Below, piece by piece: positions 1 through 64,000 of a stretch of DNA of 64,000 bases. Source of the stretch: Paracoccus sigandri (lineage in GTDB: Bacteria; Pseudomonadota; Alphaproteobacteria; Rhodobacterales; Rhodobacteraceae); assembly GCF_003709565.1 (NCBI RefSeq), contig NZ_QNRC01000008.1:62001-126000 (forward strand), in the 5' to 3' direction. The first letter of the stretch is position 1. Every line of letters starts with the position of its first letter. The notes beneath the pieces are model-generated. The model searched no databases, was not told the DNA's origin, and saw only the letters and a program-made list of their open reading frames with translations. The position numbers and the translations under genes are program-made.

Positions 1-23
1 CCGCCGCAATCCGAAAGAGCTGC

Positions 24-1205
24 ATGAGCGCCGATATCATCACCATCACGAAGACCGAAGACCTCGCCCTGTTCTGCGAGGCCGCGAAATCCGCCCCCTA
101 TGTCACCGTCGACACGGAATTCCTGCGCGAGCGGACCTATTGGTCGAAGCTGTGCCTGATCCAGCTGGCGCTGCCGCCCGCCTCGACCCCCACGCTGCCC
201 GGAGGAGAGGCGGTGCTGGTCGATCCGCTGGCCGGCGGGCTGTCGCTGGAGCCGCTTTACGACCTGTTCCGCCACGAAGGCACGGTCAAGGTCTTTCACG
301 CCGCGCGGCAGGACCTGGAGATCTTCTTCCACGATGCGGGCCTGTTCCCGCAGCCGCTGTTCGACACCCAGGTCGCGGCCATGGTCTGCGGCTTCGGCGA
401 GCAGGTCGGCTACGAGACGCTGGTGCGCAAGATCGCGCGGGCCAATCTGGACAAGTCCTCGCGCTTCACCGACTGGTCGCGCCGGCCGCTGTCGGATGCG
501 CAAAAATCCTATGCGCTGGCCGATGTGACGCATCTGCGCGCGATCTACGAATTCCTGTCGGCCGAGCTGAAGCGCAACGACCGCGAAAGCTGGCTGGCCG
601 AGGAGATCGCGGTGCTGGAAAGCTCCGAGACCTATATCACCCGGCCCGAGGATGCCTGGCAGAAGGTCCGCACCCGCACCAATTCGCCGCGTTTCCTGGC
701 CATCCTGCGCGAACTGGCGCGTTTCCGCGAGACCTATGCGCAGGATCGCGACATTCCGCGATCGCGCGTGTTCAAGGATGACGCGATGATCGAGCTGGCC
801 TCGACCAAGCCCGCGACCGAGGCCGATCTGGGCCGCTCGCGCCTGCTGCTGCGCGAGGCCCGCAAGGGCGAGATCGCGGCGGGCATCCTGGCGGCGGTCA
901 AGGCCGGGCTGGAGGCGAAGGACCTGCCGCAGCCGAAAAGCGAGGAACCGGGCCGGCCCGGCAATGCCGCGCTGTCGGACCTGTTGCGCGTGCTGCTGAA
1001 GGCCAAGGCCGATGCGGCGGGCGTGGCGCCCAAGCTGATCGCCTCGACCTCCGAGCTGGACGCCATCGCCACGGGCGAGCGCGACCTGCCGGCGCTGAAG
1101 GGCTGGCGGGCCGAGGTTTTCGGCAAGGACGCGCTGCGGCTGGCGGCGGGCGAGATCGCGCTGTCGGCGCGCGGCGGCGCGGTGCGGGTCGTCCCGGCCG
1201 CCTGA
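24..1205 (+). CDS. rnd: Ribonuclease D
   Basis: A 393-residue 3'-5' exoribonuclease that trims the 3' ends of tRNA precursors and other structured RNAs in the cytoplasm. The DEDD exonuclease domain fills about residues 5-200: VDTEF supplies Asp30 and Glu32, VFHAARQDLEIF is motif II, and YALADVTHL is motif III with the Tyr and Asp of the DEDDy subclass. The second half carries the helical HRDC-type region expected in RNase D, and the length matches the family (about 375-395). The ATG at 24 has only a weak purine stretch (GAAAGAG) before it. It converges with the PAS gene, with 12 bp between them. Confidence 0.95.
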   Translation: MSADIITITKTEDLALFCEAAKSAPYVTVDTEFLRERTYWSKLCLIQLALPPASTPTLPGGEAVLVDPLAGGLSLEPLYDLFRHEGTVKVFHAARQDLEIFFHDAGLFPQPLFDTQVAAMVCGFGEQVGYETLVRKIARANLDKSSRFTDWSRRPLSDAQKSYALADVTHLRAIYEFLSAELKRNDRESWLAEEIAVLESSETYITRPEDAWQKVRTRTNSPRFLAILRELARFRETYAQDRDIPRSRVFKDDAMIELASTKPATEADLGRSRLLLREARKGEIAAGILAAVKAGLEAKDLPQPKSEEPGRPGNAALSDLLRVLLKAKADAAGVAPKLIASTSELDAIATGERDLPALKGWRAEVFGKDALRLAAGEIALSARGGAVRVVPAA

Positions 1206-1217
1206 GCGGTCGCGATC

Positions 1218-2009
1218 TCAGGCCGCGCCGTTGTCGGTGATGACGCGGAAGGCCGCCCGCCGTTCGGCCGGGGTCTGGGGAATGTCGGCCGGCGTCGGCA
1301 CCGGCGTGAAGGGCTTGCCCGGCGCGGCCTCGCGGCAGGGGTCGCGCTCGAACCGCGCGGGCCTTTCGCCAAAGCCCTGCCGCAGCCGCGGCACAGACAA
1401 TGACGGCGAGGGCGTCATGACCGTGCCGCCCTCGAACAGCGGCAGGACCTCGTCCGCCTCGACATCGAAGCGGCGCGGCGCGGCGCCGGGCTCGCCCTCC
1501 GAGACCAGGCAGCCGAGCGCGCGCGTCACGTCGCCCAGATCCGAGCGCAGCGGCATGATCAGCATCCGGCCGGTCAGTTCGGGCCGCGCGTAATCGGCGC
1601 GCGCCAGCAGCCGGAATTCCGCCAGCTGCGGGGCGCGGAACACGGTTTCCAGCACATCCGAGAATCGTCCGCGCGAGGACGGGCTCAGCACCGCGCAGAT
1701 CGGCATGCCGCGCACCTCCATCCCCATCAGGTCGATCAGGTGGCGCCCGGCCAGGCGAAAGCGCGCGGCCCCCGGCGCGATCCGTTCCAGGATGAAGGCA
1801 TGGTCCAGCGCCCGGCCGATGCCATGCGGCTCGACATCGGCGCGGGCGGGGACGGCGTGGCCGCGCCGCAGGCTTTGCCAGTAGCAGCGCAGATCCTGGA
1901 CGATCCGGGCCGGCTGGTTCCGCCCGTAATCCGCCATCCGCAGAAGCTGCGCTTCCTCGGCCCCGTGATGCAAGGCCTGACACCTGTCGTCGCCGCCGTC
2001 TTCGGACAC
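1218..2009 (-). CDS. PAS domain protein (PAS_5 family)
   Basis: A 263-residue cytoplasmic protein with one PAS fold (about residues 35-185), of the single-PAS family common in Rhodobacterales and other alphaproteobacteria. Recognisable family positions are [40 protein letters not shown] and [22 protein letters not shown]. No output domain is visible, so ligand and partner are unknown. The C-terminal 80 residues look disordered and proline-rich. The start is uncertain: a GTG at 2009 is used here, but an ATG at 1937 (MADYGRN) would still keep the PAS domain. It is divergent from gmk, and the shared upstream region holds a CtrA-like site. Confidence 0.8.
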
Positions 2010-2115
2010 GTTTCCGCAACCCCCCGCACATGTTCACGCGACCGGCCGGCCGATACACGCGGCCGCCTGTCCGTTCCGACCATAACCCCGACGACCGCCG
2101 ATGCCGAGTCGTATG

Positions 2116-2130
2116 TTAATAGAGGGTTAA
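2116..2130. promoter_or_regulatory. CtrA-like binding site TTAA-N7-TTAA
   Basis: TTAATAGAGGGTTAA matches the alphaproteobacterial CtrA consensus TTAA-N7-TTAA exactly. It lies between the divergent PAS-protein gene (start about 107 bp away) and gmk (start 84 bp away), in an otherwise GC-rich stretch. The match is seen directly; binding by CtrA is inferred. Confidence 0.45.
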
Positions 2131-2214
2131 GGACGCAGGGGATCTTGCGGGGCTTGACCGGCTGGCGCGGCTGGTCCATCCCGCTGCGGGACGCAGGCCG
2201 CAGAGGATACGCCG

Positions 2215-2874
2215 ATGGATCGCATACCGACAGAGCGCCGGGAAACGCGCACCGGGCTTCTGATCATCCTGTCCTCGCCCTCGGGTGCCGGAAAATCGAC
2301 CCTGGCGCGGCGGCTGATGGAATGGGACCCGGTGCTGCGCTTCTCGGTCTCGGCCACGACGCGGGCGCCGCGTCCGGGCGAGGTGGACGGCCAGCATTAC
2401 CATTTCACCACGCCCGAGGCCTTCCGCGCGCTGGTCGATCAGGGCCAGATGCTGGAACATGCCGAGGTGTTCGGAAACCTGTATGGCAGCCCGCGCGCCC
2501 CGGTCGAGGCGGCGATGAACGAGGGCCGCGACACGCTGTTCGACGTCGACTGGCAGGGCGGCCAGCAGATCCGCGGCTCGGCGCTTGGCGCCCATGCGGT
2601 GTCGATCTTCGTGCTGCCGCCCTCGCTGCCGGAACTGGAGCGGCGGCTGCGCGCGCGCGGCCAGGACAGCGAGCAGGTCATCGCCGGGCGGATGGAGAAG
2701 TCGCGCGCCGAGATCAGCCACTGGGCGGAATACGACTATGTGCTGGTCAACGACGACCTGGACGAGACCGAGGCGAAGCTGCGCGCCATCCTGACCGCGG
2801 AACGGTTGCGGCGGGAACGGCAGCCGGGGCTGGGGCCCTTCGTGCGCGGCCTGATGGAGGAGCAGGGCGCATGA
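2215..2874 (+). CDS. gmk: Guanylate kinase
   Basis: A 219-residue kinase converting GMP and ATP to GDP and ADP in nucleotide synthesis. The P-loop [10 protein letters not shown] lies at residues 20-29, followed by the GMP-binding segment ([19 protein letters not shown], then [11 protein letters not shown]) and the lid region. Length fits the family. AGAGGAT precedes the ATG at 2215 at suitable spacing. The stop overlaps the next ATG (ATGA), so it is translationally coupled to the carbonic anhydrase gene. Confidence 0.97.
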
Positions 2875-3392
2875 TCTGGGAACTGGACGGCATCGCGCCG
2901 CAGATCGCCGATGACGCCTGGGCCGCGCCGGATGCGCAGCTGATGGGGCGGGTGGTGCTGGAAGCCGGCGCCTCGGTCTGGTGGGGCGCGGTGCTGCGCG
3001 GCGACAACGAGGAGATCCGGGTGGGCCGCGGCAGCAACGTGCAGGACCTCTGCGTCCTCCATACCGATCCGGGCTGGCCGCTGACCATCGGCGCCGATTG
3101 CACCATCGGCCACCGCGCGATCCTGCATGGCTGCACCATCGGCGCGGGCGCGCTGGTCGGCATGGGGGCGACGATCCTGAACGGCGCCCATATCGGGGCG
3201 GGCGCGCTGATCGGGGCGGGCGCGCTGATCGCCGAGGGCAAGGAGATCCCGCCCGGCGCGCTGGTCATGGGCGCGCCCGGCAAGGTCGTGCGGATGCTGG
3301 ACGAGGCGGCGCGGCAGGACCTGCTGGCCGCGGCCGCGCGCTATCGGGCGAATGCCGCGCGCTTCCGCGCCGGGCTGCGGCCGGTCGGATGA
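2871..3392 (+). CDS. Gamma-class carbonic anhydrase family protein
   Basis: A 173-residue left-handed beta-helix protein of the gamma carbonic anhydrase/YrdA/PaaY group. It shows repeated hexapeptide turns (for example [54 protein letters not shown]) and the metal-ligand pattern around [28 protein letters not shown]. Such proteins bind a divalent metal as trimers; several lack measurable carbonic anhydrase activity, so the reaction is not certain. The ATG at 2871 overlaps the gmk stop, and the stop overlaps the kinase gene that follows, giving a run of coupled genes. Confidence 0.9.
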
Positions 3393-4498
3393 CGCGCGAG
3401 GGGCTGCGCCGCATCGCGGGCCTGCTGGACGGCGTGCCGGTGCCGGTGCTGGTGGTGGATGCCGGCGCGCGGATGATCGCCGCCAATCCTGCCGCCGAGG
3501 CGCTGTTCGGCGACGACCTTCTGAACCGCCCCTTCGTCACCGTGGTGCGCCATCCCGCTGTCGTGGAGGCGGTGGAATGGGTGCTGGCCCCCGACCGCCA
3601 TCCCGAGCCGGTGCCCGATCCCGGCCTGCCGATCCCGGCCGAGGGCGCCGTGCGCCTGCGCGCGGTGATCGGCGCCGACGGCCGCGACGTGGCGGCGGAA
3701 ATCACCGTCTCGCCCCTGCCGGCGATGCTGGACGGCGGCGCGATGATCGTGCTGCAGGACCGCACCGCCGACGAGCAGGCCGAGCAGATGCGCCGCGATT
3801 TCGTCGCCAATGTCAGCCACGAACTGCGCACGCCGCTGACCGCGATGACCGGCTTCATCGAGACCCTGCGCGGCCCGGCCCGCGACGACGCCGCCGCCCG
3901 CGACCGCTTCCTGGACATCATGGAGCGCGAGGCCGGGCGCATGAACCGGCTGATCCAGGACCTGCTGTCGCTGAGCCGGGTGCAGTCCGAGGAACGCCGC
4001 CGCCCCTCGACGCTCTTGGATCTGCCGCTGCTGTTGCGCGGGGTCGTCGCCACCATGGCCCCGCAGGCCGAGGCGGCGGGCCTGCGGATCGAGACCGAGG
4101 GGCTGGAGGAGCGCCAGCGCCTGCCGGGCGATCCCGACCAGCTGGTGCAGGTCTTCCAGAACCTGATCGAGAACGCGATCAAATATGGCGCCTCGGGCGG
4201 GCTGGTCCGGGTGGGGATGCGCCGCATCGACCACGAACCCCTGCTGCGCGGTCCCGGCTGGGCGGTCCATGTCGAGGATCGCGGCGAGGGCATCGACGAG
4301 ATGCACCTGCCGCGCCTGACCGAACGCTTCTACCGCGTCGACACGCATCGCTCGCGCGCCCAGGGCGGCACCGGGCTGGGGCTGGCCATCGTCAAGCATA
4401 TCGTGAACCGCCATCGCGGCCGGCTGAAGATCGAAAGCCGCAAGGGGCAGGGCAGCCGCTTCACCGTGATCCTGCCCGAAACCCTGTCGCGGGGCTGA
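3389..4498 (+). CDS. PhoR-like sensor histidine kinase without membrane segments
   Basis: A 369-residue two-component kinase. An N-terminal PAS domain (about 8-115) is followed by a HisKA dimerisation domain with phospho-acceptor motif [15 protein letters not shown], then a HATPase_c domain with the N box ([12 protein letters not shown]), G1 (DRGEGID), F box and G2 ([13 protein letters not shown]). The architecture is PhoR-like, but the protein starts directly at the PAS domain with no N-terminal membrane helix. No response regulator gene is next to it. The ATG at 3389 overlaps the previous stop. Whether it senses phosphate cannot be told from the sequence. Confidence 0.88.
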
Positions 4499-4597
4499 CC
4501 GGAGAGGGGCGGTTCGGCGGCGGATGGGGCGCGCAACCCCTCGCCCTTGGCCGCGCCTTGGCCTATAAGTCGTCAACCCAGCAGAACGGAGGCCCCC

Positions 4598-5356
4598 ATG
4601 TCCATGTCATCACAGCCCGATCCCGCCAAGCTGGCCGCCTCGCGCGCGGCGGTGGCTCTGGTCCGGGACGGCATGCGGCTGGGGCTTGGCACCGGCTCGA
4701 CCGCCAGCATCATGGTCGAGGTCCTGGCCGAGCGCGTGAAGGCCGAGGGGCTGGCGCTGCGCTGCGCGGCGACCTCGAAGGCGACGGCGGAACTGGCCGG
4801 GCGACTGGGCCTGCGGGTCGAGAGCCTGGACGAGATCGGCTGGCTGGACCTGACCATCGACGGCGCCGACGAGGTGGACCCGGACCTGAACCTGATCAAG
4901 GGCGGCGGCGGCGCGCATCTGCGCGAGAAGGTCGTGGCCCAGGCCAGCGACCGCATGGTGGTGATCGCCGATCCCGGCAAGGTGGTGGACCGGCTGGGCG
5001 CCTTCCACCTGCCGGTCGAGGTGATCCCCTTCGGCCTCGAGGCGACGAAGGTCCTGGTCGGGCGCGCGCTGGAGCGGCTGGAGCTTTCCGGCCGGCCGAT
5101 CCTGCTGCGCCAGCGCGACGGCCGGCCTTTCGTGACCGACGAGGGCAATCATATCCTCGATCTCGCGCTGGAGGCGATCCCCGACGCCCCGGCGCTGGCC
5201 CGCGCGCTGTCGGCCATTCCCGGCGTGGTCGAACACGGGCTGTTCCTGGGCATCTGCGACCTGGCGATCATCGGGCGCCCCGACGGCAGCGTGGTCGAGC
5301 TGACGCGCGAGGACGAGGGCGACGCGCTGGCGGACGAGGAAGGGGCGCTGCTGTGA
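4598..5356 (+). CDS. rpiA: Ribose-5-phosphate isomerase A
   Basis: A 252-residue enzyme interconverting ribose 5-phosphate and ribulose 5-phosphate in the pentose phosphate pathway. Family signatures are LGTGSTAS (phosphate loop), TIDGADEVDPDLNLIKGGGGAHLREKVVA (catalytic Asp/Glu region), VVIADPGKVVDRLG and the C-terminal VEHGLFLGICDLAIIG. The ATG at 4598 is preferred over earlier in-frame codons because ACGGAGGC lies just upstream and the N-terminus then matches the family. It overlaps the GTG start of the next gene. Confidence 0.95.
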   Translation: MSMSSQPDPAKLAASRAAVALVRDGMRLGLGTGSTASIMVEVLAERVKAEGLALRCAATSKATAELAGRLGLRVESLDEIGWLDLTIDGADEVDPDLNLIKGGGGAHLREKVVAQASDRMVVIADPGKVVDRLGAFHLPVEVIPFGLEATKVLVGRALERLELSGRPILLRQRDGRPFVTDEGNHILDLALEAIPDAPALARALSAIPGVVEHGLFLGICDLAIIGRPDGSVVELTREDEGDALADEEGALL

Positions 5357-6765
5357 GCTTCGACTATGACCTTTTCGTGATCGGCGGCGGCTCGGGCGGG
5401 GTGCGCGCGGCGCGGATCGCGGCCGGCGAATACGGCGCCCGCGTCGGCCTGGCCGAGGAAAGCCGCATGGGCGGCACCTGCGTGATCCGCGGCTGCGTGC
5501 CCAAGAAGCTGATGATCTTCGCCGCATCGGGCCCCGGCATGGCCGAGGAGATGCGCGGCTATGGCTGGCAGGGCGCCGCGACCGGGACCTTCAGCTGGGA
5601 AGCCTTCCGCCAGAAGCTGGACGCGGAACTGGTCCGGCTGGAGACGATCTATACCGCCGGCCTGGAAAAGGCGGGCGTCACCATCCATAAAAGCCGCGCC
5701 CGGCTGGCCGATCACCACACGGTCGAGCTGGCCGACGGCACCCGGCTGACCGCCCGCCACATCCTGATCGCCGTCGGCGGACGCCCCGCGAAACCGGGCA
5801 TTCCGGGCGAGGAGCTGGGGCTGATCTCGGACGACCTGTTCCTGATGGAGGAACTGCCGCGCCGGGCGCTGCTGGTCGGCGGCGGCTTCGTCGCCTGCGA
5901 ATTCGCCACCATCCTGAACGGGCTGGGCGTGGGCACGGTGCAGGTCTATCGCGGCGACGCGGTGCTGCGCGGCTTCGACCGCGAGGCGCGCGACATGGCC
6001 ACCCTGCAGCTGAGCGCCTGCGGCATCGACCTGCGGCTGAGGGTGAACCCCACGCGGCTGGACAGGACCGCCACCGGCATCGCCGTCGATTTCGACGATG
6101 GCAGCCGCGACGAATTCGACGCGGTCTTCTTCGCCACCGGCCGCACGCCCTATACGCAGGGGCTGGGGCTGGAGAATACCGGCCTGCGGCTGACATCCAG
6201 CGGCGCCATCGAGGTCGACGAATGGTCGCAGAGCCCGGTGCCCTCGATCTTCGCGGTGGGCGACGTGACGGATCGCGTGAACCTGACCCCGGTCGCCATC
6301 CGCGAGGGCCACAGCTTCGCCGATACCGTCTTCGGCGCCAAGCCCCGCAAGGTTCGCCACGATCCGGTCGCCAGCGCCGTCTATCTGCGCCCGCACGAGC
6401 TGGGCACGATCGGGCTGACCGAGGAAGAGGCCGCGGCGCGCGGGTCGGTCGATGTCTATGCGGCCACCTTCCGGCCGATGCAGTCGATGTTCGCGGGCTC
6501 GGACGCGAAGGTGCTGATGAAGCTGCTGGTGGACCCCAACGACGACCGGGTGCTGGGCTGCCACATCTTCGGCCCCTCGGCCGGCGAGATGATCCAGCTG
6601 GCGGCGATCCCGATCACCATGGGCTGCACCAAGGCCGATTTCGACGCGGCCATGGCGGTCCATCCCACCATCGCCGAGGAACTGGTCACGATGCGCAGCC
6701 CGGCCCGCCGCCACCGCCCCGACCGCGAGGCGGGCGAAATGGAGGCCGGGCAGGCGGCGGAATAG
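5353..6765 (+). CDS. gor: Glutathione-disulfide reductase
   Basis: A 470-residue FAD-dependent enzyme reducing glutathione disulfide with NADPH. The FAD dinucleotide motif VIGGGSGG is at the N-terminus, and the redox-active disulfide is Cys43/Cys48 in GGTCVIRGCVPKK. The NADPH domain follows (LLVGGGFVACEFATILNGLG), then FAVGDVTDRVNLTPVAIREG. The interface His-Glu pair appears in AVHPTIAEE. The GTG start at 5353 overlaps the rpiA stop. The C-terminus has a charged extension (RHRPDREAGEMEAG). The alternative is another disulfide reductase of the same fold, but the motifs favour glutathione. Confidence 0.93.
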   Translation: MSFDYDLFVIGGGSGGVRAARIAAGEYGARVGLAEESRMGGTCVIRGCVPKKLMIFAASGPGMAEEMRGYGWQGAATGTFSWEAFRQKLDAELVRLETIYTAGLEKAGVTIHKSRARLADHHTVELADGTRLTARHILIAVGGRPAKPGIPGEELGLISDDLFLMEELPRRALLVGGGFVACEFATILNGLGVGTVQVYRGDAVLRGFDREARDMATLQLSACGIDLRLRVNPTRLDRTATGIAVDFDDGSRDEFDAVFFATGRTPYTQGLGLENTGLRLTSSGAIEVDEWSQSPVPSIFAVGDVTDRVNLTPVAIREGHSFADTVFGAKPRKVRHDPVASAVYLRPHELGTIGLTEEEAAARGSVDVYAATFRPMQSMFAGSDAKVLMKLLVDPNDDRVLGCHIFGPSAGEMIQLAAIPITMGCTKADFDAAMAVHPTIAEELVTMRSPARRHRPDREAGEMEAGQAAE

Positions 6766-6773
6766 CAAAGCGG

Positions 6774-6797
6774 CTGCGGCGCGTCCCTGCGTCGCAG
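6774..6797 (+). terminator. Hairpin after gor
   Basis: CTGCGGCG and CGTCGCAG form an 8-bp stem with one mismatch and an 8-nt loop just after the gor stop. Only TCTTC follows, so it is a weak candidate terminator. Confidence 0.4.
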
Positions 6798-6828
6798 TCT
6801 TCAGCCATGCATTGCGGGCAGGGCAGGG

Positions 6829-6857
6829 TTGACATTTCGTCCCCCGACCCCAGTTTG
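6829..6857 (+). promoter_or_regulatory. Candidate promoter for hflK
   Basis: A perfect -35 TTGACA lies at 6829-6834. At 17 bp spacing the -10 would be AGTTTG, which is poor; CCCCAGTTT nearby could instead suit a heat-shock sigma factor. The -35 is seen, the rest is inferred. Confidence 0.35.
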
Positions 6858-6895
6858 CAGGCAACGGAAATCACACGCGAAAGAAGGTCGAGCAT

Positions 6896-8098
6896 ATGGC
6901 GAATCAAGGCCCTTGGGGCGGCGGAGGCAATGGCGGTGGCGATGACGACGACCGCGGCAAACGCCCGACGAACCGGCCCTGGGGCGATCAGCAGCCCCCC
7001 AAGGGCTCTCGCAGGCCGGGTCCGGGCGATCAGCAGATGCCCGAGATCGAGGAGTTGATGAAGAAGGGGCAGGAGCGGCTGCGCGTCCTGATGGGCGGCC
7101 GCGGCGGCGGCGGCTCGAACGGCGGCGGCGGCGGTGGCCGCGACCCGCTGGGGCCGGGCTTCGGCTTCAACCGCAGGACCCTGGCCATCGCCGGCCTGGT
7201 CGCCGTCGGGCTGTGGGCCTTCAGCAGCTTCTATCGCGTGCAGACCAACGAAAAGAGCGTCGAGTTCCTGTTCGGCCGCGCCGTGGCGGTGGGCACCGAG
7301 GGTCTGAACTTCGCCCCCTGGCCGGTCGTGACCGCCGAGGTGGTGCAGGTCACCAACGAACGCGTGACCGAGATCGGCACCGGCCGCGCCGGGCCGATGG
7401 ACAGCGGGCTGATGCTGACCCGCGACCAGAACATCGTGGACATGGAATACCAGGTGGTCTGGAACATCTCGGACCCCGAGAAATACCTGTTCAACCTGGC
7501 CGATCCCGGCGACACGATCCGCGCCGTGGCCGAATCCGCCATGCGCGACATCATCGCGCGCAGCGAGCTGGCGCCGATCCTGAACCGCGACCGCGGCGCC
7601 ATCGCCAACGACCTGCAGGAGGCCGTGCAGCGCACGCTGGACGCCTATCAGTCGGGGATCAGCGTGATCCGGGTCAACCTGGACCGCGCCGACCCGCCGG
7701 GCGAGGTGATCGACAGCTTCCGCGAGGTCCAGGCGGCCCAGCAGGAACGCGACCGGCTGGAGAAGGAGGCCGACGCCTATGCCAACCGCGTCCTTGCCAG
7801 CGCCCGCGGTGAAGCCGCCGCGATGCTGGAACAGGCCGAGGCCTATCGCGCCCAGGCCGTGAACACCGCCGAGGGTGAGGCCGCGCGCTTCAACTCGGTC
7901 TACGAGGAATATGTCAAGGCGCCGGACGTGACCCGCCGCCGCATGTATCTGGAGACGATGGAGAAGGTTCTGGGCGACGTCGACAAGATCATCCTGACCG
8001 AGCAGGGCGAGGGCAGCAATATCGTGCCCTACCTGCCGCTTGACCAACTGCGCCGCACGCCGCCGCCGCAGGGCAATACCGACGGAGGGTCGAACTGA
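6896..8098 (+). CDS. hflK: HflK, FtsH protease modulator subunit
   Basis: A 400-residue membrane protein that with HflC forms a ring around the FtsH protease and moderates degradation of membrane proteins. The N-terminal 90 residues are Gly/Asp/Pro-rich and presumably cytoplasmic. One membrane helix follows (about 95-112, RRTLAIAGLVAVGLWAFSSF), then the SPFH/band-7 domain (about 115-300) with a coiled-coil tail (AQQERDRLEKEADAYANRVLASARGEAAAMLEQAEAYRAQAVNTAEGEAARF). Length is typical. Its TGA shares one base with the hflC ATG. Confidence 0.96.
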   Translation: MANQGPWGGGGNGGGDDDDRGKRPTNRPWGDQQPPKGSRRPGPGDQQMPEIEELMKKGQERLRVLMGGRGGGGSNGGGGGGRDPLGPGFGFNRRTLAIAGLVAVGLWAFSSFYRVQTNEKSVEFLFGRAVAVGTEGLNFAPWPVVTAEVVQVTNERVTEIGTGRAGPMDSGLMLTRDQNIVDMEYQVVWNISDPEKYLFNLADPGDTIRAVAESAMRDIIARSELAPILNRDRGAIANDLQEAVQRTLDAYQSGISVIRVNLDRADPPGEVIDSFREVQAAQQERDRLEKEADAYANRVLASARGEAAAMLEQAEAYRAQAVNTAEGEAARFNSVYEEYVKAPDVTRRRMYLETMEKVLGDVDKIILTEQGEGSNIVPYLPLDQLRRTPPPQGNTDGGSN

Positions 8099-9375
8099 TG
8101 GCCGCGCGCAGAAGAATGGCCCTGTCGGCCCTTGCCATCCCGGCGCTGATCGTGGTGGGCGTGGTGGCGGCCTCGTCGCTCTATATCGTGGACGAGCGCG
8201 AGAAGGCGCTGGTGCTGCGGATCGGCCGGGTCGTCGACGTCAAGGAGGAACCCGGCCTGGGCGTCAAGGTGCCCTTCCTGGACAATGTCGAGAAGTTCGA
8301 CGGCCGCATCCTGGGCCTGCCGACCACGCCGCTGGAGGTCACGCCGCTGGACGACCGCCGCCTGGTCGTCGATGCCTTCGCCCGCTGGCGCATCACCGAT
8401 GTGGTCCGCTTCCGCCAGGCGGTGGGCGCGGGCGGCATCCAGGGCGCGCAGGGCCGGCTGGAGCCGATCGTCCGGAACGCCATCCGCGAGGTGCTGGGCA
8501 CCGTGCCCTCGACCCAGGTTCTGTCGGACGACCGGACCGCGCTGATGAACCAGATCCGCGACGAGGCGCGCAAGAACTCGGCCGGGCTGGGGGTCGAGAT
8601 CATCGACGTGCGCCTGACCCGCACCGACCTGCCCGAGCAGAACCTGAACGCGACCTATGCAAGGATGCGGGCCGAGCGCCAGCGCGAGGCCGCCGACGAG
8701 ATCGCCCGTGGCGGCGAGGCCGCGCAGCGCGTCCGCGCCGCCGCCGACCGGACCGTGGTCGAGCTGACCTCGGAGGCCACCAAGCGATCCGAGGTGATCC
8801 GCGGCGAGGCCGATGCGCAGCGCAACGCGATCTATGCCGACGCCTTCGGCCGCGACCCGGAATTCTTCGCCTTCACCCGCTCGATGACCTCTTACGAGCG
8901 GGCGCTGCGGGGCGAGAACAGCCAGATGGTCATCAGCCCGGATGGCGAGTTCTTCACCTATCTGCGCGATGACGGCGCCAGCCGTGCCAGCCCGGCCTCG
9001 GAACCCGTCCCGGCGGGCACCCGCGCGACCCGGCCGGAACCCTCGGCCGAGGTGGAAGGGACCGAGGACGAGGACCTGGTGACGCCCACCGTCACCGACC
9101 GCGAAGGCAAGCCGCTTGGCGAATCGGCCGGGGTGAAGCTGACCCCGGTGCCCGAGAGCCTGGTGACGCCGCCCGAAACCCCCTCGGCCGTGGTGCCGCC
9201 GCCCGCCGAAACCGAGGACGACGCCGCCGCGCCGGCCGAAGGCGAGGGCGCGGCGGAACCGGCGCCTGCCGAGGAAACGCCGCCGCCTGCGGAAGAAGGC
9301 GCCGAGGATGGCGCCGGCGGTGATGGTGGTGGCGGGGCTGAGGCTCCGGCCGATGAGGCCGAGCAGAACAACTGA
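8098..9375 (+). CDS. hflC: HflC, FtsH protease modulator subunit
   Basis: A 425-residue partner of HflK. A short N-terminal membrane anchor (about 8-25, ALSALAIPALIVVGVVAASSLYIV) precedes the SPFH/band-7 domain (DEREKALVLRIGRVVDVKEEPGLGVKVPFLDNVEKFDGRILG). The conserved core ends near residue 290 (SQMVISPDGEFFTYLRDD). From about 291 to the end the protein is a Glu/Ala/Pro-rich low-complexity tail of about 135 residues, absent from typical HflC proteins of about 300-330. The gene overlaps hflK by one base. Confidence 0.95.
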   Translation: MAARRRMALSALAIPALIVVGVVAASSLYIVDEREKALVLRIGRVVDVKEEPGLGVKVPFLDNVEKFDGRILGLPTTPLEVTPLDDRRLVVDAFARWRITDVVRFRQAVGAGGIQGAQGRLEPIVRNAIREVLGTVPSTQVLSDDRTALMNQIRDEARKNSAGLGVEIIDVRLTRTDLPEQNLNATYARMRAERQREAADEIARGGEAAQRVRAAADRTVVELTSEATKRSEVIRGEADAQRNAIYADAFGRDPEFFAFTRSMTSYERALRGENSQMVISPDGEFFTYLRDDGASRASPASEPVPAGTRATRPEPSAEVEGTEDEDLVTPTVTDREGKPLGESAGVKLTPVPESLVTPPETPSAVVPPPAETEDDAAAPAEGEGAAEPAPAEETPPPAEEGAEDGAGGDGGGGAEAPADEAEQNN

Positions 9376-9386
9376 CATCGGCCGGG

Positions 9387-9412
9387 CGGGCGGAGGTGAC
9401 AGGCTCCGCCCG
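9387..9412 (+). terminator. Hairpin after hflC
   Basis: CGGGCGGAG (9387-9395) and CTCCGCCCG (9404-9412) form a perfect 9-bp stem with an 8-nt loop, followed by TTCT. It is a likely terminator or attenuator between hflC and degP, although the T tract is short. Confidence 0.6.
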
Positions 9413-9578
9413 TTCTGCAATGCTGGCTGCAATGCTGGTTCTGCAACGAAAGTCACGATCACTTCATCGAGCGAGAGCGTGGTTTATTTGCAACGCATGC
9501 CCATATCCGTTTCTGATCACAGCGTCCCGGCGGCGCGGAGGCGTCGCAAAGGATCATCCGACAGATGAGGACAAAAGA

Positions 9579-11132
9579 ATGAAAGCGCTACTTCCCCGGC
9601 ATCTTCTGACCGTTTCGGCCATCGCCTTGACCCTGGGCCTTGGTCAGGCGGGCGCGCAGCAGGCCGGCCAGGACATCTCGCCCGAGGCCAGCCAGCAGGC
9701 ACAGGAGGCGGCGAACAACAACGAGCCGCTGTCCGCCAACCCGGATGCCACGGCCGGTCAGGTCATGCCCGGCAGCTTCGCCGACCTGGTCGAGCAGGTC
9801 GCCCCCGCTGTCGTGAACATCACCACCACCTCGGTCATCTCGCAGCCCACCGGCGGGCCGTCCTTCCCCGAGGGCAGCCCGTTTTCCGACCTGTTCCGCG
9901 ATTTCGGCTTTCCGGGGATGCCCGGACCCGGACCGGGCGGGCGCGGGATCCCGCCGCAACGCTCGAACGCGCTGGGATCGGGCTTCGTGATCTCGGCCGA
10001 TGGCTTCATCGTGACGAACAACCACGTGATCGACGGCGCCGACGAGATCGAGATCGAGTTCTATTCCGGCAAGCGCCTGCCCGCGACCGTGGTCGGCCGC
10101 GATCCGAACACCGATGTCGCGCTGCTGAAGGTCGACAGCGAGGATGCGCTGCCCTTCGTCAAGTTCGGCGATTCCGACAGCGCCCGCGTGGGCGACTGGG
10201 TGCTGGCGCTGGGGAACCCGCTGGGGCAGGGCTTCTCGGCCAGTTCCGGCATCGTCTCGGCCCGCAACCGGGAACTGTCGGGCACCTATGACGACTACCT
10301 GCAGACCGACGCGGCGATCAACCGCGGCAATTCCGGCGGCCCGCTGTTCAACCTCCAGGGCGAGGTGATCGGCGTGAACACCGCGATCCTGTCGCCCAAT
10401 GGCGGCTCGATCGGGATCGGCTTCTCGATGGCCTCGAACGTGGTCTCGACCGTCGTGCATCAGCTGCGCGAATTCGGCGAGACGCGGCGCGGCTGGCTGG
10501 GCGTCAAGATCCAGGACGTGACCCCCGACATGGCCGAGGCGCTGGGACTGGCCAGCGAGAAGGGCGCGATGGTCACCGACGTGCCCGACGGGCCGGCCAA
10601 GGATGCCGGAATGCGGGCCGGCGACGTCATCACCAGCTTCGACGGCGGCGAGGTCCAGGACACCCGCAGCTTGGTGCGCCGGGTGGCCGAGGCGCCCTCG
10701 GGCGAGGCGGTCGAGGTCGTGGTGATGCGCGACGGCAATCCCGAGGTGCTGAGCGTGACGCTGGGACGGCGCGAACTGGCCGAGGGCACCGGCGGCGAAG
10801 GCGGCGCGCCCGCGGAAGGCGGCGGCTCGTCCGACGTCCTGGGCATGACGCTGGCGCCGCTGACGCCCGAGCTTGCGATGGAGCTTGGCGTGTCGCGCGA
10901 CATGCGGGGCCTGGTCGTCAACGAGGTCGATCCCGCCAGCGCGGCCGCCGAGAAGGGCCTGGCCGCCGGCGACATCATCACCGAGGCGGGCCAGCAGCCG
11001 GTCACCACGGTCGCGGAACTGAACGCCCGCATCGACGAGGCACGCGAGGCCGGGCGCAAGTCGATGCTGGTGCTGATCCGCCGCGCCGGAGAGCCGCGCT
11101 TCGTCGCCCTGCCGGTCGCCGAGGAGGAATAG
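9579..11132 (+). CDS. degP: Periplasmic serine endoprotease, DegP/HtrA (Do) family
   Basis: A 517-residue secreted protease and chaperone for misfolded envelope proteins. A signal peptide (MKALLPRHLLTVSAIALTLGLGQAGAQQ) precedes a trypsin-like domain with catalytic His149 (NNHVIDG), Asp179 (NTDVALLKV) and Ser252 (RGNSGGPL). Two PDZ domains follow (about 300-385 and 410-505). The start at 9579 gives the signal peptide directly and has GATGAGGAC upstream; longer in-frame starts would bury it. Its place after hflKC groups three envelope quality-control genes. Confidence 0.94.
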   Translation: MKALLPRHLLTVSAIALTLGLGQAGAQQAGQDISPEASQQAQEAANNNEPLSANPDATAGQVMPGSFADLVEQVAPAVVNITTTSVISQPTGGPSFPEGSPFSDLFRDFGFPGMPGPGPGGRGIPPQRSNALGSGFVISADGFIVTNNHVIDGADEIEIEFYSGKRLPATVVGRDPNTDVALLKVDSEDALPFVKFGDSDSARVGDWVLALGNPLGQGFSASSGIVSARNRELSGTYDDYLQTDAAINRGNSGGPLFNLQGEVIGVNTAILSPNGGSIGIGFSMASNVVSTVVHQLREFGETRRGWLGVKIQDVTPDMAEALGLASEKGAMVTDVPDGPAKDAGMRAGDVITSFDGGEVQDTRSLVRRVAEAPSGEAVEVVVMRDGNPEVLSVTLGRRELAEGTGGEGGAPAEGGGSSDVLGMTLAPLTPELAMELGVSRDMRGLVVNEVDPASAAAEKGLAAGDIITEAGQQPVTTVAELNARIDEAREAGRKSMLVLIRRAGEPRFVALPVAEEE

Positions 11133-11558
<426 letters not shown>

Positions 11559-11855
11559 GGGGCGGGCGGAATCCTGCCACAGGGGCGCCGCGCCTGTCCT
11601 TCGGGCGGCCATGGATCGGATTGGATCGCGCCCACGGGTTTGCCCGGCGCCGATCCGGGCGCGCCGCGGTGATCGGGCCGGGCGCGGATTGCACGCTCTG
11701 CAGGGTTTTGATTGCTGCTGCAACGGTATCCGCCCGGCTGATTCTCGCCGTCGCGAATCGTTGATGGCGATCGGCGGAAAACCTTCCGGTTCAAATACAC
11801 CCCAGGATTGTATTCCAAATCATTCCGTAAATCGCTGGGTGCTGTAGGGCCACTT

Positions 11856-11875
11856 ACCTATCCGAAAAGTTAGGT
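11856..11875. promoter_or_regulatory. Lux-box-like palindrome upstream of the sugar transferase
   Basis: The 20-mer ACCTATCCGAAAAGTTAGGT fits the minimal lux-box pattern NNCT-N12-AGNN. Six of ten half-site positions are symmetric (ACCTA/TAGGT plus one inner pair). It shares 14 of 20 bases with the site at 30751-30770 upstream of the PKS. A TTTTAA at 11896-11901 is placed where a -10 would fall if a LuxR-type activator bound at about -42. Confidence 0.5.
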
Positions 11876-11878
11876 CCT

Positions 11879-11893
11879 TTAAAGCTTGTTTAA
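11879..11893. promoter_or_regulatory. CtrA-like binding site TTAA-N7-TTAA
   Basis: TTAA-AGCTTGT-TTAA matches the CtrA consensus exactly and begins 3 bp after the lux-box-like palindrome, where a -35 element would lie. The surrounding DNA is AT-rich, so chance is a real alternative. Confidence 0.4.
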
Positions 11894-12075
11894 AGTTTTA
11901 ACGATGGGCGGAAACGTGCCGAAATGCTAGTTTCCATCTCGTAAAGACGACTCTCCGTCCTTCGTCGAACAATGGTCATGGCGACTGCTTCTGGCAGGGG
12001 AGTCTTCGGGTCGGTTATGGCCCGGAGGCATGGGGAGGAGCCGACGGTATTGTAGGTTTGTTGATCGGGTGGGTT

Positions 12076-12765
12076 ATGATGAGTGCCGAAAATCAAGTTG
12101 TTACAACGGTTCCCACTCCTTCGGCGCAAACCGGCCCCTCGGTCGGACCGCGCAGGCCTAGTGTCTATCGTCGATTGTTCAAGCGCCCTCTGGATGTGCT
12201 TCTTGTTCTGTTCGGTATGCCCATTGTCGCTCCGGTTGTATTGATTCTCGCTTTGATTGTTTGGAGCGATGGTGGGCGCCCGTTCTATTCGCAGATGCGT
12301 GTCGGCCGGAATGGCAGGCAATATCGCATGTGGAAATTGCGCAGCATGGTCGTGGATGCCGATGCGCGCCTTTCTTCCTATCTCGCCTCGAACGAGGAGG
12401 CGCGGCAGGAATGGGAAACCACGCAGAAACTGCGCGCCGATCCCCGCATCACCCGCGTGGGCCGTTTCATCCGCCGCAGCTCGCTGGACGAACTGCCGCA
12501 GCTGTGGAACGTTTTGAAAGGCGAGATGAGCCTGATCGGCCCGCGTCCGATGATGCCCTGCCAGGAAGGCATGTATGAATGCGAGGCCTATTATCGCGTT
12601 CGCCCCGGCATCACCGGCTTCTGGCAGACGGCGGGGCGCAACGACACGTCCTTCGCCGACCGCGCCTGGTATGACGAGCGTTACGAGCGCGATCTGAGCT
12701 TCGTCAACGACGCCGCCATTCTGATCCGCACCGTCGGCGTCGTGCTGAAGGCGACCGGCCACTGA
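12076..12765 (+). CDS. Sugar transferase, ExoY/WbaP-type initiating enzyme
   Basis: A 229-residue enzyme (from the ATG at 12076; a second ATG follows at 12079) that transfers a sugar phosphate to undecaprenyl phosphate, the first step of exopolysaccharide or O-antigen repeat assembly. One N-terminal membrane hairpin (PLDVLLVLFGMPIVAPVVLILALIVW) precedes the catalytic domain with family motifs RVGRNGRQYRMWKLRSM, DPRITRVGRFIRRSSLDELPQLWNVLKGEMSLIGPRP and YRVRPGITGFWQ. Closest in layout to ExoY (galactose phosphate transferase). The first ~280 bp have markedly less GC-biased codons than the remainder. No polysaccharide genes adjoin it; the glycosyltransferases and flippase at 37-50 kb are candidate partners. 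Confidence 0.93.
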   Translation: MMSAENQVVTTVPTPSAQTGPSVGPRRPSVYRRLFKRPLDVLLVLFGMPIVAPVVLILALIVWSDGGRPFYSQMRVGRNGRQYRMWKLRSMVVDADARLSSYLASNEEARQEWETTQKLRADPRITRVGRFIRRSSLDELPQLWNVLKGEMSLIGPRPMMPCQEGMYECEAYYRVRPGITGFWQTAGRNDTSFADRAWYDERYERDLSFVNDAAILIRTVGVVLKATGH

Positions 12766-13080
12766 GGGCGCCCCCGGACGGGAAGGCAACCACCCCGCGC
12801 AGGCAATGCGCGGGGCGCTGCGTTTTGCGGGGGCGGCGCGCGGCGAAAGCGCCGGCATATCCTCCGCCTGCGGTCGCGCCGACGGCCGGCGGGCGGGGCT
12901 TTCGCGCCCGCGTGATTTCTGTGCGCCGCCCCGCGGAACATGGCCATTTTCGCGGCGCTTTCGGGGCCTTGCCGTATCCCCGACATGAAAGGTCGCAATC
13001 GGTGTTGCATTCGGCTTCGCACGACGCATAAGCTCGGCCTTGCGCTGAACAACGAACAGACAAAACAGGGAGAGCGCTGC
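12766..13080. other. Intergenic region before the ABC importer
   Basis: 315 bp. It starts with a terminator hairpin (listed). The rest is GC-rich; TTGCAT...CATAAG around 13004-13031 could be a weak promoter. I see no gene. Confidence 0.4.
12793..12826 (+). terminator. Terminator after the sugar transferase
   Basis: CCCCGCGC (12793-12800), 7-nt loop, GCGCGGGG (12808-12815): a perfect 8-bp stem, followed by CGCTGCGTTTT. The T run is delayed, so efficiency is uncertain. Confidence 0.6.
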
Positions 13081-14184
13081 TTGCTGGACGATCCTCACGG
13101 CGATGCCTTCGTGGTGTTTGACCGAGTACAGAAAAGTTATGACGGCCAGACACTTGTCGTCAAAGACCTGAATCTTTCCATCGGCAAGGGCGAGTTTCTG
13201 ACGATGCTCGGACCCTCCGGTTCCGGCAAGACCACCTGCCTGATGATGCTGGCGGGATTCGAGACCGCCACCCATGGCGAGATCCTGCTGGACCGCCGGC
13301 CGATCAACCAGGTGCCGCCGCACAAGCGCGGCATCGGCATGGTGTTCCAGAACTACGCGCTGTTTCCGCACATGACCGTGGGCGAGAATCTGTCCTTCCC
13401 GCTGGAAGTGCGCGGCATGGGCAAGGCCGAGCGCGAGGAGCGCATCAAGCGGGCGCTGGACATGGTGCAGATGGGCGCCTTCGCCAACCGCCGCCCGGCG
13501 CAGCTCTCGGGCGGCCAGCAGCAGCGGATCGCGCTGGCCCGCGCGCTGGTCTTCGACCCGAAGCTGGTCCTGATGGACGAGCCCCTGGGCGCCTTGGACA
13601 AGCAGCTGCGCGAGCACATGCAGTTCGAGATCAAGCACCTGCACGAACGGCTGGGGATCACCGTGGTCTATGTGACCCATGACCAGGGCGAGGCGCTGAC
13701 CATGTCGGACCGGGTCGCGGTCTTCAACGACGGCCGGATCCAGCAGCTTGCCCCGCCCGCCGACCTTTACGAGCGCCCCGAGAACAGCTTCGTGGCGCAG
13801 TTCATCGGCGAGAACAACAAGCTGCCCGGCACGCTGGAGGAGCTTTCGGGCGACCGCGCGCTGGTGCGGCTGGAGACGGGTGAGCTGATCGACGCGACGC
13901 CCGTGAACGTGACCGAGAAGGGCCAGCGGACGCTGGTCTCGATCCGCCCCGAGCGGGTCGAGTTCAAGCCCGCGATGATGCCCGAGAATGCGCATATGAT
14001 CGACGCGACGGTGGTCGAGATCATCTATATGGGCGACATCCTGCGGGCCCGGCTGCATGTTGCGGGCTCGGACGATTTCGTGATGAAGATGCGCAACACG
14101 CTGGGGCAGACCCCGCTGGAGCCCGGCCAGCAGATCAAGGTCGGATGGCATCCCGCCGATGCCAGGGCGCTGGAGCCGATCTGA
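13081..14184 (+). CDS. ABC transporter ATP-binding protein, PotA type
   Basis: A 367-residue ATPase energising the importer encoded downstream. It shows Walker A (GPSGSGKTT), Q loop (VFQNYALFPHM), signature (LSGGQQQ), Walker B (LVLMDEPLGALD), H loop (VYVTHD) and a C-terminal TOBE domain, as in polyamine/iron CUT1-like importers. The TTG at 13081 is chosen because AGGGAGAG lies 7-8 bp upstream and the protein then begins just before the ABC domain; an ATG at 12985 would add about 32 residues of unlikely sequence. Substrate is not proven; the PotABCD-like set suggests a polyamine or similar small cation. Confidence 0.88.
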   Translation: MLDDPHGDAFVVFDRVQKSYDGQTLVVKDLNLSIGKGEFLTMLGPSGSGKTTCLMMLAGFETATHGEILLDRRPINQVPPHKRGIGMVFQNYALFPHMTVGENLSFPLEVRGMGKAEREERIKRALDMVQMGAFANRRPAQLSGGQQQRIALARALVFDPKLVLMDEPLGALDKQLREHMQFEIKHLHERLGITVVYVTHDQGEALTMSDRVAVFNDGRIQQLAPPADLYERPENSFVAQFIGENNKLPGTLEELSGDRALVRLETGELIDATPVNVTEKGQRTLVSIRPERVEFKPAMMPENAHMIDATVVEIIYMGDILRARLHVAGSDDFVMKMRNTLGQTPLEPGQQIKVGWHPADARALEPI

Positions 14185-14497
14185 GCGAGAGGGAGGCAAG
14201 GCGCGTTGAGACCCAGGACCGTTCCCTGTGCCATTCCGGCGGCCCCGTCGCGGGATCGCGCGCGGGGCGCGGCGCCGGGGTGCCGGCCTTGCGGACGGGC
14301 ATGGAAATCGCGCCGCCTTGCGTTCATGATGATCTTCGCGCCGGCCCTGTCCGCGCGCCCGGCCACCGTCGCGCCGTCCGGGCGGCATGGTGGTCGTCCG
14401 GCCGGGCGGTGACGCCGTCCCGGCCGCGCCCGCGCCGGAACCGGCCGGGCCAAGAATGACGGCGAAACGCCGCGTGATCTTGCAGTTGGAGCATTCA
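14185..14497. other. Intergenic region between ATPase and first binding protein
   Basis: 313 bp, very GC-rich, with several short imperfect inverted repeats (around 14243-14290) but no clear terminator or promoter. Open frames crossing it have no recognisable content. Confidence 0.4.
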
Positions 14498-15571
14498 ATG
14501 AAGAAGACACTCGCCCTCTCGACCGCGCTCGGCCTTCTGGCCTCGCCGGTGCTTGCCGATGTGAACCTGCTGTCCTGGGGTGGCGCCTATGGCAACAGCC
14601 ATCTGGAAGCCTATGCCAAACCCTTCGAGGCCGAGACCGGCATCAAGGTGACGATGGCCGATGCGGACAACCCGGCCACGCCGATCAAGGCGATGGTCGA
14701 GGCGGGCAACGTCTCGGTCGACGTGGCCTCGGTCGAATATGCCGATGCCGTGCGGCTTTGCGACGAAGGGCTGCTGGAGGAGATCGACGCCTCGATCCTG
14801 GCCGACGCCCCCGACGGCACCCCCGCCGAGGAGGATTTCATCGACGGCGCCATCACCGAATGTTTCGTCGGCACCGACGTCTATTCGATGATCCTGGCCT
14901 ATGACGACAGCAAGTTCCCCGACGATGCCAAGCCCTCGACCCCCGCGGATTTCTTCGACACCGAAGGCTTCCCCGGCAAGCGCACGATGCGCAAGGGCGC
15001 CAAGTTCAACCTGGAATTCGCGCTGATGGCCGATGGCGTGCCCGCCGAAGAGGTCTATGACGCGCTGTCCACCCCCGAGGGCGTCGACCGCGCCTTCGCC
15101 AAGCTGGACACCATCAAGAACAACGTGATCTGGTGGGAGGCCGGCGCGCAGCCGCCGCAGCTTCTGGCCGATGGCGAAGTGACCATGGCCTATGCCTTCA
15201 ACGGCCGGATCTTCAACGCCGCCCATGGCGAGAACAAGCCGTTCAACATCGTCTGGGACGGCCAGATCTACGAGATGGAAGGCTGGGTGATCCCGAAGGG
15301 CGCGCCGAATGTCGACGATGCGCTGCAATTCATCACCTACACCACCTCGGCCGCGCCGCAGGCGCGCGCGGCCGAATTCATCAGCTACGGCCCGCCGCGC
15401 CGCTCGGCCGCGGCGATGGTGGGCAATATCGAGGGCAGCGACGTGCCCATGGGTCCCAGCCTGCCGACCTATGAAGAGAACATGACCAACGCCCTGGCCT
15501 CGAACCTCGACTTCTGGGTCGATCACGATGCCGAGCTGAACGAGCGTTTCAACAGCTGGCTTGCCAACTGA
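14498..15571 (+). CDS. ABC transporter substrate-binding protein, PotD-like (copy 1)
   Basis: A 357-residue periplasmic binding protein. The signal peptide is MKKTLALSTALGLLASPVLA, then DVNLLSWGGAYGNSHLEAYAKPFEAETGIKV, typical of polyamine-type solute-binding proteins. TTGGAG lies 7 bp before the ATG at 14498, which gives the signal peptide directly. It is clearly homologous over its whole length to the next gene (shared segments include SWGGAY, DNPATP.KA.VEA.NV, LCDEG.L.EID, DFIDGA, VWWEAGAQP.QLLADGEV, FW.DHDAEL.ERFNSWLA), so the two arose by duplication. Confidence 0.92.
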   Translation: MKKTLALSTALGLLASPVLADVNLLSWGGAYGNSHLEAYAKPFEAETGIKVTMADADNPATPIKAMVEAGNVSVDVASVEYADAVRLCDEGLLEEIDASILADAPDGTPAEEDFIDGAITECFVGTDVYSMILAYDDSKFPDDAKPSTPADFFDTEGFPGKRTMRKGAKFNLEFALMADGVPAEEVYDALSTPEGVDRAFAKLDTIKNNVIWWEAGAQPPQLLADGEVTMAYAFNGRIFNAAHGENKPFNIVWDGQIYEMEGWVIPKGAPNVDDALQFITYTTSAAPQARAAEFISYGPPRRSAAAMVGNIEGSDVPMGPSLPTYEENMTNALASNLDFWVDHDAELNERFNSWLAN

Positions 15572-15578
15572 GCCGGCC

Positions 15579-15604
15579 GGCGGGCGGGGGCGACCCCGCC
15601 CGCC
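15579..15604 (+). repeat. Intercistronic hairpin after binding protein 1
   Basis: GGCGGGCGGGG (15579-15589), GCGA loop, CCCCGCCCGCC (15594-15604): a perfect 11-bp GC stem, 8 bp after the stop, without a T tract. More likely an mRNA-stabilising or attenuating element than a full terminator. Confidence 0.7.
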
Positions 15605-15676
15605 ACCGTCCCGCAGCAGGCGGGACCAAGCAACAAGAACGGCCATCGCGCCGAACATGACAACGGGAGAATCGAC

Positions 15677-16762
15677 GTGAAATTCGTGAAGCAGACAATG
15701 GTCCTGTCCACGGCGCTGGGGGTTCTGGGAACCGCCGCCGCCGCGCAGGAGGTGAATGTCGTGTCGTGGGGCGGCGCCTACGAGATCAGCCAGGTCGAGG
15801 CCTATAACAAGCCCTTCACCGAGGCGACCGGCATCCGCGTGAACATGATCGCCGCCGACAACCCGGCCACGCCGCTGAAGGCGCAGGTCGAGGCGCGCAA
15901 TGTCACCGGCGACGTCTTCGACGTCGAGGTCTCCGACGCCATCCGGCTCTGCGACGAGGGCGCGCTGGTCGAGATCGACCCGGCGATCCTGCCGCCGGCC
16001 CCCGACGGCACCCCGGCGGTCGAGGATTTCATCGACGGCGCGCTGATGGATTGCGCGGTGGCCAACATCTTCTGGGGCACCGTCATCGCCTATGACACCA
16101 CCAAGTTCGAGGGCGAGGCGCCCTCGACGGCGGCGGATTTCTTCGACCTGGAGAAATTCCCCGGCAAGCGCGGCCTGCCCAAGAACCCCAAGCGCACGCT
16201 CTATCTGGCGCTGATCGCCGACGGGGTGCCCGCCGACGAGATCTATGACAAGCTGGGCTCCGAGGAAGGGGTGGCGCAGGCCTTCGCCAAGCTGGACACC
16301 ATCAAGCGCGACGTCGTCTGGTGGGAAGCCGGCGCCCAGCCGGTGCAGCTGCTGGCCGATGGCGAGGTGGTGATGGCCACCGGCTATAACGGCCGCTTCT
16401 TCGATGCGATCGTGGGCGAGGGCAAGCCCTTCGAGATCATCTGGGACGGGCAATACATGGACCTGGACATGTTCGTCATCCCGAAGGATTCGCCCAATCC
16501 CGAGGCGGCGATCGAATATCTGAAATTCGCCACCGACACGCAGCGGCTGGCCGACCAGGCGCGCTACATCGCCTATGGCCCGGCGCGCAAGTCCTCGGCC
16601 GCGCTGGTCGGGCTGTACCAGGACGGCGAGACCGAGATGGCGCCGCACATGCCCACCAATCCCGATTACCTGACCACCGCGGTCATGGACGATCCGGAAT
16701 TCTGGGCCGATCACGATGCCGAGCTGACCGAGCGCTTCAACAGCTGGCTGGCGGCGAACTGA
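15677..16762 (+). CDS. ABC transporter substrate-binding protein, PotD-like (copy 2)
   Basis: A 361-residue paralogue of the preceding binding protein. Signal peptide MKFVKQTMVLSTALGVLGTAAAA, then QEVNVVSWGGAYEISQVEAYNKPFTEATGIRV. The GTG at 15677 follows CGGGAGAATCGAC and gives the signal peptide at once. Differences from copy 1 fall through the ligand-binding half (for example NAKRTLYLALIADG-type region versus FNLEFALMADG), consistent with a shared transporter accepting two related substrates. That is inference. Confidence 0.92.
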   Translation: MKFVKQTMVLSTALGVLGTAAAAQEVNVVSWGGAYEISQVEAYNKPFTEATGIRVNMIAADNPATPLKAQVEARNVTGDVFDVEVSDAIRLCDEGALVEIDPAILPPAPDGTPAVEDFIDGALMDCAVANIFWGTVIAYDTTKFEGEAPSTAADFFDLEKFPGKRGLPKNPKRTLYLALIADGVPADEIYDKLGSEEGVAQAFAKLDTIKRDVVWWEAGAQPVQLLADGEVVMATGYNGRFFDAIVGEGKPFEIIWDGQYMDLDMFVIPKDSPNPEAAIEYLKFATDTQRLADQARYIAYGPARKSSAALVGLYQDGETEMAPHMPTNPDYLTTAVMDDPEFWADHDAELTERFNSWLAAN

Positions 16763-16770
16763 ACCGCTTC

Positions 16771-16797
16771 CGCCGCCCGTTCCGGTTTCGGGCGGCG
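16771..16797 (+). repeat. Intercistronic hairpin after binding protein 2
   Basis: CGCCGCCCG (16771-16779), 9-nt loop, CGGGCGGCG (16789-16797): a perfect 9-bp stem without a T run, between the binding-protein and permease genes. Confidence 0.65.
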
Positions 16798-16820
16798 GGA
16801 CTGACTTTCCGGGGGGCTTG

Positions 16821-18119
16821 ATGTCTGACGCACTCGATCCGCACGCTGCCGTTGCCACCACCGCCGGGGGGGTGGCGACCGGACGGCTGACCACCGCCGA
16901 TGGCCGGCCGCTGTCGCGGGCGCTGGCGCGCAGCCAGATGCGGGCGCGGCGGCGCGCCTTCCTTCTGGTGCTGCCGCTTCTGGCCTTCATCCTGATCACC
17001 TTCGTGGTGCCGATCGGGCAGATGTTGCAGCGGTCCTTCCACAATGACGGGTTTTCCCGGAACATGCCGCAGATCTCGGCCTGGTTCGCCGAGAACCCGC
17101 GCGGCACCGATCCCGACGAGGCCGCCTGGGCGGCGCTGGCCGCGGACCTGACCGCCGCGGCCGAGGCGCGCACCATCGGCGTGGTCGGCACGCGGATCAA
17201 TTACGACGTGCCGGGCACCCGGTCGCTGTTCACCGCCACCGGCCGCCAGGTCCGCGGCGGGATCGAGCCGCCCTTCCGCGAGGCGCTGCTGGAGATCAAC
17301 GAGGCCTGGTCCAGCCCGCGGCTGTGGAACGCCATGCGCGTCGCCTCCAGCCCCTATACGGTGAATTTCTACCTTGCCTCGATGGACCGCACGCGGGCCG
17401 AGGATGGCAGCATCCAGAAGGTGCCGCCGCAGCAGCAGGTCTATGGCATGCTGTTCATGCGCACCTTCTGGCTGTCGCTGCTGATCACCGGGCTGACCTT
17501 CCTGCTGGGCTTTCCGATCGCGCATCTGCTGGCCACGCTGCCGATGCGCAAGTCGAACCTTCTGATGATCCTGGTGCTCTTGCCCTTCTGGACATCGCTG
17601 CTGGTCAGGACCACAAGCTGGATGGTGCTGCTGCAGCAGCAGGGCGTCATCAACGACATCCTGGTCTGGATGGGCGTGATCGGTGGCAGCCAGCGGCTGC
17701 AGATGATCTACAACCAGACCGGCACGATCATCGCCATGACCCATATCCTGCTGCCCTTCATGATCCTGCCGCTCTATTCGGTGATGCGCACCATCAACCC
17801 GTCCTATGTGCGCGCCGCGCGCAGCCTGGGCGCGACCAGCTGGACGGCGTTCCGGCGGGTCTATTTCCCGCAGACCCTGCCGGGGCTGGGGGCCGGCGCG
17901 CTGCTGGTCTTCATCCTGGCCGTCGGCTATTACATCACGCCGGCGCTGGTCGGCGGGTCCTCGGGGCAGCTGATTTCCAACATGATCGCGATGCACATGA
18001 CCGACACGCTGAACTGGTCGATGGCCGCGGCGCTGGCCGCGCTGCTGCTGGCGGCGGTGCTGATCCTCTACTGGGTCTATGACCGCATGGTCGGCATCGA
18101 CAATCTGAAACTGGGGTAA
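16821..18119 (+). CDS. ABC transporter permease, PotB type
   Basis: A 432-residue inner-membrane permease. TM1 (about 50-72, FLLVLPLLAFILITFVVPIGQML) is followed by a periplasmic insertion of about 130 residues, longer than in E. coli PotB, then five further membrane helices from about 210 with the coupling motif (VRAARSLGATSWTAFRRVYFPQTLPGLGAGALLVFILAVGYYITPALVG). The ATG at 16821 follows GGGGGGCTTG. It is separated from the next permease gene by 5 bp. Confidence 0.92.
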   Translation: MSDALDPHAAVATTAGGVATGRLTTADGRPLSRALARSQMRARRRAFLLVLPLLAFILITFVVPIGQMLQRSFHNDGFSRNMPQISAWFAENPRGTDPDEAAWAALAADLTAAAEARTIGVVGTRINYDVPGTRSLFTATGRQVRGGIEPPFREALLEINEAWSSPRLWNAMRVASSPYTVNFYLASMDRTRAEDGSIQKVPPQQQVYGMLFMRTFWLSLLITGLTFLLGFPIAHLLATLPMRKSNLLMILVLLPFWTSLLVRTTSWMVLLQQQGVINDILVWMGVIGGSQRLQMIYNQTGTIIAMTHILLPFMILPLYSVMRTINPSYVRAARSLGATSWTAFRRVYFPQTLPGLGAGALLVFILAVGYYITPALVGGSSGQLISNMIAMHMTDTLNWSMAAALAALLLAAVLILYWVYDRMVGIDNLKLG

Positions 18120-18124
18120 CCGCC

Positions 18125-19075
18125 ATGGCGCTTCCGACCTATGCCAGCCCGCTGGAGAAGATCTGGCACTATGCCTATCTGGTGATCTGCGGGCTGATCT
18201 TCTTCTTCCTGATCGCGCCGATCGTGGTGATCATCCCGCTTTCCTTCAACGCCGAGCCCTATTTCACCTTCACCCAGCGGATGCGCAGCTTCGATCCCGA
18301 CGGCTACAGCCTGCGCTGGTATCGCAGCCTGCTGACCTTCGGCATGCAGAACCCCGGTGCCGATGGCATGGCCTGGTGGCTGGACGCCTGGAACAACGCC
18401 AACTGGGTGAAGGCGGCGAAGAACTCGATCATCATCGGCGTGTTCTCGACGATCCTGGCGACGGTGCTGGGGACCCTGGCGGCGCTTGGCCTGTCGCGCC
18501 CCGAGATGCCGTTCCGCCGGGCGATCATGGCGGTGCTGATCTCGCCCATGATCGTGCCGCTGATCATCACCGCGACGGGGATGTTCTTCTTCTACTCGAA
18601 CCCCTGCGAGCTTTTGGGCATCTTCGGGCTGCCGACGAATTGCGGGCGGCTGGCGGGCACCTATGCGGGGGTGATCCTGGCCCATGCGACGCTGGGGATC
18701 CCTTTCGTGATCATCACCGTGACCGCCACGCTGGTCGGCTTCGACCAGTCGCTGAACCGGGCGGCGGCAAGCCTGGGGGCCAGCCCGCGCAGGACCTTCT
18801 TCCGGGTGACCATGCCGCTGATCCTGCCCGGCGTGATCTCGGGCGCGCTGTTTGCCTTCGTCACCAGCTTCGACGAGGTGGTGGCGGTGCTGTTCATCGC
18901 CGGCCCCGAGCAGCAGACCATCCCGCGGCAGATGTGGAACGGCATCCGCGAGCAGATCTCGCCCGCCATCCTGGCGGTGGCGACGATCCTGGTGCTGTTC
19001 TCGATCGCGCTGCTGACCACGGTGGAACTGCTGCGCCGCCGCTCGGAAAGGCTGCGGGGGATCACGCCGCATTAG
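18125..19075 (+). CDS. ABC transporter permease, PotC type
   Basis: A 316-residue second permease with six membrane helices: TM1 at about 14-38 (AYLVICGLIFFFLIAPIVVIIPLSF) and the coupling loop NRAAASLGASPRRTFFRVTMPLILPGVISGALFAFVTSFDEVVAVLFIAG. It completes the ATPase-SBP-SBP-permease-permease set. It starts 5 bp after the previous stop (GGGGTAACCGCC before ATG) and is followed by a strong terminator. Confidence 0.93.
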   Translation: MALPTYASPLEKIWHYAYLVICGLIFFFLIAPIVVIIPLSFNAEPYFTFTQRMRSFDPDGYSLRWYRSLLTFGMQNPGADGMAWWLDAWNNANWVKAAKNSIIIGVFSTILATVLGTLAALGLSRPEMPFRRAIMAVLISPMIVPLIITATGMFFFYSNPCELLGIFGLPTNCGRLAGTYAGVILAHATLGIPFVIITVTATLVGFDQSLNRAAASLGASPRRTFFRVTMPLILPGVISGALFAFVTSFDEVVAVLFIAGPEQQTIPRQMWNGIREQISPAILAVATILVLFSIALLTTVELLRRRSERLRGITPH

Positions 19076-19100
19076 GGCGATTGCCTGATCCGTTATGAAG

Positions 19101-19125
19101 GGCCCGCAGCGATGCGGGCCTTTTT
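19101..19125. terminator. Terminator after the ABC importer operon
   Basis: GGCCCGCA (19101-19108), GCGA tetraloop, TGCGGGCC (19113-19120), TTTTT. A perfect stem with T run between convergent genes. Confidence 0.92.
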
Positions 19126-19150
19126 CTTGTGGGCGGCGGCGATCTTGCGT

Positions 19151-19206
19151 CCCGCGAGCGCCGGGGGCGCTTCGCCCCCCGGACCCCCCGAAGGTATTTG
19201 GAAGGA
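19151..19206. repeat. Rhodobacterales-type intergenic hairpin element
   Basis: CCGGGGGCG-CTTCG-(C)CCCCCGG followed by ACCCCCCGAAGGTATTTGGAAG. I recall this arrangement (GC hairpin with CTTCG loop, then GGACCCCCCGAGGTATTT) as a recurrent intergenic sequence in Rhodobacteraceae genomes. It probably acts as the terminator for the minus-strand operon ending at 19243. Only one copy is seen in this window. Confidence 0.5.
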
Positions 19207-19242
19207 GTGCGAGGGAGGGGGGCGGGATCCTGGGGGTGCTCG

Positions 19243-20187
19243 TCAGGGCAGGATGGCCAGCCAGATCCAGATCGAGACGACCGAGGCGGCGGTGCCGATC
19301 AGCACCGTCGAGGCGGCGACGCGGCGGGCGGCGCCGTAGATATTGGCGAAGAGATAGGCATTGACCCCCGGCGCCATCGCCGCCGTGATGACCGCCGAGC
19401 GCAGCCCGGCGGCGTCCAGTCCGAACAGGTGGCCCAGCCCGAAGGCGATGGCCGGGTGCAGCACCAGCGAGATGGCGCAGCACATGGCGATGGTGGCCAT
19501 GTCGCCTTCCGGGCGATAGCGGAGCAGCACGCCGCCCAGGCCAAAGAGCGCCGCGGGCAGGGCGGATCGCGCGATCATGTCGGCGGCGTCCCAGAAGGCC
19601 GCGGGCATGACCAGCCCGGCATGGGTCAGCAGGTTCATGGCCAGCCCGGCCAGGATGCCGATCACCAGCGGCGTGCGCAGCACCCCGGTCAGCGCCCGCA
19701 GCGCGACATGGCCGATGGCCTGGCCGTTGCCATGCGCACGCGCGAATTCCATCGCGGTGATGCCGAAGGTGTAGAGCAGCGGCGAATGGATGGCGATGAT
19801 CGCCCAGTTGCCGGCCAGCGCCTCGGTCCCGAAGGCGCGTTCGGTGATCGGGATGCCCAGCAGCAGCGAGTTCGAGAACAGGCAGGCGAAGCCGATCGCC
19901 ACGCTGTCGGTCAGGCTGCGCCGGAACAGCCAGCGCGCGCCCGCCCAGCCGGCGGCGAAGGCGGCGAAGGCGCCGGTATAGAAGGGGATCAGCAGCGCCG
20001 CGCGGAACTCGCTGCCCAGGTCCAGCCGGGCCATCGAGGCGAAGAGCAGCGTCGGCACCGCGAAGTTCTGGGCGAAGCGCATCAGCCCGTCCACCGCGGA
20101 GTCCGACAGCCAGCCGCGCCAGCTGACCAGATAGCCGAAGCCGACGACCAGGAAGACCGGCAGGATGATGTCGAAAAGCGCGCTCAT
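19243..20187 (-). CDS. AEC family transporter (auxin efflux carrier/malate permease type)
   Basis: A 314-residue membrane protein with about ten helices in two five-helix halves. It starts MSALFDIILPVFLVVGFGYLVSWRGWL and includes FAQNFAVPTLLFASMA and FSNSLLLGIPITERAFG, conserved in the AEC family. Bacterial members export or import organic acids such as malate; the substrate here is unknown. It is the last gene of the dac-tmk-holB-tatD-hydrolase operon and overlaps the upstream stop by 4 bp. Confidence 0.9.
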   Translation of the reverse strand: MSALFDIILPVFLVVGFGYLVSWRGWLSDSAVDGLMRFAQNFAVPTLLFASMARLDLGSEFRAALLIPFYTGAFAAFAAGWAGARWLFRRSLTDSVAIGFACLFSNSLLLGIPITERAFGTEALAGNWAIIAIHSPLLYTFGITAMEFARAHGNGQAIGHVALRALTGVLRTPLVIGILAGLAMNLLTHAGLVMPAAFWDAADMIARSALPAALFGLGGVLLRYRPEGDMATIAMCCAISLVLHPAIAFGLGHLFGLDAAGLRSAVITAAMAPGVNAYLFANIYGAARRVAASTVLIGTAASVVSIWIWLAILP

Positions 20188-21005
20188 GTCCGGGCGGGGT
20201 CGGGGGCGGAAACCGGCAGGGGCACCGTGAGCACCAGGCCGTCATGGGCGGGGATGACATGGGGCGGCGTCGCGGCCATGACCTGGTCGTAATCCATGTC
20301 GATATGCATGTTCGTGATGATCGCCCGCTGGCAGCCCGAGCGCGCGATCCAGTCCAGCGCCAGCGCCAGATGGGCATGGCTGGGATGGGGTTCGGGTCGC
20401 AGCGCGTCGCAGATGAAGCTGTGCGCGCCCTCGATCAGCGGCCAGGCCTCCTCGGGGATCTGCGAGACGTCGGGCAGGTAGACCAGCCCGCCGATGCGGA
20501 AGCCGAGCGCGGTGATGTCGCCATGCTGGACGCGGAACGGCTGGAAGGTGATGGCGCCGCCGGGCCCGTCCACGGTGACCGGCCCCTCGATCAGCTGCAA
20601 ATCGCAGATCGGTGGATAGGGAGAGCCCTCGGGCGCCTCGAAGACATAGCGGAAGCGCTGGAGCAGGGCGTCGGCGGTCTGCCGGTCGGCCCAGAGCGGC
20701 ATCTTGCGACTGGCGTTGAAGACCAGCTGTCGCAGGTCGTCGATGCCATGGACATGATCGGCATGGGGATGGGTATAGACCACTGCGTCCAGCGTCGCGA
20801 CATTGGCGTCCAGCAGTTGCGGCACCAGGTCGGGGCCGCTGTCGATCAGCACCTGGGTGACGCCCTGCGGACCCGCGCGCTCGACCAGAAGCGAGCAGCG
20901 GCGGCGGCGGTTCTTCGGATTGGACGGGTCGCAGGCGCCCCAGCGGTTGCCCAGCCTCGGCACGCCCCCCGAGGACCCGCAGCCGAGGATGGTGGCGCGG
21001 ATCAT
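20184..21005 (-). CDS. MBL-fold metallo-hydrolase, PhnP-like
   Basis: A 273-residue metallo-beta-lactamase-fold phosphodiesterase-like hydrolase. Metal ligands sit in YTHPHADHVHGID (HxHxDH), with later His and Asp ligands (VQHGD, HSHAHLALA, TNMHIDMDYD) near the C-terminus. The N-terminus GCGSSGGVPRLGNRWGACDPSNPKNRRRRCSLLVE is typical of the group related to PhnP and often placed beside tatD. Substrate unknown; PhnP acts on cyclic phosphates. The ATG at 21005 overlaps the tatD stop. Confidence 0.9.
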   Translation of the reverse strand: MIRATILGCGSSGGVPRLGNRWGACDPSNPKNRRRRCSLLVERAGPQGVTQVLIDSGPDLVPQLLDANVATLDAVVYTHPHADHVHGIDDLRQLVFNASRKMPLWADRQTADALLQRFRYVFEAPEGSPYPPICDLQLIEGPVTVDGPGGAITFQPFRVQHGDITALGFRIGGLVYLPDVSQIPEEAWPLIEGAHSFICDALRPEPHPSHAHLALALDWIARSGCQRAIITNMHIDMDYDQVMAATPPHVIPAHDGLVLTVPLPVSAPDPART

Positions 21006-21820
21006 GCCGGCCCCCCCTGCGGCGCGGCGGCCTTCCAGAACAGGCGGTCGAAATTCTCGGAGGTCTGGCGTGCGAAGGCGGCGTAATCCATGCCGAACAG
21101 CCCGGCGCCGACCTCGGCGGTCTTCGCGACATAGGCGGGCTCGTTGCGGCGGCCGCGATGGGGGGGCGGGGCCAGATAGGGGCTGTCGGTCTCGACTAGG
21201 ATGCGGTCGGCGGGGGCGGCGGCGAAGATATCGCGCAGCTCGGTCGAGCGCGGGAAGGCGGCGATCCCCGACATCGACAGGTAGAAGCCCAGCTCCAGCG
21301 CCACCCGCGCCAGTTCCGCGCCCGAGGTGAAGCAATGCAGCACGCAGGGATAGGCGCCGGCGCGATGTTCATCAGAGAGGATGCGCGCCATGTCGCGGTC
21401 GGCGTCGCGGGCATGGATGATCAGCGGCAGGCGGGTGCGGCGCGCGGCCTCGATATGGATGCGCAGGCTTTCCTGCTGCGCCGCCGCGCTGTCGGCGGTG
21501 TAGTGATAGTCCAGCCCGGTCTCGCCGATGCCGACGAATTTCGGATGGGCGGAGAGGGCCACAAGTTCCTCGACGCCGGCCATGGGTTCCTCGGCGACGC
21601 TCATCGGATGGGTGCCGGCGGCGTAGAACAGGCCCTCGAAGCGTTCGGCCAGGGCGCGGACCTGCGGTTCCTGCCGCAGCCGGGTGCAGATCGTGACCAT
21701 GCGCGTCACCCCGGCGGTGCGGGCGCGGGCGATCAGATCGGCATGTTCGCCGTCGAAATCCGGGAAATCCAGATGGCAATGGCTGTCGACAATCGGCGGA
21801 AGGGCGGCCGCTTCGGTCAT
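21002..21820 (-). CDS. TatD family metal-dependent hydrolase
   Basis: A 272-residue TIM-barrel metallohydrolase of the TatD/YcfH group. Metal ligands are in DSHCHLDFPDF, GETGLDYHYT, IHARDAD, LHCFTSG and VETDSPYLAP. E. coli TatD has 3'-5' exonuclease activity on DNA and RNA. YcfH-type genes are commonly found next to holB and tmk, as here. The start at 21820 gives the standard N-terminus. Confidence 0.95.
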   Translation of the reverse strand: MTEAAALPPIVDSHCHLDFPDFDGEHADLIARARTAGVTRMVTICTRLRQEPQVRALAERFEGLFYAAGTHPMSVAEEPMAGVEELVALSAHPKFVGIGETGLDYHYTADSAAAQQESLRIHIEAARRTRLPLIIHARDADRDMARILSDEHRAGAYPCVLHCFTSGAELARVALELGFYLSMSGIAAFPRSTELRDIFAAAPADRILVETDSPYLAPPPHRGRRNEPAYVAKTAEVGAGLFGMDYAAFARQTSENFDRLFWKAAAPQGGPA

Positions 21821-21839
21821 GGATTGGCTCTTCTGGGGA

Positions 21840-22949
21840 TCAGTTTCTGGCAGGTGGGGCGGATCGGGCGGGCGGCAGATGCGCCAGCTCGACCAGCATA
21901 TCCATCACCAGCGCGGAAGGGTCAAGGTTGACCGCCCGGCCCGCGCGCGCCCGCGCCGACAGCCGGGCCTGCGCGCCGGCCCATTCCCGCGCCGCCAGGT
22001 CGTCGGGCGAGATCCGCGCCATCAGCGCGCCCTCGCCGCGCGCCGCCTGGGGCAGCGGCGCGCCCATCAGCCCGGCCCGCGCGGTGCGGGTCAGGAAGCG
22101 GTCCAGCAGCGTGATGGTCAGGTCGAAGGGATCGCCGTCGGCGCCCGCCCGGCCCGCCGCGCCCTCGGCCAGTTTCGCCGCCGCCAGCCGGTCCAGCCGG
22201 GGCAGGGTGGCGAAGACGTCCACGATCTGCTGATAGCGCGCCAGCCCGTCCTGCCCGGCCAGCCGCAGCGCCTCGCCGACCGAGCCGTCGGACAGCGCCG
22301 CCAGCGCCTCGGCATCCTCGTCGATGCCCATGCCGGCCAGCACCCGGGTCATCTGCGCGGGGGCCAGGGGCGCCAGCCGCAGCGTCCGGCAGCGCGAGCG
22401 GATCGTCGGCAGCAGCCGGGCGGGCTGATGCGCGACCAGCAGGATCAGCGCGTCCTTCGGCGGTTCCTCCAGCACCTTCAGCAGGGCATTGGCGGCGGCG
22501 GTGTTCAACTCGTCGGCGGCGTCGATGATGGCGATGCGGTGGCCGCCCTCGGCCGACGACAGGTGGAAGAAGGACAGCAGCCTGCGGATCTCGTCCACGG
22601 TGATCTCGGCGCGCAGGCGGCCGGCCTTGTCGTCCCAGGGGCGGCGGATCAGCTGCAGGCGCGGCTCGGACAGCGCGCTGACGCGGCGGGCTTCGGGCGC
22701 GTCCTCGGGGACCGAGAGGTCGTCGCCCGCCATGCCCGACAGCAGCCAGCGCGCGATGGCCCAGGCCAGCGTCGCCTTGCCGGTGCCGCGCGGGCCGGTC
22801 AGCAGCCAGCCGTGATGCAGCCGCCCGCCGCGCGCGGCATCCACGAATTCGGCGATGGCGCCGTCCTGGCCGATGACGCGCGGGCTGTGGCGCGGATGGG
22901 GCGCGCCGGGCACGCGGTCGGGTTCGGGAATATCCTCGGGATCGGTCAT
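21840..22949 (-). CDS. holB: DNA polymerase III subunit delta'
   Basis: A 369-residue clamp-loader subunit. An AAA+ domain contains a degenerate P-loop (GPRGTGKATLAWAIA), the sensor region (IDAADELNTAAANALLKVLEEPPKDALILLVAHQPARLLPTIRSRCRTL) with the SRC motif, and a helical C-terminal domain. It sits between tmk and tatD as in many proteobacteria. The ATG overlaps the tmk stop by 4 bp (22946-22949). Confidence 0.95.
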   Translation of the reverse strand: MTDPEDIPEPDRVPGAPHPRHSPRVIGQDGAIAEFVDAARGGRLHHGWLLTGPRGTGKATLAWAIARWLLSGMAGDDLSVPEDAPEARRVSALSEPRLQLIRRPWDDKAGRLRAEITVDEIRRLLSFFHLSSAEGGHRIAIIDAADELNTAAANALLKVLEEPPKDALILLVAHQPARLLPTIRSRCRTLRLAPLAPAQMTRVLAGMGIDEDAEALAALSDGSVGEALRLAGQDGLARYQQIVDVFATLPRLDRLAAAKLAEGAAGRAGADGDPFDLTITLLDRFLTRTARAGLMGAPLPQAARGEGALMARISPDDLAAREWAGAQARLSARARAGRAVNLDPSALVMDMLVELAHLPPARSAPPARN

Positions 22950-23542
22950 AGCGCGGCGCGCACCCGCAGCGCGACCTCATCGGGCGTGCCGCTGCCGTCG
23001 ATCAGCCGCACCCGGCCGGGATATTCGCCGGCCAGCGCCCGGAAGCCGTCGGCCAGCCGCTGCTGGAAGCCCAGGCCCAGGCTTTCGAAACGATCCTCGG
23101 AGCCGCCGCGCGCGGCGCCACGGGCCAAAGCGGTGGCGGGGTCGATGTCGATGACGAAGGTGCGGTCGGGCTCGACCGCGATCATCAGCCGGTGCAGATC
23201 GTCCACCAGCCCGCGCAGATCGCCGCGCGCCGCGCCCTGATAGACGCGGGTCGAATCGGCGAAGCGGTCGGTGACGACCACCCGGCCCTCGGCCAGCGCC
23301 GGGCGGATCGCGCGTTCCAGGTGGTCGCGCCGCGCGGCGGTGAACAGCAGGCATTCGGTCTCGGGCGACCAGCGCTCGCCCGCGCCCTCGACCAGCAGGC
23401 GGCGGATCTCCTCGGCGCCGGGGCTGCCGCCGGGCTCGCGCGTCAGCAGCACGTCGCGGCCGTCAGTGCGCAGGCTCTCGGCCAGCAGTCGGGCCTGGGT
23501 GGACTTGCCGCAGCCGTCGATGCCCTCGAAGCTGATGAACAT
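22946..23542 (-). CDS. tmk: Thymidylate kinase
   Basis: A 198-residue enzyme phosphorylating dTMP to dTDP. P-loop FEGIDGCGKSTQ at residues 5-16, the DRx motif (VVTDRFADSTRVYQGAARG) and the lid region are all present; length fits. Its ATG shares one base with the upstream dac stop. Confidence 0.97.
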   Translation of the reverse strand: MFISFEGIDGCGKSTQARLLAESLRTDGRDVLLTREPGGSPGAEEIRRLLVEGAGERWSPETECLLFTAARRDHLERAIRPALAEGRVVVTDRFADSTRVYQGAARGDLRGLVDDLHRLMIAVEPDRTFVIDIDPATALARGAARGGSEDRFESLGLGFQQRLADGFRALAGEYPGRVRLIDGSGTPDEVALRVRAAL

Positions 23543-24687
23543 CAGATGCCGGAGGCCAGCATGGCCTTCTGGCCAAGCCGCATCACCGCGCCCTTGATCC
23601 GGCCCAGGAAGTTCGATTCCGCCACCGAGGCATTGGCGACCAGCGGCGTGACCGCCTCGCGCGTGCCGGGGATGGTGACGACCAGCCGGCCAAGCGCCTC
23701 GCCCTGGGCGATGGGGGCGGGCAGGGGGCTGTCATAGACCGCCTCGACCGTGACCTGGTCCTCGGCCCCCGCCGGGACCAGCACGCGCACGCCGTTTTCC
23801 GTGGTCAGCCCGACGCGCGACTGCGTGCCCAGCCAGACCGGCGCCTCGACCACGGTCTCGCCGGCGGGCACCAGCGTCTTCATGGTGAACTGGCGAAAGG
23901 CCCAGTTCACGATCCGCTCGGATTCCTCGGCCCGCGCGGTCTCGGTGGCCAGGCCGGTGATGACGAAGATCACCCGCCGCCCGTCCTGGACGGCGGACCC
24001 CACCAGCCCGTAGCCGGCTTCCTGCGTATGGCCGGTCTTCAGCCCGTCGGCGCCGATTCCCTGCCGCAGGATCGGGTTGCGGTTGAAGCGGTTCGAGGGC
24101 ACGCGGTCGCCGTAACGGAATTCGGTCAACGCGAAATCGCCGTAATACTGGGGGAAATCCTCGATCAGGCGCAGCGCGACCAGGCCCATGTCCTCGGCCG
24201 ACATGCGGTGTTCGGGGTCGGGCCAGCCGGTCGAGTTCTTGAAGACCGAATGGGTCAGCCCGATCTGGCGGCCGCGCTCGGTCATCTGGCGGGCGAAGGC
24301 TTCTTCGGTCCCGGCCAGATGCTCGGCCACCACGACGCAGGCATCGTTGCCCGACAGCACGATGATGCCCTTGATCAGCTCGTCCACGGTCGGCGTGTCG
24401 CGCGGCTCCAGGAACATCTTCGAGCCGCCCATCCGCCAGGCCTTGGTCGAGACCGGCAGCGTGTCGTCCAGCGACAGCCGCCCGTTCTCCAGCGCCTCGA
24501 ACAGCATGTAGAGCGTCATCAGCTTCGACATCGAGGCGGGCGGAATCGGCTGGTCGGCGTTCTTTTCCATCAGCACCGTCCCGGTCTCGACATCATAGAC
24601 CCAGGCCGAGGTGGCAGTGGTTTCGAAGGCTTGTGCCGGCGCGGCCAGACAGAGGACCGCAAGAAGCCGAAGCAGGATGGCGCGCAT
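23542..24687 (-). CDS. D-alanyl-D-alanine carboxypeptidase, PBP5/6 type
   Basis: A 381-residue penicillin-binding protein that trims the terminal D-Ala from peptidoglycan stem peptides at the outer face of the inner membrane. Signal peptide MRAILLRLLAVLCLAAPAQA; catalytic motifs SxxK (PASMSKLM), SxN (LSGNDACV) and KTG (LKTGHTQEAGYG). A PBP5-like C-terminal beta domain and a terminal amphipathic helix (FLGRIKGAVMRLGQKAML) follow. The ATG at 24687 has AAGGGAACAGAA upstream and yields the signal peptide; earlier starts do not. First gene of the operon. Confidence 0.95.
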   Translation of the reverse strand: MRAILLRLLAVLCLAAPAQAFETTATSAWVYDVETGTVLMEKNADQPIPPASMSKLMTLYMLFEALENGRLSLDDTLPVSTKAWRMGGSKMFLEPRDTPTVDELIKGIIVLSGNDACVVVAEHLAGTEEAFARQMTERGRQIGLTHSVFKNSTGWPDPEHRMSAEDMGLVALRLIEDFPQYYGDFALTEFRYGDRVPSNRFNRNPILRQGIGADGLKTGHTQEAGYGLVGSAVQDGRRVIFVITGLATETARAEESERIVNWAFRQFTMKTLVPAGETVVEAPVWLGTQSRVGLTTENGVRVLVPAGAEDQVTVEAVYDSPLPAPIAQGEALGRLVVTIPGTREAVTPLVANASVAESNFLGRIKGAVMRLGQKAMLASGI

Positions 24688-24758
24688 TTCTGTTCCCTTG
24701 CCCGTTTGCCACCGATGGTTACAGCATGGCCCGTCCTGCCGCAACGCATAGCCCGGCC

Positions 24759-24799
24759 GCCGCACAAGGCTAACGCGAATTTGTCAACGAAAGGTTGAC
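24759..24799 (-). promoter_or_regulatory. Candidate promoter/inverted repeat upstream of dac
   Basis: On the minus strand a perfect -35 TTGACA (24787-24782) overlaps the tdk stop; the -10 at 17 bp (TGCGGC) is poor. The -35 lies in an inverted repeat GTCAAC-N5-GTTGAC (24783-24799) that could be an operator or a short tdk hairpin. Confidence 0.3.
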
Positions 24800-25380
24800 G
24801 CGCGGGCTTGTCGCCCCACCGCCTCGCGCCAGTGGCGGCGGCAGAGCGAGACATAGGTCTCGTTGCCGCCCACCTGCACCTGCGCGCCCTCGGTGATCGC
24901 CGCTCCGTCCTGGTCCCGGCGGATGACCATCGTCGCCTTGCGCCCGCAATGGCAGATGGTGCGCACCTCGCGCAGGTCGTCGGCCAGCGCCAGAAGCGCC
25001 GCCGAACCGGGAAACAGCTCGCCGCGGAAATCGACGCGCAGCCCGTAGCACATGACCGGGATGGCCAGGTCGTCGGCCACGCGGGCCAGCTGCCAGACCT
25101 GGTCGCGGGTCAGGAACTGCGCCTCGTCGACGAAGATGCAGGCGCAGCCCGCGCCCTGCGCGCCGACCAGCGCCAGAAGGTCGTCGCCCTCCCCGAAGGT
25201 CAGCGCCTCGTCGGCGATGCCGATGCGGCTGGCGATGCGGCCCATGCCCGCGCGGTCGTCCAGCGCGGCGGTCAGCAGCAGCGTGCGCATCCCGCGTTCG
25301 CGATAGTTGTAGGACGCCTGCAGCAGCAAGGTGCTCTTGCCCGCGTTCATCGTCGAGTAATGGAAGTAGAGCTTGGCCAT
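24784..25380 (-). CDS. tdk: Thymidine kinase (type II)
   Basis: A 198-residue salvage enzyme phosphorylating thymidine. P-loop YSTMNAGKSTLLLQ at residues 8-21, Walker-B-like IFVDEAQFL, the lasso segment and a C-terminal substrate loop with zinc-type Cys/His residues (ICHCGRKATM, SLCRRHW). The ATG at 25380 gives the standard N-terminus MAKLYFHYSTMNAGKS; longer frames upstream are not family-like. Confidence 0.95.
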   Translation of the reverse strand: MAKLYFHYSTMNAGKSTLLLQASYNYRERGMRTLLLTAALDDRAGMGRIASRIGIADEALTFGEGDDLLALVGAQGAGCACIFVDEAQFLTRDQVWQLARVADDLAIPVMCYGLRVDFRGELFPGSAALLALADDLREVRTICHCGRKATMVIRRDQDGAAITEGAQVQVGGNETYVSLCRRHWREAVGRQARASTFR

Positions 25381-25567
25381 GCGCGCGGGATAGCCGCGCC
25401 CCGCGTCCGTCGCAAGATCGCGCGAAGGGCGGATTTCCGCCCGTGCCCCGCTGCGACGGCTTGCCGCAGGAATGCTTTCGTGGCAGAAGCGCGGCCCTGG
25501 CGGCGGCGACATCCCCTTCTGCGCGATTCCGCGCGGCCATTTCCCACATCTTCTGACAGGCATTCCG

Positions 25568-26761
25568 ATGCGAGATCCATTGTTCCGCATGGCCCTGATT
25601 CTGGGCCTTCTTTCCGCCGTCGGTCCCTTCGCGATCGACATGTATCTTCCCGCGCTGCCCGAAGTGGCGGCCGATCTGGCCACGACCGAGGCCAATGCGG
25701 CGCTGACCCTGACCTCCTATTTCATCGCCTTCGGGCTGGCGCAGATGATCTACGGGCCGATGTCGGATGCCATCGGCCGCAAATGGCCGCTGCTGCTGGG
25801 CGTGTCGATCTTCCTGGCGGCGACCGTCGCGGCCAGCCTGGCGCCCAATATCGGCGCGCTGATCGCGGCCCGCGCGGTGCAGGGCTTCGGCGCGGCCACG
25901 CTGATGGTGGTGCCGCGCGCGGTGATCCGCGACATGGCGACCGGCCCGGCGGCGGCCAGGATGATGGCGGCGATCATGATCGTCATCTCGGTCTCGCCGA
26001 TGCTGGCGCCGCTGACCGGCTCGCTGGTCATGGCCTGGGGCGGCTGGCGCGAGATCTTCGCGGTCTTGGGCGCGGCCTCGCTGGTCAGCCTCGGGCTGAT
26101 CCTGTTCGTGCTGCCCGAGACGCTGCCGCCCGACCGCCGCCAGCCGGTGCGGCTGGCGCCGATGCTGGCCGGCGCGCGCCGGCTGCTGGGCGACCGGCGC
26201 TTCATGGGGCTGACCATGATCGGCGGCTTCGGCATGTCCAGCTTCTTGGTGTTCCTGGCGACGGCCAGCTTCGTCTATACGCGGCAATACGGGCTCAGCC
26301 CGACGGGCTTCTCGCTGGCCTTCGCGATCAACGCGGTGGGCTTCTTCTCGGCCTCGCAATTCGCCGGCAGGCTGGGGCTGCGCCTGGGGATGGAGCGGGT
26401 GATCTCGCTGGCGATCACCGGCTTCCTGGCCATGACGCTGCTGCTGTCGGGGCTGGTGGCGCTGGGGATCGACGCGCTGCCGGTGGTGGTCGTCGGGCTG
26501 TTGCTGGCCAATGCCTGCCTCGGGCTGGTCATGCCCACGGCGATGGTGATGTCGCTGGACCCGCATCCCGACATCGCCGGGCTCGCCTCCTCGCTGGGGG
26601 GCACGATCCAGATGCTGACCGGCGCGGCGATGATCGGCGTGACCAGCCCGTTCATCGACAACAGCGCCGCCACCATGGTCCCCGCCATCGCGCTCTGCGC
26701 CGCGCTGGCCTGGCTGGCCGCCGCCCTGTCGCTGCCCCGCCTGCGCCTGCGCGCGGCCTGA
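25568..26761 (+). CDS. Bcr/CflA family drug-resistance transporter (MFS)
   Basis: A 397-residue major-facilitator exporter with twelve predicted helices. Signatures include GPFAIDMYLPALPEVAADL in TM1, the motif-A loop GPMSDAIGRKWPLLLG, and RAVQGFGAATLMVVPRAVIRDM. Family members expel bicyclomycin, sulfonamides or cysteine-like compounds by proton antiport; substrate unknown here. The ATG at 25568 gives a normal N-terminus. Divergent from tdk. Confidence 0.93.
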   Translation: MRDPLFRMALILGLLSAVGPFAIDMYLPALPEVAADLATTEANAALTLTSYFIAFGLAQMIYGPMSDAIGRKWPLLLGVSIFLAATVAASLAPNIGALIAARAVQGFGAATLMVVPRAVIRDMATGPAAARMMAAIMIVISVSPMLAPLTGSLVMAWGGWREIFAVLGAASLVSLGLILFVLPETLPPDRRQPVRLAPMLAGARRLLGDRRFMGLTMIGGFGMSSFLVFLATASFVYTRQYGLSPTGFSLAFAINAVGFFSASQFAGRLGLRLGMERVISLAITGFLAMTLLLSGLVALGIDALPVVVVGLLLANACLGLVMPTAMVMSLDPHPDIAGLASSLGGTIQMLTGAAMIGVTSPFIDNSAATMVPAIALCAALAWLAAALSLPRLRLRAA

Positions 26762-26769
26762 AAGACAAA

Positions 26770-26803
26770 AGAAGCCGCAAGGAAAATCCCTGCGGCTTCT
26801 TCG
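26770..26803. terminator. Bidirectional terminator between bcr-like gene and rhlE
   Basis: AGAAGCCGCA (26770-26779) and TGCGGCTTCT (26791-26800) form a perfect 10-bp stem with an 11-nt loop; AAAAG lies before it and TCG after, between convergent genes. Confidence 0.75.
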
Positions 26804-26842
26804 TTGCCCAAATACCCAAGAAAGCCGACGCGGCCCCCCGGA

Positions 26843-28222
26843 TCAGCCCCGCTGGCTCTTGGGCCGGCGAGAGGCGCGCCGCGCCGGGCGCTTGTTCGCC
26901 ATGCCGTCCATCGGCTTGCCGCCCATCGAGCCGCGCCCGGACTGCCCCCGGCCCGGCGCGACCGGCGCTACGGGCACCTCGCCGCCGATGACCGGGATCG
27001 GCGCCTTCATCGCCTTCTCGATGGCGCGCAGCTCGCCCAGCTCGGCCGGGGCGCAGAAGGCCACGGCGCGGCCGTCGCGGCCGGCGCGGGCGGTGCGGCC
27101 GATGCGGTGGACATAGTTTTCCGGCACGTTCGGCAGGTCGTAGTTATAGACATGCGCCACCTCGGGGATGTCCAGCCCGCGCGCCGCCACGTCGGTGGCG
27201 ACCAGAACCTGCGTGTCGCCCCGGCGGAAGGCCTCCAGCGCGCGCTCGCGCTGGCCCTGGCTCTTGTTGCCGTGGATCGCGGCGACGGCGAAGCCCCATT
27301 TCTCCAGCAGCCGCGCCAGCTTGTCCGAGCCGTGCTTGGTGCGGCCGAAGACCATCGCCAGTTCGCCCGGATGCCTGGCCAGGTATTCCGCCAGTAGCGT
27401 CGCCTTGTCGCCCTGGGTGACGAAATGCACGCCCTGCTCGATCTTCTTCGCGGCCTGGCCCGGAGGGTTGACGGCGACGCGGACCGGATCGGTCAGGTAG
27501 GTATCGGCCAGTTCCGACATCAGCTTCGGCATGGTGGCCGAGAAGAGCAGCGTCTGGCGTTCCCTGGGCAGCATCTTCGCGATGCGGCGTAGCGCGTGGA
27601 TGAAGCCGATGTCCAGCATCTGGTCGGCCTCGTCCAGCACCAGATAGGTGGTCTCGCGCAGGTCCACGGCGCGGCGCTCGATCAGGTCGATCAGCCGGCC
27701 GGGCGTGGCGATCAGCACGTCGACGCCGCGCGACAGCCGCTCGGTCTGGACGTTGATCGAGGCGCCGCCGACGACGCGGAAGCTGCGGATCGGCGTGCCC
27801 TCGGCATAGGCGTCGATATTGGCGGCGATCTGGGTGGCCAGTTCCCGCGTCGGTGCCAGGATCAGCGCGCGGCAGGTCCTGGGCTCGGGCTTCTTGCCGT
27901 ATCTGATCAGCCGGGTCAGCATCGGCAGGCCGAAGGCGGCGGTCTTGCCGGTCCCGGTCTGCGCCAGGCCCAGCACGTCGCGGCCCTGGACCACGGCGGG
28001 GATGCCCTGTTCCTGGATCGGCGTCGGCCGGGTCAGGCCCATCGCGGCGATATTGGCGTTGATGCGGTGGTCGATCCCCATATCCGCGAAGGGGCCGGTG
28101 GCTAGGGGTTCGCGCGCGGGCGCCCGGCGGCCGGCATTCGGGGCCAGGGCGGCGGGGGCGGGGCGGGCTTTTCCACCACGGGCGTGGCGGGGGCGTTTGT
28201 TATTGTCCATTGCGTCTTTCAT
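26843..28222 (-). CDS. rhlE: DEAD-box RNA helicase, RhlE-like
   Basis: A 459-residue ATP-dependent RNA helicase. Motifs: Q motif (GLTRPTPIQEQGIP), I (AQTGTGKT), Ia (PTRELA), II (DEAD), III (SAT), and V/VI (ATDVAARGLDIPEVAHVYNYD, HRIGRTARAG). The basic N-terminus (NNKRPRHARGGKARPAP) and basic C-terminal tail are usual RNA-binding extensions. ATG 28222 is preferred (GGGAAGG upstream); ATG 28210 is an alternative. Confidence 0.92.
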   Translation of the reverse strand: MKDAMDNNKRPRHARGGKARPAPAALAPNAGRRAPAREPLATGPFADMGIDHRINANIAAMGLTRPTPIQEQGIPAVVQGRDVLGLAQTGTGKTAAFGLPMLTRLIRYGKKPEPRTCRALILAPTRELATQIAANIDAYAEGTPIRSFRVVGGASINVQTERLSRGVDVLIATPGRLIDLIERRAVDLRETTYLVLDEADQMLDIGFIHALRRIAKMLPRERQTLLFSATMPKLMSELADTYLTDPVRVAVNPPGQAAKKIEQGVHFVTQGDKATLLAEYLARHPGELAMVFGRTKHGSDKLARLLEKWGFAVAAIHGNKSQGQRERALEAFRRGDTQVLVATDVAARGLDIPEVAHVYNYDLPNVPENYVHRIGRTARAGRDGRAVAFCAPAELGELRAIEKAMKAPIPVIGGEVPVAPVAPGRGQSGRGSMGGKPMDGMANKRPARRASRRPKSQRG

Positions 28223-28432
28223 CCCCCGCCTTCCCCGTATCGGAAAGCAGGGCAGGGGCCGCGGCCAGCGCGGCATGTGGCAGGGGTGCGGGCGTGCGAT
28301 ACAGGATGCCCGCTGCCTCCCCGCGTGATTGGGAAACTGGAAATAGGGTGCCGGGCCTCTGGCGAAAAATCGCGGCTGCTCACGCGGCAGCGGGCGTCGA
28401 CCTGCGCCAGATGGGGCATCCGGCGCGCAAAG

Positions 28433-28882
28433 TCAAGCGCGCTCGGCCGTGTCCAGCCAGATCGTCACCGGACCGTCATTGATCAGCGACACCTTCATCT
28501 CGGCGCCGAAGCGCCCCAGGCCCACCGTGACGCCCTGCCCGCGCAGGGCCTCGGCGAAGTGCCGATACAGGCGCTCGCCCTCCTCGGGCGCCGCGGCGGC
28601 CGAGAAGCCGGGCCGGTTGCCGCTGCGCGTATCGGCGGCCAGGGTGAACTGGCTGACCACCAGCGCCGCCCCGCCGATATCCAGAAGCGAGCGGTTCATC
28701 CGCCCCTGGTCGTCGCGGAAGATCCGCAGCCTGGCGGTTCGGGCGGCCAGTCTTTCCGCCGCCGCCTCGTCGTCGCCGCGCATGGCGCAGACCAGGATCA
28801 GCAGCCCCGGCCCGCAGCTGCCGACGGTTTCGCCTTCCACGAGGACCGAGGCCTCGGACACGCGCTGGATCAATGCTCTCAT
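28433..28882 (-). CDS. dtd: D-aminoacyl-tRNA deacylase
   Basis: A 149-residue homodimeric enzyme removing D-amino acids (and glycine from mischarged tRNAAla) from tRNA. Conserved segments are [26 protein letters not shown], the [25 protein letters not shown] stretch with the SQxTL motif, and the C-terminal [11 protein letters not shown]. The ATG at 28882 overlaps the stop of the upstream sulfur-transport gene by 4 bp, so it is translationally coupled to a YeeE/YedE pair. Confidence 0.95.
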
Positions 28883-29292
28883 CTGCGGGGGATTAGCCCG
28901 AACAGCCCCATCCCCGCAACCATGGCCGCCAGGAAGATCAGCACCGGCACGCCCCCGAAGCCGATCGAGGCCATGGCCGGGCCGGGGCACAGGCCCGACA
29001 GGCCCCAGCCCAGCCCGAAGATCGCCGCGCCGCCCAGAAGCCTTGCGTCGATGATCGCGGCGGGGGGCGCTGGCATCGGCCTGCCGGTGTGGGCGCGCGT
29101 CCGGCGGGCGGCGATGCGCCAGGCGGCGGCCATGGGGAGGATCGCGCCGGTCAGCACGAAGCCGAGTGTCGGGTCCCAGGCGCCGAAGACATCCAGCCAG
29201 CCGCGCACCCGCGCCGGGTCGGTCATCCCCGAGACCAGCAGCCCGACCCCGAACAGGGCGCCTGCCAGCGCGGCGAAGATCAGCCCCCTCAT
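28879..29292 (-). CDS. YeeE/YedE-type sulfur transport protein, C-terminal-half subunit
   Basis: A 137-residue membrane protein with four predicted helices, equivalent to the second half of YeeE/YedE transporters (PmpB-like, DUF6691). Features: [37 protein letters not shown] and [21 protein letters not shown] with the conserved Cys. E. coli YeeE (TsuA) takes up thiosulfate; two-gene forms are found with sulfide-responsive regulators. It overlaps its neighbours by 4 bp on both sides. Confidence 0.88.
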
Positions 29293-29714
29293 GCGGACCA
29301 GCCCAGCATTCGCGCGGCCATTACGGCCAGCCCGCCGGTCAGCAGATAGACCAGCGTCGCCACGATCCCGCGCACCGACAGGCGCGAGATGCCGCAGACC
29401 CCGTGCCCCGAGGTGCAGCCGCTGCCCAGCCGCGTGCCGAAGCCGACCAGCAGCCCCGCCAGCACCAGCACCCAGGGCCCCGCGACCGGCGCCGCGGCCC
29501 GGCCCAGCCCGGTCCAGACCAGCAGCGCCGGCAGGCCCGCCAGCCCGGCCAGGAAGGCCAGCCGCTCGGCCGCATTCGCGCGCCCGCTGCCGTCGATCAG
29601 CCCGCCCAGGATGCCGCTGGCGCCCATGACCCGGCCGTTCAGCAGCAGAAACAGCGCCGCCGCGCCGCCGATCATCACCCCGCCGGCAAATCTGGCGATC
29701 CATTCGGGCTGCAT
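29289..29714 (-). CDS. YeeE/YedE-type sulfur transport protein, N-terminal-half subunit
   Basis: A 141-residue membrane protein (PmpA-like) with four to five helices and the family signature [26 protein letters not shown], whose cysteines are thought to relay sulfur species. A strong Shine-Dalgarno AGGAGG precedes the ATG at 29714. First gene of a three-gene coupled operon ending in dtd. Two ATTC-N8-GAAT operators and a near-consensus promoter lie directly upstream, implying derepression by sulfide or persulfide. Confidence 0.9.
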
Positions 29715-29741
29715 CTGTGACCTCCTGTCCGTTCGGCAGGA

Positions 29742-29769
29742 GTTATATTCGAAATGATGAATGCGTCAA
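29742..29769 (-). promoter_or_regulatory. Sigma-70-type promoter of the YeeE/YedE operon
   Basis: On the minus strand: -35 TTGACG (29769-29764), 16-bp spacer, -10 TATAAC (29747-29742), 28 bp before the start codon. It is the best sigma-70 match noticed in this window and is covered by operator site 1 and bordered by site 2. Confidence 0.7.
29747..29762. promoter_or_regulatory. SqrR/BigR-type operator, site 1
   Basis: ATTC-GAAATGAT-GAAT, an exact match to ATTC-N8-GAAT, reported for the persulfide-sensing repressor SqrR of Rhodobacter capsulatus. It covers the promoter spacer and touches the -10. Confidence 0.65.
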
Positions 29770-29770
29770 C

Positions 29771-29786
29771 ATTCAAGTGGCGGAAT
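29771..29786. promoter_or_regulatory. SqrR/BigR-type operator, site 2
   Basis: ATTC-AAGTGGCG-GAAT, a second exact ATTC-N8-GAAT, 24 bp (about two helical turns) from site 1 and next to the -35. Tandem sites on one DNA face favour cooperative repression. Confidence 0.65.
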
Positions 29787-29789
29787 ATG

Positions 29790-30017
29790 TCAGCGGCCCA
29801 GCAGGATCCCCACGACCACCGCCATCAGCCCCAGCATCGAGGCCGCCAGCGCGCCCATGTTCACCGCCAGCACGCCGCGCATCTTCAGGCGCAGCGCCTC
29901 GTCGTCCAGCCCCGCCCGGCGGGCGCGCGCGACGGTGACGATGCACCAGACCAGCGCCGCCAGCCCCGCCAGGGTGATCGCCGCCCCGGCCCAGATCAGG
30001 ATCTCGAAAACACTCAT
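29790..30017 (-). CDS. Small two-helix membrane protein, unknown function
   Basis: A 75-residue protein with two hydrophobic segments (about 4-26, FEILIWAGAAITLAGLAALVWCIV; about 52-74, VLAVNMGALAASMLGLMAVVVGILLG) joined by a charged loop (ARRAGLDDEALRLKMRG). I do not recognise a named family, though the composition and coding bias look real. The start at 30017 follows AGGAGCCAGCC on the minus strand. It lies directly upstream of the sulfide-type operators, but its stop is before them, so it is probably a separate unit. Confidence 0.7.
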   Translation of the reverse strand: MSVFEILIWAGAAITLAGLAALVWCIVTVARARRAGLDDEALRLKMRGVLAVNMGALAASMLGLMAVVVGILLGR

Positions 30018-30130
30018 GGCTGGCTCCTGTGGTTGGTGCGGGTGGCGCCTTGCCCTAGCGGCGATTGATCCTTGGGACAAGAGCGCCTATGCCCGGCCCG
30101 TCGCTGCCCGCCGATGTGAAGGCGGCGGGA

Positions 30131-30159
30131 TTGACACGGCCCAAGCTGCCGCCGAATGA
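30131..30159 (+). promoter_or_regulatory. Candidate promoter for gapR
   Basis: Perfect -35 TTGACA (30131-30136), 17-bp spacer, weak -10 GAATGA (30154-30159), about 28 bp before the gapR ATG. Confidence 0.4.
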
Positions 30160-30187
30160 AAGAAACAAACCCGAGGTAAGGTGCATC

Positions 30188-30448
30188 ATGGATCAGGCTG
30201 CCGAACAAGACAGGTACAACGTCACCGCCGCAGAGCTTCGCCAGTTCATCGAACAGATCGAGCAGCTGGAGGCCGAGAAGAAGGACATCGCCGAGCAGAT
30301 CCGCGAAGTCTATGCCGAAAGCAAGGCGCGCGGCTATGACCAGAAGGCGCTGAAGACCATCATCGGCCTTCGCAAGAAGGACAAGGACGAGGTGGCCGAG
30401 CAGGAGGCCATCCTCGAGGTCTACAAGGAAGCCCTGGGAATGAACTGA
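30188..30448 (+). CDS. gapR: GapR-family DNA-binding protein (DUF2312/UPF0335)
   Basis: An 86-residue nucleoid-associated protein of alphaproteobacteria. In Caulobacter GapR encircles overtwisted DNA and assists topoisomerases ahead of forks and RNA polymerase. The sequence is almost entirely helical: a coiled coil (TAAELRQFIEQIEQLEAEKKDIAEQIREVYAESKARGYD) followed by QKALKTIIGLRKKDKDEVAEQEAILEVYKEALGM, the conserved family ending. AGGTAAGG upstream of ATG 30188. Confidence 0.95.
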   Translation: MDQAAEQDRYNVTAAELRQFIEQIEQLEAEKKDIAEQIREVYAESKARGYDQKALKTIIGLRKKDKDEVAEQEAILEVYKEALGMN

Positions 30449-31013
30449 GCCCAGGCTCTTGCCGCGCGCCGCCTGCTGCTTTCGCATCCGGCCCGCGCGG
30501 CAGATCGCCGCGGCAACACGAGGGGCGCCTCCCTCGTGGCGTGACCGAGTCCGCCGGTCCGAACCGGGCAGGATGCCGTTCCGCGGGGGCGATCAGGCGC
30601 CCCCGTTCTGCCCCTTTCCACCAGGGATTGCCGCTGATGCGGGCAATGCGGCGACGGCTTGTCACAGCCCCCGCCGCAGCCCCGGCTTCGGCTTCTCTTG
30701 CCCGTCGTTAACCGTTATGATCGCGGCAGGGACATGGCTTTTCGGGACCGACCTGTCCAAAGCGTCAGGTTCCATTGTCGCGGGATGCGAATTACCCGTT
30801 ATGTCTGCGATTTGTTTTGATGTGTGCAGTAGCCAATATGAACCGGCCGGTTAACGAGAATCTGCAGTATTTCGAGAAAATTCTGCCTAATCAGCGGGGT
30901 GCGTTTCGCGCCGCGTTGCCGGATCATCCCGGAACGATGATACCGATTCGATCCGCGCATTCCGTGAAGACCGAAATTCGCACCGAAAATCGCATCGAGG
31001 GGCTGGTAGGTTA
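30449..31013. other. Regulatory region between gapR and the PKS
   Basis: 565 bp without a supportable gene. Left part GC-rich with a perfect 8-bp hairpin CACGAGGG-N6-CCCTCGTG (30517-30538, no T tract), possibly ending gapR. From about 30700 the DNA becomes AT-richer and contains the lux-box-like palindrome at 30751-30770, then TTATGT near 30799 as a possible -10. This leaves a leader of about 200 nt before the PKS ATG. Confidence 0.6.
30751..30770. promoter_or_regulatory. Lux-box-like palindrome upstream of the PKS gene
   Basis: The 20-mer ACCTGTCCAAAGCGTCAGGT fits NNCT-N12-AGNN and matches the Vibrio fischeri lux box at both ends (ACCTGT...CAGGT). It shares 14 of 20 bases with the palindrome at 11856-11875. 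It lies 244 bp before the PKS start. Binding by a LuxR-type regulator is inferred; no luxI or luxR gene is in the window. Confidence 0.55.
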
Positions 31014-34000
31014 ATGACTGTCGACAAGAATTCCGTGGCGATCCCCGAAGGCGCGATTGCGATCACCGGCATGGCGGCCCATTTGCCCGGCGCGCCGGAC
31101 GTGGCCACCTACTGGACCAACCTGCGCGACGGGATCGAATCGATCCGCAAGCTGTCGGTCGAGGAATTGCTGGCCAATGGCGAAAGCCCGGCGCGGATCC
31201 GCCAGCCGAACTACGTCCCCGCCGCCTCGGTGCTGGAGGGGTTCGAGCGTTTCGATCCCGAATTCTTCGGCCTCTCGCTGAAAGAGGCCGCGATCATGGA
31301 CCCCCAGCACCGGCAATTCCTGGAATGCGCCTGGGAGGCGCTGGAGGATGCCGGTCATGTGCCGGAAAACTTCGGCGGCCCCATCGGGGTTTTCGCCGGC
31401 TGCGGCATGGGCAGCTATTTCTATTTCAACATCTGCTCGAATCCCGACCTGGTGCGCAATACCGGCATGTTCCTGCTGCGCCATACCGGCAACGACAAGG
31501 ATTTCCTGTCCACCCGCGTCAGCCATATCTTCGATCTGAAAGGCCCCAGCCTGTCGATCCAGACGGCCTGTTCGACCTCGCTGGTCGCCGTGCATCAGGC
31601 CAGCCAGTCGCTTCTGAACGGCGAATGCGACATGGCGCTGGCCGGGGGCGTGACCATCGAGCTGCCCCATGCCCGCGGCTATCTGTTCGAGGAGGGCGAG
31701 ATCCTGTCGCCCGACGGTCATTGCCACGCCTTCGATCACCGCGCGCAGGGCACGGTCTTCGGCTCGGGCGCGGGCTGCGTGGTGCTGCGCCGGCTGGAGG
31801 ATGCGATCGCGGACGGCGATCATGTCTGGGCGGTGCTGCGCGGCACGGCGGTCAACAATGACGGCGCGGCCAAGGCGGGCTATCTGGCGCCTTCCGTCGA
31901 GGGGCAGGCGAAGGCGGTGGCCGAGGCGCATGGCGTCGCGGGCGTTTCCGCCGACACCATCGGCTATGTCGAATGCCACGGCACCGGCACCTATCTGGGC
32001 GACCCGATCGAGGTCGCGGCGCTGACCCAGGCCTTCAACGAGACCACGCAAGAGACCGGCTTCTGCGGCATCGGCAGCGTCAAGACCAATATCGGCCATA
32101 CCGACACGGCGGCGGGCGTGGCCAGCCTGATCAAGGTCAGCATGGCGCTGCATCACGGCCAGATCCCGCCCTCGCTGGGATATGAGGCGCCGAACCCGGC
32201 CATCGATTTCGACGGCTCGCCCTTCCGCGTCAACGACCGGCTGAGCGATTTCCCCCGCCTGAAGGGCGCGCCGCGCCGGGCCGGGGTCAACAGCCTGGGC
32301 GTCGGCGGCACCAATGCCCATGCCGTGGTCGAGGAAGCGCCCGAGCGCGCCGCGTCGCAGGAAAGCGACTGGCCGTTCCAGCTTCTGGTCCTGTCGGCGC
32401 GCAACAAACCGGCGCTGGACGAGGCCAGCCGCAACCTGGCCGCCCATCTGCGCGCCCATCCCGAACAGCCGCTGGCCGACGTGGCCTGGACGCTGAAACA
32501 GGGCCGCCGCGCCTTCGAGCATCGCCGCGTGCTGGTCGCGACCAGCCACGAGGACGCCGCCGCCAAGCTGGAGGCGGGCGACCGTTTCAGCATCTTCACC
32601 CATCAGGCCCTGCCCGAGCGCCCGGAACTGGTCTTCATGTTCCCCGGTGGCGGCGCGCAATATGCCGGCATGGCCCGCGATCTCTACGAGACCGAGCCGG
32701 TCTTCCGCGAATGGATGGACAAGGGGCTGGACCACCTGGCGCCCAGGCTGGACTATGACCTGCGCGCGCTGTGGCTGCCCGAAGCGGGGGCCGAGGGCGA
32801 GGCGGCCGAGCGGTTGAAGCGCCCCTCGGTGCAATTGCCGCTGATCATGATCACCGAATATGCGCTGGCGCAGCTGTGGATCAGCTGGGGCGCGCAGCCC
32901 GCCGCGCTGATCGGCCATTCGATGGGCGAGAATACCGCCGCCTGCCTGGCCGGGGTGATCGGCTTCGAGGATTGCATCGGGCTGGTGCATCTGCGCGGCC
33001 AGTTGATGGACACCATCGCGCCGGGGGGGATGCTGTCGGTGCCGCTCTCGGCGGAGGCGCTGCAGGCCTATTGGGCCGACGACCTGGACATGGCCTCGGT
33101 CAATGCGCCCGATCTCTGCGTGGTGTCCGGTCCGCAATCGGCGCTGGACGCGCTGCAGGCCCGGCTGGCTGCCGATGAGATCGAGGCGCAGCGCATCCAG
33201 ATCGACATCGCCGCCCATAGCCGGATGCTGGAGCCGATCCTGTCGCGTTTCGGCGACTATCTGCGCGGCATCACGCTGAATGCGCCGCGCCTGCCGGTGA
33301 TCTCGAACCGGACCGGCCAGCCGCTGACCACCGATCAGGCGACCAGCCCCGATTACTGGGTCGCGCATCTGCGCAATTCGGTCATGTTCGCCGACGGCAT
33401 CGCCCATCTGGCGCAGCATAAATGCCGGGTCTATCTGGAAGTCGGGCCGGGCCGGGCGCTGGCCTCGCTGGCGCAGGCGAACGGGGTTCCGGCCAACCAG
33501 GTGCTGGCAAGTTTGCGCCATCCCGACCATGACGTGCCCGACGACGAATGGTTCATCGCCACGCTGGGGCGGCTCTGGGCGCTTGGCGCCGACGTGGACT
33601 GGACCCCGATCTGGGGCGAGGCGCGGCGCAACCGCGTGCCGCTGCCGACCTATCCCTTCCAGCGCCAGAGCTATTTCATCGAGCCGGGCCGTGCCGTCGC
33701 GCAGCCCGAGGAACAGCTGATCGAGCGCGTCGAGGGCGTCGAGAACTGGGGCTGGCAGCCGCATTGGCGCCCCCGCGCCGCGGATGCTGAGGTCGAGGCC
33801 GACGAACTGGACCGGGCCGAGCCGCGCACATGGCTGGTCTTCGCCGACGAGGCCGGGCTGGCCGCCCGCGCCATCGCCCGGCTGCGCGGCGCCGGCCATC
33901 GCGTGATCGAGGTGCGGGCGGGCGACATCTTCGCGAAGACCGGCGAGGACAGCTTCACCATCTCGCCCGAGCGCGGGCGCGAGGATTACGACCGGCTGAT

Positions 34001-37000
34001 TCATGAGCTGGTGGCAAGCGGGCTGGCCCCGCAGCGGATCGCGCATTTCTGGCTGGTCACGGCGGGCGAGACCTTCCGCCCCGGCTCCAGCTTCTTCCAC
34101 CGCAACCAGGAGCAGGGCTTCTACAGCCTGATGTTCCTGGCCCAGGCCATGGCCGAGGAAAACCTGCCGCGCCCGATCCATCTGCTGGCCCTGACCAACG
34201 GCGCCGCGCAGACCCGCGACGAGGCGCTGCCCTATCCCGAGAAGGCCACCGTGGCCGGCCCGCTGCGGGTGATGCCGCGCGAATTGCCCGGCGTGACCTG
34301 CGCCAGCCTGGACCTGACCCTGCCCGAAGGCCGCCGCGTTGATGCCGCCTGGGAGGCGCTGGCCGACCGCGTGATCGAGGAAATGCTGGCCCATCCCGCC
34401 AATCTCTCGGCCGCGCTGCGCGGGGATCGCCGCTATGAGCTGGGCTGGCGGCAATTGCCGCTGGAAACCGCGGAACCGGCGCTGCCGCAGGGGGCGGTCT
34501 GCCTGCTGACCGGCGGTTTCGGCGGCATCGGGTTGACCGTGGGCGAACGCCTGGCCCGCGATCTGGGCGCGAAGCTGGTACTGGTCGGCCGTCGCGCCTT
34601 GCCGGATCCGTCGCAATGGGACGCCCTGCTGCGCAATGCCGCCCCGAATGACGCGACTGCCGCGCGGATCCGCGGCGTGCGGCGGCTGGAGGCGGCGGGG
34701 GCCGAGGTGCTGTGCCTGACCGCCGATGTCTGCAACCTGCAGGACATGAGCGCCGCCCGCGACCGGGCGATCGCGCGTTTCGGCCGCATCGACGCGGTGA
34801 TCCATGCGGCCGGCGTGGTCGATGACGCGCCGATCCTGGCCAAGACCCCGGCCAGCGTGGAAAACGTCTTCGCCCCCAAGGTCCACGGCACCGAAGTGCT
34901 GGACGAGGTCTTCCCCGACGGCTCGGTCGGGCGGATCGTGGTGTTCAGCTCGACCTCGACCGCGATCGCGCCCGCCGGGCAGATCGACTATGTCGCGGCC
35001 AATGAATTCCTGAACGCCTGGGCCCGGTCGCGCGCGGGCGGCAAGACGCAGGTCACGGCGGTGAACTGGGGCATCTGGGCCGAGGTCGGCATGGCCGCCG
35101 AGGCCTTCGCCACGCCCGCCCCCGCCCCCGTCACCGATGTCGACGCTCCCCTGCTGGACAAGGCGACATTCGATGCCGAGGGCAACCGGGTCTTCACCAC
35201 CGGCCTGACCACGCGGCGCTGGATCCTGGACGGGCACCGCACCAAGGACGGGCAGGCGCTGATCCCCGGCACCGGCTATCTGGACGTGATCGCGCAGGCC
35301 CTGCGCGCCCATGGCGAGACCGGCCCCTTCGAGATCCGCGACCTGTTCTTCTTCCGCCCGCTGGCCGTCGATGACGATGCCGCGCGCGAGATGCGCCTGT
35401 CGCTGGCCCGCAATGACGAGGGTTACGGCGTCCAGATCCGCAGCGACGCGGTCGCGGATGGCCGCAAGGGATACGAGCTGAACGCGCAGGCCCAGATCGG
35501 CTTCGACGTTCCCGCGGCGGATGCGATCGACCTTGCAGCTATTTCAGACCGTTGCGGTGATAATGTCGAAACCGATCCGGGTGGGCTGCGGAGCCCGCAG
35601 GAACAGCATCTGAATTTCGGCCCCCGCTGGCGGGTGCTGCGCCGCCGCGCCTATGGCAGGGGCGAGGGGCTGGCGGAACTGGCGCTGCCCGACGCCTTCC
35701 GCGCGGAACCGGCGCAGGGCTGGCCGATCCATCCGGCGCTGATGGACCTGGCGACGGGCTGGGCGATGGGGCTGATCGAGGGCTATGCGCCCGATCATCT
35801 CTGGGTGCCGGTCAGCTATGGCTCGGTCCGGGTCCATGCGCCGCTGGCGGGCGAGATCCGCAGCTGGGTGCGCAATGCGGGCGACAACCGCGCCGACAAT
35901 CCCTTCGCGCGCTTCGACGTGACGCTGAGTGATCCCGACGGCCGCGTGCTGATCGAGATTTCCGGCTTTACCATCCATCGCCTTGATGGCGCTTTGGATT
36001 TTGCCGCCGCCTCGGGCAGGCGCGATGTGATCTTCCCCGATGCGAAGCCCGAGAACCGCAAGCTGTCCCCGGCCGAGGAGCGGCTGCAGCACAACCTGTC
36101 GCAGGGCATCCGCCCCGAGGAGGGCGCCGAGGGTTTCCTGCGCGCGCTGGCCACGGGCAGTTCGCAGGTCGCGGTCAGTTCCATGCCGCTGCCGAAGCTG
36201 ATCGAGCAGGCCGGGCAGGGCAGCGAGGAGGTCGAGGAACGCCAGGGCTTCGAGCGCCCGCAGCTGGACAGCGACTATGTCGAGCCGCGGAACGGGATCG
36301 AGCGCACGCTGGTCGGATTCTGGCAGGAATTGCTGGGCGTCGGGCAGGTCGGGGTCGAGGACAGCTTCTTCGACCTGGGCGGCCATTCGCTGATCGCCGT
36401 GCGGCTGTTCGCGATGATCCGCAAGACCTATTCGGTGGATTTCCCGATCTCGGTCCTGTTCGAGGCGCCGACCATCGCCGCCTGCGCCGCGCTGATCGAG
36501 GACCGCATCGGCCCGCAGGAGGGCGAGGGCGCCGAGGCGCCGAAGCCCAGGGCCCCGGCGCGCCGCTTCACCCATCTGGTGCCGATGCACCAGGGCGAGG
36601 GCGGGCCGCGCCGGCCCTTCTTCCTGGTCGCCGGCATGTTCGGCAACGTGCTGAACCTGCGCCACCTGGCGCAGCTTCTGGGTGGCGACAGGCCCTTTTA
36701 CGGGATGCAGGCGCGCGGGCTGTTCGGCGAGGACCAGCCGCATGACAATTTCGTCGATGCGGCAAAGGATTACATCGCCGAGTTGAAGCAGGTTCAGCCG
36801 CATGGTCCCTATCTGCTGGGTGGTTTCTCGGGCGGCGGGCTGATCGCCTGGGAAATGGCCCGCCAGCTGGAGGCCGAGGGCGAGGAGGTGGCGCTGACCG
36901 TGCTGCTGGACACGCCGCTGCCGATGCGTCCGGCGCTGACCAGACAGGACAAGGCGCTGATCAAGCTGGCCGAACTGCGCCGCAAGGGTCCCGGCTATCT

Positions 37001-37415
37001 GCGCGAATGGATGCAGGCGCGGGCCGACTGGAAGCGCCAGCAGCGCGAACGCGCCGGCGCCGCGCCGGAATCCGCCGGCCAGTTCCACAACACCGCCATC
37101 GAGGCCGCCTTCCGCGCCGCCCTGCCGGGCTATGACATGCAGAAACGCGACGGCCGCGTGGTGCTGTTCCGGCCGCCGCTGGACCTGCACTGGAAGGTCT
37201 CGGGCGGGCGCTGGGTCAGCGCGGCGAAGGAATATGTCTATCCCGACAACGACCTGACCCGCTTCGCCCCCGCGCTGCAGGTGATCGAGGTGCCGGGGGA
37301 TCACGACAGCATGGTGCTGGAGCCCAATGTCCGGGTGATGGCCGCCCGGATGCGCGAGGTGATCACCGAGGCCGAAACCGGGCTGGACAGGCCCCTGGCG
37401 CAGGCGGCGGAGTAG
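31014..37415 (+). CDS. Type I polyketide synthase, KS-AT-KR-DH-ACP-TE
   Basis: A 2133-residue single-module PKS. KS about 12-445 with Cys186 (TACSTS), His322 (HGTGT) and His362 (NIGH). AT about 540-870 with Ser636 in GHSMGE and the specificity segment IAAHS, unlike the usual HAFH (malonyl) or YASH (methylmalonyl). KR about 1160-1345 with TGGFGGIGL and Tyr1326 (DYVAAN). DH about 1395-1650 with His1408 and Asp1578 (HPALMD). ACP with Ser1792 (LGGHSL); TE about 1860-2110 with Ser1939 (GFSGGG) and His2097 (GDHDSM). All active sites are intact; there is no enoyl reductase. The order KR before DH is the reverse of the common one. It could extend, reduce, dehydrate and release one chain. First gene of the biosynthetic cluster, 4 bp before the next start. 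Confidence 0.93.
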   Translation: MTVDKNSVAIPEGAIAITGMAAHLPGAPDVATYWTNLRDGIESIRKLSVEELLANGESPARIRQPNYVPAASVLEGFERFDPEFFGLSLKEAAIMDPQHRQFLECAWEALEDAGHVPENFGGPIGVFAGCGMGSYFYFNICSNPDLVRNTGMFLLRHTGNDKDFLSTRVSHIFDLKGPSLSIQTACSTSLVAVHQASQSLLNGECDMALAGGVTIELPHARGYLFEEGEILSPDGHCHAFDHRAQGTVFGSGAGCVVLRRLEDAIADGDHVWAVLRGTAVNNDGAAKAGYLAPSVEGQAKAVAEAHGVAGVSADTIGYVECHGTGTYLGDPIEVAALTQAFNETTQETGFCGIGSVKTNIGHTDTAAGVASLIKVSMALHHGQIPPSLGYEAPNPAIDFDGSPFRVNDRLSDFPRLKGAPRRAGVNSLGVGGTNAHAVVEEAPERAASQESDWPFQLLVLSARNKPALDEASRNLAAHLRAHPEQPLADVAWTLKQGRRAFEHRRVLVATSHEDAAAKLEAGDRFSIFTHQALPERPELVFMFPGGGAQYAGMARDLYETEPVFREWMDKGLDHLAPRLDYDLRALWLPEAGAEGEAAERLKRPSVQLPLIMITEYALAQLWISWGAQPAALIGHSMGENTAACLAGVIGFEDCIGLVHLRGQLMDTIAPGGMLSVPLSAEALQAYWADDLDMASVNAPDLCVVSGPQSALDALQARLAADEIEAQRIQIDIAAHSRMLEPILSRFGDYLRGITLNAPRLPVISNRTGQPLTTDQATSPDYWVAHLRNSVMFADGIAHLAQHKCRVYLEVGPGRALASLAQANGVPANQVLASLRHPDHDVPDDEWFIATLGRLWALGADVDWTPIWGEARRNRVPLPTYPFQRQSYFIEPGRAVAQPEEQLIERVEGVENWGWQPHWRPRAADAEVEADELDRAEPRTWLVFADEAGLAARAIARLRGAGHRVIEVRAGDIFAKTGEDSFTISPERGREDYDRLIHELVASGLAPQRIAHFWLVTAGETFRPGSSFFHRNQEQGFYSLMFLAQAMAEENLPRPIHLLALTNGAAQTRDEALPYPEKATVAGPLRVMPRELPGVTCASLDLTLPEGRRVDAAWEALADRVIEEMLAHPANLSAALRGDRRYELGWRQLPLETAEPALPQGAVCLLTGGFGGIGLTVGERLARDLGAKLVLVGRRALPDPSQWDALLRNAAPNDATAARIRGVRRLEAAGAEVLCLTADVCNLQDMSAARDRAIARFGRIDAVIHAAGVVDDAPILAKTPASVENVFAPKVHGTEVLDEVFPDGSVGRIVVFSSTSTAIAPAGQIDYVAANEFLNAWARSRAGGKTQVTAVNWGIWAEVGMAAEAFATPAPAPVTDVDAPLLDKATFDAEGNRVFTTGLTTRRWILDGHRTKDGQALIPGTGYLDVIAQALRAHGETGPFEIRDLFFFRPLAVDDDAAREMRLSLARNDEGYGVQIRSDAVADGRKGYELNAQAQIGFDVPAADAIDLAAISDRCGDNVETDPGGLRSPQEQHLNFGPRWRVLRRRAYGRGEGLAELALPDAFRAEPAQGWPIHPALMDLATGWAMGLIEGYAPDHLWVPVSYGSVRVHAPLAGEIRSWVRNAGDNRADNPFARFDVTLSDPDGRVLIEISGFTIHRLDGALDFAAASGRRDVIFPDAKPENRKLSPAEERLQHNLSQGIRPEEGAEGFLRALATGSSQVAVSSMPLPKLIEQAGQGSEEVEERQGFERPQLDSDYVEPRNGIERTLVGFWQELLGVGQVGVEDSFFDLGGHSLIAVRLFAMIRKTYSVDFPISVLFEAPTIAACAALIEDRIGPQEGEGAEAPKPRAPARRFTHLVPMHQGEGGPRRPFFLVAGMFGNVLNLRHLAQLLGGDRPFYGMQARGLFGEDQPHDNFVDAAKDYIAELKQVQPHGPYLLGGFSGGGLIAWEMARQLEAEGEEVALTVLLDTPLPMRPALTRQDKALIKLAELRRKGPGYLREWMQARADWKRQQRERAGAAPESAGQFHNTAIEAAFRAALPGYDMQKRDGRVVLFRPPLDLHWKVSGGRWVSAAKEYVYPDNDLTRFAPALQVIEVPGDHDSMVLEPNVRVMAARMREVITEAETGLDRPLAQAAE

Positions 37416-37419
37416 GGCG

Positions 37420-38415
37420 ATGGCGACGGTTCTGACGGTCATCCTCAACTGGCGCACGCCCGACATGACGCTGCGCTCGGCCGAGGCGGCGGTCGCGGCG
37501 ATGGAGGGCATCGAGGGCGCGATCACCATCGTCGACAATGACAGCGGCGACGGCTCCGAGGAGAAGCTGCGTGCGGCGGTGGCCGATCGAGGCTGGGACC
37601 GGGTGCGGGTGATCCAGTCGGGCCATAATGGCGGCTTCGGGGCGGGCAACAATGCCGGCATCCGCGCCGGCCTGCCCGGCGGCGCCCGGCCGGATTTCGT
37701 CTATCTGCTGAATTCGGACGCCTTTCCCGCCCCCGATGCGATCCGCATCCTGCTGGGCCATCTGCAGGCCGATCCGCGCCTGGGCATGGCCGGCAGCTTC
37801 ATCCATGGCGAGGCGGGCGATCCGCATGTGACCTGCTTCCGCTTCCCCTCGGTCGCCTCGGAACTGGAGGGCAGCGCCCAGCTGGGACCGATCACGCGGG
37901 CCTTGCGCGGCCATGTCGTCCCGCAGCCGATCCCGGCCGCGCCTGCGCGCATGGACTGGGTCGCCGGCGCCAGCCTGATGATGCGGCAGGACATGCTGGA
38001 CCGCATCGGCTTGTTCGACGAGGGTTATTTCCTCTATTTCGAGGAAACCGATCTCTGCCTGCGCGCCGCGCGCGCGGGCTGGCAGGTGCTTTACGTCCCC
38101 GAAAGCCGCGTGGCCCATATCGGCTCGGTCTCGACGGGGATGAAGGGATGGGGGCGGACGCCCTCTTACTGGTTCGACAGCCGCTGGCGGTATTTCCGCA
38201 AGAATCACGGATTGGCCTCCGCGATCGCGGCAACGGTGGCGCAGACCATCGGGCTGTCGATCAACCGGCTTCGTGCCGCCATCGGGAACGCGCCCCGCAA
38301 CGGGCCGCGCAGGCACATGCGTGACCTGCTGGCCCATGACATCCGCGCGCTGGTCCGGGGCATCGACCCGGCGCCGGCGCGCCTTGCAAAACCCGTCACC
38401 GAGAGGACGACATGA
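37420..38415 (+). CDS. Family 2 glycosyltransferase, rhamnosyltransferase-like
   Basis: A 331-residue GT-A enzyme. Nucleotide-sugar motifs: VILNWRTPDMTLRS at the N-terminus, IVDNDSGDGSEE, NGGFGAGNNAGIR, metal-binding LLNSDAFP, then WVAGASLMMRQDMLDRIGLFDEGYFLYFEETDLCLRAARAGW, the acceptor/catalytic ED region typical of WcaA/rhamnosyltransferase-like GT2 enzymes. No membrane helix. It sits between the PKS and NRPS genes, and its stop overlaps the NRPS ATG by 4 bp, so sugar transfer is probably part of the same pathway. Donor sugar unknown. Confidence 0.9.
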   Translation: MATVLTVILNWRTPDMTLRSAEAAVAAMEGIEGAITIVDNDSGDGSEEKLRAAVADRGWDRVRVIQSGHNGGFGAGNNAGIRAGLPGGARPDFVYLLNSDAFPAPDAIRILLGHLQADPRLGMAGSFIHGEAGDPHVTCFRFPSVASELEGSAQLGPITRALRGHVVPQPIPAAPARMDWVAGASLMMRQDMLDRIGLFDEGYFLYFEETDLCLRAARAGWQVLYVPESRVAHIGSVSTGMKGWGRTPSYWFDSRWRYFRKNHGLASAIAATVAQTIGLSINRLRAAIGNAPRNGPRRHMRDLLAHDIRALVRGIDPAPARLAKPVTERTT

Positions 38416-41400
38416 CCCTTTCCGCCCTGTTCATCGGCAATGAATCCCTGCTGATCCAATGTGCGGGGCAATGGCGCGACCGAGGCCACGCCATCGCCGC
38501 GATCCTGACCCGCGATCCCGACATCACGGCCTGGGCCGAAGGGCAGGGCATCGCCGTCCTGCCGCAGCCCCAGACCCGCGATCCGGGCGATCTGGCCTAT
38601 GACTGGCTGTTCAGCGTCGCCAACCTGTCGCTGGTCCCCGAGGCGCTGCTGAGCCGCGCCGCGAAGGGCGCGATCAACTTCCATGACGGCCCGCTGCCGC
38701 GCCGGGCAGGGCTGAACACCCCGGCCTGGGCGATCCTTCAGGGCGACGGGCGGCACGGGATCACCTGGCACCTGATGGAAGGCGGGGTGGACGAGGGCGA
38801 CATCCTGGAACAGCGCCTGTTCGACCTGGCCACGGACGAGACGACGCTGACCCTGAACACCCGCTGTTTCGAGGCCGCCATCGACAGCTTTGCCGCGGTG
38901 ATCGGGCAGGTCGAGACGGGCTTGCAGCGCAAGCCGCAGGACCTGTCGCTGCGCGGCTATCATGCCCGCGCCGACCGTCCCGCCGCAGCGGCGCGGCTGG
39001 ACTTCACCGGCTCGCGCGAGGTTGCTTCGCGGCTGATCCGCGGGCTGGATCACGGCAGCTATCCGAACCCGCTGGCCCTGGCGAAATTCGAGGTCGAGGG
39101 CCGGGTGATCGCCCTGCGCGGCGTCGAGCCGGCCGAGGGCTACGGCGCGCCGGGCACGGTGCTGGCCGCTTGCCGCCAGGGCGCGACCGTGATGTTCGCC
39201 GACGGCGCGCTGCGCCTGACCGGGCTGGAGCCGCTGGACGGCGGCGAATTCGACCCGGCCGCGCTTCAGGGCAAGCTGCTCGCCTCGCCCGATGCGGCGG
39301 CGGCGCAGGCGCTGACCCAGGCCGTCGCATCCGTGGCGCCCGGTGAAGGTTACTGGCGCAAGGCGCTGAAATCATTTGCAGCCGCCAGCCTACCCCTGGC
39401 CAACCATGCCGAGGGCAAGGGCGACTGGCAAGCCCTGCCGGTGCCGGGCGAGGCCGGCGATCTTCTGGCCGCGACCGCCCTGCTGGCCAGCACGCTGGCG
39501 GGCGGCGAGGCCGTCGATCTGGCGCTGCATGATCCCGCCGCGCCGCGTGCGCCGGGCTATCTGTCCGACTGGGTGCCACTTGACGCCCGGATCGACCCGC
39601 AGGCCGATGCCGCGGACCTGCGCCGCCAGATGGCCGAACGGCTGGAGCGCGCCCGCAAGCATCCCGCCTTCGCGCTGGACCTGCCCCTGCGCGACCCGGC
39701 CATCGACCGCCCCGCGCTGCCGCAGATCGCCGTCGCGGCGGCGGGCGACGCCCCGGTCGCGGGCAGCATCGTCACCCTGGCCCCGGAAAGCGGACGGCTG
39801 CATTACGACGCCTCGCGGCTGGATGCGGGCTCGGCCGGGCTGCTGGCGGCGCGGCTGGCGCATCTGGCGGCGGCCATCGCCAAGGGCGGGCCGATCGCCG
39901 ACATCCCGCCGATGCCGGAGGCCGAGCGCGACCTGGTGGTCAACGGCTGGAACCGCAGCGAGACCGATTTCCCCGACATCTGCATCCATCAGGCCTTCGA
40001 AGCCCAGGTCGCCCGCACCCCCGGCGCCGTCGCCCTGACGGTCGAGGATCGCCACCTGACCTATACTGACCTGAACGCGCGGGCGAACCGCGCCGCCCAT
40101 GTGCTGCGCGCGATGGGGGTGGGGCCGGGCACGCTGGTCGGCATCCATACCGGCCGCAGCGAGCATCTGCTGATCGGCACCCTGGCGATCATGAAGGCGG
40201 GCGGCGCCTATGTGCCGCTGGACCCGGCCTATCCGGCCGACCGCATCGCGCTCTATATCGAGGACAGCGCCTGCCCGGTGATCGTCACCGAAAGCGCGCT
40301 GTCGCAGGGCCTGCCCACGCATGGCGCGCAGCTGCTGGTGCTGGACCAGGACGCGCGGCTGGCGGACGCGCCCGAGGGCAATCCCGACAGCGGCGTGACC
40401 ACCGCGGACCTGGCTTACCTGATCTATACTTCGGGCTCGACCGGGCGGCCCAAGGGCGTGATGCTGGAACACCGCAACGTCGCCAATTTCTTCACCGGCA
40501 TGGACGACCGCATCCAGCACGATCCGGCCGGGGTCTGGCTGGCGGTGACCTCGCTTTCCTTCGACATCTCGGTGCTGGAGCTGTTCTGGACGCTCGCGCG
40601 CGGCTTCCGGCTGGTGCTGATGGGCGATGCGGAACGGGCGCTGGTCTCGGGCGGGGCGGCGGTCAGCGACAAGCCGATGGATTTCAGCCTGTTCTACTGG
40701 GGCAATGACGACGGCGTCGGGCGCGAGAAATACCAGCTGCTGCTGGAGGGGGCGAAATTCGCCGACGAACACGGCTTCTGCGCCGTCTGGACGCCCGAGC
40801 GGCATTTCCACGCCTTCGGCGGTCCTTACCCGAACCCCTCGGTCACCGGCGCGGCGGTGGCGGCGGTCACGAAGAACCTGGAGGTGCGGGCAGGGTCCTG
40901 CGTCGCGCCGCTGCACCACCCGATCCGCATCGCCGAGGAATGGGCGGTGATCGACAACCTGACCAACGGCCGCACCGGGCTTGCCATCGCCTCGGGCTGG
41001 CATCCCGAGGATTTCGTGCTGCGCCCCGAGAACTCGCCCCCCGCGAACAAGCCGGCGATGTACAAGGACATCGACATCCTGCGCCGCTTGTGGCGGGGCG
41101 AGAAGGTGGCCTTCCCGATGGCCGGCGGCAAGATGGTCGATGTGCTGACCCAGCCGCGCCCGGTCTCGGAGGAGCTGAACATCTGGGTGACGACCGCCGG
41201 CAACCCGGCGACCTGGCGCGAGGCCGGCGAGATGGGCGCCCATGTGCTGACCCATCTTCTGGGCCAGTCCATCGACGAGGTCGGCGAGAAGATCCGCATC
41301 TATCACCAGGCGCTGCGCGACAGCGGCCGCGACCCGGCGAAATACCGCGTCACGCTGATGCTGCACAGCTATCTGGCCGATGACCGGGAAACCGCGCGGG

Positions 41401-42980
41401 AGGTGGCGCGCGGGCCGATGAAGTCCTACCTGGCCTCGGCCGCGGCGCTGGTGAAGCAATATGCCTGGGCCTTCCCGGCCTTCAAGAAGCCGCAGGGCGT
41501 CTCCAACCCGATGGAGATCGACCTGGGCAGCCTGTCCGAGGAGGAGAACGAGGCGATCCTGGAATTCGCCTTCCACCGCTATTTCGAGGATTCCGGCCTC
41601 TTCGGCACCGTCGAGGAAATGCTGCCAAGGGTCGAGCATCTGAAGGAAATCGGCGTGACCGAAATCGCCGCGCTGATCGATTACGGCATCCCGCGCGAGC
41701 AGGTTCTGGAGGGGCTGCGTCCCCTGGCCGAACTCCTGGCCCGCGCCAATGCCGGCACGGCCCCGGCGCATGACGATTTCTCGATCGCGGCGCAGATCCG
41801 CCGCCATGACGTGACGCATCTGCAATGCACGCCCTCGATGGCGCGGATGATCGCGATGAACGACGACGCGCGGGCGGCCCTGGCCAAGGTCCGGCACCTG
41901 ATGATCGGCGGCGAGGCGCTGTCGGGTTCGCTGGTGGCCGACCTGAACAGGGCCAGCCCGGCCGGGATCGAGAACATGTATGGCCCGACCGAGACGACCA
42001 TCTGGTCCACCACCGCGACGGCGGATGCCTCGGAACCCGTGGCCAGCATCGGCACGCCCATCGCCAATACCCAGGTCTATGTGCTGGATGAGCAGATGCG
42101 GCCGCTGCCGGTCGGCGCGCCGGGCGAATTGTGGATCGGCGGGGCGGGCGTCGCGCGCGGCTATTGGCAGCGCGACGACCTGACCGAGGAGCGTTTCAAG
42201 CCGAACCCGTTCCATCCGGGCCGGATGTACCGGACCGGCGACCTGGTCCGCTGGAAGGCGGATGGGCGGCTGGAATTCCTGGGCCGCGCCGACCATCAGG
42301 TGAAGATGCGCGGCTACCGGATCGAGCTGGGCGAGATCGAGGCCGTGGCCGAGGGTTTCGCCGGGGTGCGCCAGGCCGTGGTCGTGGCGCGCGAGGACCG
42401 GCCCGGCGACATGCGGCTGGTGGCCTATGTCACCGGCGACAGCTGGCTGGCGACGGGCGCGCTGACCGATCATCTGGCGACGGTGCTGCCGCCGCATATG
42501 GTGCCCGCGCATGTGGTCAAGCTGCCGGAATTCCCGCTGACGCCGAACCGCAAGGTGAACCGCAAGGCGCTGCCCGCCCCGGTCGAGGCGAGTGCCGCGC
42601 GCAGCGATGTATTCGTGGCGCCGAAGATTGGCGTGCAGGCGACCATCGCGCAGGTCTGGTCGCGCATCCTCAACCGCGAGCAGATCGGCGCGCGCGACAA
42701 TTTCTTCGCCCTCGGCGGCCATTCGCTGCTGGCGGTGCAGGCGCATCGCGAGATCCGGCAGGCGCTTGGCGGGGGCGTGAAGCTGTCGATCACCGACATC
42801 TTCCAGTTCCCCACGCTGGAGGCGCTGGCCGGCCATCTGGACGGGGCGGATGCGGCGAATTCGGCCGCCGAGCCGCAATCGGCCGAGGCCGAGGCGGCCG
42901 GCGCCGCCGAGCGGGCCGCCGCGCGCTCGGACGCCATGTCGCGCCGCCGCGCCCTGCGGGCCGGTCGCGGCCAGGGCTGA
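38412..42980 (+). CDS. NRPS initiation-type protein: formyltransferase, C remnant, A domain with inserted luciferase-like monooxygenase, carrier protein
   Basis: 1522 residues, MupA/Atu3671-like. (1) Formyltransferase fold, about 1-290, with Asn89, His91 and Asp127, the N-x-H...D spacing of E. coli ArnA (102/104/140). (2) About 310-500 resembles only the C-terminal lobe of a condensation domain (YWRKALKSF to MPEAERDLVVNGWN), without HHxxxDG. (3) Adenylation domain with A1 (LTYTDLN, from 549), A2, A3 (YTSGSTGRPKG) and A4 (FDISVLELF, Asp718), interrupted at about 756-1114 by an FMN-dependent luciferase-like monooxygenase, resuming with A5 (NMYGPTE, from 1188) to A10 (NRKVNR). Specificity positions read D-I-L-Q-M-G-M-I-W-K, close to the glycine code DILQLGLIWK. 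(4) Carrier domain with Ser1438 (LGGHSL). No active condensation or thioesterase domain. Predicted role: load glycine, modify it and hand it to another module. Confidence 0.92.
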   Translation: MTLSALFIGNESLLIQCAGQWRDRGHAIAAILTRDPDITAWAEGQGIAVLPQPQTRDPGDLAYDWLFSVANLSLVPEALLSRAAKGAINFHDGPLPRRAGLNTPAWAILQGDGRHGITWHLMEGGVDEGDILEQRLFDLATDETTLTLNTRCFEAAIDSFAAVIGQVETGLQRKPQDLSLRGYHARADRPAAAARLDFTGSREVASRLIRGLDHGSYPNPLALAKFEVEGRVIALRGVEPAEGYGAPGTVLAACRQGATVMFADGALRLTGLEPLDGGEFDPAALQGKLLASPDAAAAQALTQAVASVAPGEGYWRKALKSFAAASLPLANHAEGKGDWQALPVPGEAGDLLAATALLASTLAGGEAVDLALHDPAAPRAPGYLSDWVPLDARIDPQADAADLRRQMAERLERARKHPAFALDLPLRDPAIDRPALPQIAVAAAGDAPVAGSIVTLAPESGRLHYDASRLDAGSAGLLAARLAHLAAAIAKGGPIADIPPMPEAERDLVVNGWNRSETDFPDICIHQAFEAQVARTPGAVALTVEDRHLTYTDLNARANRAAHVLRAMGVGPGTLVGIHTGRSEHLLIGTLAIMKAGGAYVPLDPAYPADRIALYIEDSACPVIVTESALSQGLPTHGAQLLVLDQDARLADAPEGNPDSGVTTADLAYLIYTSGSTGRPKGVMLEHRNVANFFTGMDDRIQHDPAGVWLAVTSLSFDISVLELFWTLARGFRLVLMGDAERALVSGGAAVSDKPMDFSLFYWGNDDGVGREKYQLLLEGAKFADEHGFCAVWTPERHFHAFGGPYPNPSVTGAAVAAVTKNLEVRAGSCVAPLHHPIRIAEEWAVIDNLTNGRTGLAIASGWHPEDFVLRPENSPPANKPAMYKDIDILRRLWRGEKVAFPMAGGKMVDVLTQPRPVSEELNIWVTTAGNPATWREAGEMGAHVLTHLLGQSIDEVGEKIRIYHQALRDSGRDPAKYRVTLMLHSYLADDRETAREVARGPMKSYLASAAALVKQYAWAFPAFKKPQGVSNPMEIDLGSLSEEENEAILEFAFHRYFEDSGLFGTVEEMLPRVEHLKEIGVTEIAALIDYGIPREQVLEGLRPLAELLARANAGTAPAHDDFSIAAQIRRHDVTHLQCTPSMARMIAMNDDARAALAKVRHLMIGGEALSGSLVADLNRASPAGIENMYGPTETTIWSTTATADASEPVASIGTPIANTQVYVLDEQMRPLPVGAPGELWIGGAGVARGYWQRDDLTEERFKPNPFHPGRMYRTGDLVRWKADGRLEFLGRADHQVKMRGYRIELGEIEAVAEGFAGVRQAVVVAREDRPGDMRLVAYVTGDSWLATGALTDHLATVLPPHMVPAHVVKLPEFPLTPNRKVNRKALPAPVEASAARSDVFVAPKIGVQATIAQVWSRILNREQIGARDNFFALGGHSLLAVQAHREIRQALGGGVKLSITDIFQFPTLEALAGHLDGADAANSAAEPQSAEAEAAGAAERAAARSDAMSRRRALRAGRGQG

Positions 42981-42984
42981 GCGG

Positions 42985-43653
42985 ATGAGCGGATTGGGGC
43001 GGGTGATCTCGGGCCTGTTTCCCGGCGAGGTGGGCCATGCGGCGGTGGCCATCGGCACCGCCCCCGCGCCCCTGCCGGCCGAAGCGCCGGCCGTCGCCCG
43101 CGCCATTCCGCGCCGCGTGGCGGAATTCGCGGCCGGGCGCGCGGCCGCGCGTGCCGCCCTTGCGGCGGCGGGCCTGCCCCGCGCCGCCATCCCGATGGGC
43201 CAGGATCGCGCGCCGATCTGGCCCGAAGGCGCCACCGGCAGCATCACCCATAGCCGCGACTATGCGCTGGCCGTGGCCGCCCCGGCCGCGCGCTTCCGCG
43301 GCCTGGGGCTGGATGTCGAACCCGACCAGCCGCTGCCCCATGACGTGCTGGACGAGATCTGCGACAGCGACGAATGCGCCTGGATCGCCGGTCAGGTCCA
43401 GCCGCTGCGTTGGGCGCGGCTGATCTTCGTCGCGAAGGAGGCGGCCTATAAATGCCAGTATCCCGCCAGCAGGACGCTGTTCGGCTTCGAGGCGATGACC
43501 GTCCGCGTCGATCCCGGCAGCGGCACCCTGACCGCCCGCTTTCGCCGCGCCGTCCCCCCTTTCGAGAACGGGGCCGAATTGCCGGGCCGCTTCGCCTTCG
43601 CCGAGGGTCAGATGATCGCCGGTTTCATGCTGCCCGCCGCGCCGACGGGCTGA
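42985..43653 (+). CDS. 4'-phosphopantetheinyl transferase, EntD/Sfp type
   Basis: A 222-residue enzyme that attaches the phosphopantetheine arm of CoA to carrier-protein serines, here presumably Ser1792 of the PKS and Ser1438 of the NRPS. Motifs: basic CoA-binding segment RRVAEFAAGRAAARAAL, WPEGATGSITHSRDYALAVAA (SxTHS), metal site GLGLDVEPDQPL and FVAKEAAYKCQYP (KEAxYK). The ATG at 42985 begins 4 bp after the NRPS stop. Confidence 0.94.
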   Translation: MSGLGRVISGLFPGEVGHAAVAIGTAPAPLPAEAPAVARAIPRRVAEFAAGRAAARAALAAAGLPRAAIPMGQDRAPIWPEGATGSITHSRDYALAVAAPAARFRGLGLDVEPDQPLPHDVLDEICDSDECAWIAGQVQPLRWARLIFVAKEAAYKCQYPASRTLFGFEAMTVRVDPGSGTLTARFRRAVPPFENGAELPGRFAFAEGQMIAGFMLPAAPTG

Positions 43654-43742
43654 ACCGCCCGCCGCCTCTTGCGCCGGGAATTTGAAAAGACAGTATATTT
43701 CATGTGCCGCATTTGTTTGTGTCGAGGCAGGGAGGACCCGAG

Positions 43743-44714
43743 GTGAACCGCAGGCTGACCATGTTTTCCGGGATCGCCGCGCTGGGGCTGGCGGGGGTCG
43801 GGGCCGGGCTGCTGATCCGGCGGCGCCGGTCGGGCGGCGGCCCGCCGCCCCTGCCGCAGATGGCCGAGGCCGATTTCGCCGCCGCCTTCCCGCCCCTGTC
43901 GCCGCCCGAGGGGCCGCTGAACGTCTATCACCTGGGCCACAGCCTGGTCGGGCGGGAGATGCCCGCCATGCTGGCGCAGCTGGTCGCCGGGCATCGCCAT
44001 GCCAGCCAACTGGGCTGGGGGGCCTCGCTGCGCCAGCACTGGCTGGGCCGGGACGAGATCCCCGGCTATGACACCGAGAACGCCCATCCCGCCTTCGCCG
44101 ATGCGAAACAGGCGATCGGCGGGGGCGATCACGATGCGGTGGTGCTGACCGAGATGGTCGAGCTGAAAGATGCGATCAAGTGGCATTCCAGCAGCCATTA
44201 CCTGGCCGAATGGGCGCGGCTTGCCCGGCAGGGGCGGCCCGACCAGCGGCTCTATCTCTACGAGACCTGGCATCGGCTGGACGATCCCGCCGGCTGGCTG
44301 GAGCGGATCGACAGTGACGCCGGGGCGCTGTGGCGCGACGAGCTGCTGCGCCGCGCCATGAGCGACCCGGCGGTCGGCACCATCTATCGCATTCCCGGCG
44401 GCCCGGCCCTGGCCGCGGTGGTGCGCGCCGCCGAGGCCGGCGAGATCGCCGGGCTGGAGACACGCGAGGCGCTGTTCGCGCGAGCCGAGGATGGCAGCCA
44501 GGACATGATCCATGTCAACGACCTGGGCAGCTATGTGATCGCCCTGACCCATTACGCGGTCCTCTATCACCGAAGCCCCGAAGGACTGCCGCACCGGCTG
44601 CAGCGCGCCGACGGCTCGCCGGCCGAGGCCTTTTCGGACGAGGCCGCCCGCACCATCCAGCGCATCGTCTGGGAGGTGGTGCGCCACGATCCCTTCACCG
44701 GGGTCGGTGCATGA
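43743..44714 (+). CDS. SGNH-hydrolase-like protein with N-terminal membrane anchor
   Basis: A 323-residue protein not assignable to a named family. An N-terminal signal-anchor (MFSGIAALGLAGVGAGLLIRRRR) is followed by a proline-rich linker and a globular domain. NVYHLGHSLVG contains a candidate nucleophile Ser67, and DMIHVNDLG contains Asp254 and His257 in the D-x-x-H arrangement of SGNH esterases; the block II/III Gly and Asn are not obvious. A GTG start at 43743 is chosen because GGGAGG lies 7 bp upstream. Removal or transfer of an acyl group on the product is possible but unproven. The stop is 13 bp before the glycosidase-like gene. Confidence 0.7.
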   Translation: MNRRLTMFSGIAALGLAGVGAGLLIRRRRSGGGPPPLPQMAEADFAAAFPPLSPPEGPLNVYHLGHSLVGREMPAMLAQLVAGHRHASQLGWGASLRQHWLGRDEIPGYDTENAHPAFADAKQAIGGGDHDAVVLTEMVELKDAIKWHSSSHYLAEWARLARQGRPDQRLYLYETWHRLDDPAGWLERIDSDAGALWRDELLRRAMSDPAVGTIYRIPGGPALAAVVRAAEAGEIAGLETREALFARAEDGSQDMIHVNDLGSYVIALTHYAVLYHRSPEGLPHRLQRADGSPAEAFSDEAARTIQRIVWEVVRHDPFTGVGA

Positions 44715-44727
44715 GGGGGGTCGGGGC

Positions 44728-47124
44728 ATGAATCCCTTCGCGCTGATCGCCGACATCCTGCTGATCGGCTCGGGGCTGTTCGCGGACGACATGCCGAAAT
44801 GGCTGGAAACCGCCAGCGTCATGAGCGGCGAGAACATCCGGGTGCAGCTGGTCGCGGCGGATGGCGATCCGGCGGCGCTTGACCGGCTGCTGGCCAGCGG
44901 GCGCTTCGACCGCGCCGTCCTGGAACTGCCGCCAGGGGAGGGCGCGGCCGATGAGATCGCGCGGATCGGCGCGGTGGCGCTGGAGGCGGATCCGGCGTTC
45001 CGGCTCTATGTGATCGATCCCTTGCCCGCGCCGGATGCCGGCGATCCCGAGGGCTGGCAGGCGGCGCTGCAAGAGGCCGCCGCGGGCGGGCCCGAGGCGG
45101 AGGCCGCCGGGATGGAACCCGTCCCGATGGCGCAGGCCTTCGCGCTGCTGTCGCGGGAAATCGGCACGGGCGCGGTGCCGGGGATCCCGGCGCTGGCGGA
45201 TCTGCTGGACGGCGAGGGCGGGCTGAACGGGCGCGGGCGGTTCTTCGCGGCGATGGTCCTGCACGGCGTCCTGAACGGGACCGATCCGACCGGGCTGCCG
45301 GCCTGGCTGGGGCCGCAGCAGGGCGGCGCCGGGCAGGCGGAGGGCTTCACGCCGGACATGGCCGTGGCGCTGCAGCGGCTGGCCTGGCGCGGCCTGCGCG
45401 CGCCCGATCCCCAGCCGGTGGTGCCGGAGGCGGCGCCCGCCGCTGATGCCGTTGATGCCGAAGCGGCGCCGGTGCAGGCGGTCTCGGAGCTGGCCGGCGT
45501 CACCCGCCAGGGCATCGCCTTCAACCTGACCGCCATCAGCGACTGGTCGACCGAGCTTCCCTTCCTGGACCTGTTCAAGACCGCGCGCCCCTGGATCGGC
45601 CATCTGCCCGGCCAATGGGGCGGTTTCGAGGCCGACCAGCTGCGGGGCGAGGGCTGGCTGGACGACCATGGCTGGCCCAGGGCCGTCCCCCAGAGCGTCA
45701 CCGCCCTGTCCACGCTGATCCTGACCGACCTGCCGCCGCAGGCCGCCTCGGCCGCCGGGCGCTACGAGCTGCGCTACCAAGGCAGCGGCCGGATCGAGCT
45801 GGAGGGGCGGGCGCGGCGGGTCCATCACGAACCCGGCGTGATCTGGTTCAGCTTCACCCCCGGCGAGGGCGCGGTGCAGATCAACATCCTGCAGACCGAT
45901 CCCGAGGATCCGATCCGCGACATCTCGGTCATCCGCGAGGATCGCGTGGCCCTGGCCCGGCAGGGGGAAATCTTCAACCCGGATTTCCTGGCCCGGCTGC
46001 GGGGCGCCCAGGAATTGCGCTTCATGCCCTGGATGAACGCGAACACCACCACGCTTTCCGATCCCCGTGACCGCCCGCTTGTCACCGACGCGACCTGGGC
46101 CGGCCCCCATGGCGTGCCGGTCGAGGTGATGGTGGCGCTGGCCAATCAGACCAGCGCCGATCCCTGGTTCACCATTCCGCATCTGGCCAGCGACGAACTG
46201 GCGCGCGACTATGCGCGGATCGTGCGCAACGGGCTGGCCGCCGAGCGCCGCGCCATCGTCGAATTTTCCAACGAGGTGTGGAATTTCTCGTTCCCGCAAT
46301 CCGCCTGGGCCGACGAACAGGCGCGTGCGGTCTGGGGCGCGCGCGATGCCTGGGTGCAATACGGCGCCCATCGCGCTGCCCGCATCGCCGATATCTGGAC
46401 CGAGGAGTTCGGCACCGAGGCCAGGGATCGCCTGGTCCGCGTGATCGGCACCCATCCCGGCTGGCAGGGGCTGGAGGAGGACATCCTGAACGCCCCCGCC
46501 TGGCGCCGGGCCGATCCCCAGGGCTGGCGCGCGCCGCATGAATCCTTCGATGCCTATGCGATCACCGGCTATTTCGGCCCCGGCATGGACGATCCGGAAC
46601 GCGTGGCGATGTACAAGGGCTGGATGGCGGAAAGCCTGATCGCCGCCAGCGAGGAGGCCGCCGCGCGGGGGCTCAGCGGTCCGGCCGCCGCGCAGCATAT
46701 CCGCGACCACCGTTTTGATCGCGCCTTCGCCCCGGCGCTGGCCGAATTGCATGACGGTTCGGTCAGCGGCAGGCCCGAGGGCTCGGTCCGGGCGGTGGTC
46801 GAGGAGCTTTTCCCCTATCACAAGGCCGTTGCCGACCGCTACGGGCTGGAGCTGGTCATGTATGAGGGCGGCACCCATGTCGTCGGGCTGGGCGCCTCGA
46901 TGCAGGACGAGGAACTGACCGAATTCCTGATGGCGCTGAACTATGCGCCGGGGATCGAGGCGCTCTATGACGAGCTGATCGCGGGATGGCGCCGGGTCAG
47001 CGACAATCCCTTCAACGATTTCAACGCCATCGAACGGCCCAGCCGCTATGGCAGCTGGGGCACGCTGCGCTGGCTGGATGACGACAATCCGCGCTGGCGG
47101 GCCGTCGCGCAGGGCCGGGACTAG
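44728..47124 (+). CDS. Putative glycoside hydrolase (clan GH-A-like) with SGNH-like N-terminus
   Basis: A 798-residue protein. Residues 1-250 resemble a degenerate SGNH-like domain: ILLIGSGLFADDMPKWLETA lines up with YHLGHSLVGREMPAMLAQLV of the preceding gene but lacks the active-site Ser. An Ala/Pro/Glu-rich linker (about 225-255) leads to about 545 residues with glycosidase features: VEFSNEVWNFSF carries an Asn-Glu pair (Glu516, candidate acid/base) and VMYEGGTHV supplies Glu713, a candidate nucleophile, as in TIM-barrel retaining glycosidases. No signal peptide is evident, so it may act in the cytoplasm or need another route out. A role trimming or branching the cluster glycan is inference. 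ATG 44728 follows GAGGGGGG. Confidence 0.72.
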   Translation: MNPFALIADILLIGSGLFADDMPKWLETASVMSGENIRVQLVAADGDPAALDRLLASGRFDRAVLELPPGEGAADEIARIGAVALEADPAFRLYVIDPLPAPDAGDPEGWQAALQEAAAGGPEAEAAGMEPVPMAQAFALLSREIGTGAVPGIPALADLLDGEGGLNGRGRFFAAMVLHGVLNGTDPTGLPAWLGPQQGGAGQAEGFTPDMAVALQRLAWRGLRAPDPQPVVPEAAPAADAVDAEAAPVQAVSELAGVTRQGIAFNLTAISDWSTELPFLDLFKTARPWIGHLPGQWGGFEADQLRGEGWLDDHGWPRAVPQSVTALSTLILTDLPPQAASAAGRYELRYQGSGRIELEGRARRVHHEPGVIWFSFTPGEGAVQINILQTDPEDPIRDISVIREDRVALARQGEIFNPDFLARLRGAQELRFMPWMNANTTTLSDPRDRPLVTDATWAGPHGVPVEVMVALANQTSADPWFTIPHLASDELARDYARIVRNGLAAERRAIVEFSNEVWNFSFPQSAWADEQARAVWGARDAWVQYGAHRAARIADIWTEEFGTEARDRLVRVIGTHPGWQGLEEDILNAPAWRRADPQGWRAPHESFDAYAITGYFGPGMDDPERVAMYKGWMAESLIAASEEAAARGLSGPAAAQHIRDHRFDRAFAPALAELHDGSVSGRPEGSVRAVVEELFPYHKAVADRYGLELVMYEGGTHVVGLGASMQDEELTEFLMALNYAPGIEALYDELIAGWRRVSDNPFNDFNAIERPSRYGSWGTLRWLDDDNPRWRAVAQGRD

Positions 47125-47133
47125 GGGAAAGCC

Positions 47134-47964
47134 ATGCTGAGTGTCATCATTCCGGCCAGCAATGAAGAGGCCTGGCTGGGCGATTGCCTGGCCGCGCTGC
47201 TGGGATCAGAGCCGGTGCCGGGCGGGGCCGAGGCGATCGTCGTCGCCAATGGCTGCCGCGACCGGACGGCCCGGATCGCGCGCGGCTTCGCGGATCGCGC
47301 GGCGGCGGCCGGCTGGGGCTGGCAGGTGATCGAGCTTGACGAGGGCGACAAGATCGGCGCGCTGAACGCGGGCGACGCGGCGGCCTCGGGCACAATCCGC
47401 GCCTATCTGGATGCGGATGTGACGGTCAGCCCGCCCCTGATGGCGCAGCTGGCGCGCGCGCTGTCCGGCGCGCCGGGGCCCGCCTATGCCAGCGGCAATG
47501 CCCGCATCCCGCGCCCGCGCAGTGCCGTCACGCGGGCCTATGCCCGGCTGTGGCAGCGCCTTCCCTTCGCCCGCAGCGCGGCGCCCGGCTATGGGCTTTT
47601 CGCGGTGAATGCGGCAGGCCGGGCGCGCTGGGGCGCGTTTCCGCGGATCATTTCCGACGATACCTATGTGCGGCTGCAATTCGCCCCCCATGAGCGGATC
47701 GGGGTCGATGCCGATTACGACTGGCCGATGGTCGAGGGCTGGTCGCGGCTGGTCCGGGTGCGGCGGCGGCAGGATGCGGGCGTGGCCGAGATCGCCGCGC
47801 GCTGGCCCGCGCTGATCGCGAATGAGGGCAAGGCGCCGCTGGGCGCCGGCGGCACGGCGCGGCTGGCGCTGCGCGATCCGGTGGGCTTTGCGGTCTATGC
47901 GGCGGTCTCGGTCGCGGTGCGGCTGGGCCGGGGACGCGACGCGGGCTGGACTCGCGGCAGATGA
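47134..47964 (+). CDS. Family 2 glycosyltransferase
   Basis: A 276-residue GT-A glycosyltransferase. VIIPASNEEAWLGDCLAALL is the nucleotide-binding N-terminus, then VVANGCRDRTARIA, and YLDADVTVSP is the metal-binding DxD. A later IISDDTYVRLQF supplies the catalytic Asp region. The C-terminus has a weak hydrophobic segment (GFAVYAAVSVAV) that may touch the membrane. Donor and acceptor unknown. Starts 9 bp after the glycosidase-like gene. Confidence 0.88.
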   Translation: MLSVIIPASNEEAWLGDCLAALLGSEPVPGGAEAIVVANGCRDRTARIARGFADRAAAAGWGWQVIELDEGDKIGALNAGDAAASGTIRAYLDADVTVSPPLMAQLARALSGAPGPAYASGNARIPRPRSAVTRAYARLWQRLPFARSAAPGYGLFAVNAAGRARWGAFPRIISDDTYVRLQFAPHERIGVDADYDWPMVEGWSRLVRVRRRQDAGVAEIAARWPALIANEGKAPLGAGGTARLALRDPVGFAVYAAVSVAVRLGRGRDAGWTRGR

Positions 47965-48023
47965 GCGCGGCATCCGACCCTTCCACCCGCACCCTGCGCC
48001 CTGCCGCAAACTGAGGAATTCCC

Positions 48024-49232
48024 GTGCGTATCGGCTATCTTCTGAACACCTATCCGCAACCCAGCGTGACCTTCATCCGGCGCGAGATCCACGCGCTGGA
48101 GCGGCTGGGCCTGCCGGTCCATCGCTTCGCCATGCGCAGCGACCGGGCGGTGCTGGTCGATGCCGGGGACCTGGCGGAATACGACCGGACCGAACTGGTG
48201 CTGAAGGCCGGGGCGGGGCGGCTGCTGGGCGATCTGGCGCGCATGGCGCTGTCGCGGCCCGCGGCTTTCGGCAAGGCCCTGCGGATGGCGCTGCGGATGG
48301 GCGGGCGGTCGCGCCAGGGGCGGCTGCGCCACCTGATCTACCTGGTCGAGGCGGCCCATGTCGCCCGGCGGGCCAGGGCGCTTGGGCTGCAGCATCTCCA
48401 CGCCCATTTCGGCACCAATTCCGCCGCCGTGGCCGCGCTGGTCCGCGCGCTTGGCGGGCCGGGCTACAGCTTCACCGTCCATGGCCCCGAGGAATTCGAC
48501 CAGCCTGAGGCGCTGAGCCTGGGCGAGAAGATCGCCGGCGCGGCCTTCACGGTCGCGATCTCCTCGCATGGGCGCAGCCAGCTGTCGCGTTGGGCCGGTC
48601 ATGGCGACTGGCCGCGGATCGAGGTGGTCCATTGCGGCATCGAGCCGGCGCGCTTCCCGGATCCCGCGCCGATGCCGCCGGGGCCGCTGCACCTGGTCAA
48701 TATCGGCCGTTTCGCCGAACAGAAGGGCCAGCTCCTGCTGCCCGAGGCGGTGGCGCTGGCCCGCGCGCAGGGCGCCGATCTGCGGCTGACGCTGGTCGGC
48801 GACGGCCCGATGCGCCCGGCGATCGAGGCCGCGATCCGCGCGCATGGCGTGGGCGACCTGGTCACGCTGACCGGCTGGCTGGACGAGGCCGGGGTGCGCG
48901 CGGTGCTGGCCGATGCCCATGCGCTGGTCCTGCCCAGCTTCGCCGAGGGGCTGCCGATGGTGGTGATGGAGGCGATGGCCGCGGGCCGGGCGGTGATCGC
49001 GACCTGGATCGCGGGCAATCCCGAACTGGTCCTGCCCGGCGAAACCGGCTGGCTGGTGCCGGCGGGCGATGCCGCGGCGCTTGCCGGGGCGATGGCCGCG
49101 GCCGCGGCGACCCCGGCGGACCGGTTGCAGGCGATGGGCGCGGCGGGCCGGGCGCGAGTGCTGGCGCGTCATGACATCGACCGCGAGGCCGCGAAGCTGG
49201 CGGCGCTGTTCCAGGGGGCGATCGACGGATGA
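48024..49232 (+). CDS. Family 4 glycosyltransferase
   Basis: A 402-residue GT-B glycosyltransferase resembling WcaL/colanic-acid enzymes: IGYLLNTYPQPSVTFIRREIHALERLG at the N-terminus, HLHAHFGTNSAAVAAL, HGPEEFDQPEALSLGEKI, and the donor-binding signature PSFAEGLPMVVMEAMAAGRAVIATWIAGNPELV with the E-x7-E motif. It retains the GT4 architecture of about 400 residues. Its stop overlaps the start of the flippase gene by 4 bp. Confidence 0.92.
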   Translation: MRIGYLLNTYPQPSVTFIRREIHALERLGLPVHRFAMRSDRAVLVDAGDLAEYDRTELVLKAGAGRLLGDLARMALSRPAAFGKALRMALRMGGRSRQGRLRHLIYLVEAAHVARRARALGLQHLHAHFGTNSAAVAALVRALGGPGYSFTVHGPEEFDQPEALSLGEKIAGAAFTVAISSHGRSQLSRWAGHGDWPRIEVVHCGIEPARFPDPAPMPPGPLHLVNIGRFAEQKGQLLLPEAVALARAQGADLRLTLVGDGPMRPAIEAAIRAHGVGDLVTLTGWLDEAGVRAVLADAHALVLPSFAEGLPMVVMEAMAAGRAVIATWIAGNPELVLPGETGWLVPAGDAAALAGAMAAAAATPADRLQAMGAAGRARVLARHDIDREAAKLAALFQGAIDG

Positions 49233-50566
49233 GACGCTGGAAGGACTATCTGTCGGGCTCGACCATCACCGCCCGCGTGCTGCGCGGCTCGGCCGTCTCG
49301 GGCATCGGCTATGTCGGCGGGCAGGGCCTGCGCCTGGCCAGCAACCTGATCCTGACGCGGCTGCTCTATCCCGACGCCTTCGGGGTGATGGCGCTGGTGA
49401 CGATGGTGGTGATCGCCGTCTTCATGATGAGCGACTTGGGCCTGGTCCCCTCGATCATGCAGAGCAAGCGCGGCGACGACCCGAAATTCCTGGAAACCGC
49501 CTGGTCGGTGAAGCTGATCCTGCACGCGATCTATTTCGCGATGCTCTGCCTGCTGGCCGTGCCGGTCGCGCGTTTCTACCAGGCGCCGGAACTGGCGCAG
49601 CTGATCCCGGTGGTGGCGTTGGGCGTGCTGGTCGCCGGGCTGGTCGCGCCCAATGTCGAACATGCGATGCGCCATATCCGCGTCGGCCCCAGCGTCGCGA
49701 TCGAGATCGGCAGCCAGTTCGTGGCGCTGGTCTTCATGATCGCCTATGCGTGGATCTCGCCCTCGATCTGGGCGCTGGCCTGGGGGCAGGTGGTGGCCGC
49801 GATCGTCAAGGTGGCGATCAGCCGCGCGATCCTGCCCGGCCCGGCGATGCGGCCGCGCTGGGACCCCTCGGCGGTGCATGAGCTGGTCGGCTTCGGCAAG
49901 TGGATCCTGCTGTCCTCGGCCAGCGGCTTCGTGCTGGCCCAGGGCGACAAGGTGGTCCTCGGCAAGTATCTCAGCCTGGAGATGCTGGGCATCTACAACA
50001 TCGCCTTCTTCCTGGCCAGTTTCCCGATGGCGCTGGCGCAGCAGATCTGCGGCTCGACCATGATCCCGGTCTATCGCGACACGCCGCCTCATGTCTCGGC
50101 CGCGAATTTCGCCACCGTGCGGCGGATGCGGCTGGGGCTTTCGGTGCTGGTCATGGGGATGATCGGGCTGATGGGGCTTGCCGGGCCGATGCTGGTGGCG
50201 CTGCTTTACGACGCGCGCTATGCCGAGGCCGGGCAGATCATCAGCCTGATCGCCTGCGCGCAGATCCCGATGGTCTTGGGGATGACCTATCCCGCGGCCG
50301 CGCTGGCCGCCGGGGATTCGCGCGGCCCCTCGATCCTGACCGTGCTGCGCGCGGTGGTGCAGATCGCGGGCTTCCTGGCCGGGGTGGAACTGGCCGGACT
50401 GCCGGGGGCGATCATCGGCCAGGCCGCGGCGAGCTGGGTCATGCATCTGGGCATCGTTTCGCTGGCGCTGCGCCATCGCGTCTGGGACGGGTTGCACGAT
50501 CTGCTGGTCGGCGGGGCGGGGCTGATCCTCAGCGCGGTCATCCTGGGCTTGCATCCGCCTTTCTAG
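49229..50566 (+). CDS. Wzx-type oligosaccharide flippase
   Basis: A 445-residue MATE/MOP-superfamily polysaccharide transporter with about twelve helices. The N-terminus is RVLRGSAVSGIGYVGGQGLRLASNLILTRLLYPDAFGVMALVTMVV, standard for lipid-linked oligosaccharide flippases, with the LsgF/RfbX-like downstream pattern. It would move an undecaprenyl-linked glycan to the periplasmic face. Its presence argues that the three glycosyltransferases build a lipid-linked glycan. No Wzy polymerase or Wza/Wzc export gene is in the window. A terminator follows. Confidence 0.92.
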   Translation: MRRWKDYLSGSTITARVLRGSAVSGIGYVGGQGLRLASNLILTRLLYPDAFGVMALVTMVVIAVFMMSDLGLVPSIMQSKRGDDPKFLETAWSVKLILHAIYFAMLCLLAVPVARFYQAPELAQLIPVVALGVLVAGLVAPNVEHAMRHIRVGPSVAIEIGSQFVALVFMIAYAWISPSIWALAWGQVVAAIVKVAISRAILPGPAMRPRWDPSAVHELVGFGKWILLSSASGFVLAQGDKVVLGKYLSLEMLGIYNIAFFLASFPMALAQQICGSTMIPVYRDTPPHVSAANFATVRRMRLGLSVLVMGMIGLMGLAGPMLVALLYDARYAEAGQIISLIACAQIPMVLGMTYPAAALAAGDSRGPSILTVLRAVVQIAGFLAGVELAGLPGAIIGQAAASWVMHLGIVSLALRHRVWDGLHDLLVGGAGLILSAVILGLHPPF

Positions 50567-50581
50567 ACAGGCAGCATTCCC

Positions 50582-50614
50582 GGCGGTCCTGTTGCGGGAA
50601 CCCGCCATTTTTTT
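50582..50614 (+). terminator. Terminator closing the biosynthetic cluster
   Basis: GGCGG-TCC ... GGA-A-CCCGCC (50582-50606) forms an interrupted stem followed by seven T (50608-50614), 16 bp after the flippase stop. Confidence 0.75.
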
Positions 50615-50677
50615 GCTGTCGGTGGTTGTGTCCGCTGCAAGCCCGGTCTAGCGTTCAGGCGGAAAACGCGCAGCGAT

Positions 50678-50696
50678 CGCAGTGCGCGGCACTGCG
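50678..50696. promoter_or_regulatory. Palindromic operator candidate before the RND efflux genes
   Basis: CGCAGTGC-GCG-GCACTGCG, a perfect 8-bp inverted repeat with 3-bp centre. A -10-like TATAAA follows at 50701-50706, so the palindrome covers the expected -35, as for a TetR-type repressor. No tetR gene is adjacent. Confidence 0.5.
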
Positions 50697-50735
50697 CTTA
50701 TATAAATCAATGACTTGCTGGCCGAGGGCATATCG

Positions 50736-52013
50736 ATGCTGACTCGATTTTTGTTGTTCGTCGGAACCGTGACCGCCGTCGCCTTTCCGCTTTCGGCAGG
50801 GGCGCAGGACCCCGCGGGCGCCGAGATGCCGCCGCCCGCCGTGACGGTGGTCACGCTGGCGGCCGAGGACGTGACCCTGACGACCAGCCTGCCGGGCCGG
50901 GTCCTGGCCTCGGCCGAGGCCGAGCTGCGCCCGCAGGTCAATGGCATCGTGATCGAGCGGCTGTTCGAGGAAGGCAGCCTGGTCGCGGCGGACGACCCGC
51001 TCTATCACATCGACCCGCGCAGCTACGAGGCCGCCGTCGCGCAGGCCGAGGCGGCGCTGGCCCAGGCCGAGGCCCAGGCCGATGCCGCCCGGCGCGAGGC
51101 CGACCGCGTGGGGGCGCTGCGCGACCGCCGGGTCGCGTCCGAGCAGACGCAGGACACGGCCGTCGCGGCGCGCGATGCCGCCGAGGCGGCGGTGAAGGCG
51201 GCCGAGGCGCAATTGCTGACGGCGCGCATCGACCTGGACCGGACCACCATCCGCGCCCCGATCGGCGGCATGATCGGCCTGGCGCAAAGCTCTGCGGGGA
51301 CGCTGGTCACGGCCAGCCAGGCCAATCCGCTGGCGGTGATCCGCAGCATCGATCCGGTGCATGTGGACGTGACCCAGTCGGCGGCCGAGATCGTGCGCTG
51401 GCGGCGCCTGGGCCCCGAGGCCGCGCTGCCGCCCGAGGTGGACCGCACCGTCACGCTGCGCCTGGCCGATGGCAGCATCTATGAACATACCGGATCGCTG
51501 ACCGCGGCCGAGCCGCATGTGGACGAGCTGACCGGCGTGGTCACGCTGCGCATGGCCTTCGACAATCCCGACCAGTTCCTGCTGCCCGGCATGTATGTCC
51601 AGGCCGAGATCCCGCAGGCGCAGATCCGCAATGCCGTCCTGGCCCCGCAGGAAGGCGTGACCCGCGACCGCCGCGGCCGCCCGGTGGCCTTCGTCGTCAA
51701 CGACCAGAACGTCATCGAGCAGCGCCTGCTGGAAATCCAGCAGGACCGCGGCAACATGTGGGTGGTCAGCGACGGGCTGGCCGATGGCGACCGGATCGTG
51801 GTCGAGGGGCTGCAGCGCATCGGGCCGGGCATGGCCGTCACCCCCGAGGAACGCGCGGCGGGCGCTGGCGCGGCCGAGGGCGAGGGCGAGGGCGAGGAGG
51901 CCGAGCCCGCCGCCGCCGATGCGGGTGATGCGGGCGACGCCCCGCCCGAGGCCGAGGCTGCCGCCGAAAATGCTGCCGAACCCGAGCCCGCCCCCGAAGC
52001 CGCCGCCGATTAA
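50736..52013 (+). CDS. RND efflux periplasmic adaptor (AcrA/MexA-like)
   Basis: A 425-residue membrane fusion protein. A signal peptide (MLTRFLLFVGTVTAVAFPLSAGAQ) precedes the barrel-sandwich/lipoyl half-motifs (PGRVLASAEAELRPQVNGIVIERLFEEGSLV), an alpha-helical hairpin (YEAAVAQAEAALAQAEAQADAARREADRVGAL) and the beta-barrel. No lipobox Cys is seen after the signal, unlike AcrA. The last 50 residues are an acidic Ala/Glu/Pro tail. ATG 50736 is chosen for its signal peptide and GAGGG upstream. It pairs with the permease that follows. Confidence 0.93.
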   Translation: MLTRFLLFVGTVTAVAFPLSAGAQDPAGAEMPPPAVTVVTLAAEDVTLTTSLPGRVLASAEAELRPQVNGIVIERLFEEGSLVAADDPLYHIDPRSYEAAVAQAEAALAQAEAQADAARREADRVGALRDRRVASEQTQDTAVAARDAAEAAVKAAEAQLLTARIDLDRTTIRAPIGGMIGLAQSSAGTLVTASQANPLAVIRSIDPVHVDVTQSAAEIVRWRRLGPEAALPPEVDRTVTLRLADGSIYEHTGSLTAAEPHVDELTGVVTLRMAFDNPDQFLLPGMYVQAEIPQAQIRNAVLAPQEGVTRDRRGRPVAFVVNDQNVIEQRLLEIQQDRGNMWVVSDGLADGDRIVVEGLQRIGPGMAVTPEERAAGAGAAEGEGEGEEAEPAAADAGDAGDAPPEAEAAAENAAEPEPAPEAAAD

Positions 52014-52040
52014 CCCGTCTCCGACCAGGACCCGATCAGC

Positions 52041-55000
52041 ATGGCCCGTTTCTTCATCGACCGACCGGTTTTCGCCTGGGTGATCTCGATCATCATCATG
52101 GGCATCGGCGTGCTGTCGATCCTGTCGCTGCCGATCGCGCAATATCCGCAGATCGCGCCGCCCTCGGTCAATGTCAGCGCCGACTATCCCGGCGCCTCGG
52201 CCGAGACGGTGACCAATACCGTCACCCAGGTGATCGAGCAGCAGATGACCGGGCTGGACGGGCTGCGCTACATGTCCTCCAGCACCAGCGCGGCGGGCAC
52301 ATCGACCACGACGCTGACCTTCGCGACCGGAACCGATGCCGATATCGCGCAGGTGCAGGTGCAGAACAAGCTGTCCCAGGCCATGCCGCTGCTGCCCGAG
52401 CCGGTGCAGCGCCAGGGCGTCCGGGTCGAGAAGACGGCGGCCAGCTTCCTGATGGTCGTCGGCCTGATCGGCAACGAGGAATACGACCAGACCGACCTGT
52501 CCGACTATATGACCACAAACCTGGTGGACGACCTGAGCCGGATCGAGGGGGTGGGCAGCGTCGAGGTCTTCGGGGCGAAATACGCGATGCGGATCTGGCT
52601 GGACCCGTCCAAGCTGGCCGCCTACGAGCTGACGCCGGGCGACGTGACGGCGGCGGTCTCGGCGCAGAACACGCAGATCTCGGCCGGCGCCTTCGGCACC
52701 CGCCCGACGGTCGACGGCCAGCAGCTGAACGCGACTGTGACGGCGCAGTCGCTGCTGTCCACGCCCGAGGATTTCCGCCAGATCGTGCTGCGCGCCGAGG
52801 AGAATGGCGGGCTGGTGCTGCTGCAGGACGTGGCGCGGGTCGAGATCGGCTCGGAAAGCTATTTCGCCGAGGGCACCTATAACGGCCAGCCGGCCTCGGG
52901 GATGGCGATCAGCCTGGCGCCCGGCGCCAACGCGCTGGACACGGCCGAGCGGGTGAAGGAGCGGATGGAGGAATTCGCCCAGTTCTTCCCCGAGGGCGTC
53001 AGCTACGTCATCCCCTTCGACACCACGCCCTTCGTCGAGATCTCGATCGAGGAGGTGGTCAAGACGCTGATCGAGGCCATCGTGCTGGTCTGCCTGGTCA
53101 TGTTCCTGTTCCTGCAGAACTGGCGGGCGACGCTGATCCCGACGCTGGCGGTGCCGATCGTGCTCTTGGGGACCTTCGGGATCATGGCGGCCTTCGGCTT
53201 CACCATCAACACGCTGACCATGCTGGCGATGGTGCTGGCCATCGGCCTTCTGGTCGACGATGCCATCGTCGTTGTGGAAAACGTCGAGCGGATCATGGAG
53301 GAGGAAGGCCTGCCCCCGCGCGAGGCGACGCGCAAGTCCATGGGCCAGATCACCGGGGCGCTGATCGGCATCGCGCTGGTCCTGTCGGCGGTCTTCGTGC
53401 CGATGGCCTTCTTCGGCGGCTCGACCGGGGTCATCTACCAGCAATTCGCGATCACCATCGTCTCGGCCATGGGCCTGTCGGTCGTCGTGGCGCTGACGCT
53501 GACGCCGGCGCTCTGCGCCTCGATGCTGAAGCACAAGGCGCATACGATCCGGCGCGGCCCGCTTGGCTGGTTCAACCGCGGCTTCGACGGCACCACGCGC
53601 GGCTATACCGGCGCGGTCGGCTGGCTGGTGCGGCGCCCGCTGCGCATGCTGCTGATCTATGCCGCGCTGGGGGCGGCGATGGTGCTGATGTTCCTGCGCA
53701 CGCCCGAGGGTTTCCTGCCCGACGAGGACCAGGGCATCATGTTCGTGCTGATCCAGGGCCCGACCGGCGCCACGACCGAGCGCACCGAGAAGGTGATCGA
53801 CCAAGTCCGCCAGTATTTCCTGGAGGACGAGGCCGCGAATGTGGAATCGGTCTTCGCCGTGGCCGGCTTCAGCTTCGGCGGCTCTGGGCAGAATACCGGC
53901 ATGGCCTTCATCCGGCTGAAGGACTGGAAGGAGCGGCCGAATCCCGACCAGTCGGTGCAGGCCATCGCCGGGCGCGCCTTCGGGGCGCTGAGCCAGATCC
54001 GCGACGCGATGGTCTTCCCGATCGTGCCGCCCTCGGTGATCGAGCTGGGCAATGTCTCGGGCTTCGACTTCTATCTGCAGGCGCGCGGCGGGCAGTCGCA
54101 TGAACAGCTGCTGGACGCGCGCGACCAGCTTCTGGGCATGGCCATGCAGAGCCCGCTGATCGAGCAGATCCGGCCCTCGGGGCTGGAGGACGCGGCGCAG
54201 TTCAACCTGGACATCGACTGGCGCAAGGCCGGCGCGATGGGGGTGACGGCGACCGATGTCGCAACCATGCTGCAGATCGCCTGGACCGGGTCCTATGTGA
54301 ACGATTTCGTCGATCGCGGCCGCATCAAGCGCGTCTATGTGCAGGGCGAGGCGGATTCGCGCGCGGTCCCCAGCGACCTGGAGAAATGGCGGGTGCGCAA
54401 TGCCTCGGGCGGGCTGGTGCCCTTCTCGAATTTCGCGACCGGCGACTGGACCTATGGGGCGCAGGGGATGAAGCGCTATAACGGCGTGCCGGCGATGCAG
54501 ATCCAGGGCAATCCCATCCCCGGCGTCAGCAGCGGCGAGGGCATGGCCGAGATCGAGCGGCTGGCCGCGCAGCTGCCCGCCGGCTATGCCGTGGCCTGGA
54601 CCGGCCTGTCGCTGGAGGAACGGGAATCGGGCGACCAGACCATGCTGCTCTACGCCTTGTCGCTGGCGGCGGTGTTTCTGTGCCTCGCCGCGCTTTACGA
54701 AAGCTGGTCGATCCCGCTGGCGGTCATCCTGGTCATGCCCATCGGCATCCTGGGGGCGCTGGTGGGCGCCTGGGCGGGGCAGTTCGACAATGGCGTCTTC
54801 TTCCAGGTGGGCCTGCTGACGGTGATCGGGCTGACCGGCAAGAACGCCATCCTGATCGTCGAATTCGCGCGCGAGCAGTCCGAATCCGGCGTGCCGCTGT
54901 ATCGCGCCGTGGTCGAGGCCGCGCGCCAGCGTTTCCGGCCGATCATCATGACCTCGATCGCGTTTTCGCTGGGGGTGCTGCCGCTGGTGCTGTCCACCGG

Positions 55001-55175
55001 CGCCGGCGCGAATGGCCGCAACGCCATCGGCTCGACGGTGATGGGCGGCACCATCGCCTCGACCGTGCTGGGCATCCTGTTCGCGCCGCTGTTCTATGTG
55101 CTGATGCGCCGGCTTCTGGGGCGCAAGGACGCCTGGGACGACCCGCAGCCCGCCCCGGCCCGCCCGGCAGGCTGA
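52041..55175 (+). CDS. RND multidrug efflux permease (AcrB/MexB-like, HAE1)
   Basis: A 1044-residue inner-membrane proton/drug antiporter with twelve helices and two large periplasmic loops. It starts [43 protein letters not shown], and TM4 has the proton-relay pair in [24 protein letters not shown] (DD). Conserved GQVFFMGLT-like elements appear as [17 protein letters not shown]. Length matches AcrB (1049). No outer-membrane factor gene is adjacent. Being just after the biosynthetic cluster it could export the product, but the strong terminator in between makes it separately transcribed. Confidence 0.95.
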   Translation: [1044 protein letters not shown]

Positions 55176-55275
55176 CCCGCCCGGCCGGCTGACGCGGTTT
55201 CGGCCTGCGTGCGGTTGACGCCGCGCGCCGCCGCCGGTTCTATCGGCAATCGGGGACCGGGTGGGGAGGATCGCG

Positions 55276-56163
55276 GTGATCGACAAGCTGGAAATGTTCC
55301 TGGCCGTCGCCAAGGAGGGCCATTTCGGCCGCGCCGCCGCCTCGCTCGGCATTACCCAGCCGACGCTTTCGGCCGGCATCAAGCAGCTCGAGGAACAGCT
55401 GGGCGTGCTGCTGATCTTTCGCGGCTCGCGTTATGGCGGGCTGACGCCCGAGGGCCAGAGCGCGCTGGTCTGGGCGCGCCGCATCGTCGGCGACAGCCGC
55501 CAGCTGCGCGAGGAGATGCGCGCCACGCGCCACGGGCTGTCGGGGCGGCTGCGCATCGCCGTCATCCCCACCGCGCTGACCTGGGCCGCCAAGATCAGCG
55601 CCCGTTTCGGCGCGAACCATCCCAATGTCGGCTTCACCATCCTGTCGCGCACCTCGGTCGAGATCCTGCAGATGATCGACGATCTGGACGTGGATGCGGG
55701 GATCTCCTACCTGGACAACGAGCCTTTGGGGAAGGTCAGCACGGTTCCCCTTTATGACGAGCGGTTCATGCTGGTCTGCGGGGCCGATTGCGACCTGGCG
55801 GCGCGCGACAGCGTAAGCTGGCAGGAATTGCAGGGGCGCAGGCTGTGCCTGCTGACCTCGGACATGCAGAACCGGCGCATCATCAACCGCAACCTGGCCA
55901 GCGCCGGGGTCACGCCGCAGGCGACGGTCGAATCGAACTCGACCGTGGTGCTGGCGGCGCATGTGCTGGCGGGGGACTGGCTGACCGTGCTGCCCGAGGA
56001 CATCGCCAGCTTCCTGGCCGATGGCAAGCCGATCCGGCTGATCCGGCTGGAAGGCCCCGAGCCCAGCCATGCCGTCGGCCTGGTCGCCCCCTATCGCGAG
56101 CCCCACACCCCGGTCCTGGAGGCGCTTCTGGCCGAGGCGCGGCGGATGGTTTCTGATAGATAA
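55276..56163 (+). CDS. fdsR: LysR-family regulator of formate dehydrogenase
   Basis: A 295-residue transcription regulator. The N-terminal winged HTH (MFLAVAKEGHFGRAAASLGITQPTLSAGIKQLEEQLGVLLIFRGS) is followed by a LysR substrate-binding domain. GTG at 55276 is preferred because GGGGAGG lies about 6 bp upstream. It points into the fds operon with an 86-bp gap full of TATCGA-type repeats, and fds operons of related bacteria have a LysR gene (FdsR) upstream, so the assignment rests on context. Formate as effector is inference. Confidence 0.82.
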   Translation: MIDKLEMFLAVAKEGHFGRAAASLGITQPTLSAGIKQLEEQLGVLLIFRGSRYGGLTPEGQSALVWARRIVGDSRQLREEMRATRHGLSGRLRIAVIPTALTWAAKISARFGANHPNVGFTILSRTSVEILQMIDDLDVDAGISYLDNEPLGKVSTVPLYDERFMLVCGADCDLAARDSVSWQELQGRRLCLLTSDMQNRRIINRNLASAGVTPQATVESNSTVVLAAHVLAGDWLTVLPEDIASFLADGKPIRLIRLEGPEPSHAVGLVAPYREPHTPVLEALLAEARRMVSDR

Positions 56164-56205
56164 CTTCTATCGACCAACGGAACGTCGATATTGATTCTGT
56201 ATCGA
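56155..56205. promoter_or_regulatory. LysR-type operator repeats upstream of fdsG
   Basis: Two inverted repeats and a half-site: GATAGA-N5-TCTATC (56155-56171, overlapping the fdsR stop), TATCGA-N11-TCGATA (56168-56190, containing the LysR T-N11-A pattern) and TATCGA at 56200-56205. Likely binding array of the upstream LysR regulator. Confidence 0.55.
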
Positions 56206-56249
56206 GAAAGCTGTTTGGTGGGATACCAGAACAAGTCGAAAGGCCAGCC

Positions 56250-56726
56250 ATGCACCATAATGCGCCAGCCCCGACCGAGGAGGAGATTCGCGAGATTGTC
56301 GCCGGATTTGCCGCGCTCGAGGGGCCACTTCTGCCGATGCTGCACGCGTTGCAGGATGCCTATGGCCATGTGCCCTCTGCCGCCATTCCGGTTCTTGCCG
56401 ATGTGCTGAACCTGGGCCGCGCCGAGGTCCATGGCGTCATCAGCTTCTATCACGACTTCCGCGACCATCCGGCCGGGCGGCATGTGCTGAAGATCTGCCG
56501 GGCCGAGGCCTGCCAGTCGATGGGCGCCAATGCGCTGGCCGAGGAGACGCTGAAGAAGCTGGGCATCGGCTGGCATGACACGACCCCCGACGGGCGGGTG
56601 ACGGTGGAGCCGGTCTATTGCCTTGGCCTTTGCGCCTGCGCGCCTGCCGCGATGCTGGACGACCGGCTGGTCGGCCGCCTCGACGATGCCCGCATGGACC
56701 GGCTGCTGGAGGAGGCGCGCCCATGA
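56250..56726 (+). CDS. fdsG: NAD-dependent formate dehydrogenase, gamma subunit
   Basis: A 158-residue thioredoxin-like 2Fe-2S protein homologous to NuoE/HoxE. Cluster cysteines: CRAEACQSMGA and CLGLCACAPA (C-x4-C and C-x3-C). It passes electrons within the cytoplasmic FdsGBA complex, which oxidises formate to CO2 and reduces NAD. AAAGG upstream of the ATG at 56250. The stop overlaps fdsB by 4 bp. Confidence 0.95.
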   Translation: MHHNAPAPTEEEIREIVAGFAALEGPLLPMLHALQDAYGHVPSAAIPVLADVLNLGRAEVHGVISFYHDFRDHPAGRHVLKICRAEACQSMGANALAEETLKKLGIGWHDTTPDGRVTVEPVYCLGLCACAPAAMLDDRLVGRLDDARMDRLLEEARP

Positions 56727-58243
56727 GGATCTATGTTCCGATGGACAGCGCCGCCGTGGCGCTGGGGGCCGACGAGGTGGCACAGGCGATCACCCGCGAG
56801 GCCCAGGCCCGCGGCATCGAGGTCCAGCTGATCCGCAACGGCACCCGCGGCATGGTCTGGCTGGAGCCCCTGGTCGAGATCGAGGAAGACGGCAGGCGCA
56901 TCGGCTATGGCCCGGTGGCGGCGGGCGACGTGCCCGCGCTGCTGGACGGCAAGCTGGACAGCCTGGGCCCGGTCGAGGAGATCCCCTTCTTCGCCCGCCA
57001 GACCCGGCTGACCTTCGCCCGCTGCGGCCTGATCGACCCGCTGGACCTGGACGCCTACGCTGCGCATGGCGGCCTGGCCGGCTTGCGCCGCGCCATCGGC
57101 ATGACCCCGCAGGAGATCGTGGCGGAAGTCACCGCCTCGGGGCTGCGCGGCCGCGGCGGCGCGGGTTTCCCGACCGGCATCAAGTGGAAGACGGTGATGG
57201 AGGCCGAGGCGCCGCAGAAATACATCGTCTGCAATGCCGACGAGGGCGACAGCGGCACCTTCGCCGACCGCATGATCATCGAGGGCGATCCCTTCGTGCT
57301 GATCGAGGGCATGGCGATCGCCGGCCTGGGCGTGGGCGCGACGCGCGGCTATGTCTATCTGCGTTCCGAATATCCGGTGGCGATCCGCGTGCTGGAAGCC
57401 GCCATCCGCATCGCCCGCGAACGCGGCGTGCTGGGGGCGGACGTGCTGGGATCGGGCCGCGCCTTCGACATGGAGGTGCGCATGGGCGCCGGCGCCTATG
57501 TCTGCGGCGAGGAGACCAGCCTGCTGAACAGCCTGGAAGGCAAGCGCGGCGTGGTCCGCGCCAAGCCGCCGCTGCCCGCGCTGGAAGGCTTCCTGGGCCG
57601 GCCGACCGTGGTCAACAACGTGATCTCGCTGGCCACCGTCCCGGTCATCTTCGAGAAGGGCGCGCAGCATTACGCCGATTTCGGGCTGGGCCGCTCTCGC
57701 GGCACGGTCACGCTGCAGATCGCCGGCAATGTCCGCCATGGCGGGCTGTTCGAGACCGCCTTCGGCCTGTCCCTGGGCGAGGTCGTCAACGATATCGGCG
57801 GCGGCACCGCCTCGGGCCGGCCGGTCAAGGCGGTGCAGGTCGGCGGGCCCCTGGGCGCCTACATGCCGGTGGAGAAATTCGACACGCCCATCGGCTATGA
57901 GGAGTTCGACAGCCAGGGCGGGCTGATCGGCCATGCCGGGCTGGTCGTGTTCGACGATACCGCCGACATGCTGCGGATGGCGCGGTTCGCGATGGAGTTC
58001 TGCGCCGTCGAAAGCTGCGGCAAATGCACCCCCTGCCGGATCGGCGCCGTCCGCGGCGTCGAGACCATCGACCGCATCGCCGAAGGCGACGGCCAGGCGG
58101 TCGAGCTGCTGACCGATCTCTGCGCCACCATGAAGGAGGGCTCGCTCTGCGCGCTGGGGGGCTTCACGCCTTACCCGGTGATGTCGGCGCTGACCCATTT
58201 CCCCGACGATTTCGCCTGCGAACGCAAGGAGGCCGCCGAATGA
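56723..58243 (+). CDS. fdsB: NAD-dependent formate dehydrogenase, beta subunit
   Basis: A 506-residue flavoprotein homologous to NuoF with an added N-terminal thioredoxin-like region. The Gly-rich NADH/FMN site is LRGRGGAGFPTGIKW (about residues 141-155), then YIVCNADEGDSGTFADR and the 4Fe-4S motif ESCGKCTPCRIG. It accepts electrons from FdsA/FdsG and reduces NAD+ at FMN. The ATG 56723 overlaps the fdsG stop; the stop overlaps fdsA. Confidence 0.96.
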   Translation: MRIYVPMDSAAVALGADEVAQAITREAQARGIEVQLIRNGTRGMVWLEPLVEIEEDGRRIGYGPVAAGDVPALLDGKLDSLGPVEEIPFFARQTRLTFARCGLIDPLDLDAYAAHGGLAGLRRAIGMTPQEIVAEVTASGLRGRGGAGFPTGIKWKTVMEAEAPQKYIVCNADEGDSGTFADRMIIEGDPFVLIEGMAIAGLGVGATRGYVYLRSEYPVAIRVLEAAIRIARERGVLGADVLGSGRAFDMEVRMGAGAYVCGEETSLLNSLEGKRGVVRAKPPLPALEGFLGRPTVVNNVISLATVPVIFEKGAQHYADFGLGRSRGTVTLQIAGNVRHGGLFETAFGLSLGEVVNDIGGGTASGRPVKAVQVGGPLGAYMPVEKFDTPIGYEEFDSQGGLIGHAGLVVFDDTADMLRMARFAMEFCAVESCGKCTPCRIGAVRGVETIDRIAEGDGQAVELLTDLCATMKEGSLCALGGFTPYPVMSALTHFPDDFACERKEAAE

Positions 58244-61161
58244 AGGACTTCATCATTCCCGCTTACCCCCCCGGCGACGACCGCGACATGGGCACTCCCG
58301 CCCGGACCGGCGCGCCGGTCACGCTGACCGTGGACGGAATCGACGTGACGGTGCCCGAGGGAACCTCGGTCATGCGCGCCGCCGCCGAGGCCGGGATCAT
58401 GGTCCCGAAGCTCTGCGCCAGCGACAACATGGAGGCCTTCGGGTCCTGCCGGCTGTGCCTGGTCGAGATCGACGGCCGCCGCGGCACGCCGGCAAGCTGC
58501 ACCACGCCGGTCTCCGAGGGCATGGTGGTCCATACCCAGTCCGACAAGCTGCGCCGGATGCGGCGCGGGGTGATGGAGCTTTACATCAGCGACCACCCGC
58601 TGGACTGCCTGACCTGCGCCGCCAATGGCGATTGCGAATTGCAGGACATGGCGGGCGAGGTGGGCCTGCGCGACGTGCGCTACAAGGCGCCCGAGGGCGG
58701 GCGGCTGGACAACCACTTCACCATCCGCGAGGGCGCGGGCACCAATGCGCGCTATGTCCCCAAGGACGAGAGCAACCCCTATTTCACCTATGATCCCGCG
58801 AAATGCATCGTCTGCTCGCGCTGCGTGCGCGCCTGCGAGGAGGTGCAGGGCACCTTCGCGCTGACCATCGAGGGGCGCGGCTTCGACAGCCGCGTCAAGG
58901 CGGGCGGACCGGATGACAGCTTCCTGACCTCGGATTGCGTCAGTTGCGGCGCCTGCGTGCAGGCCTGCCCGACCGCGACCCTGCAGGAGAAATCCGTCTA
59001 CGAGCTGGGCACGCCCGAACGCTCGGTCATCACCACCTGCGCCTATTGCGGGGTCGGCTGCAGCTTCAAGGCGGAACTGAACGGCGACCAGCTGGTGCGC
59101 ATGGTGCCTTACAAGCACGGCAAGGCCAATCGCGGCCACAGCTGCGTCAAGGGCCGCTTCGCCTATGGCTATGCCAGCCACAAGGACCGGATCCTGAAGC
59201 CGATGATCCGCGACAGCATCGACGAGCCCTGGCGCGAGGTCGAATGGGACGAGGCGCTGGCCTTCGCGGCCGGCAGGATGCTGGGCATCCAGAAGAAATA
59301 CGGCCGCCGCTCGGTGGGCGTCATCACCTCGTCGCGCTGCACCAACGAGGAAACCTATCTGGTGCAGAAGCTGACCCGCGCGGTCTTCATGAACAACAAT
59401 ACCGACACCTGCGCCCGCGTCTGCCATTCGCCCACCGGATACGGGCTGGGCAAGGCCTTCGGCACCTCGGCCGGGACGCAGGATTTCGACAGCGTCATGC
59501 ATTCCGACGTGGTCATGATCATCGGCGCCAACCCGACCGACGGCCATCCGGTCTTCGCCAGCCGCCTGAAGAAGCGGCTGCGGGCGGGGGCGAAGCTGAT
59601 CGTGGTCGATCCGCGCCGCGTCGACATCGTGCGCTCGGCCCATGTCGAGGCGGCCCATCACCTGCCGCTGCGGCCCGGCACCAATGTCGCCGTGGTCACC
59701 GCCATGGCCCATGTGATCGTGACCGAAGGGCTGATGGACGAGGATTTCATCCGCACCCGCTGCGACTGGGACGAATTCCAGCAATATGCCGAATTCGTCA
59801 GCCAGCCGCGCCACAGCCCCGAGGCCACCGAGATGCTGACCGGCGTGCCGGCGGCGGATCTGCGGGCGGCCGCGCGGCTGTTCGCGACCGGCGGCAACGG
59901 CTCGATCTATTACGGGTTGGGCGTGACCGAGCACAGCCAGGGCTCGACCACCGTGATGGGCATCGCGAACCTTGCCATGCTGACCGGCAATATCGGCCGC
60001 GAGGGCGTCGGCGTGAACCCGCTGCGCGGCCAGAACAACGTGCAGGGCTCTTGCGACATGGGCTCCTTCCCGCACGAGCTGCCGGGCTATCGCCATGTGA
60101 AGCTGCCCGACGTGCGCGAGATCTACGAGAAGGCCTGGGGCGTCGAGATCGACCCCGAGCCCGGCCTGCGCATCCCCAACATGCTGGACGCGGCGGTCGA
60201 GGGCAGCTTCAAGGGGCTCTATTGCCAGGGCGAGGACATCCTGCAGTCGGATCCCGACACCAAGCATGTCGCGGCCGGGCTGGCGGCGATGGAATGCGTC
60301 ATCGTCCATGACCTGTTCCTGAACGAGACCGCCAATTACGCCCATGTCTTCCTGCCGGGCTCCAGCTTCCTGGAAAAGGACGGCACCTTCACCAATGCCG
60401 AACGCCGCATCAACCGCGTGCGCAAGGTGATGGCGCCCCGCAACGGCTATGAGGACTGGGAGATCACCCAGCTTCTGGCCAATGCGATGTTGCAGGAAAT
60501 GGGGGGCGCGAAATGGACCTATACCCATCCCGCCCAGATCATGGACGAGATCGCCGCCACCACGCCCAGCTTCGCCGGCGTCAGCTACGAGCTTCTGGAA
60601 GAGGTCGGCTCGGTCCAGTGGCCCTGCAACGAAGCCGCGCCCCAGGGCACGCCGATGATGCATATCGACGGCTTCGCCTCGGGCAAGGGACGGCTGATGA
60701 TCACCGAATACGTGGCGACCGACGAACGCTCGGGTCCGCGCTATCCGCTGCTGCTGACCACGGGCCGGATCCTGGCGCATTACAATGTCGGCGCGCAGAC
60801 GCGGCGCACCGACAACGTCGCCTGGCATCCCGAGGACGTGCTGGAGATCCACCCCCACGATGCCGAGGTTCGCGGCGTCAAGCAGGGCGACTGGGTGCGG
60901 CTGGCCTCGCGTTCGGGCGAGACGACGCTCAGGGCGCTGCTGACCGATCGGGTGTCGCCGGGCGTGGTCTACACGACCTTCCACCACCCGGACACGCAGG
61001 CCAATGTCGTCACCACCGATTTCTCGGACTGGGCCACGAACTGCCCGGAATTCAAGGTGACGGCGGTGCAGGTCAGCCCCTCGAACGGGCCTTCGGAATG
61101 GCAGGAGCGTTACAACGAACAGGCCGAACGCTCGCGCCGGATCCTGCCCGCGGCCGAGTGA
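58240..61161 (+). CDS. fdsA: NAD-dependent formate dehydrogenase, alpha (molybdenum) subunit
   Basis: A 973-residue catalytic subunit binding Mo-bis-MGD and several Fe-S clusters. An N-terminal 2Fe-2S ferredoxin domain (CRLCLVEIDG...) and NuoG-like His-Cys cluster (DHPLDCLTCAANGDCEL) precede two 4Fe-4S motifs (CIVCSRCVRACEEVQG, CVSCGACVQACPT). The Mo domain follows with CAYCGVGCSF and the molybdenum ligand Cys395 in ARVCHSPTGYG, in the position of Sec in E. coli FdhF. The C-terminal MGD-binding domain is complete. ATG 58240 overlaps the fdsB stop. Confidence 0.97.
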   Translation: MKDFIIPAYPPGDDRDMGTPARTGAPVTLTVDGIDVTVPEGTSVMRAAAEAGIMVPKLCASDNMEAFGSCRLCLVEIDGRRGTPASCTTPVSEGMVVHTQSDKLRRMRRGVMELYISDHPLDCLTCAANGDCELQDMAGEVGLRDVRYKAPEGGRLDNHFTIREGAGTNARYVPKDESNPYFTYDPAKCIVCSRCVRACEEVQGTFALTIEGRGFDSRVKAGGPDDSFLTSDCVSCGACVQACPTATLQEKSVYELGTPERSVITTCAYCGVGCSFKAELNGDQLVRMVPYKHGKANRGHSCVKGRFAYGYASHKDRILKPMIRDSIDEPWREVEWDEALAFAAGRMLGIQKKYGRRSVGVITSSRCTNEETYLVQKLTRAVFMNNNTDTCARVCHSPTGYGLGKAFGTSAGTQDFDSVMHSDVVMIIGANPTDGHPVFASRLKKRLRAGAKLIVVDPRRVDIVRSAHVEAAHHLPLRPGTNVAVVTAMAHVIVTEGLMDEDFIRTRCDWDEFQQYAEFVSQPRHSPEATEMLTGVPAADLRAAARLFATGGNGSIYYGLGVTEHSQGSTTVMGIANLAMLTGNIGREGVGVNPLRGQNNVQGSCDMGSFPHELPGYRHVKLPDVREIYEKAWGVEIDPEPGLRIPNMLDAAVEGSFKGLYCQGEDILQSDPDTKHVAAGLAAMECVIVHDLFLNETANYAHVFLPGSSFLEKDGTFTNAERRINRVRKVMAPRNGYEDWEITQLLANAMLQEMGGAKWTYTHPAQIMDEIAATTPSFAGVSYELLEEVGSVQWPCNEAAPQGTPMMHIDGFASGKGRLMITEYVATDERSGPRYPLLLTTGRILAHYNVGAQTRRTDNVAWHPEDVLEIHPHDAEVRGVKQGDWVRLASRSGETTLRALLTDRVSPGVVYTTFHHPDTQANVVTTDFSDWATNCPEFKVTAVQVSPSNGPSEWQERYNEQAERSRRILPAAE

Positions 61162-61168
61162 GCGCGCC

Positions 61169-61993
61169 TTGAGCCTGCCGCCGCCGACCCTGACCGCCGA
61201 GGCGCTGTCCGTCCGCAAGGGCAGCCGCGTCCCGGTCCTGCGCACGCTGCCCGAGGAAGTGCCGGTGGCGATGGTCTATGACGGCACGACCCATGCGGTG
61301 ATGATGGCCAGCCCCGGCGACATCCATGATTTCGCCCTGGGCTTCTCGCTGACCGAGGGGATCGTGACCGACCCGGCCCAGGTCGCCGATTTCGAGGCGG
61401 TGGCCCATGACCAGGGCATCGAGGCGCGGCTCTGGCTGGCCGAAGACCGCGCCGAGGCGCTGGCCGCGCGCCGCCGCACCCTGGCCGGCCCGGTGGGCTG
61501 CGGGCTCTGCGGCATCGACAGCCTGGATCAGGCGCTGCGCCCGCTGCCCGACCTGCATGGCGTGGGCCCGATCCTGCCCGAGGTCGAGGTGATGGCCGCG
61601 ACCGAGGCGCTGCGCGGCTGGCAGCCCCTGCACGACCGCACCCGCGCCGTCCATGCGGCGGGCTTCCTGCTGCCGGGGCAGGGCGTGGTGCTGGCGCGCG
61701 AGGATGTCGGCCGCCACAATGCGCTGGACAAGCTGATCGGCGCGATGGCCCGGCAGGGGATCGCGGGGGCGGAGGGCGCCTTCGTGCTGACCAGCCGCGT
61801 CTCGGTCGAGATGGTGCAGAAATGCGCCATGGCCGGCGCGGGCATCCTGATCGCCGTCTCGGCCCCCACCGCCCATGCGCTGCGCCTGGCCCAGGGCGCC
61901 GGCATCACCCTTGCCGCCTTCGCGCGCGGCGAGGGCTTCGACCTTTTCACCCATCCCCAGCGCCTGAATTGCGAGGTAACAGATGTCGCCTGA
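61169..61993 (+). CDS. fdhD: Formate dehydrogenase accessory sulfurtransferase FdhD (FdsC)
   Basis: A 274-residue chaperone that sulfurates and inserts Mo-bis-MGD into formate dehydrogenase. Features: MMASPGDIHDFALGFSLTEGIV, the CxxC motif in PVGCGLCGIDSL, and REDVGRHNALDKLIGAMA. A TTG start at 61169 fits the spacing after fdsA (7 bp); no ATG is available near the N-terminus. Its stop region overlaps the fdsD start. Confidence 0.94.
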   Translation: MSLPPPTLTAEALSVRKGSRVPVLRTLPEEVPVAMVYDGTTHAVMMASPGDIHDFALGFSLTEGIVTDPAQVADFEAVAHDQGIEARLWLAEDRAEALAARRRTLAGPVGCGLCGIDSLDQALRPLPDLHGVGPILPEVEVMAATEALRGWQPLHDRTRAVHAAGFLLPGQGVVLAREDVGRHNALDKLIGAMARQGIAGAEGAFVLTSRVSVEMVQKCAMAGAGILIAVSAPTAHALRLAQGAGITLAAFARGEGFDLFTHPQRLNCEVTDVA

Positions 61994-62186
61994 GAAAATG
62001 GTGATGATGGCGAACCAGATCGCCACCTTCTTCAACACCCAGCCCGGCGACAAGGCGGCCGAGAATGTCGCCGCCCATCTGCGCGATTTCTGGGAGCCCC
62101 GGATGCGCGCGCAGCTGAAGGAATACGTCGCCGCCGGCGGCGCCGGGCTGAACCCCACCGTGGCCGAGGCCGCCCGCCAGCTGTGA
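61983..62186 (+). CDS. fdsD: Formate dehydrogenase delta subunit
   Basis: A 67-residue helical protein typical of FdsD: MSPEKMVMMANQIATFFNTQPGDKAAENVAAHLRDFWEPRMRAQLKEYV. It is needed for maturation or assembly of FdsGBA complexes. The ATG lies inside the end of fdhD (11-bp overlap, different frame), closing the operon in the order G-B-A-C-D. Confidence 0.94.
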   Translation: MSPEKMVMMANQIATFFNTQPGDKAAENVAAHLRDFWEPRMRAQLKEYVAAGGAGLNPTVAEAARQL

Positions 62187-62267
62187 GCCCGCCGCCCGGC
62201 ATGGAAACCCAGGCCCCCCCTTGCGGGTTGTCCCGGTGAAAGCGGATGCGTGCCGGGACAGGGGATC

Positions 62268-63218
62268 ATGCAGGACAGCGCCATATTCGATCTGTCGCAG
62301 GCTCGGGTCTGCGTGATCTTCAACCGCGGCTCGGGCAGCAAGGACGACGCGGAATTCATCGAGGCCGTGACCGGGGCGCTTGAGCCGCGCGCGGCGGAAT
62401 TCGCCCTGCGCCGCACCGGCGAGGGCGGGAACCTGGCCGATCTGGCGCGGCAGGCGGTGGAGGACGGCTTCGACCTGATCCTTGCGGCGGGCGGCGACGG
62501 CACGCAATCGGCGGTGGCGGGCGCGCTGGCCGGGACGGATGCGGTGATGGGGGTCCTGCCGGGCGGCACCTTCAACTATTTCGCCCGCGACCTGGGCGTC
62601 GGCGAAGAACTGGAGGACGCGCTGGAGACGATCCTGGAGGCGCGGGTCCACAGGGTCGATGTCGGGCAGATCAACGACCTGATCTTCCTCAACAATGTCA
62701 GCTTCGGCGCCTATCCGCACATCCTGAAGACGCGCGAGGGGATCTATCGCCGCTGGGGCCGGTCGCGCCTTGCCGCCTATTGGTCGGTGCTGGTCGCGCT
62801 GCGCCGCCTGCGCCGCCCGATGCGGCTGACCGCGCGGGTCGGCGGGCAAAAGCGTCATTTCAGCACCGCGCTGGTCTTCGTCGCCCGCAGCGCCTATCAG
62901 CTGGAAAGCTTCGGGCTGGACGGGGCCGAGGCGATCCGCAACGGCCAGTTCGCGGTGCTGGTCGCCAAGGCGAAGCGCCCGCTGCCGCTGATGGGCTCGG
63001 CCTTCCGGCTGGCCTTCGGGCGCAGCGCGAAGGACAGCGATTTCGACCTGATCCTGACCGAGGAGCTGACCATCGAGACCGACAAGCCGCGCCAGCTGGT
63101 CGCCCATGACGGCGAAAAGACCCTGATGCGGGCGCCGTTCCACCTGAAGGTGCTGCATGACGGGCTGCAGGTCTTGTTGCCCGCCGATGGCAGCAACAAG
63201 ACCGACGGGGCGGAATGA
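62268..63218 (+). CDS. Diacylglycerol kinase family lipid kinase (YegS-like)
   Basis: A 316-residue kinase. The DAGK catalytic domain starts with VIFNRGSGS and contains the Gly-rich nucleotide loop LAAGGDGTQSAVAGAL and GVLPGGTFNYFARDLG; the C-terminal beta-sandwich domain is complete. It probably phosphorylates a membrane lipid (diacylglycerol or similar); the exact substrate is unknown. ATG 62268 is preferred (ACAGGGGATC upstream) over a GTG at 62250. The stop overlaps the next ATG. Confidence 0.9.
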   Translation: MQDSAIFDLSQARVCVIFNRGSGSKDDAEFIEAVTGALEPRAAEFALRRTGEGGNLADLARQAVEDGFDLILAAGGDGTQSAVAGALAGTDAVMGVLPGGTFNYFARDLGVGEELEDALETILEARVHRVDVGQINDLIFLNNVSFGAYPHILKTREGIYRRWGRSRLAAYWSVLVALRRLRRPMRLTARVGGQKRHFSTALVFVARSAYQLESFGLDGAEAIRNGQFAVLVAKAKRPLPLMGSAFRLAFGRSAKDSDFDLILTEELTIETDKPRQLVAHDGEKTLMRAPFHLKVLHDGLQVLLPADGSNKTDGAE

Positions 63219-64000
63219 CCCGGATCCTGCACCTGTCGGACCTGCATTTCGGCTTCCATCGCGCCGCGCTGGTCGAGCCCCTGCTGCGGCGGATCAATAC
63301 CGCGCAGGCCGATCTGGTGGTCGTCACCGGCGACCTGACCCATCGCGCCCGGCCCGCGCAATATCGGCAGGCGGCGGATTTCCTGCGCCGGATCGGTCCC
63401 GACTGGATCGCCGTGCCGGGCAATCACGACCTGCCGCTGTTCAACCTTCCGGGGCGGATCTTCCGGCCCTATGCCGGCTATCGCGCCGCGATCTGCCGCG
63501 AGCTGGCGCCGATGCGCCGGATCGGCGCGGTGCAGGTGCTGGGCGTGAACAGCGCCGATCCCCTGGCGATCCAGCGGGGCAGGCTGCCGCGCCGGATGGT
63601 CGATGGCCTGCTGGCGCGGCTGGCGCAGGCGCCGGTGAACATCGTGGCGCTGCACCATCCGCTGCAGCACCGCCCCGAGGTGGACAAGGCGCTTGCGCGC
63701 GGCGCGGAACAGGCGCTGGCGCGGCTTGAGGGCGTGGGCGCGCAGATCGTGCTGAGCGGGCATCTGCATGTCTGGGCGGCGGGGGCCTTCCTGGACCCGG
63801 TGGCGGGGCGCGGCATCCTGCAGATCCAGGCCGGCACCGCGCTTTGCGCCCGGCCCGGCGATCTGCGCAACGAATTCTGCCTGCTGGACATCCAGGGCGC
63901 GGAGCTGACCATCGAGCGCCATGTCGCCCCGATGGACGAGCCCGGCTTCCGCCCGCCCGAATACCTGCATTTCTCGCGCGCCTCGGGGGCGTGGCACCCC
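63215..64000 (+). CDS. Metallophosphoesterase, cut by the window edge
   Basis: 262 codons without a stop before the end. A calcineurin-like phosphoesterase (cAMP phosphodiesterase CpdA-like fold): metal motifs HLSDLHFGFH (D-x-H), VVTGDLTH (GD), VPGNHDLP (GNHD), ALHHPLQH and LSGHLHVW (GHxH). Coupled by ATGA overlap to the lipid kinase gene. The substrate cannot be told; the C-terminus lies beyond the window, though the fold already looks complete. Confidence 0.92.
   Translation, partial: MTRILHLSDLHFGFHRAALVEPLLRRINTAQADLVVVTGDLTHRARPAQYRQAADFLRRIGPDWIAVPGNHDLPLFNLPGRIFRPYAGYRAAICRELAPMRRIGAVQVLGVNSADPLAIQRGRLPRRMVDGLLARLAQAPVNIVALHHPLQHRPEVDKALARGAEQALARLEGVGAQIVLSGHLHVWAAGAFLDPVAGRGILQIQAGTALCARPGDLRNEFCLLDIQGAELTIERHVAPMDEPGFRPPEYLHFSRASGAWHP

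What the first reader, a model, noticed from the sequence alone, without database searches (positions are those of the whole stretch)
38412..42980. Glycine-type NRPS initiation module with formyltransferase front end and a monooxygenase spliced into the A domain
Domain order is formyltransferase - condensation remnant - A(N) - luciferase-like monooxygenase - A(C) - carrier. The formyltransferase keeps the N-H-D triad (Asn89, His91, Asp127) at ArnA-like spacing. Reading the ten A-domain code positions across the insertion gives DILQMGMIWK, close to the glycine code DILQLGLIWK. A glycine-loading A domain with an inserted monooxygenase is also known from the myxothiazol/melithiazol enzymes (MtaG, MelG), where glycine alpha-oxidation makes a terminal amide. 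There it ends a chain; here the module looks like an initiator with formylation capacity, as in LgrA. Combining the two suggests N-formyl and alpha- or N-oxidised glycine as a starter.
Basis: partly seen in the sequence, partly recalled or inferred. Interest (0 to 1): 0.8.

Follow-up and report, generated by a model that had tools for sequence, protein, structure and literature searches.

The report
Glycine-starter enzyme in polysaccharide gene cluster
A Paracoccus bacterium carries a large enzyme that seems to load glycine, cap it with a formyl group and oxidise it as the first building block for a partner enzyme; the pair is common in related bacteria, sits among sugar-coat genes, and may make an unknown decoration of the cell's polysaccharide coat.

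Summary
Window 38412-42980 (+) encodes one 1522-aa protein: formyltransferase (1-292), degenerate condensation C-lobe (293-520), A(N), luciferase-like monooxygenase (758-1108, between motifs A4 and A5; TIGR04020 470 bits, cut-off 244), A(C), carrier. The code is DILQMGMIWK; all 90 full-length sequences compared keep a glycine-type code. The gene belongs to a cassette (PKS KS-AT-KR-DH-ACP-TE; GT2 glycosyltransferase; this loading module; phosphopantetheinyl transferase): PKS in 78 and GT2 in 79 of 80 named loci, the rest cut by contig ends. The cassette sits among exopolysaccharide genes: 9 of 9 annotated plasmid loci opened, and a sugar-phosphate transferase within 30 kb in 33 of 38 Paracoccus genomes (about 4% expected per genome). 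So it most likely primes a polyketide with N-formyl-(alpha-hydroxy)glycine for a non-sugar part of a surface polysaccharide. The oxidation chemistry, release step and product are inferred. F-A(Gly)-PCP starters and A-nested monooxygenases are each known; their fusion, common in Rhodobacteraceae but named only automatically, is a new variant. No paper describing it was found in the open library searched.

The parts
38412..42980 (+). FT-(C remnant)-A(N)-MOx-A(C)-PCP loading module, 1522 aa
   Evidence: ORF; domains; 90 full-length sequences aligned
38412..39287 (+). Formyltransferase domain, aa 1-292 (Formyl_trans_N and Formyl_trans_C); N89, H91, D127
   Evidence: predicted structure vs ArnA Z 26.1
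39288..39971 (+). Degenerate condensation C-lobe and C-A linker, aa 293-520; no HHxxxDG
   Evidence: profile vs PDB E 1.9e-12; motif absent in 90 of 90; 33% mean pairwise identity, lowest of all domains
39972..40637 (+). A domain, N-terminal part, motifs to A4 (D718 I719 L722)
40683..41735 (+). Luciferase-like FMN monooxygenase, aa 758-1108, nested between A4 and A5
   Evidence: TIGR04020 470.3 bits; PuwE 6ket E 4.5e-98; 76% mean pairwise identity, highest of all domains, 120 of 351 columns invariant
41766..42581 (+). A domain, C-terminal part (Q1138 M1164 G1166 M1189 I1197 W1198 K1381)
42642..42839 (+). Peptidyl carrier domain, Ser1438
31014..37415 (+). Type I PKS, 2133 aa, KS-AT-KR-DH-ACP-TE; predicted acceptor of the starter
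   Evidence: catalytic residues kept in 83 of 83 full-length sequences, (KS Cys was part of the selection motif)
37420..38415 (+). GT2 glycosyltransferase between PKS and loading module; overlaps the module's start by 4 bases
   Evidence: 20 of 20 loci; 79 of 80 loci
42985..43653 (+). 4'-phosphopantetheinyl transferase (ORF called from 42850; the ATG at 42985 is the likelier start)
   Evidence: relative found in 69 of 80 loci
43704..44714 (+). Conserved unknown protein (336 aa), no Pfam match, no significant PDB match
   Evidence: relative in 34 of 80 loci
44707..47124 (+). Conserved unknown protein (805 aa), no Pfam or PDB match
   Evidence: relative in 25 of 80 loci
47134..47964 (+). GT2 glycosyltransferase
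48024..49232 (+). GT4 glycosyltransferase
49229..50566 (+). Polysaccharide flippase (Wzx type)
12058..12765 (+). Polyprenyl-phosphate sugar-1-phosphate transferase; possibly the same pathway, but unrelated genes lie between

Best explanation
It is the loading module of a two-protein NRPS-PKS assembly line tied to a surface polysaccharide. Inferred steps: the neighbouring phosphopantetheinyl transferase arms Ser1438; the split A domain activates glycine and loads it; the formyltransferase domain caps the amine with formyl from formyl-tetrahydrofolate; the nested monooxygenase, with FMNH2 and O2, hydroxylates the alpha carbon, giving N-formyl-alpha-hydroxyglycyl-S-PCP; the KS of the PKS takes this starter, adds a malonyl-type unit, and KR and DH process it; the TE releases or transfers the acyl group, which the glycosyltransferases and flippase build into an exopolysaccharide repeat or attach to it. 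Shown by sequence: domain content and order, glycine-type code, conserved catalytic residues, cassette conservation, polysaccharide context. Not shown: every reaction, the site of oxidation, the number of PKS cycles and the final product.
For: Domains and code. FT fold of ArnA type. No working C domain. MOx under the strongest constraint of all domains. PuwE, the closest solved relative of the MOx, is predicted by its authors to help make a 2-hydroxy acyl chain, i.e. to oxidise the alpha carbon (PMC4219810, passages). F-A(Gly)-PCP starters feeding a PKS are proposed for phthoxazolin and conglobatin (PMC5764310, PMC4504003, passages). The PKS has KS first and TE last and no loading module of its own. 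Cassette: PKS in 78 and GT2 in 79 of 80 named loci (one listed PKS hit discounted as a carrier-domain cross-match), 20 of 20 same-genus loci. Polysaccharide genes: 9 of 9 annotated plasmid loci opened; sugar transferase within 30 kb in 33 of 38 genomes; GT and WecG genes beside some named loci.
Against: No product is known and no reaction was measured. The AT motif (IAAHS) matches neither recalled textbook motif for malonyl or methylmalonyl, so the extender is open. The KR-DH order and the DH motif (one extra residue; D-L-A-T-G where DxxxQ is usual, recalled) are unusual, so dehydration may fail. In the window the sugar transferase is 26 kb away with ABC-transporter, helicase and thymidylate-kinase genes between. 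The 9 annotated loci are not independent (three are near-identical Paracoccus). In Aminobacter and Shinella the PKS is on the other strand with no GT2 gene listed between PKS and module. Wzy_C matches near three named loci are below Pfam's cut-off, and housekeeping genes lie beside the cassette too. Clustering does not prove attachment.
Confidence: 0.45

Rival explanations
1. Oxidative cleavage, MtaG-like: alpha-hydroxylation of N-formylglycyl-S-PCP makes an unstable carbinolamide that loses formamide and leaves glyoxylyl-S-PCP, so the PKS is primed with a C2 keto-acyl unit and the formyl group only prepares the nitrogen to leave.
For: MOx over the TIGR04020 cut-off and a glycine-type code; the terminal-amide reaction of MtaG/MelG is recalled, not read here.
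Against: No MtaG sequence was compared; formylation only to discard the nitrogen is costly; no candidate for a cleavage enzyme was recognised among the neighbouring genes, two of which have no known family.
Confidence: 0.2
2. N-oxidation: the MOx N-hydroxylates glycine and the FT formylates it, giving an N-formyl-N-hydroxyglycyl (hydroxamate) unit that binds metals.
Against: The precedent read here oxidises carbon; no siderophore or TonB gene appears among the window ORFs scanned (not exhaustive); the loci are polysaccharide loci.
Confidence: 0.1
3. A free diffusible metabolite (antibiotic or signal) that merely shares a mobile region with polysaccharide genes; the HlyD/RND pump at 50715-55175 would export it.
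For: RND pump adjacent; the cassette occurs on plasmids, and a Betaproteobacterial clade lies inside the Rhodobacteraceae in a midpoint-rooted tree.
Against: Polysaccharide genes accompany the cassette in several families and a GT2 gene is inside it in 79 of 80 loci. An HlyD relative was seen in 1 of 20 loci and 0 of 80, but most flanks end before its expected place, so this is weak.
Confidence: 0.2
4. An ordinary F-A(Gly)-PCP oxazole starter, as for oxazolomycin, conglobatin or phthoxazolin, with the MOx playing no part in the starter.
For: Same FT-A(Gly)-PCP logic feeding a PKS.
Against: The MOx is the most conserved domain; no cyclodehydratase-like gene among the window ORFs scanned.
Confidence: 0.05

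Closest known systems
F-A(Gly)-PCP loading modules OzmO, CongA, PtxE
   Same: Formyltransferase, glycine-type A domain and carrier start a chain handed to a PKS (PMC5764310, PMC4504003, passages).
   Different: Those are proposed to make an oxazole with a cyclodehydratase and no nested monooxygenase is mentioned in the passages; they belong to free antibiotics, not polysaccharide loci.
LgrA initiation module (linear gramicidin)
   Same: N-terminal formyltransferase acting on the carrier-bound amino acid (PMC8150014, passages); best overall PDB sequence match, mostly through the A and carrier domains.
   Different: LgrA loads valine and continues into NRPS elongation; it has no monooxygenase (recalled).
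MtaG / MelG (myxothiazol, melithiazol)
   Same: Glycine-type A domain split by a monooxygenase (recalled; nothing fetched or read).
   Different: Those end a chain and release an amide (recalled); this module starts a chain and carries a formyltransferase.
PuwE monooxygenase domain (PDB 6ket)
   Same: Closest solved structure to the MOx, E 4.5e-98; authors' prediction is oxidation at C2 of a carrier-bound acyl chain (PMC4219810, passages).
   Different: In PuwE the domain lies between a PKS and an NRPS module, not inside an A domain.
Acetobacteraceae type-1 PKS clusters (alpha group) with GT4, formyltransferase and capsular-protein genes
   Same: A PKS gene beside a glycosyltransferase and a capsule gene was noted there (PMC8776678, passages).
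   Different: The passages describe a separate formyltransferase gene and an aminotransferase, and no FT-A-MOx-A-PCP protein.

Membership tests
NRPS formylating initiation module (F-A-PCP) | N-terminal formyltransferase with Asn-His-Asp triad | tested here: met
   N89, H91, D127 in 21 of 21 and 56 of 56, N and H partly by selection; Formyl_trans_N in 56 of 56; ArnA fold Z 26.1
NRPS formylating initiation module (F-A-PCP) | A domain plus carrier with no active condensation domain upstream | tested here: met
   HHxxxDG in 0 of 90
NRPS formylating initiation module (F-A-PCP) | Formyl transfer to the carrier-bound amino acid | not testable with these tools
   needs biochemistry
Glycine-activating A domain | Glycine-type specificity code | tested here: met
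   DILQ-x-G-[M/L]-[I/V]-W-K in 90 of 90; the code table is recalled
TIGR04020 MupA/Atu3671 luciferase-like monooxygenase | Score over the curated cut-off across the domain | tested here: met
   470.3 vs 244.45 bits, positions 1-340 of 341
Interrupted A domain (A-MOx-A) | Monooxygenase nested between A-domain core motifs, with A motifs kept on both sides | tested here: met
   between A4 and A5; by simple patterns A3, A4, A5, A10 in 90 of 90, A7 in 89, a strict A8 pattern in 69, a strict A2/A3-region pattern in 42 (A3 was partly used for selection). A review gives A8-A9 as the usual nesting site (PMC8949500, passages)
MtaG/MelG amide-forming terminal module | Terminal module that acts on a growing chain (definition recalled) | tested here: not met
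   FT at the N-terminus, no active C domain, TE on the partner PKS
Oxazole starter system (OzmO/OzmP, CongA/CongE) | Partner ATP-dependent cyclodehydratase | tested here: inconclusive
   none recognised among the window ORFs scanned; rest of the genome not searched
Exopolysaccharide-locus gene set | Priming sugar transferase, glycosyltransferases and flippase nearby | tested here: met
   two GTs and a flippase within 8 kb in the window; sugar transferase within 30 kb in 33 of 38 genomes; 9 of 9 annotated plasmid loci opened have polysaccharide genes

The most novel reading that the evidence does not exclude
A widespread assembly line (Rhodobacteraceae, Hydrogenophaga, some Hyphomicrobiales) whose purpose is to make an N-formyl, alpha-oxidised glycine-primed polyketide acyl group that is built into or onto a surface polysaccharide: an NRPS-PKS decoration pathway for sugar coats, started by a formyltransferase-A-monooxygenase-A-carrier module.
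Probability: 0.4. Interest if true: 0.75.

Novelty: new variant of a known kind. Interest (0 to 1): 0.57.

Why it matters
If right, one of the commoner NRPS-PKS cassettes of Paracoccus and its relatives does not make a drug-like secreted peptide but a hidden non-sugar piece of a polysaccharide coat. That could explain why its product is unknown, give a marker for a new class of modified exopolysaccharides, and offer a single compact enzyme in which formylation, amino-acid activation and oxidation of one glycine can be studied together.

Tried and rejected
Condensation domain as active: rejected; no Pfam Condensation match in the window protein or in 56 of 56 members, and HHxxxDG in 0 of 90. 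Chance or frame artefact: rejected; of 20 same-genus proteins 5 are 84-86% and 15 are 50-67% identical over full length. Solanimycin synthetase SolG, the best NCBIfam score, was considered and dropped: 506 bits against a cut-off of 2200. The long minus-strand ORF 39390-43247 was taken as a high-G+C shadow and not followed. Single-sequence structure prediction gave a useless model, pLDDT 36, so it was repeated with an alignment. The VIA search tested mainly residues 1-292; no condensation structure is in its list, which proves nothing about the remnant. PDB searches of the two unknown proteins and the GT2 gave nothing usable. Paper searches for the combination: searches returned none; 31 (5 papers) and 49 (2) nothing on point from listing and abstracts, one of them opened (PMC4359443, passages); others (25 of 95 listed; 20 of 110 listed) were general papers from the listing, with PMC11253843, PMC8949500 and PMC8150014 looked at in passages. 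Only open-licence papers are held. No tree of the monooxygenase family beyond this cassette was built. Rows dropped: one search had 101 sources; 3 gave no NRPS frame with both search motifs, 4 were duplicates, 4 were short, leaving 90; for the PKS 89 found, 85 distinct, 83 full length. Selection motifs (NxHxGPLP, SGSTG, TACSxSL) make conservation of those letters partly circular, and the genome-contig scan used the patterns A[VI]NFHDGP and [DE]T[AT]LTLN.... Results against a clean picture: in the class draw 2 genomes have the FT without the monooxygenase and 3 the monooxygenase without the FT; one Paracoccus copy has stops inside and a few are truncated; two weaker plasmid FT hits opened lie in larger NRPS genes not named as this monooxygenase and without the cassette.
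Full report
OBSERVATION. The protein is formyltransferase 1-292, a degenerate condensation C-lobe 293-520, A(N) 521-742, luciferase-like monooxygenase 758-1108, A(C) 1119-1390 and carrier 1411-1476. The monooxygenase scores 470.3 bits against a TIGR04020 cut-off of 244.45 and is closest to PuwE, PDB 6ket (E 4.5e-98). It is nested between A motifs A4 and A5. A 56-row alignment gives a confident model of residues 1-520 (mean pLDDT 95); residues 3-291 match the ArnA transformylase domain (Z 26.1, rmsd 2.9, 280 aligned). The linker profile matches only the end of condensation domains and the C-A linker (McyB, E 1.9e-12), and HHxxxDG is missing in 90 of 90. The A-MOx-A part was not modelled.

THE CODE AND THE ACTIVE SITES. 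Aligned over the insertion, the code is DILQMGMIWK (GrsA positions recalled). Of 90 full-length distinct sequences, the window's included (101 sources; 3 without a frame, 4 duplicates and 4 short ones dropped), 58 read DILQMGMIWK and 18 DILQLGMIWK, and all keep D, I, L, Q, G, W and K at 235, 236, 239, 278, 301, 331 and 517. N89, H91, D127 and Ser1438 are conserved in 90 of 90, but N89 and H91 were in the selection motif. The monooxygenase is the most conserved part (76% mean pairwise identity, 120 of 351 columns invariant), the remnant the least (33%, 4 of 228).

THE PARTNERS. Two genes upstream, 31014-37415 encodes a PKS with KS-AT-KR-DH-ACP-TE. Its KS, AT, KR, DH, ACP and TE catalytic residues are kept in 83 of 83 full-length sequences (the KS Cys motif was used to select them). 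It has no loading module and the NRPS has no release domain, so the NRPS most likely loads the PKS (inference). A GT2 gene lies between them, overlapping the NRPS start by 4 bases, and a phosphopantetheinyl transferase follows. In 80 named loci the monooxygenase is covered in 76, the other 4 running off the contig; GT2 is found in 79 and the PKS in 78, the loci without them (L081, L099) beginning just upstream of the module. The script lists 79 PKS hits; the one in L099 (35% over 113 aa, inside the NRPS gene) I discount as a carrier cross-match. The transferase is found in 69. In 20 same-genus loci the order PKS-GT2-NRPS is kept in 20. NRPS and PKS distances correlate with r 0.94 over 79 loci, as for a unit inherited together, though shared ancestry alone also gives a high value. 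A short basic tail (RRA[LM]R or K for the first R) ends 77 of 90 NRPS proteins and could be a docking element; this is a guess.

DISTRIBUTION. Of 148 genomes searched, 42 of 91 same-genus genomes have the FT region at E<=1e-50 and none of the 57 from other genera of the class do; one further Paracoccus copy (G062) has stops inside, and a few of the 42 are on truncated frames. In the class-wide draw the FT is found at E<=1e-40 in 10 of 385 genomes and TIGR04020 over its cut-off in 11 of 385; 8 genomes have both, on one open frame in 7; 2 have only the FT and 3 only the monooxygenase. Eight Betaproteobacterial sequences (Hydrogenophaga and others) and one MAG labelled Verrucomicrobiales form one clade (support 1.0) inside the Rhodobacteraceae in a midpoint-rooted tree (supports 0.89 and 0.99 for the enclosing nodes), which suggests lateral transfer. 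Fifteen plasmid records carry the monooxygenase at 60-80% identity, and all 15 are in the list of FT hits; 11 of the 15 were opened.

THE SETTING. Window genes 47134-50566 are GT2, GT4 and a Wzx-type flippase. Of 14 plasmid stretches opened, 9 show the cassette with a gene table, and all 9 hold polysaccharide genes such as sugar transferase, CpsD/CapB kinase, WecB/TagA/CpsF, flippase, O-antigen ligase or EpsE; three had no gene table and two weaker hits were other NRPS genes. The 9 are not independent: three are near-identical Paracoccus. I gave 38 of the 42 Paracoccus genomes to a sugar-transferase search: it lies within 30 kb of the module in 33, within 10 kb in 25; about 4% and 1.3% per genome are expected if placed at random in 4.2 Mb. 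Of the 5 misses, 4 have no such gene on the module's contig and one (G069) is 141 kb away. In the window genome the distance is 26 kb with unrelated genes between. Twenty flanking ORFs from five named loci gave GT2, GT4 and WecG genes, sub-threshold Wzy_C matches in three loci, and also housekeeping genes.

HOW IT MOST LIKELY WORKS. Glycine is activated, loaded, N-formylated and alpha-hydroxylated, then extended by the PKS and released to or with the glycan. The formyl-glycine part follows the proposals for PtxE and CongA. The alpha-carbon oxidation follows PuwE, where the paper predicts a 2-hydroxyacyl product, and MtaG (recalled). Whether the nitrogen stays is open. A 2022 review says only three N-formylated nonribosomal peptides from F domains had been described, and mentions monooxygenases nested in A domains separately, usually between A8 and A9 (PMC8949500, passages).

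VERDICT. It is best called a new variant: two known kinds of NRPS part fused in one starter module, in a cassette tied to polysaccharide loci. I found no paper on the combination (open-licence library, listings capped).

Noticed in passing
window 43704-44714 and 44707-47124: Two conserved unknown proteins with no Pfam match and no significant PDB match have relatives near the cassette in 34 and 25 of 80 named loci.
   Followed up: partly
window 42927-42977 (C-terminal tail of the NRPS): A basic [RK]RA[LM]R tail ends 77 of 90 sequences although the rest of the tail is variable; possibly a docking peptide for the PKS.
   Followed up: partly
L136:14992-19583 (Paracoccus marcusii CP157 plasmid): The formyltransferase and the A-MOx part are annotated as two overlapping genes, unlike the other 8 annotated copies opened; a frameshift or a sequencing error.
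   Followed up: no
L112:16601-20974 and L068:18534-20978: Hydrogenophaga loci carry a further NRPS gene with AMP-binding, DIP2-like, carrier and condensation domains beside the cassette.
   Followed up: no
L130:152-1804 and L129:21989-22675: Ruegeria loci hold the exosortase XrtD and a VPLPA-CTERM protein close to the cassette, in keeping with an exopolysaccharide locus.
   Followed up: no
window 50715-55175: HlyD-type adaptor and AcrB-type RND pump just after the flippase; whether they belong to the cassette is not settled, as most fetched flanks end too early.
   Followed up: partly
G062:C11:57882-58952: A Paracoccus copy of the FT region with four stops inside, apparently a decayed cassette.
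   Followed up: no
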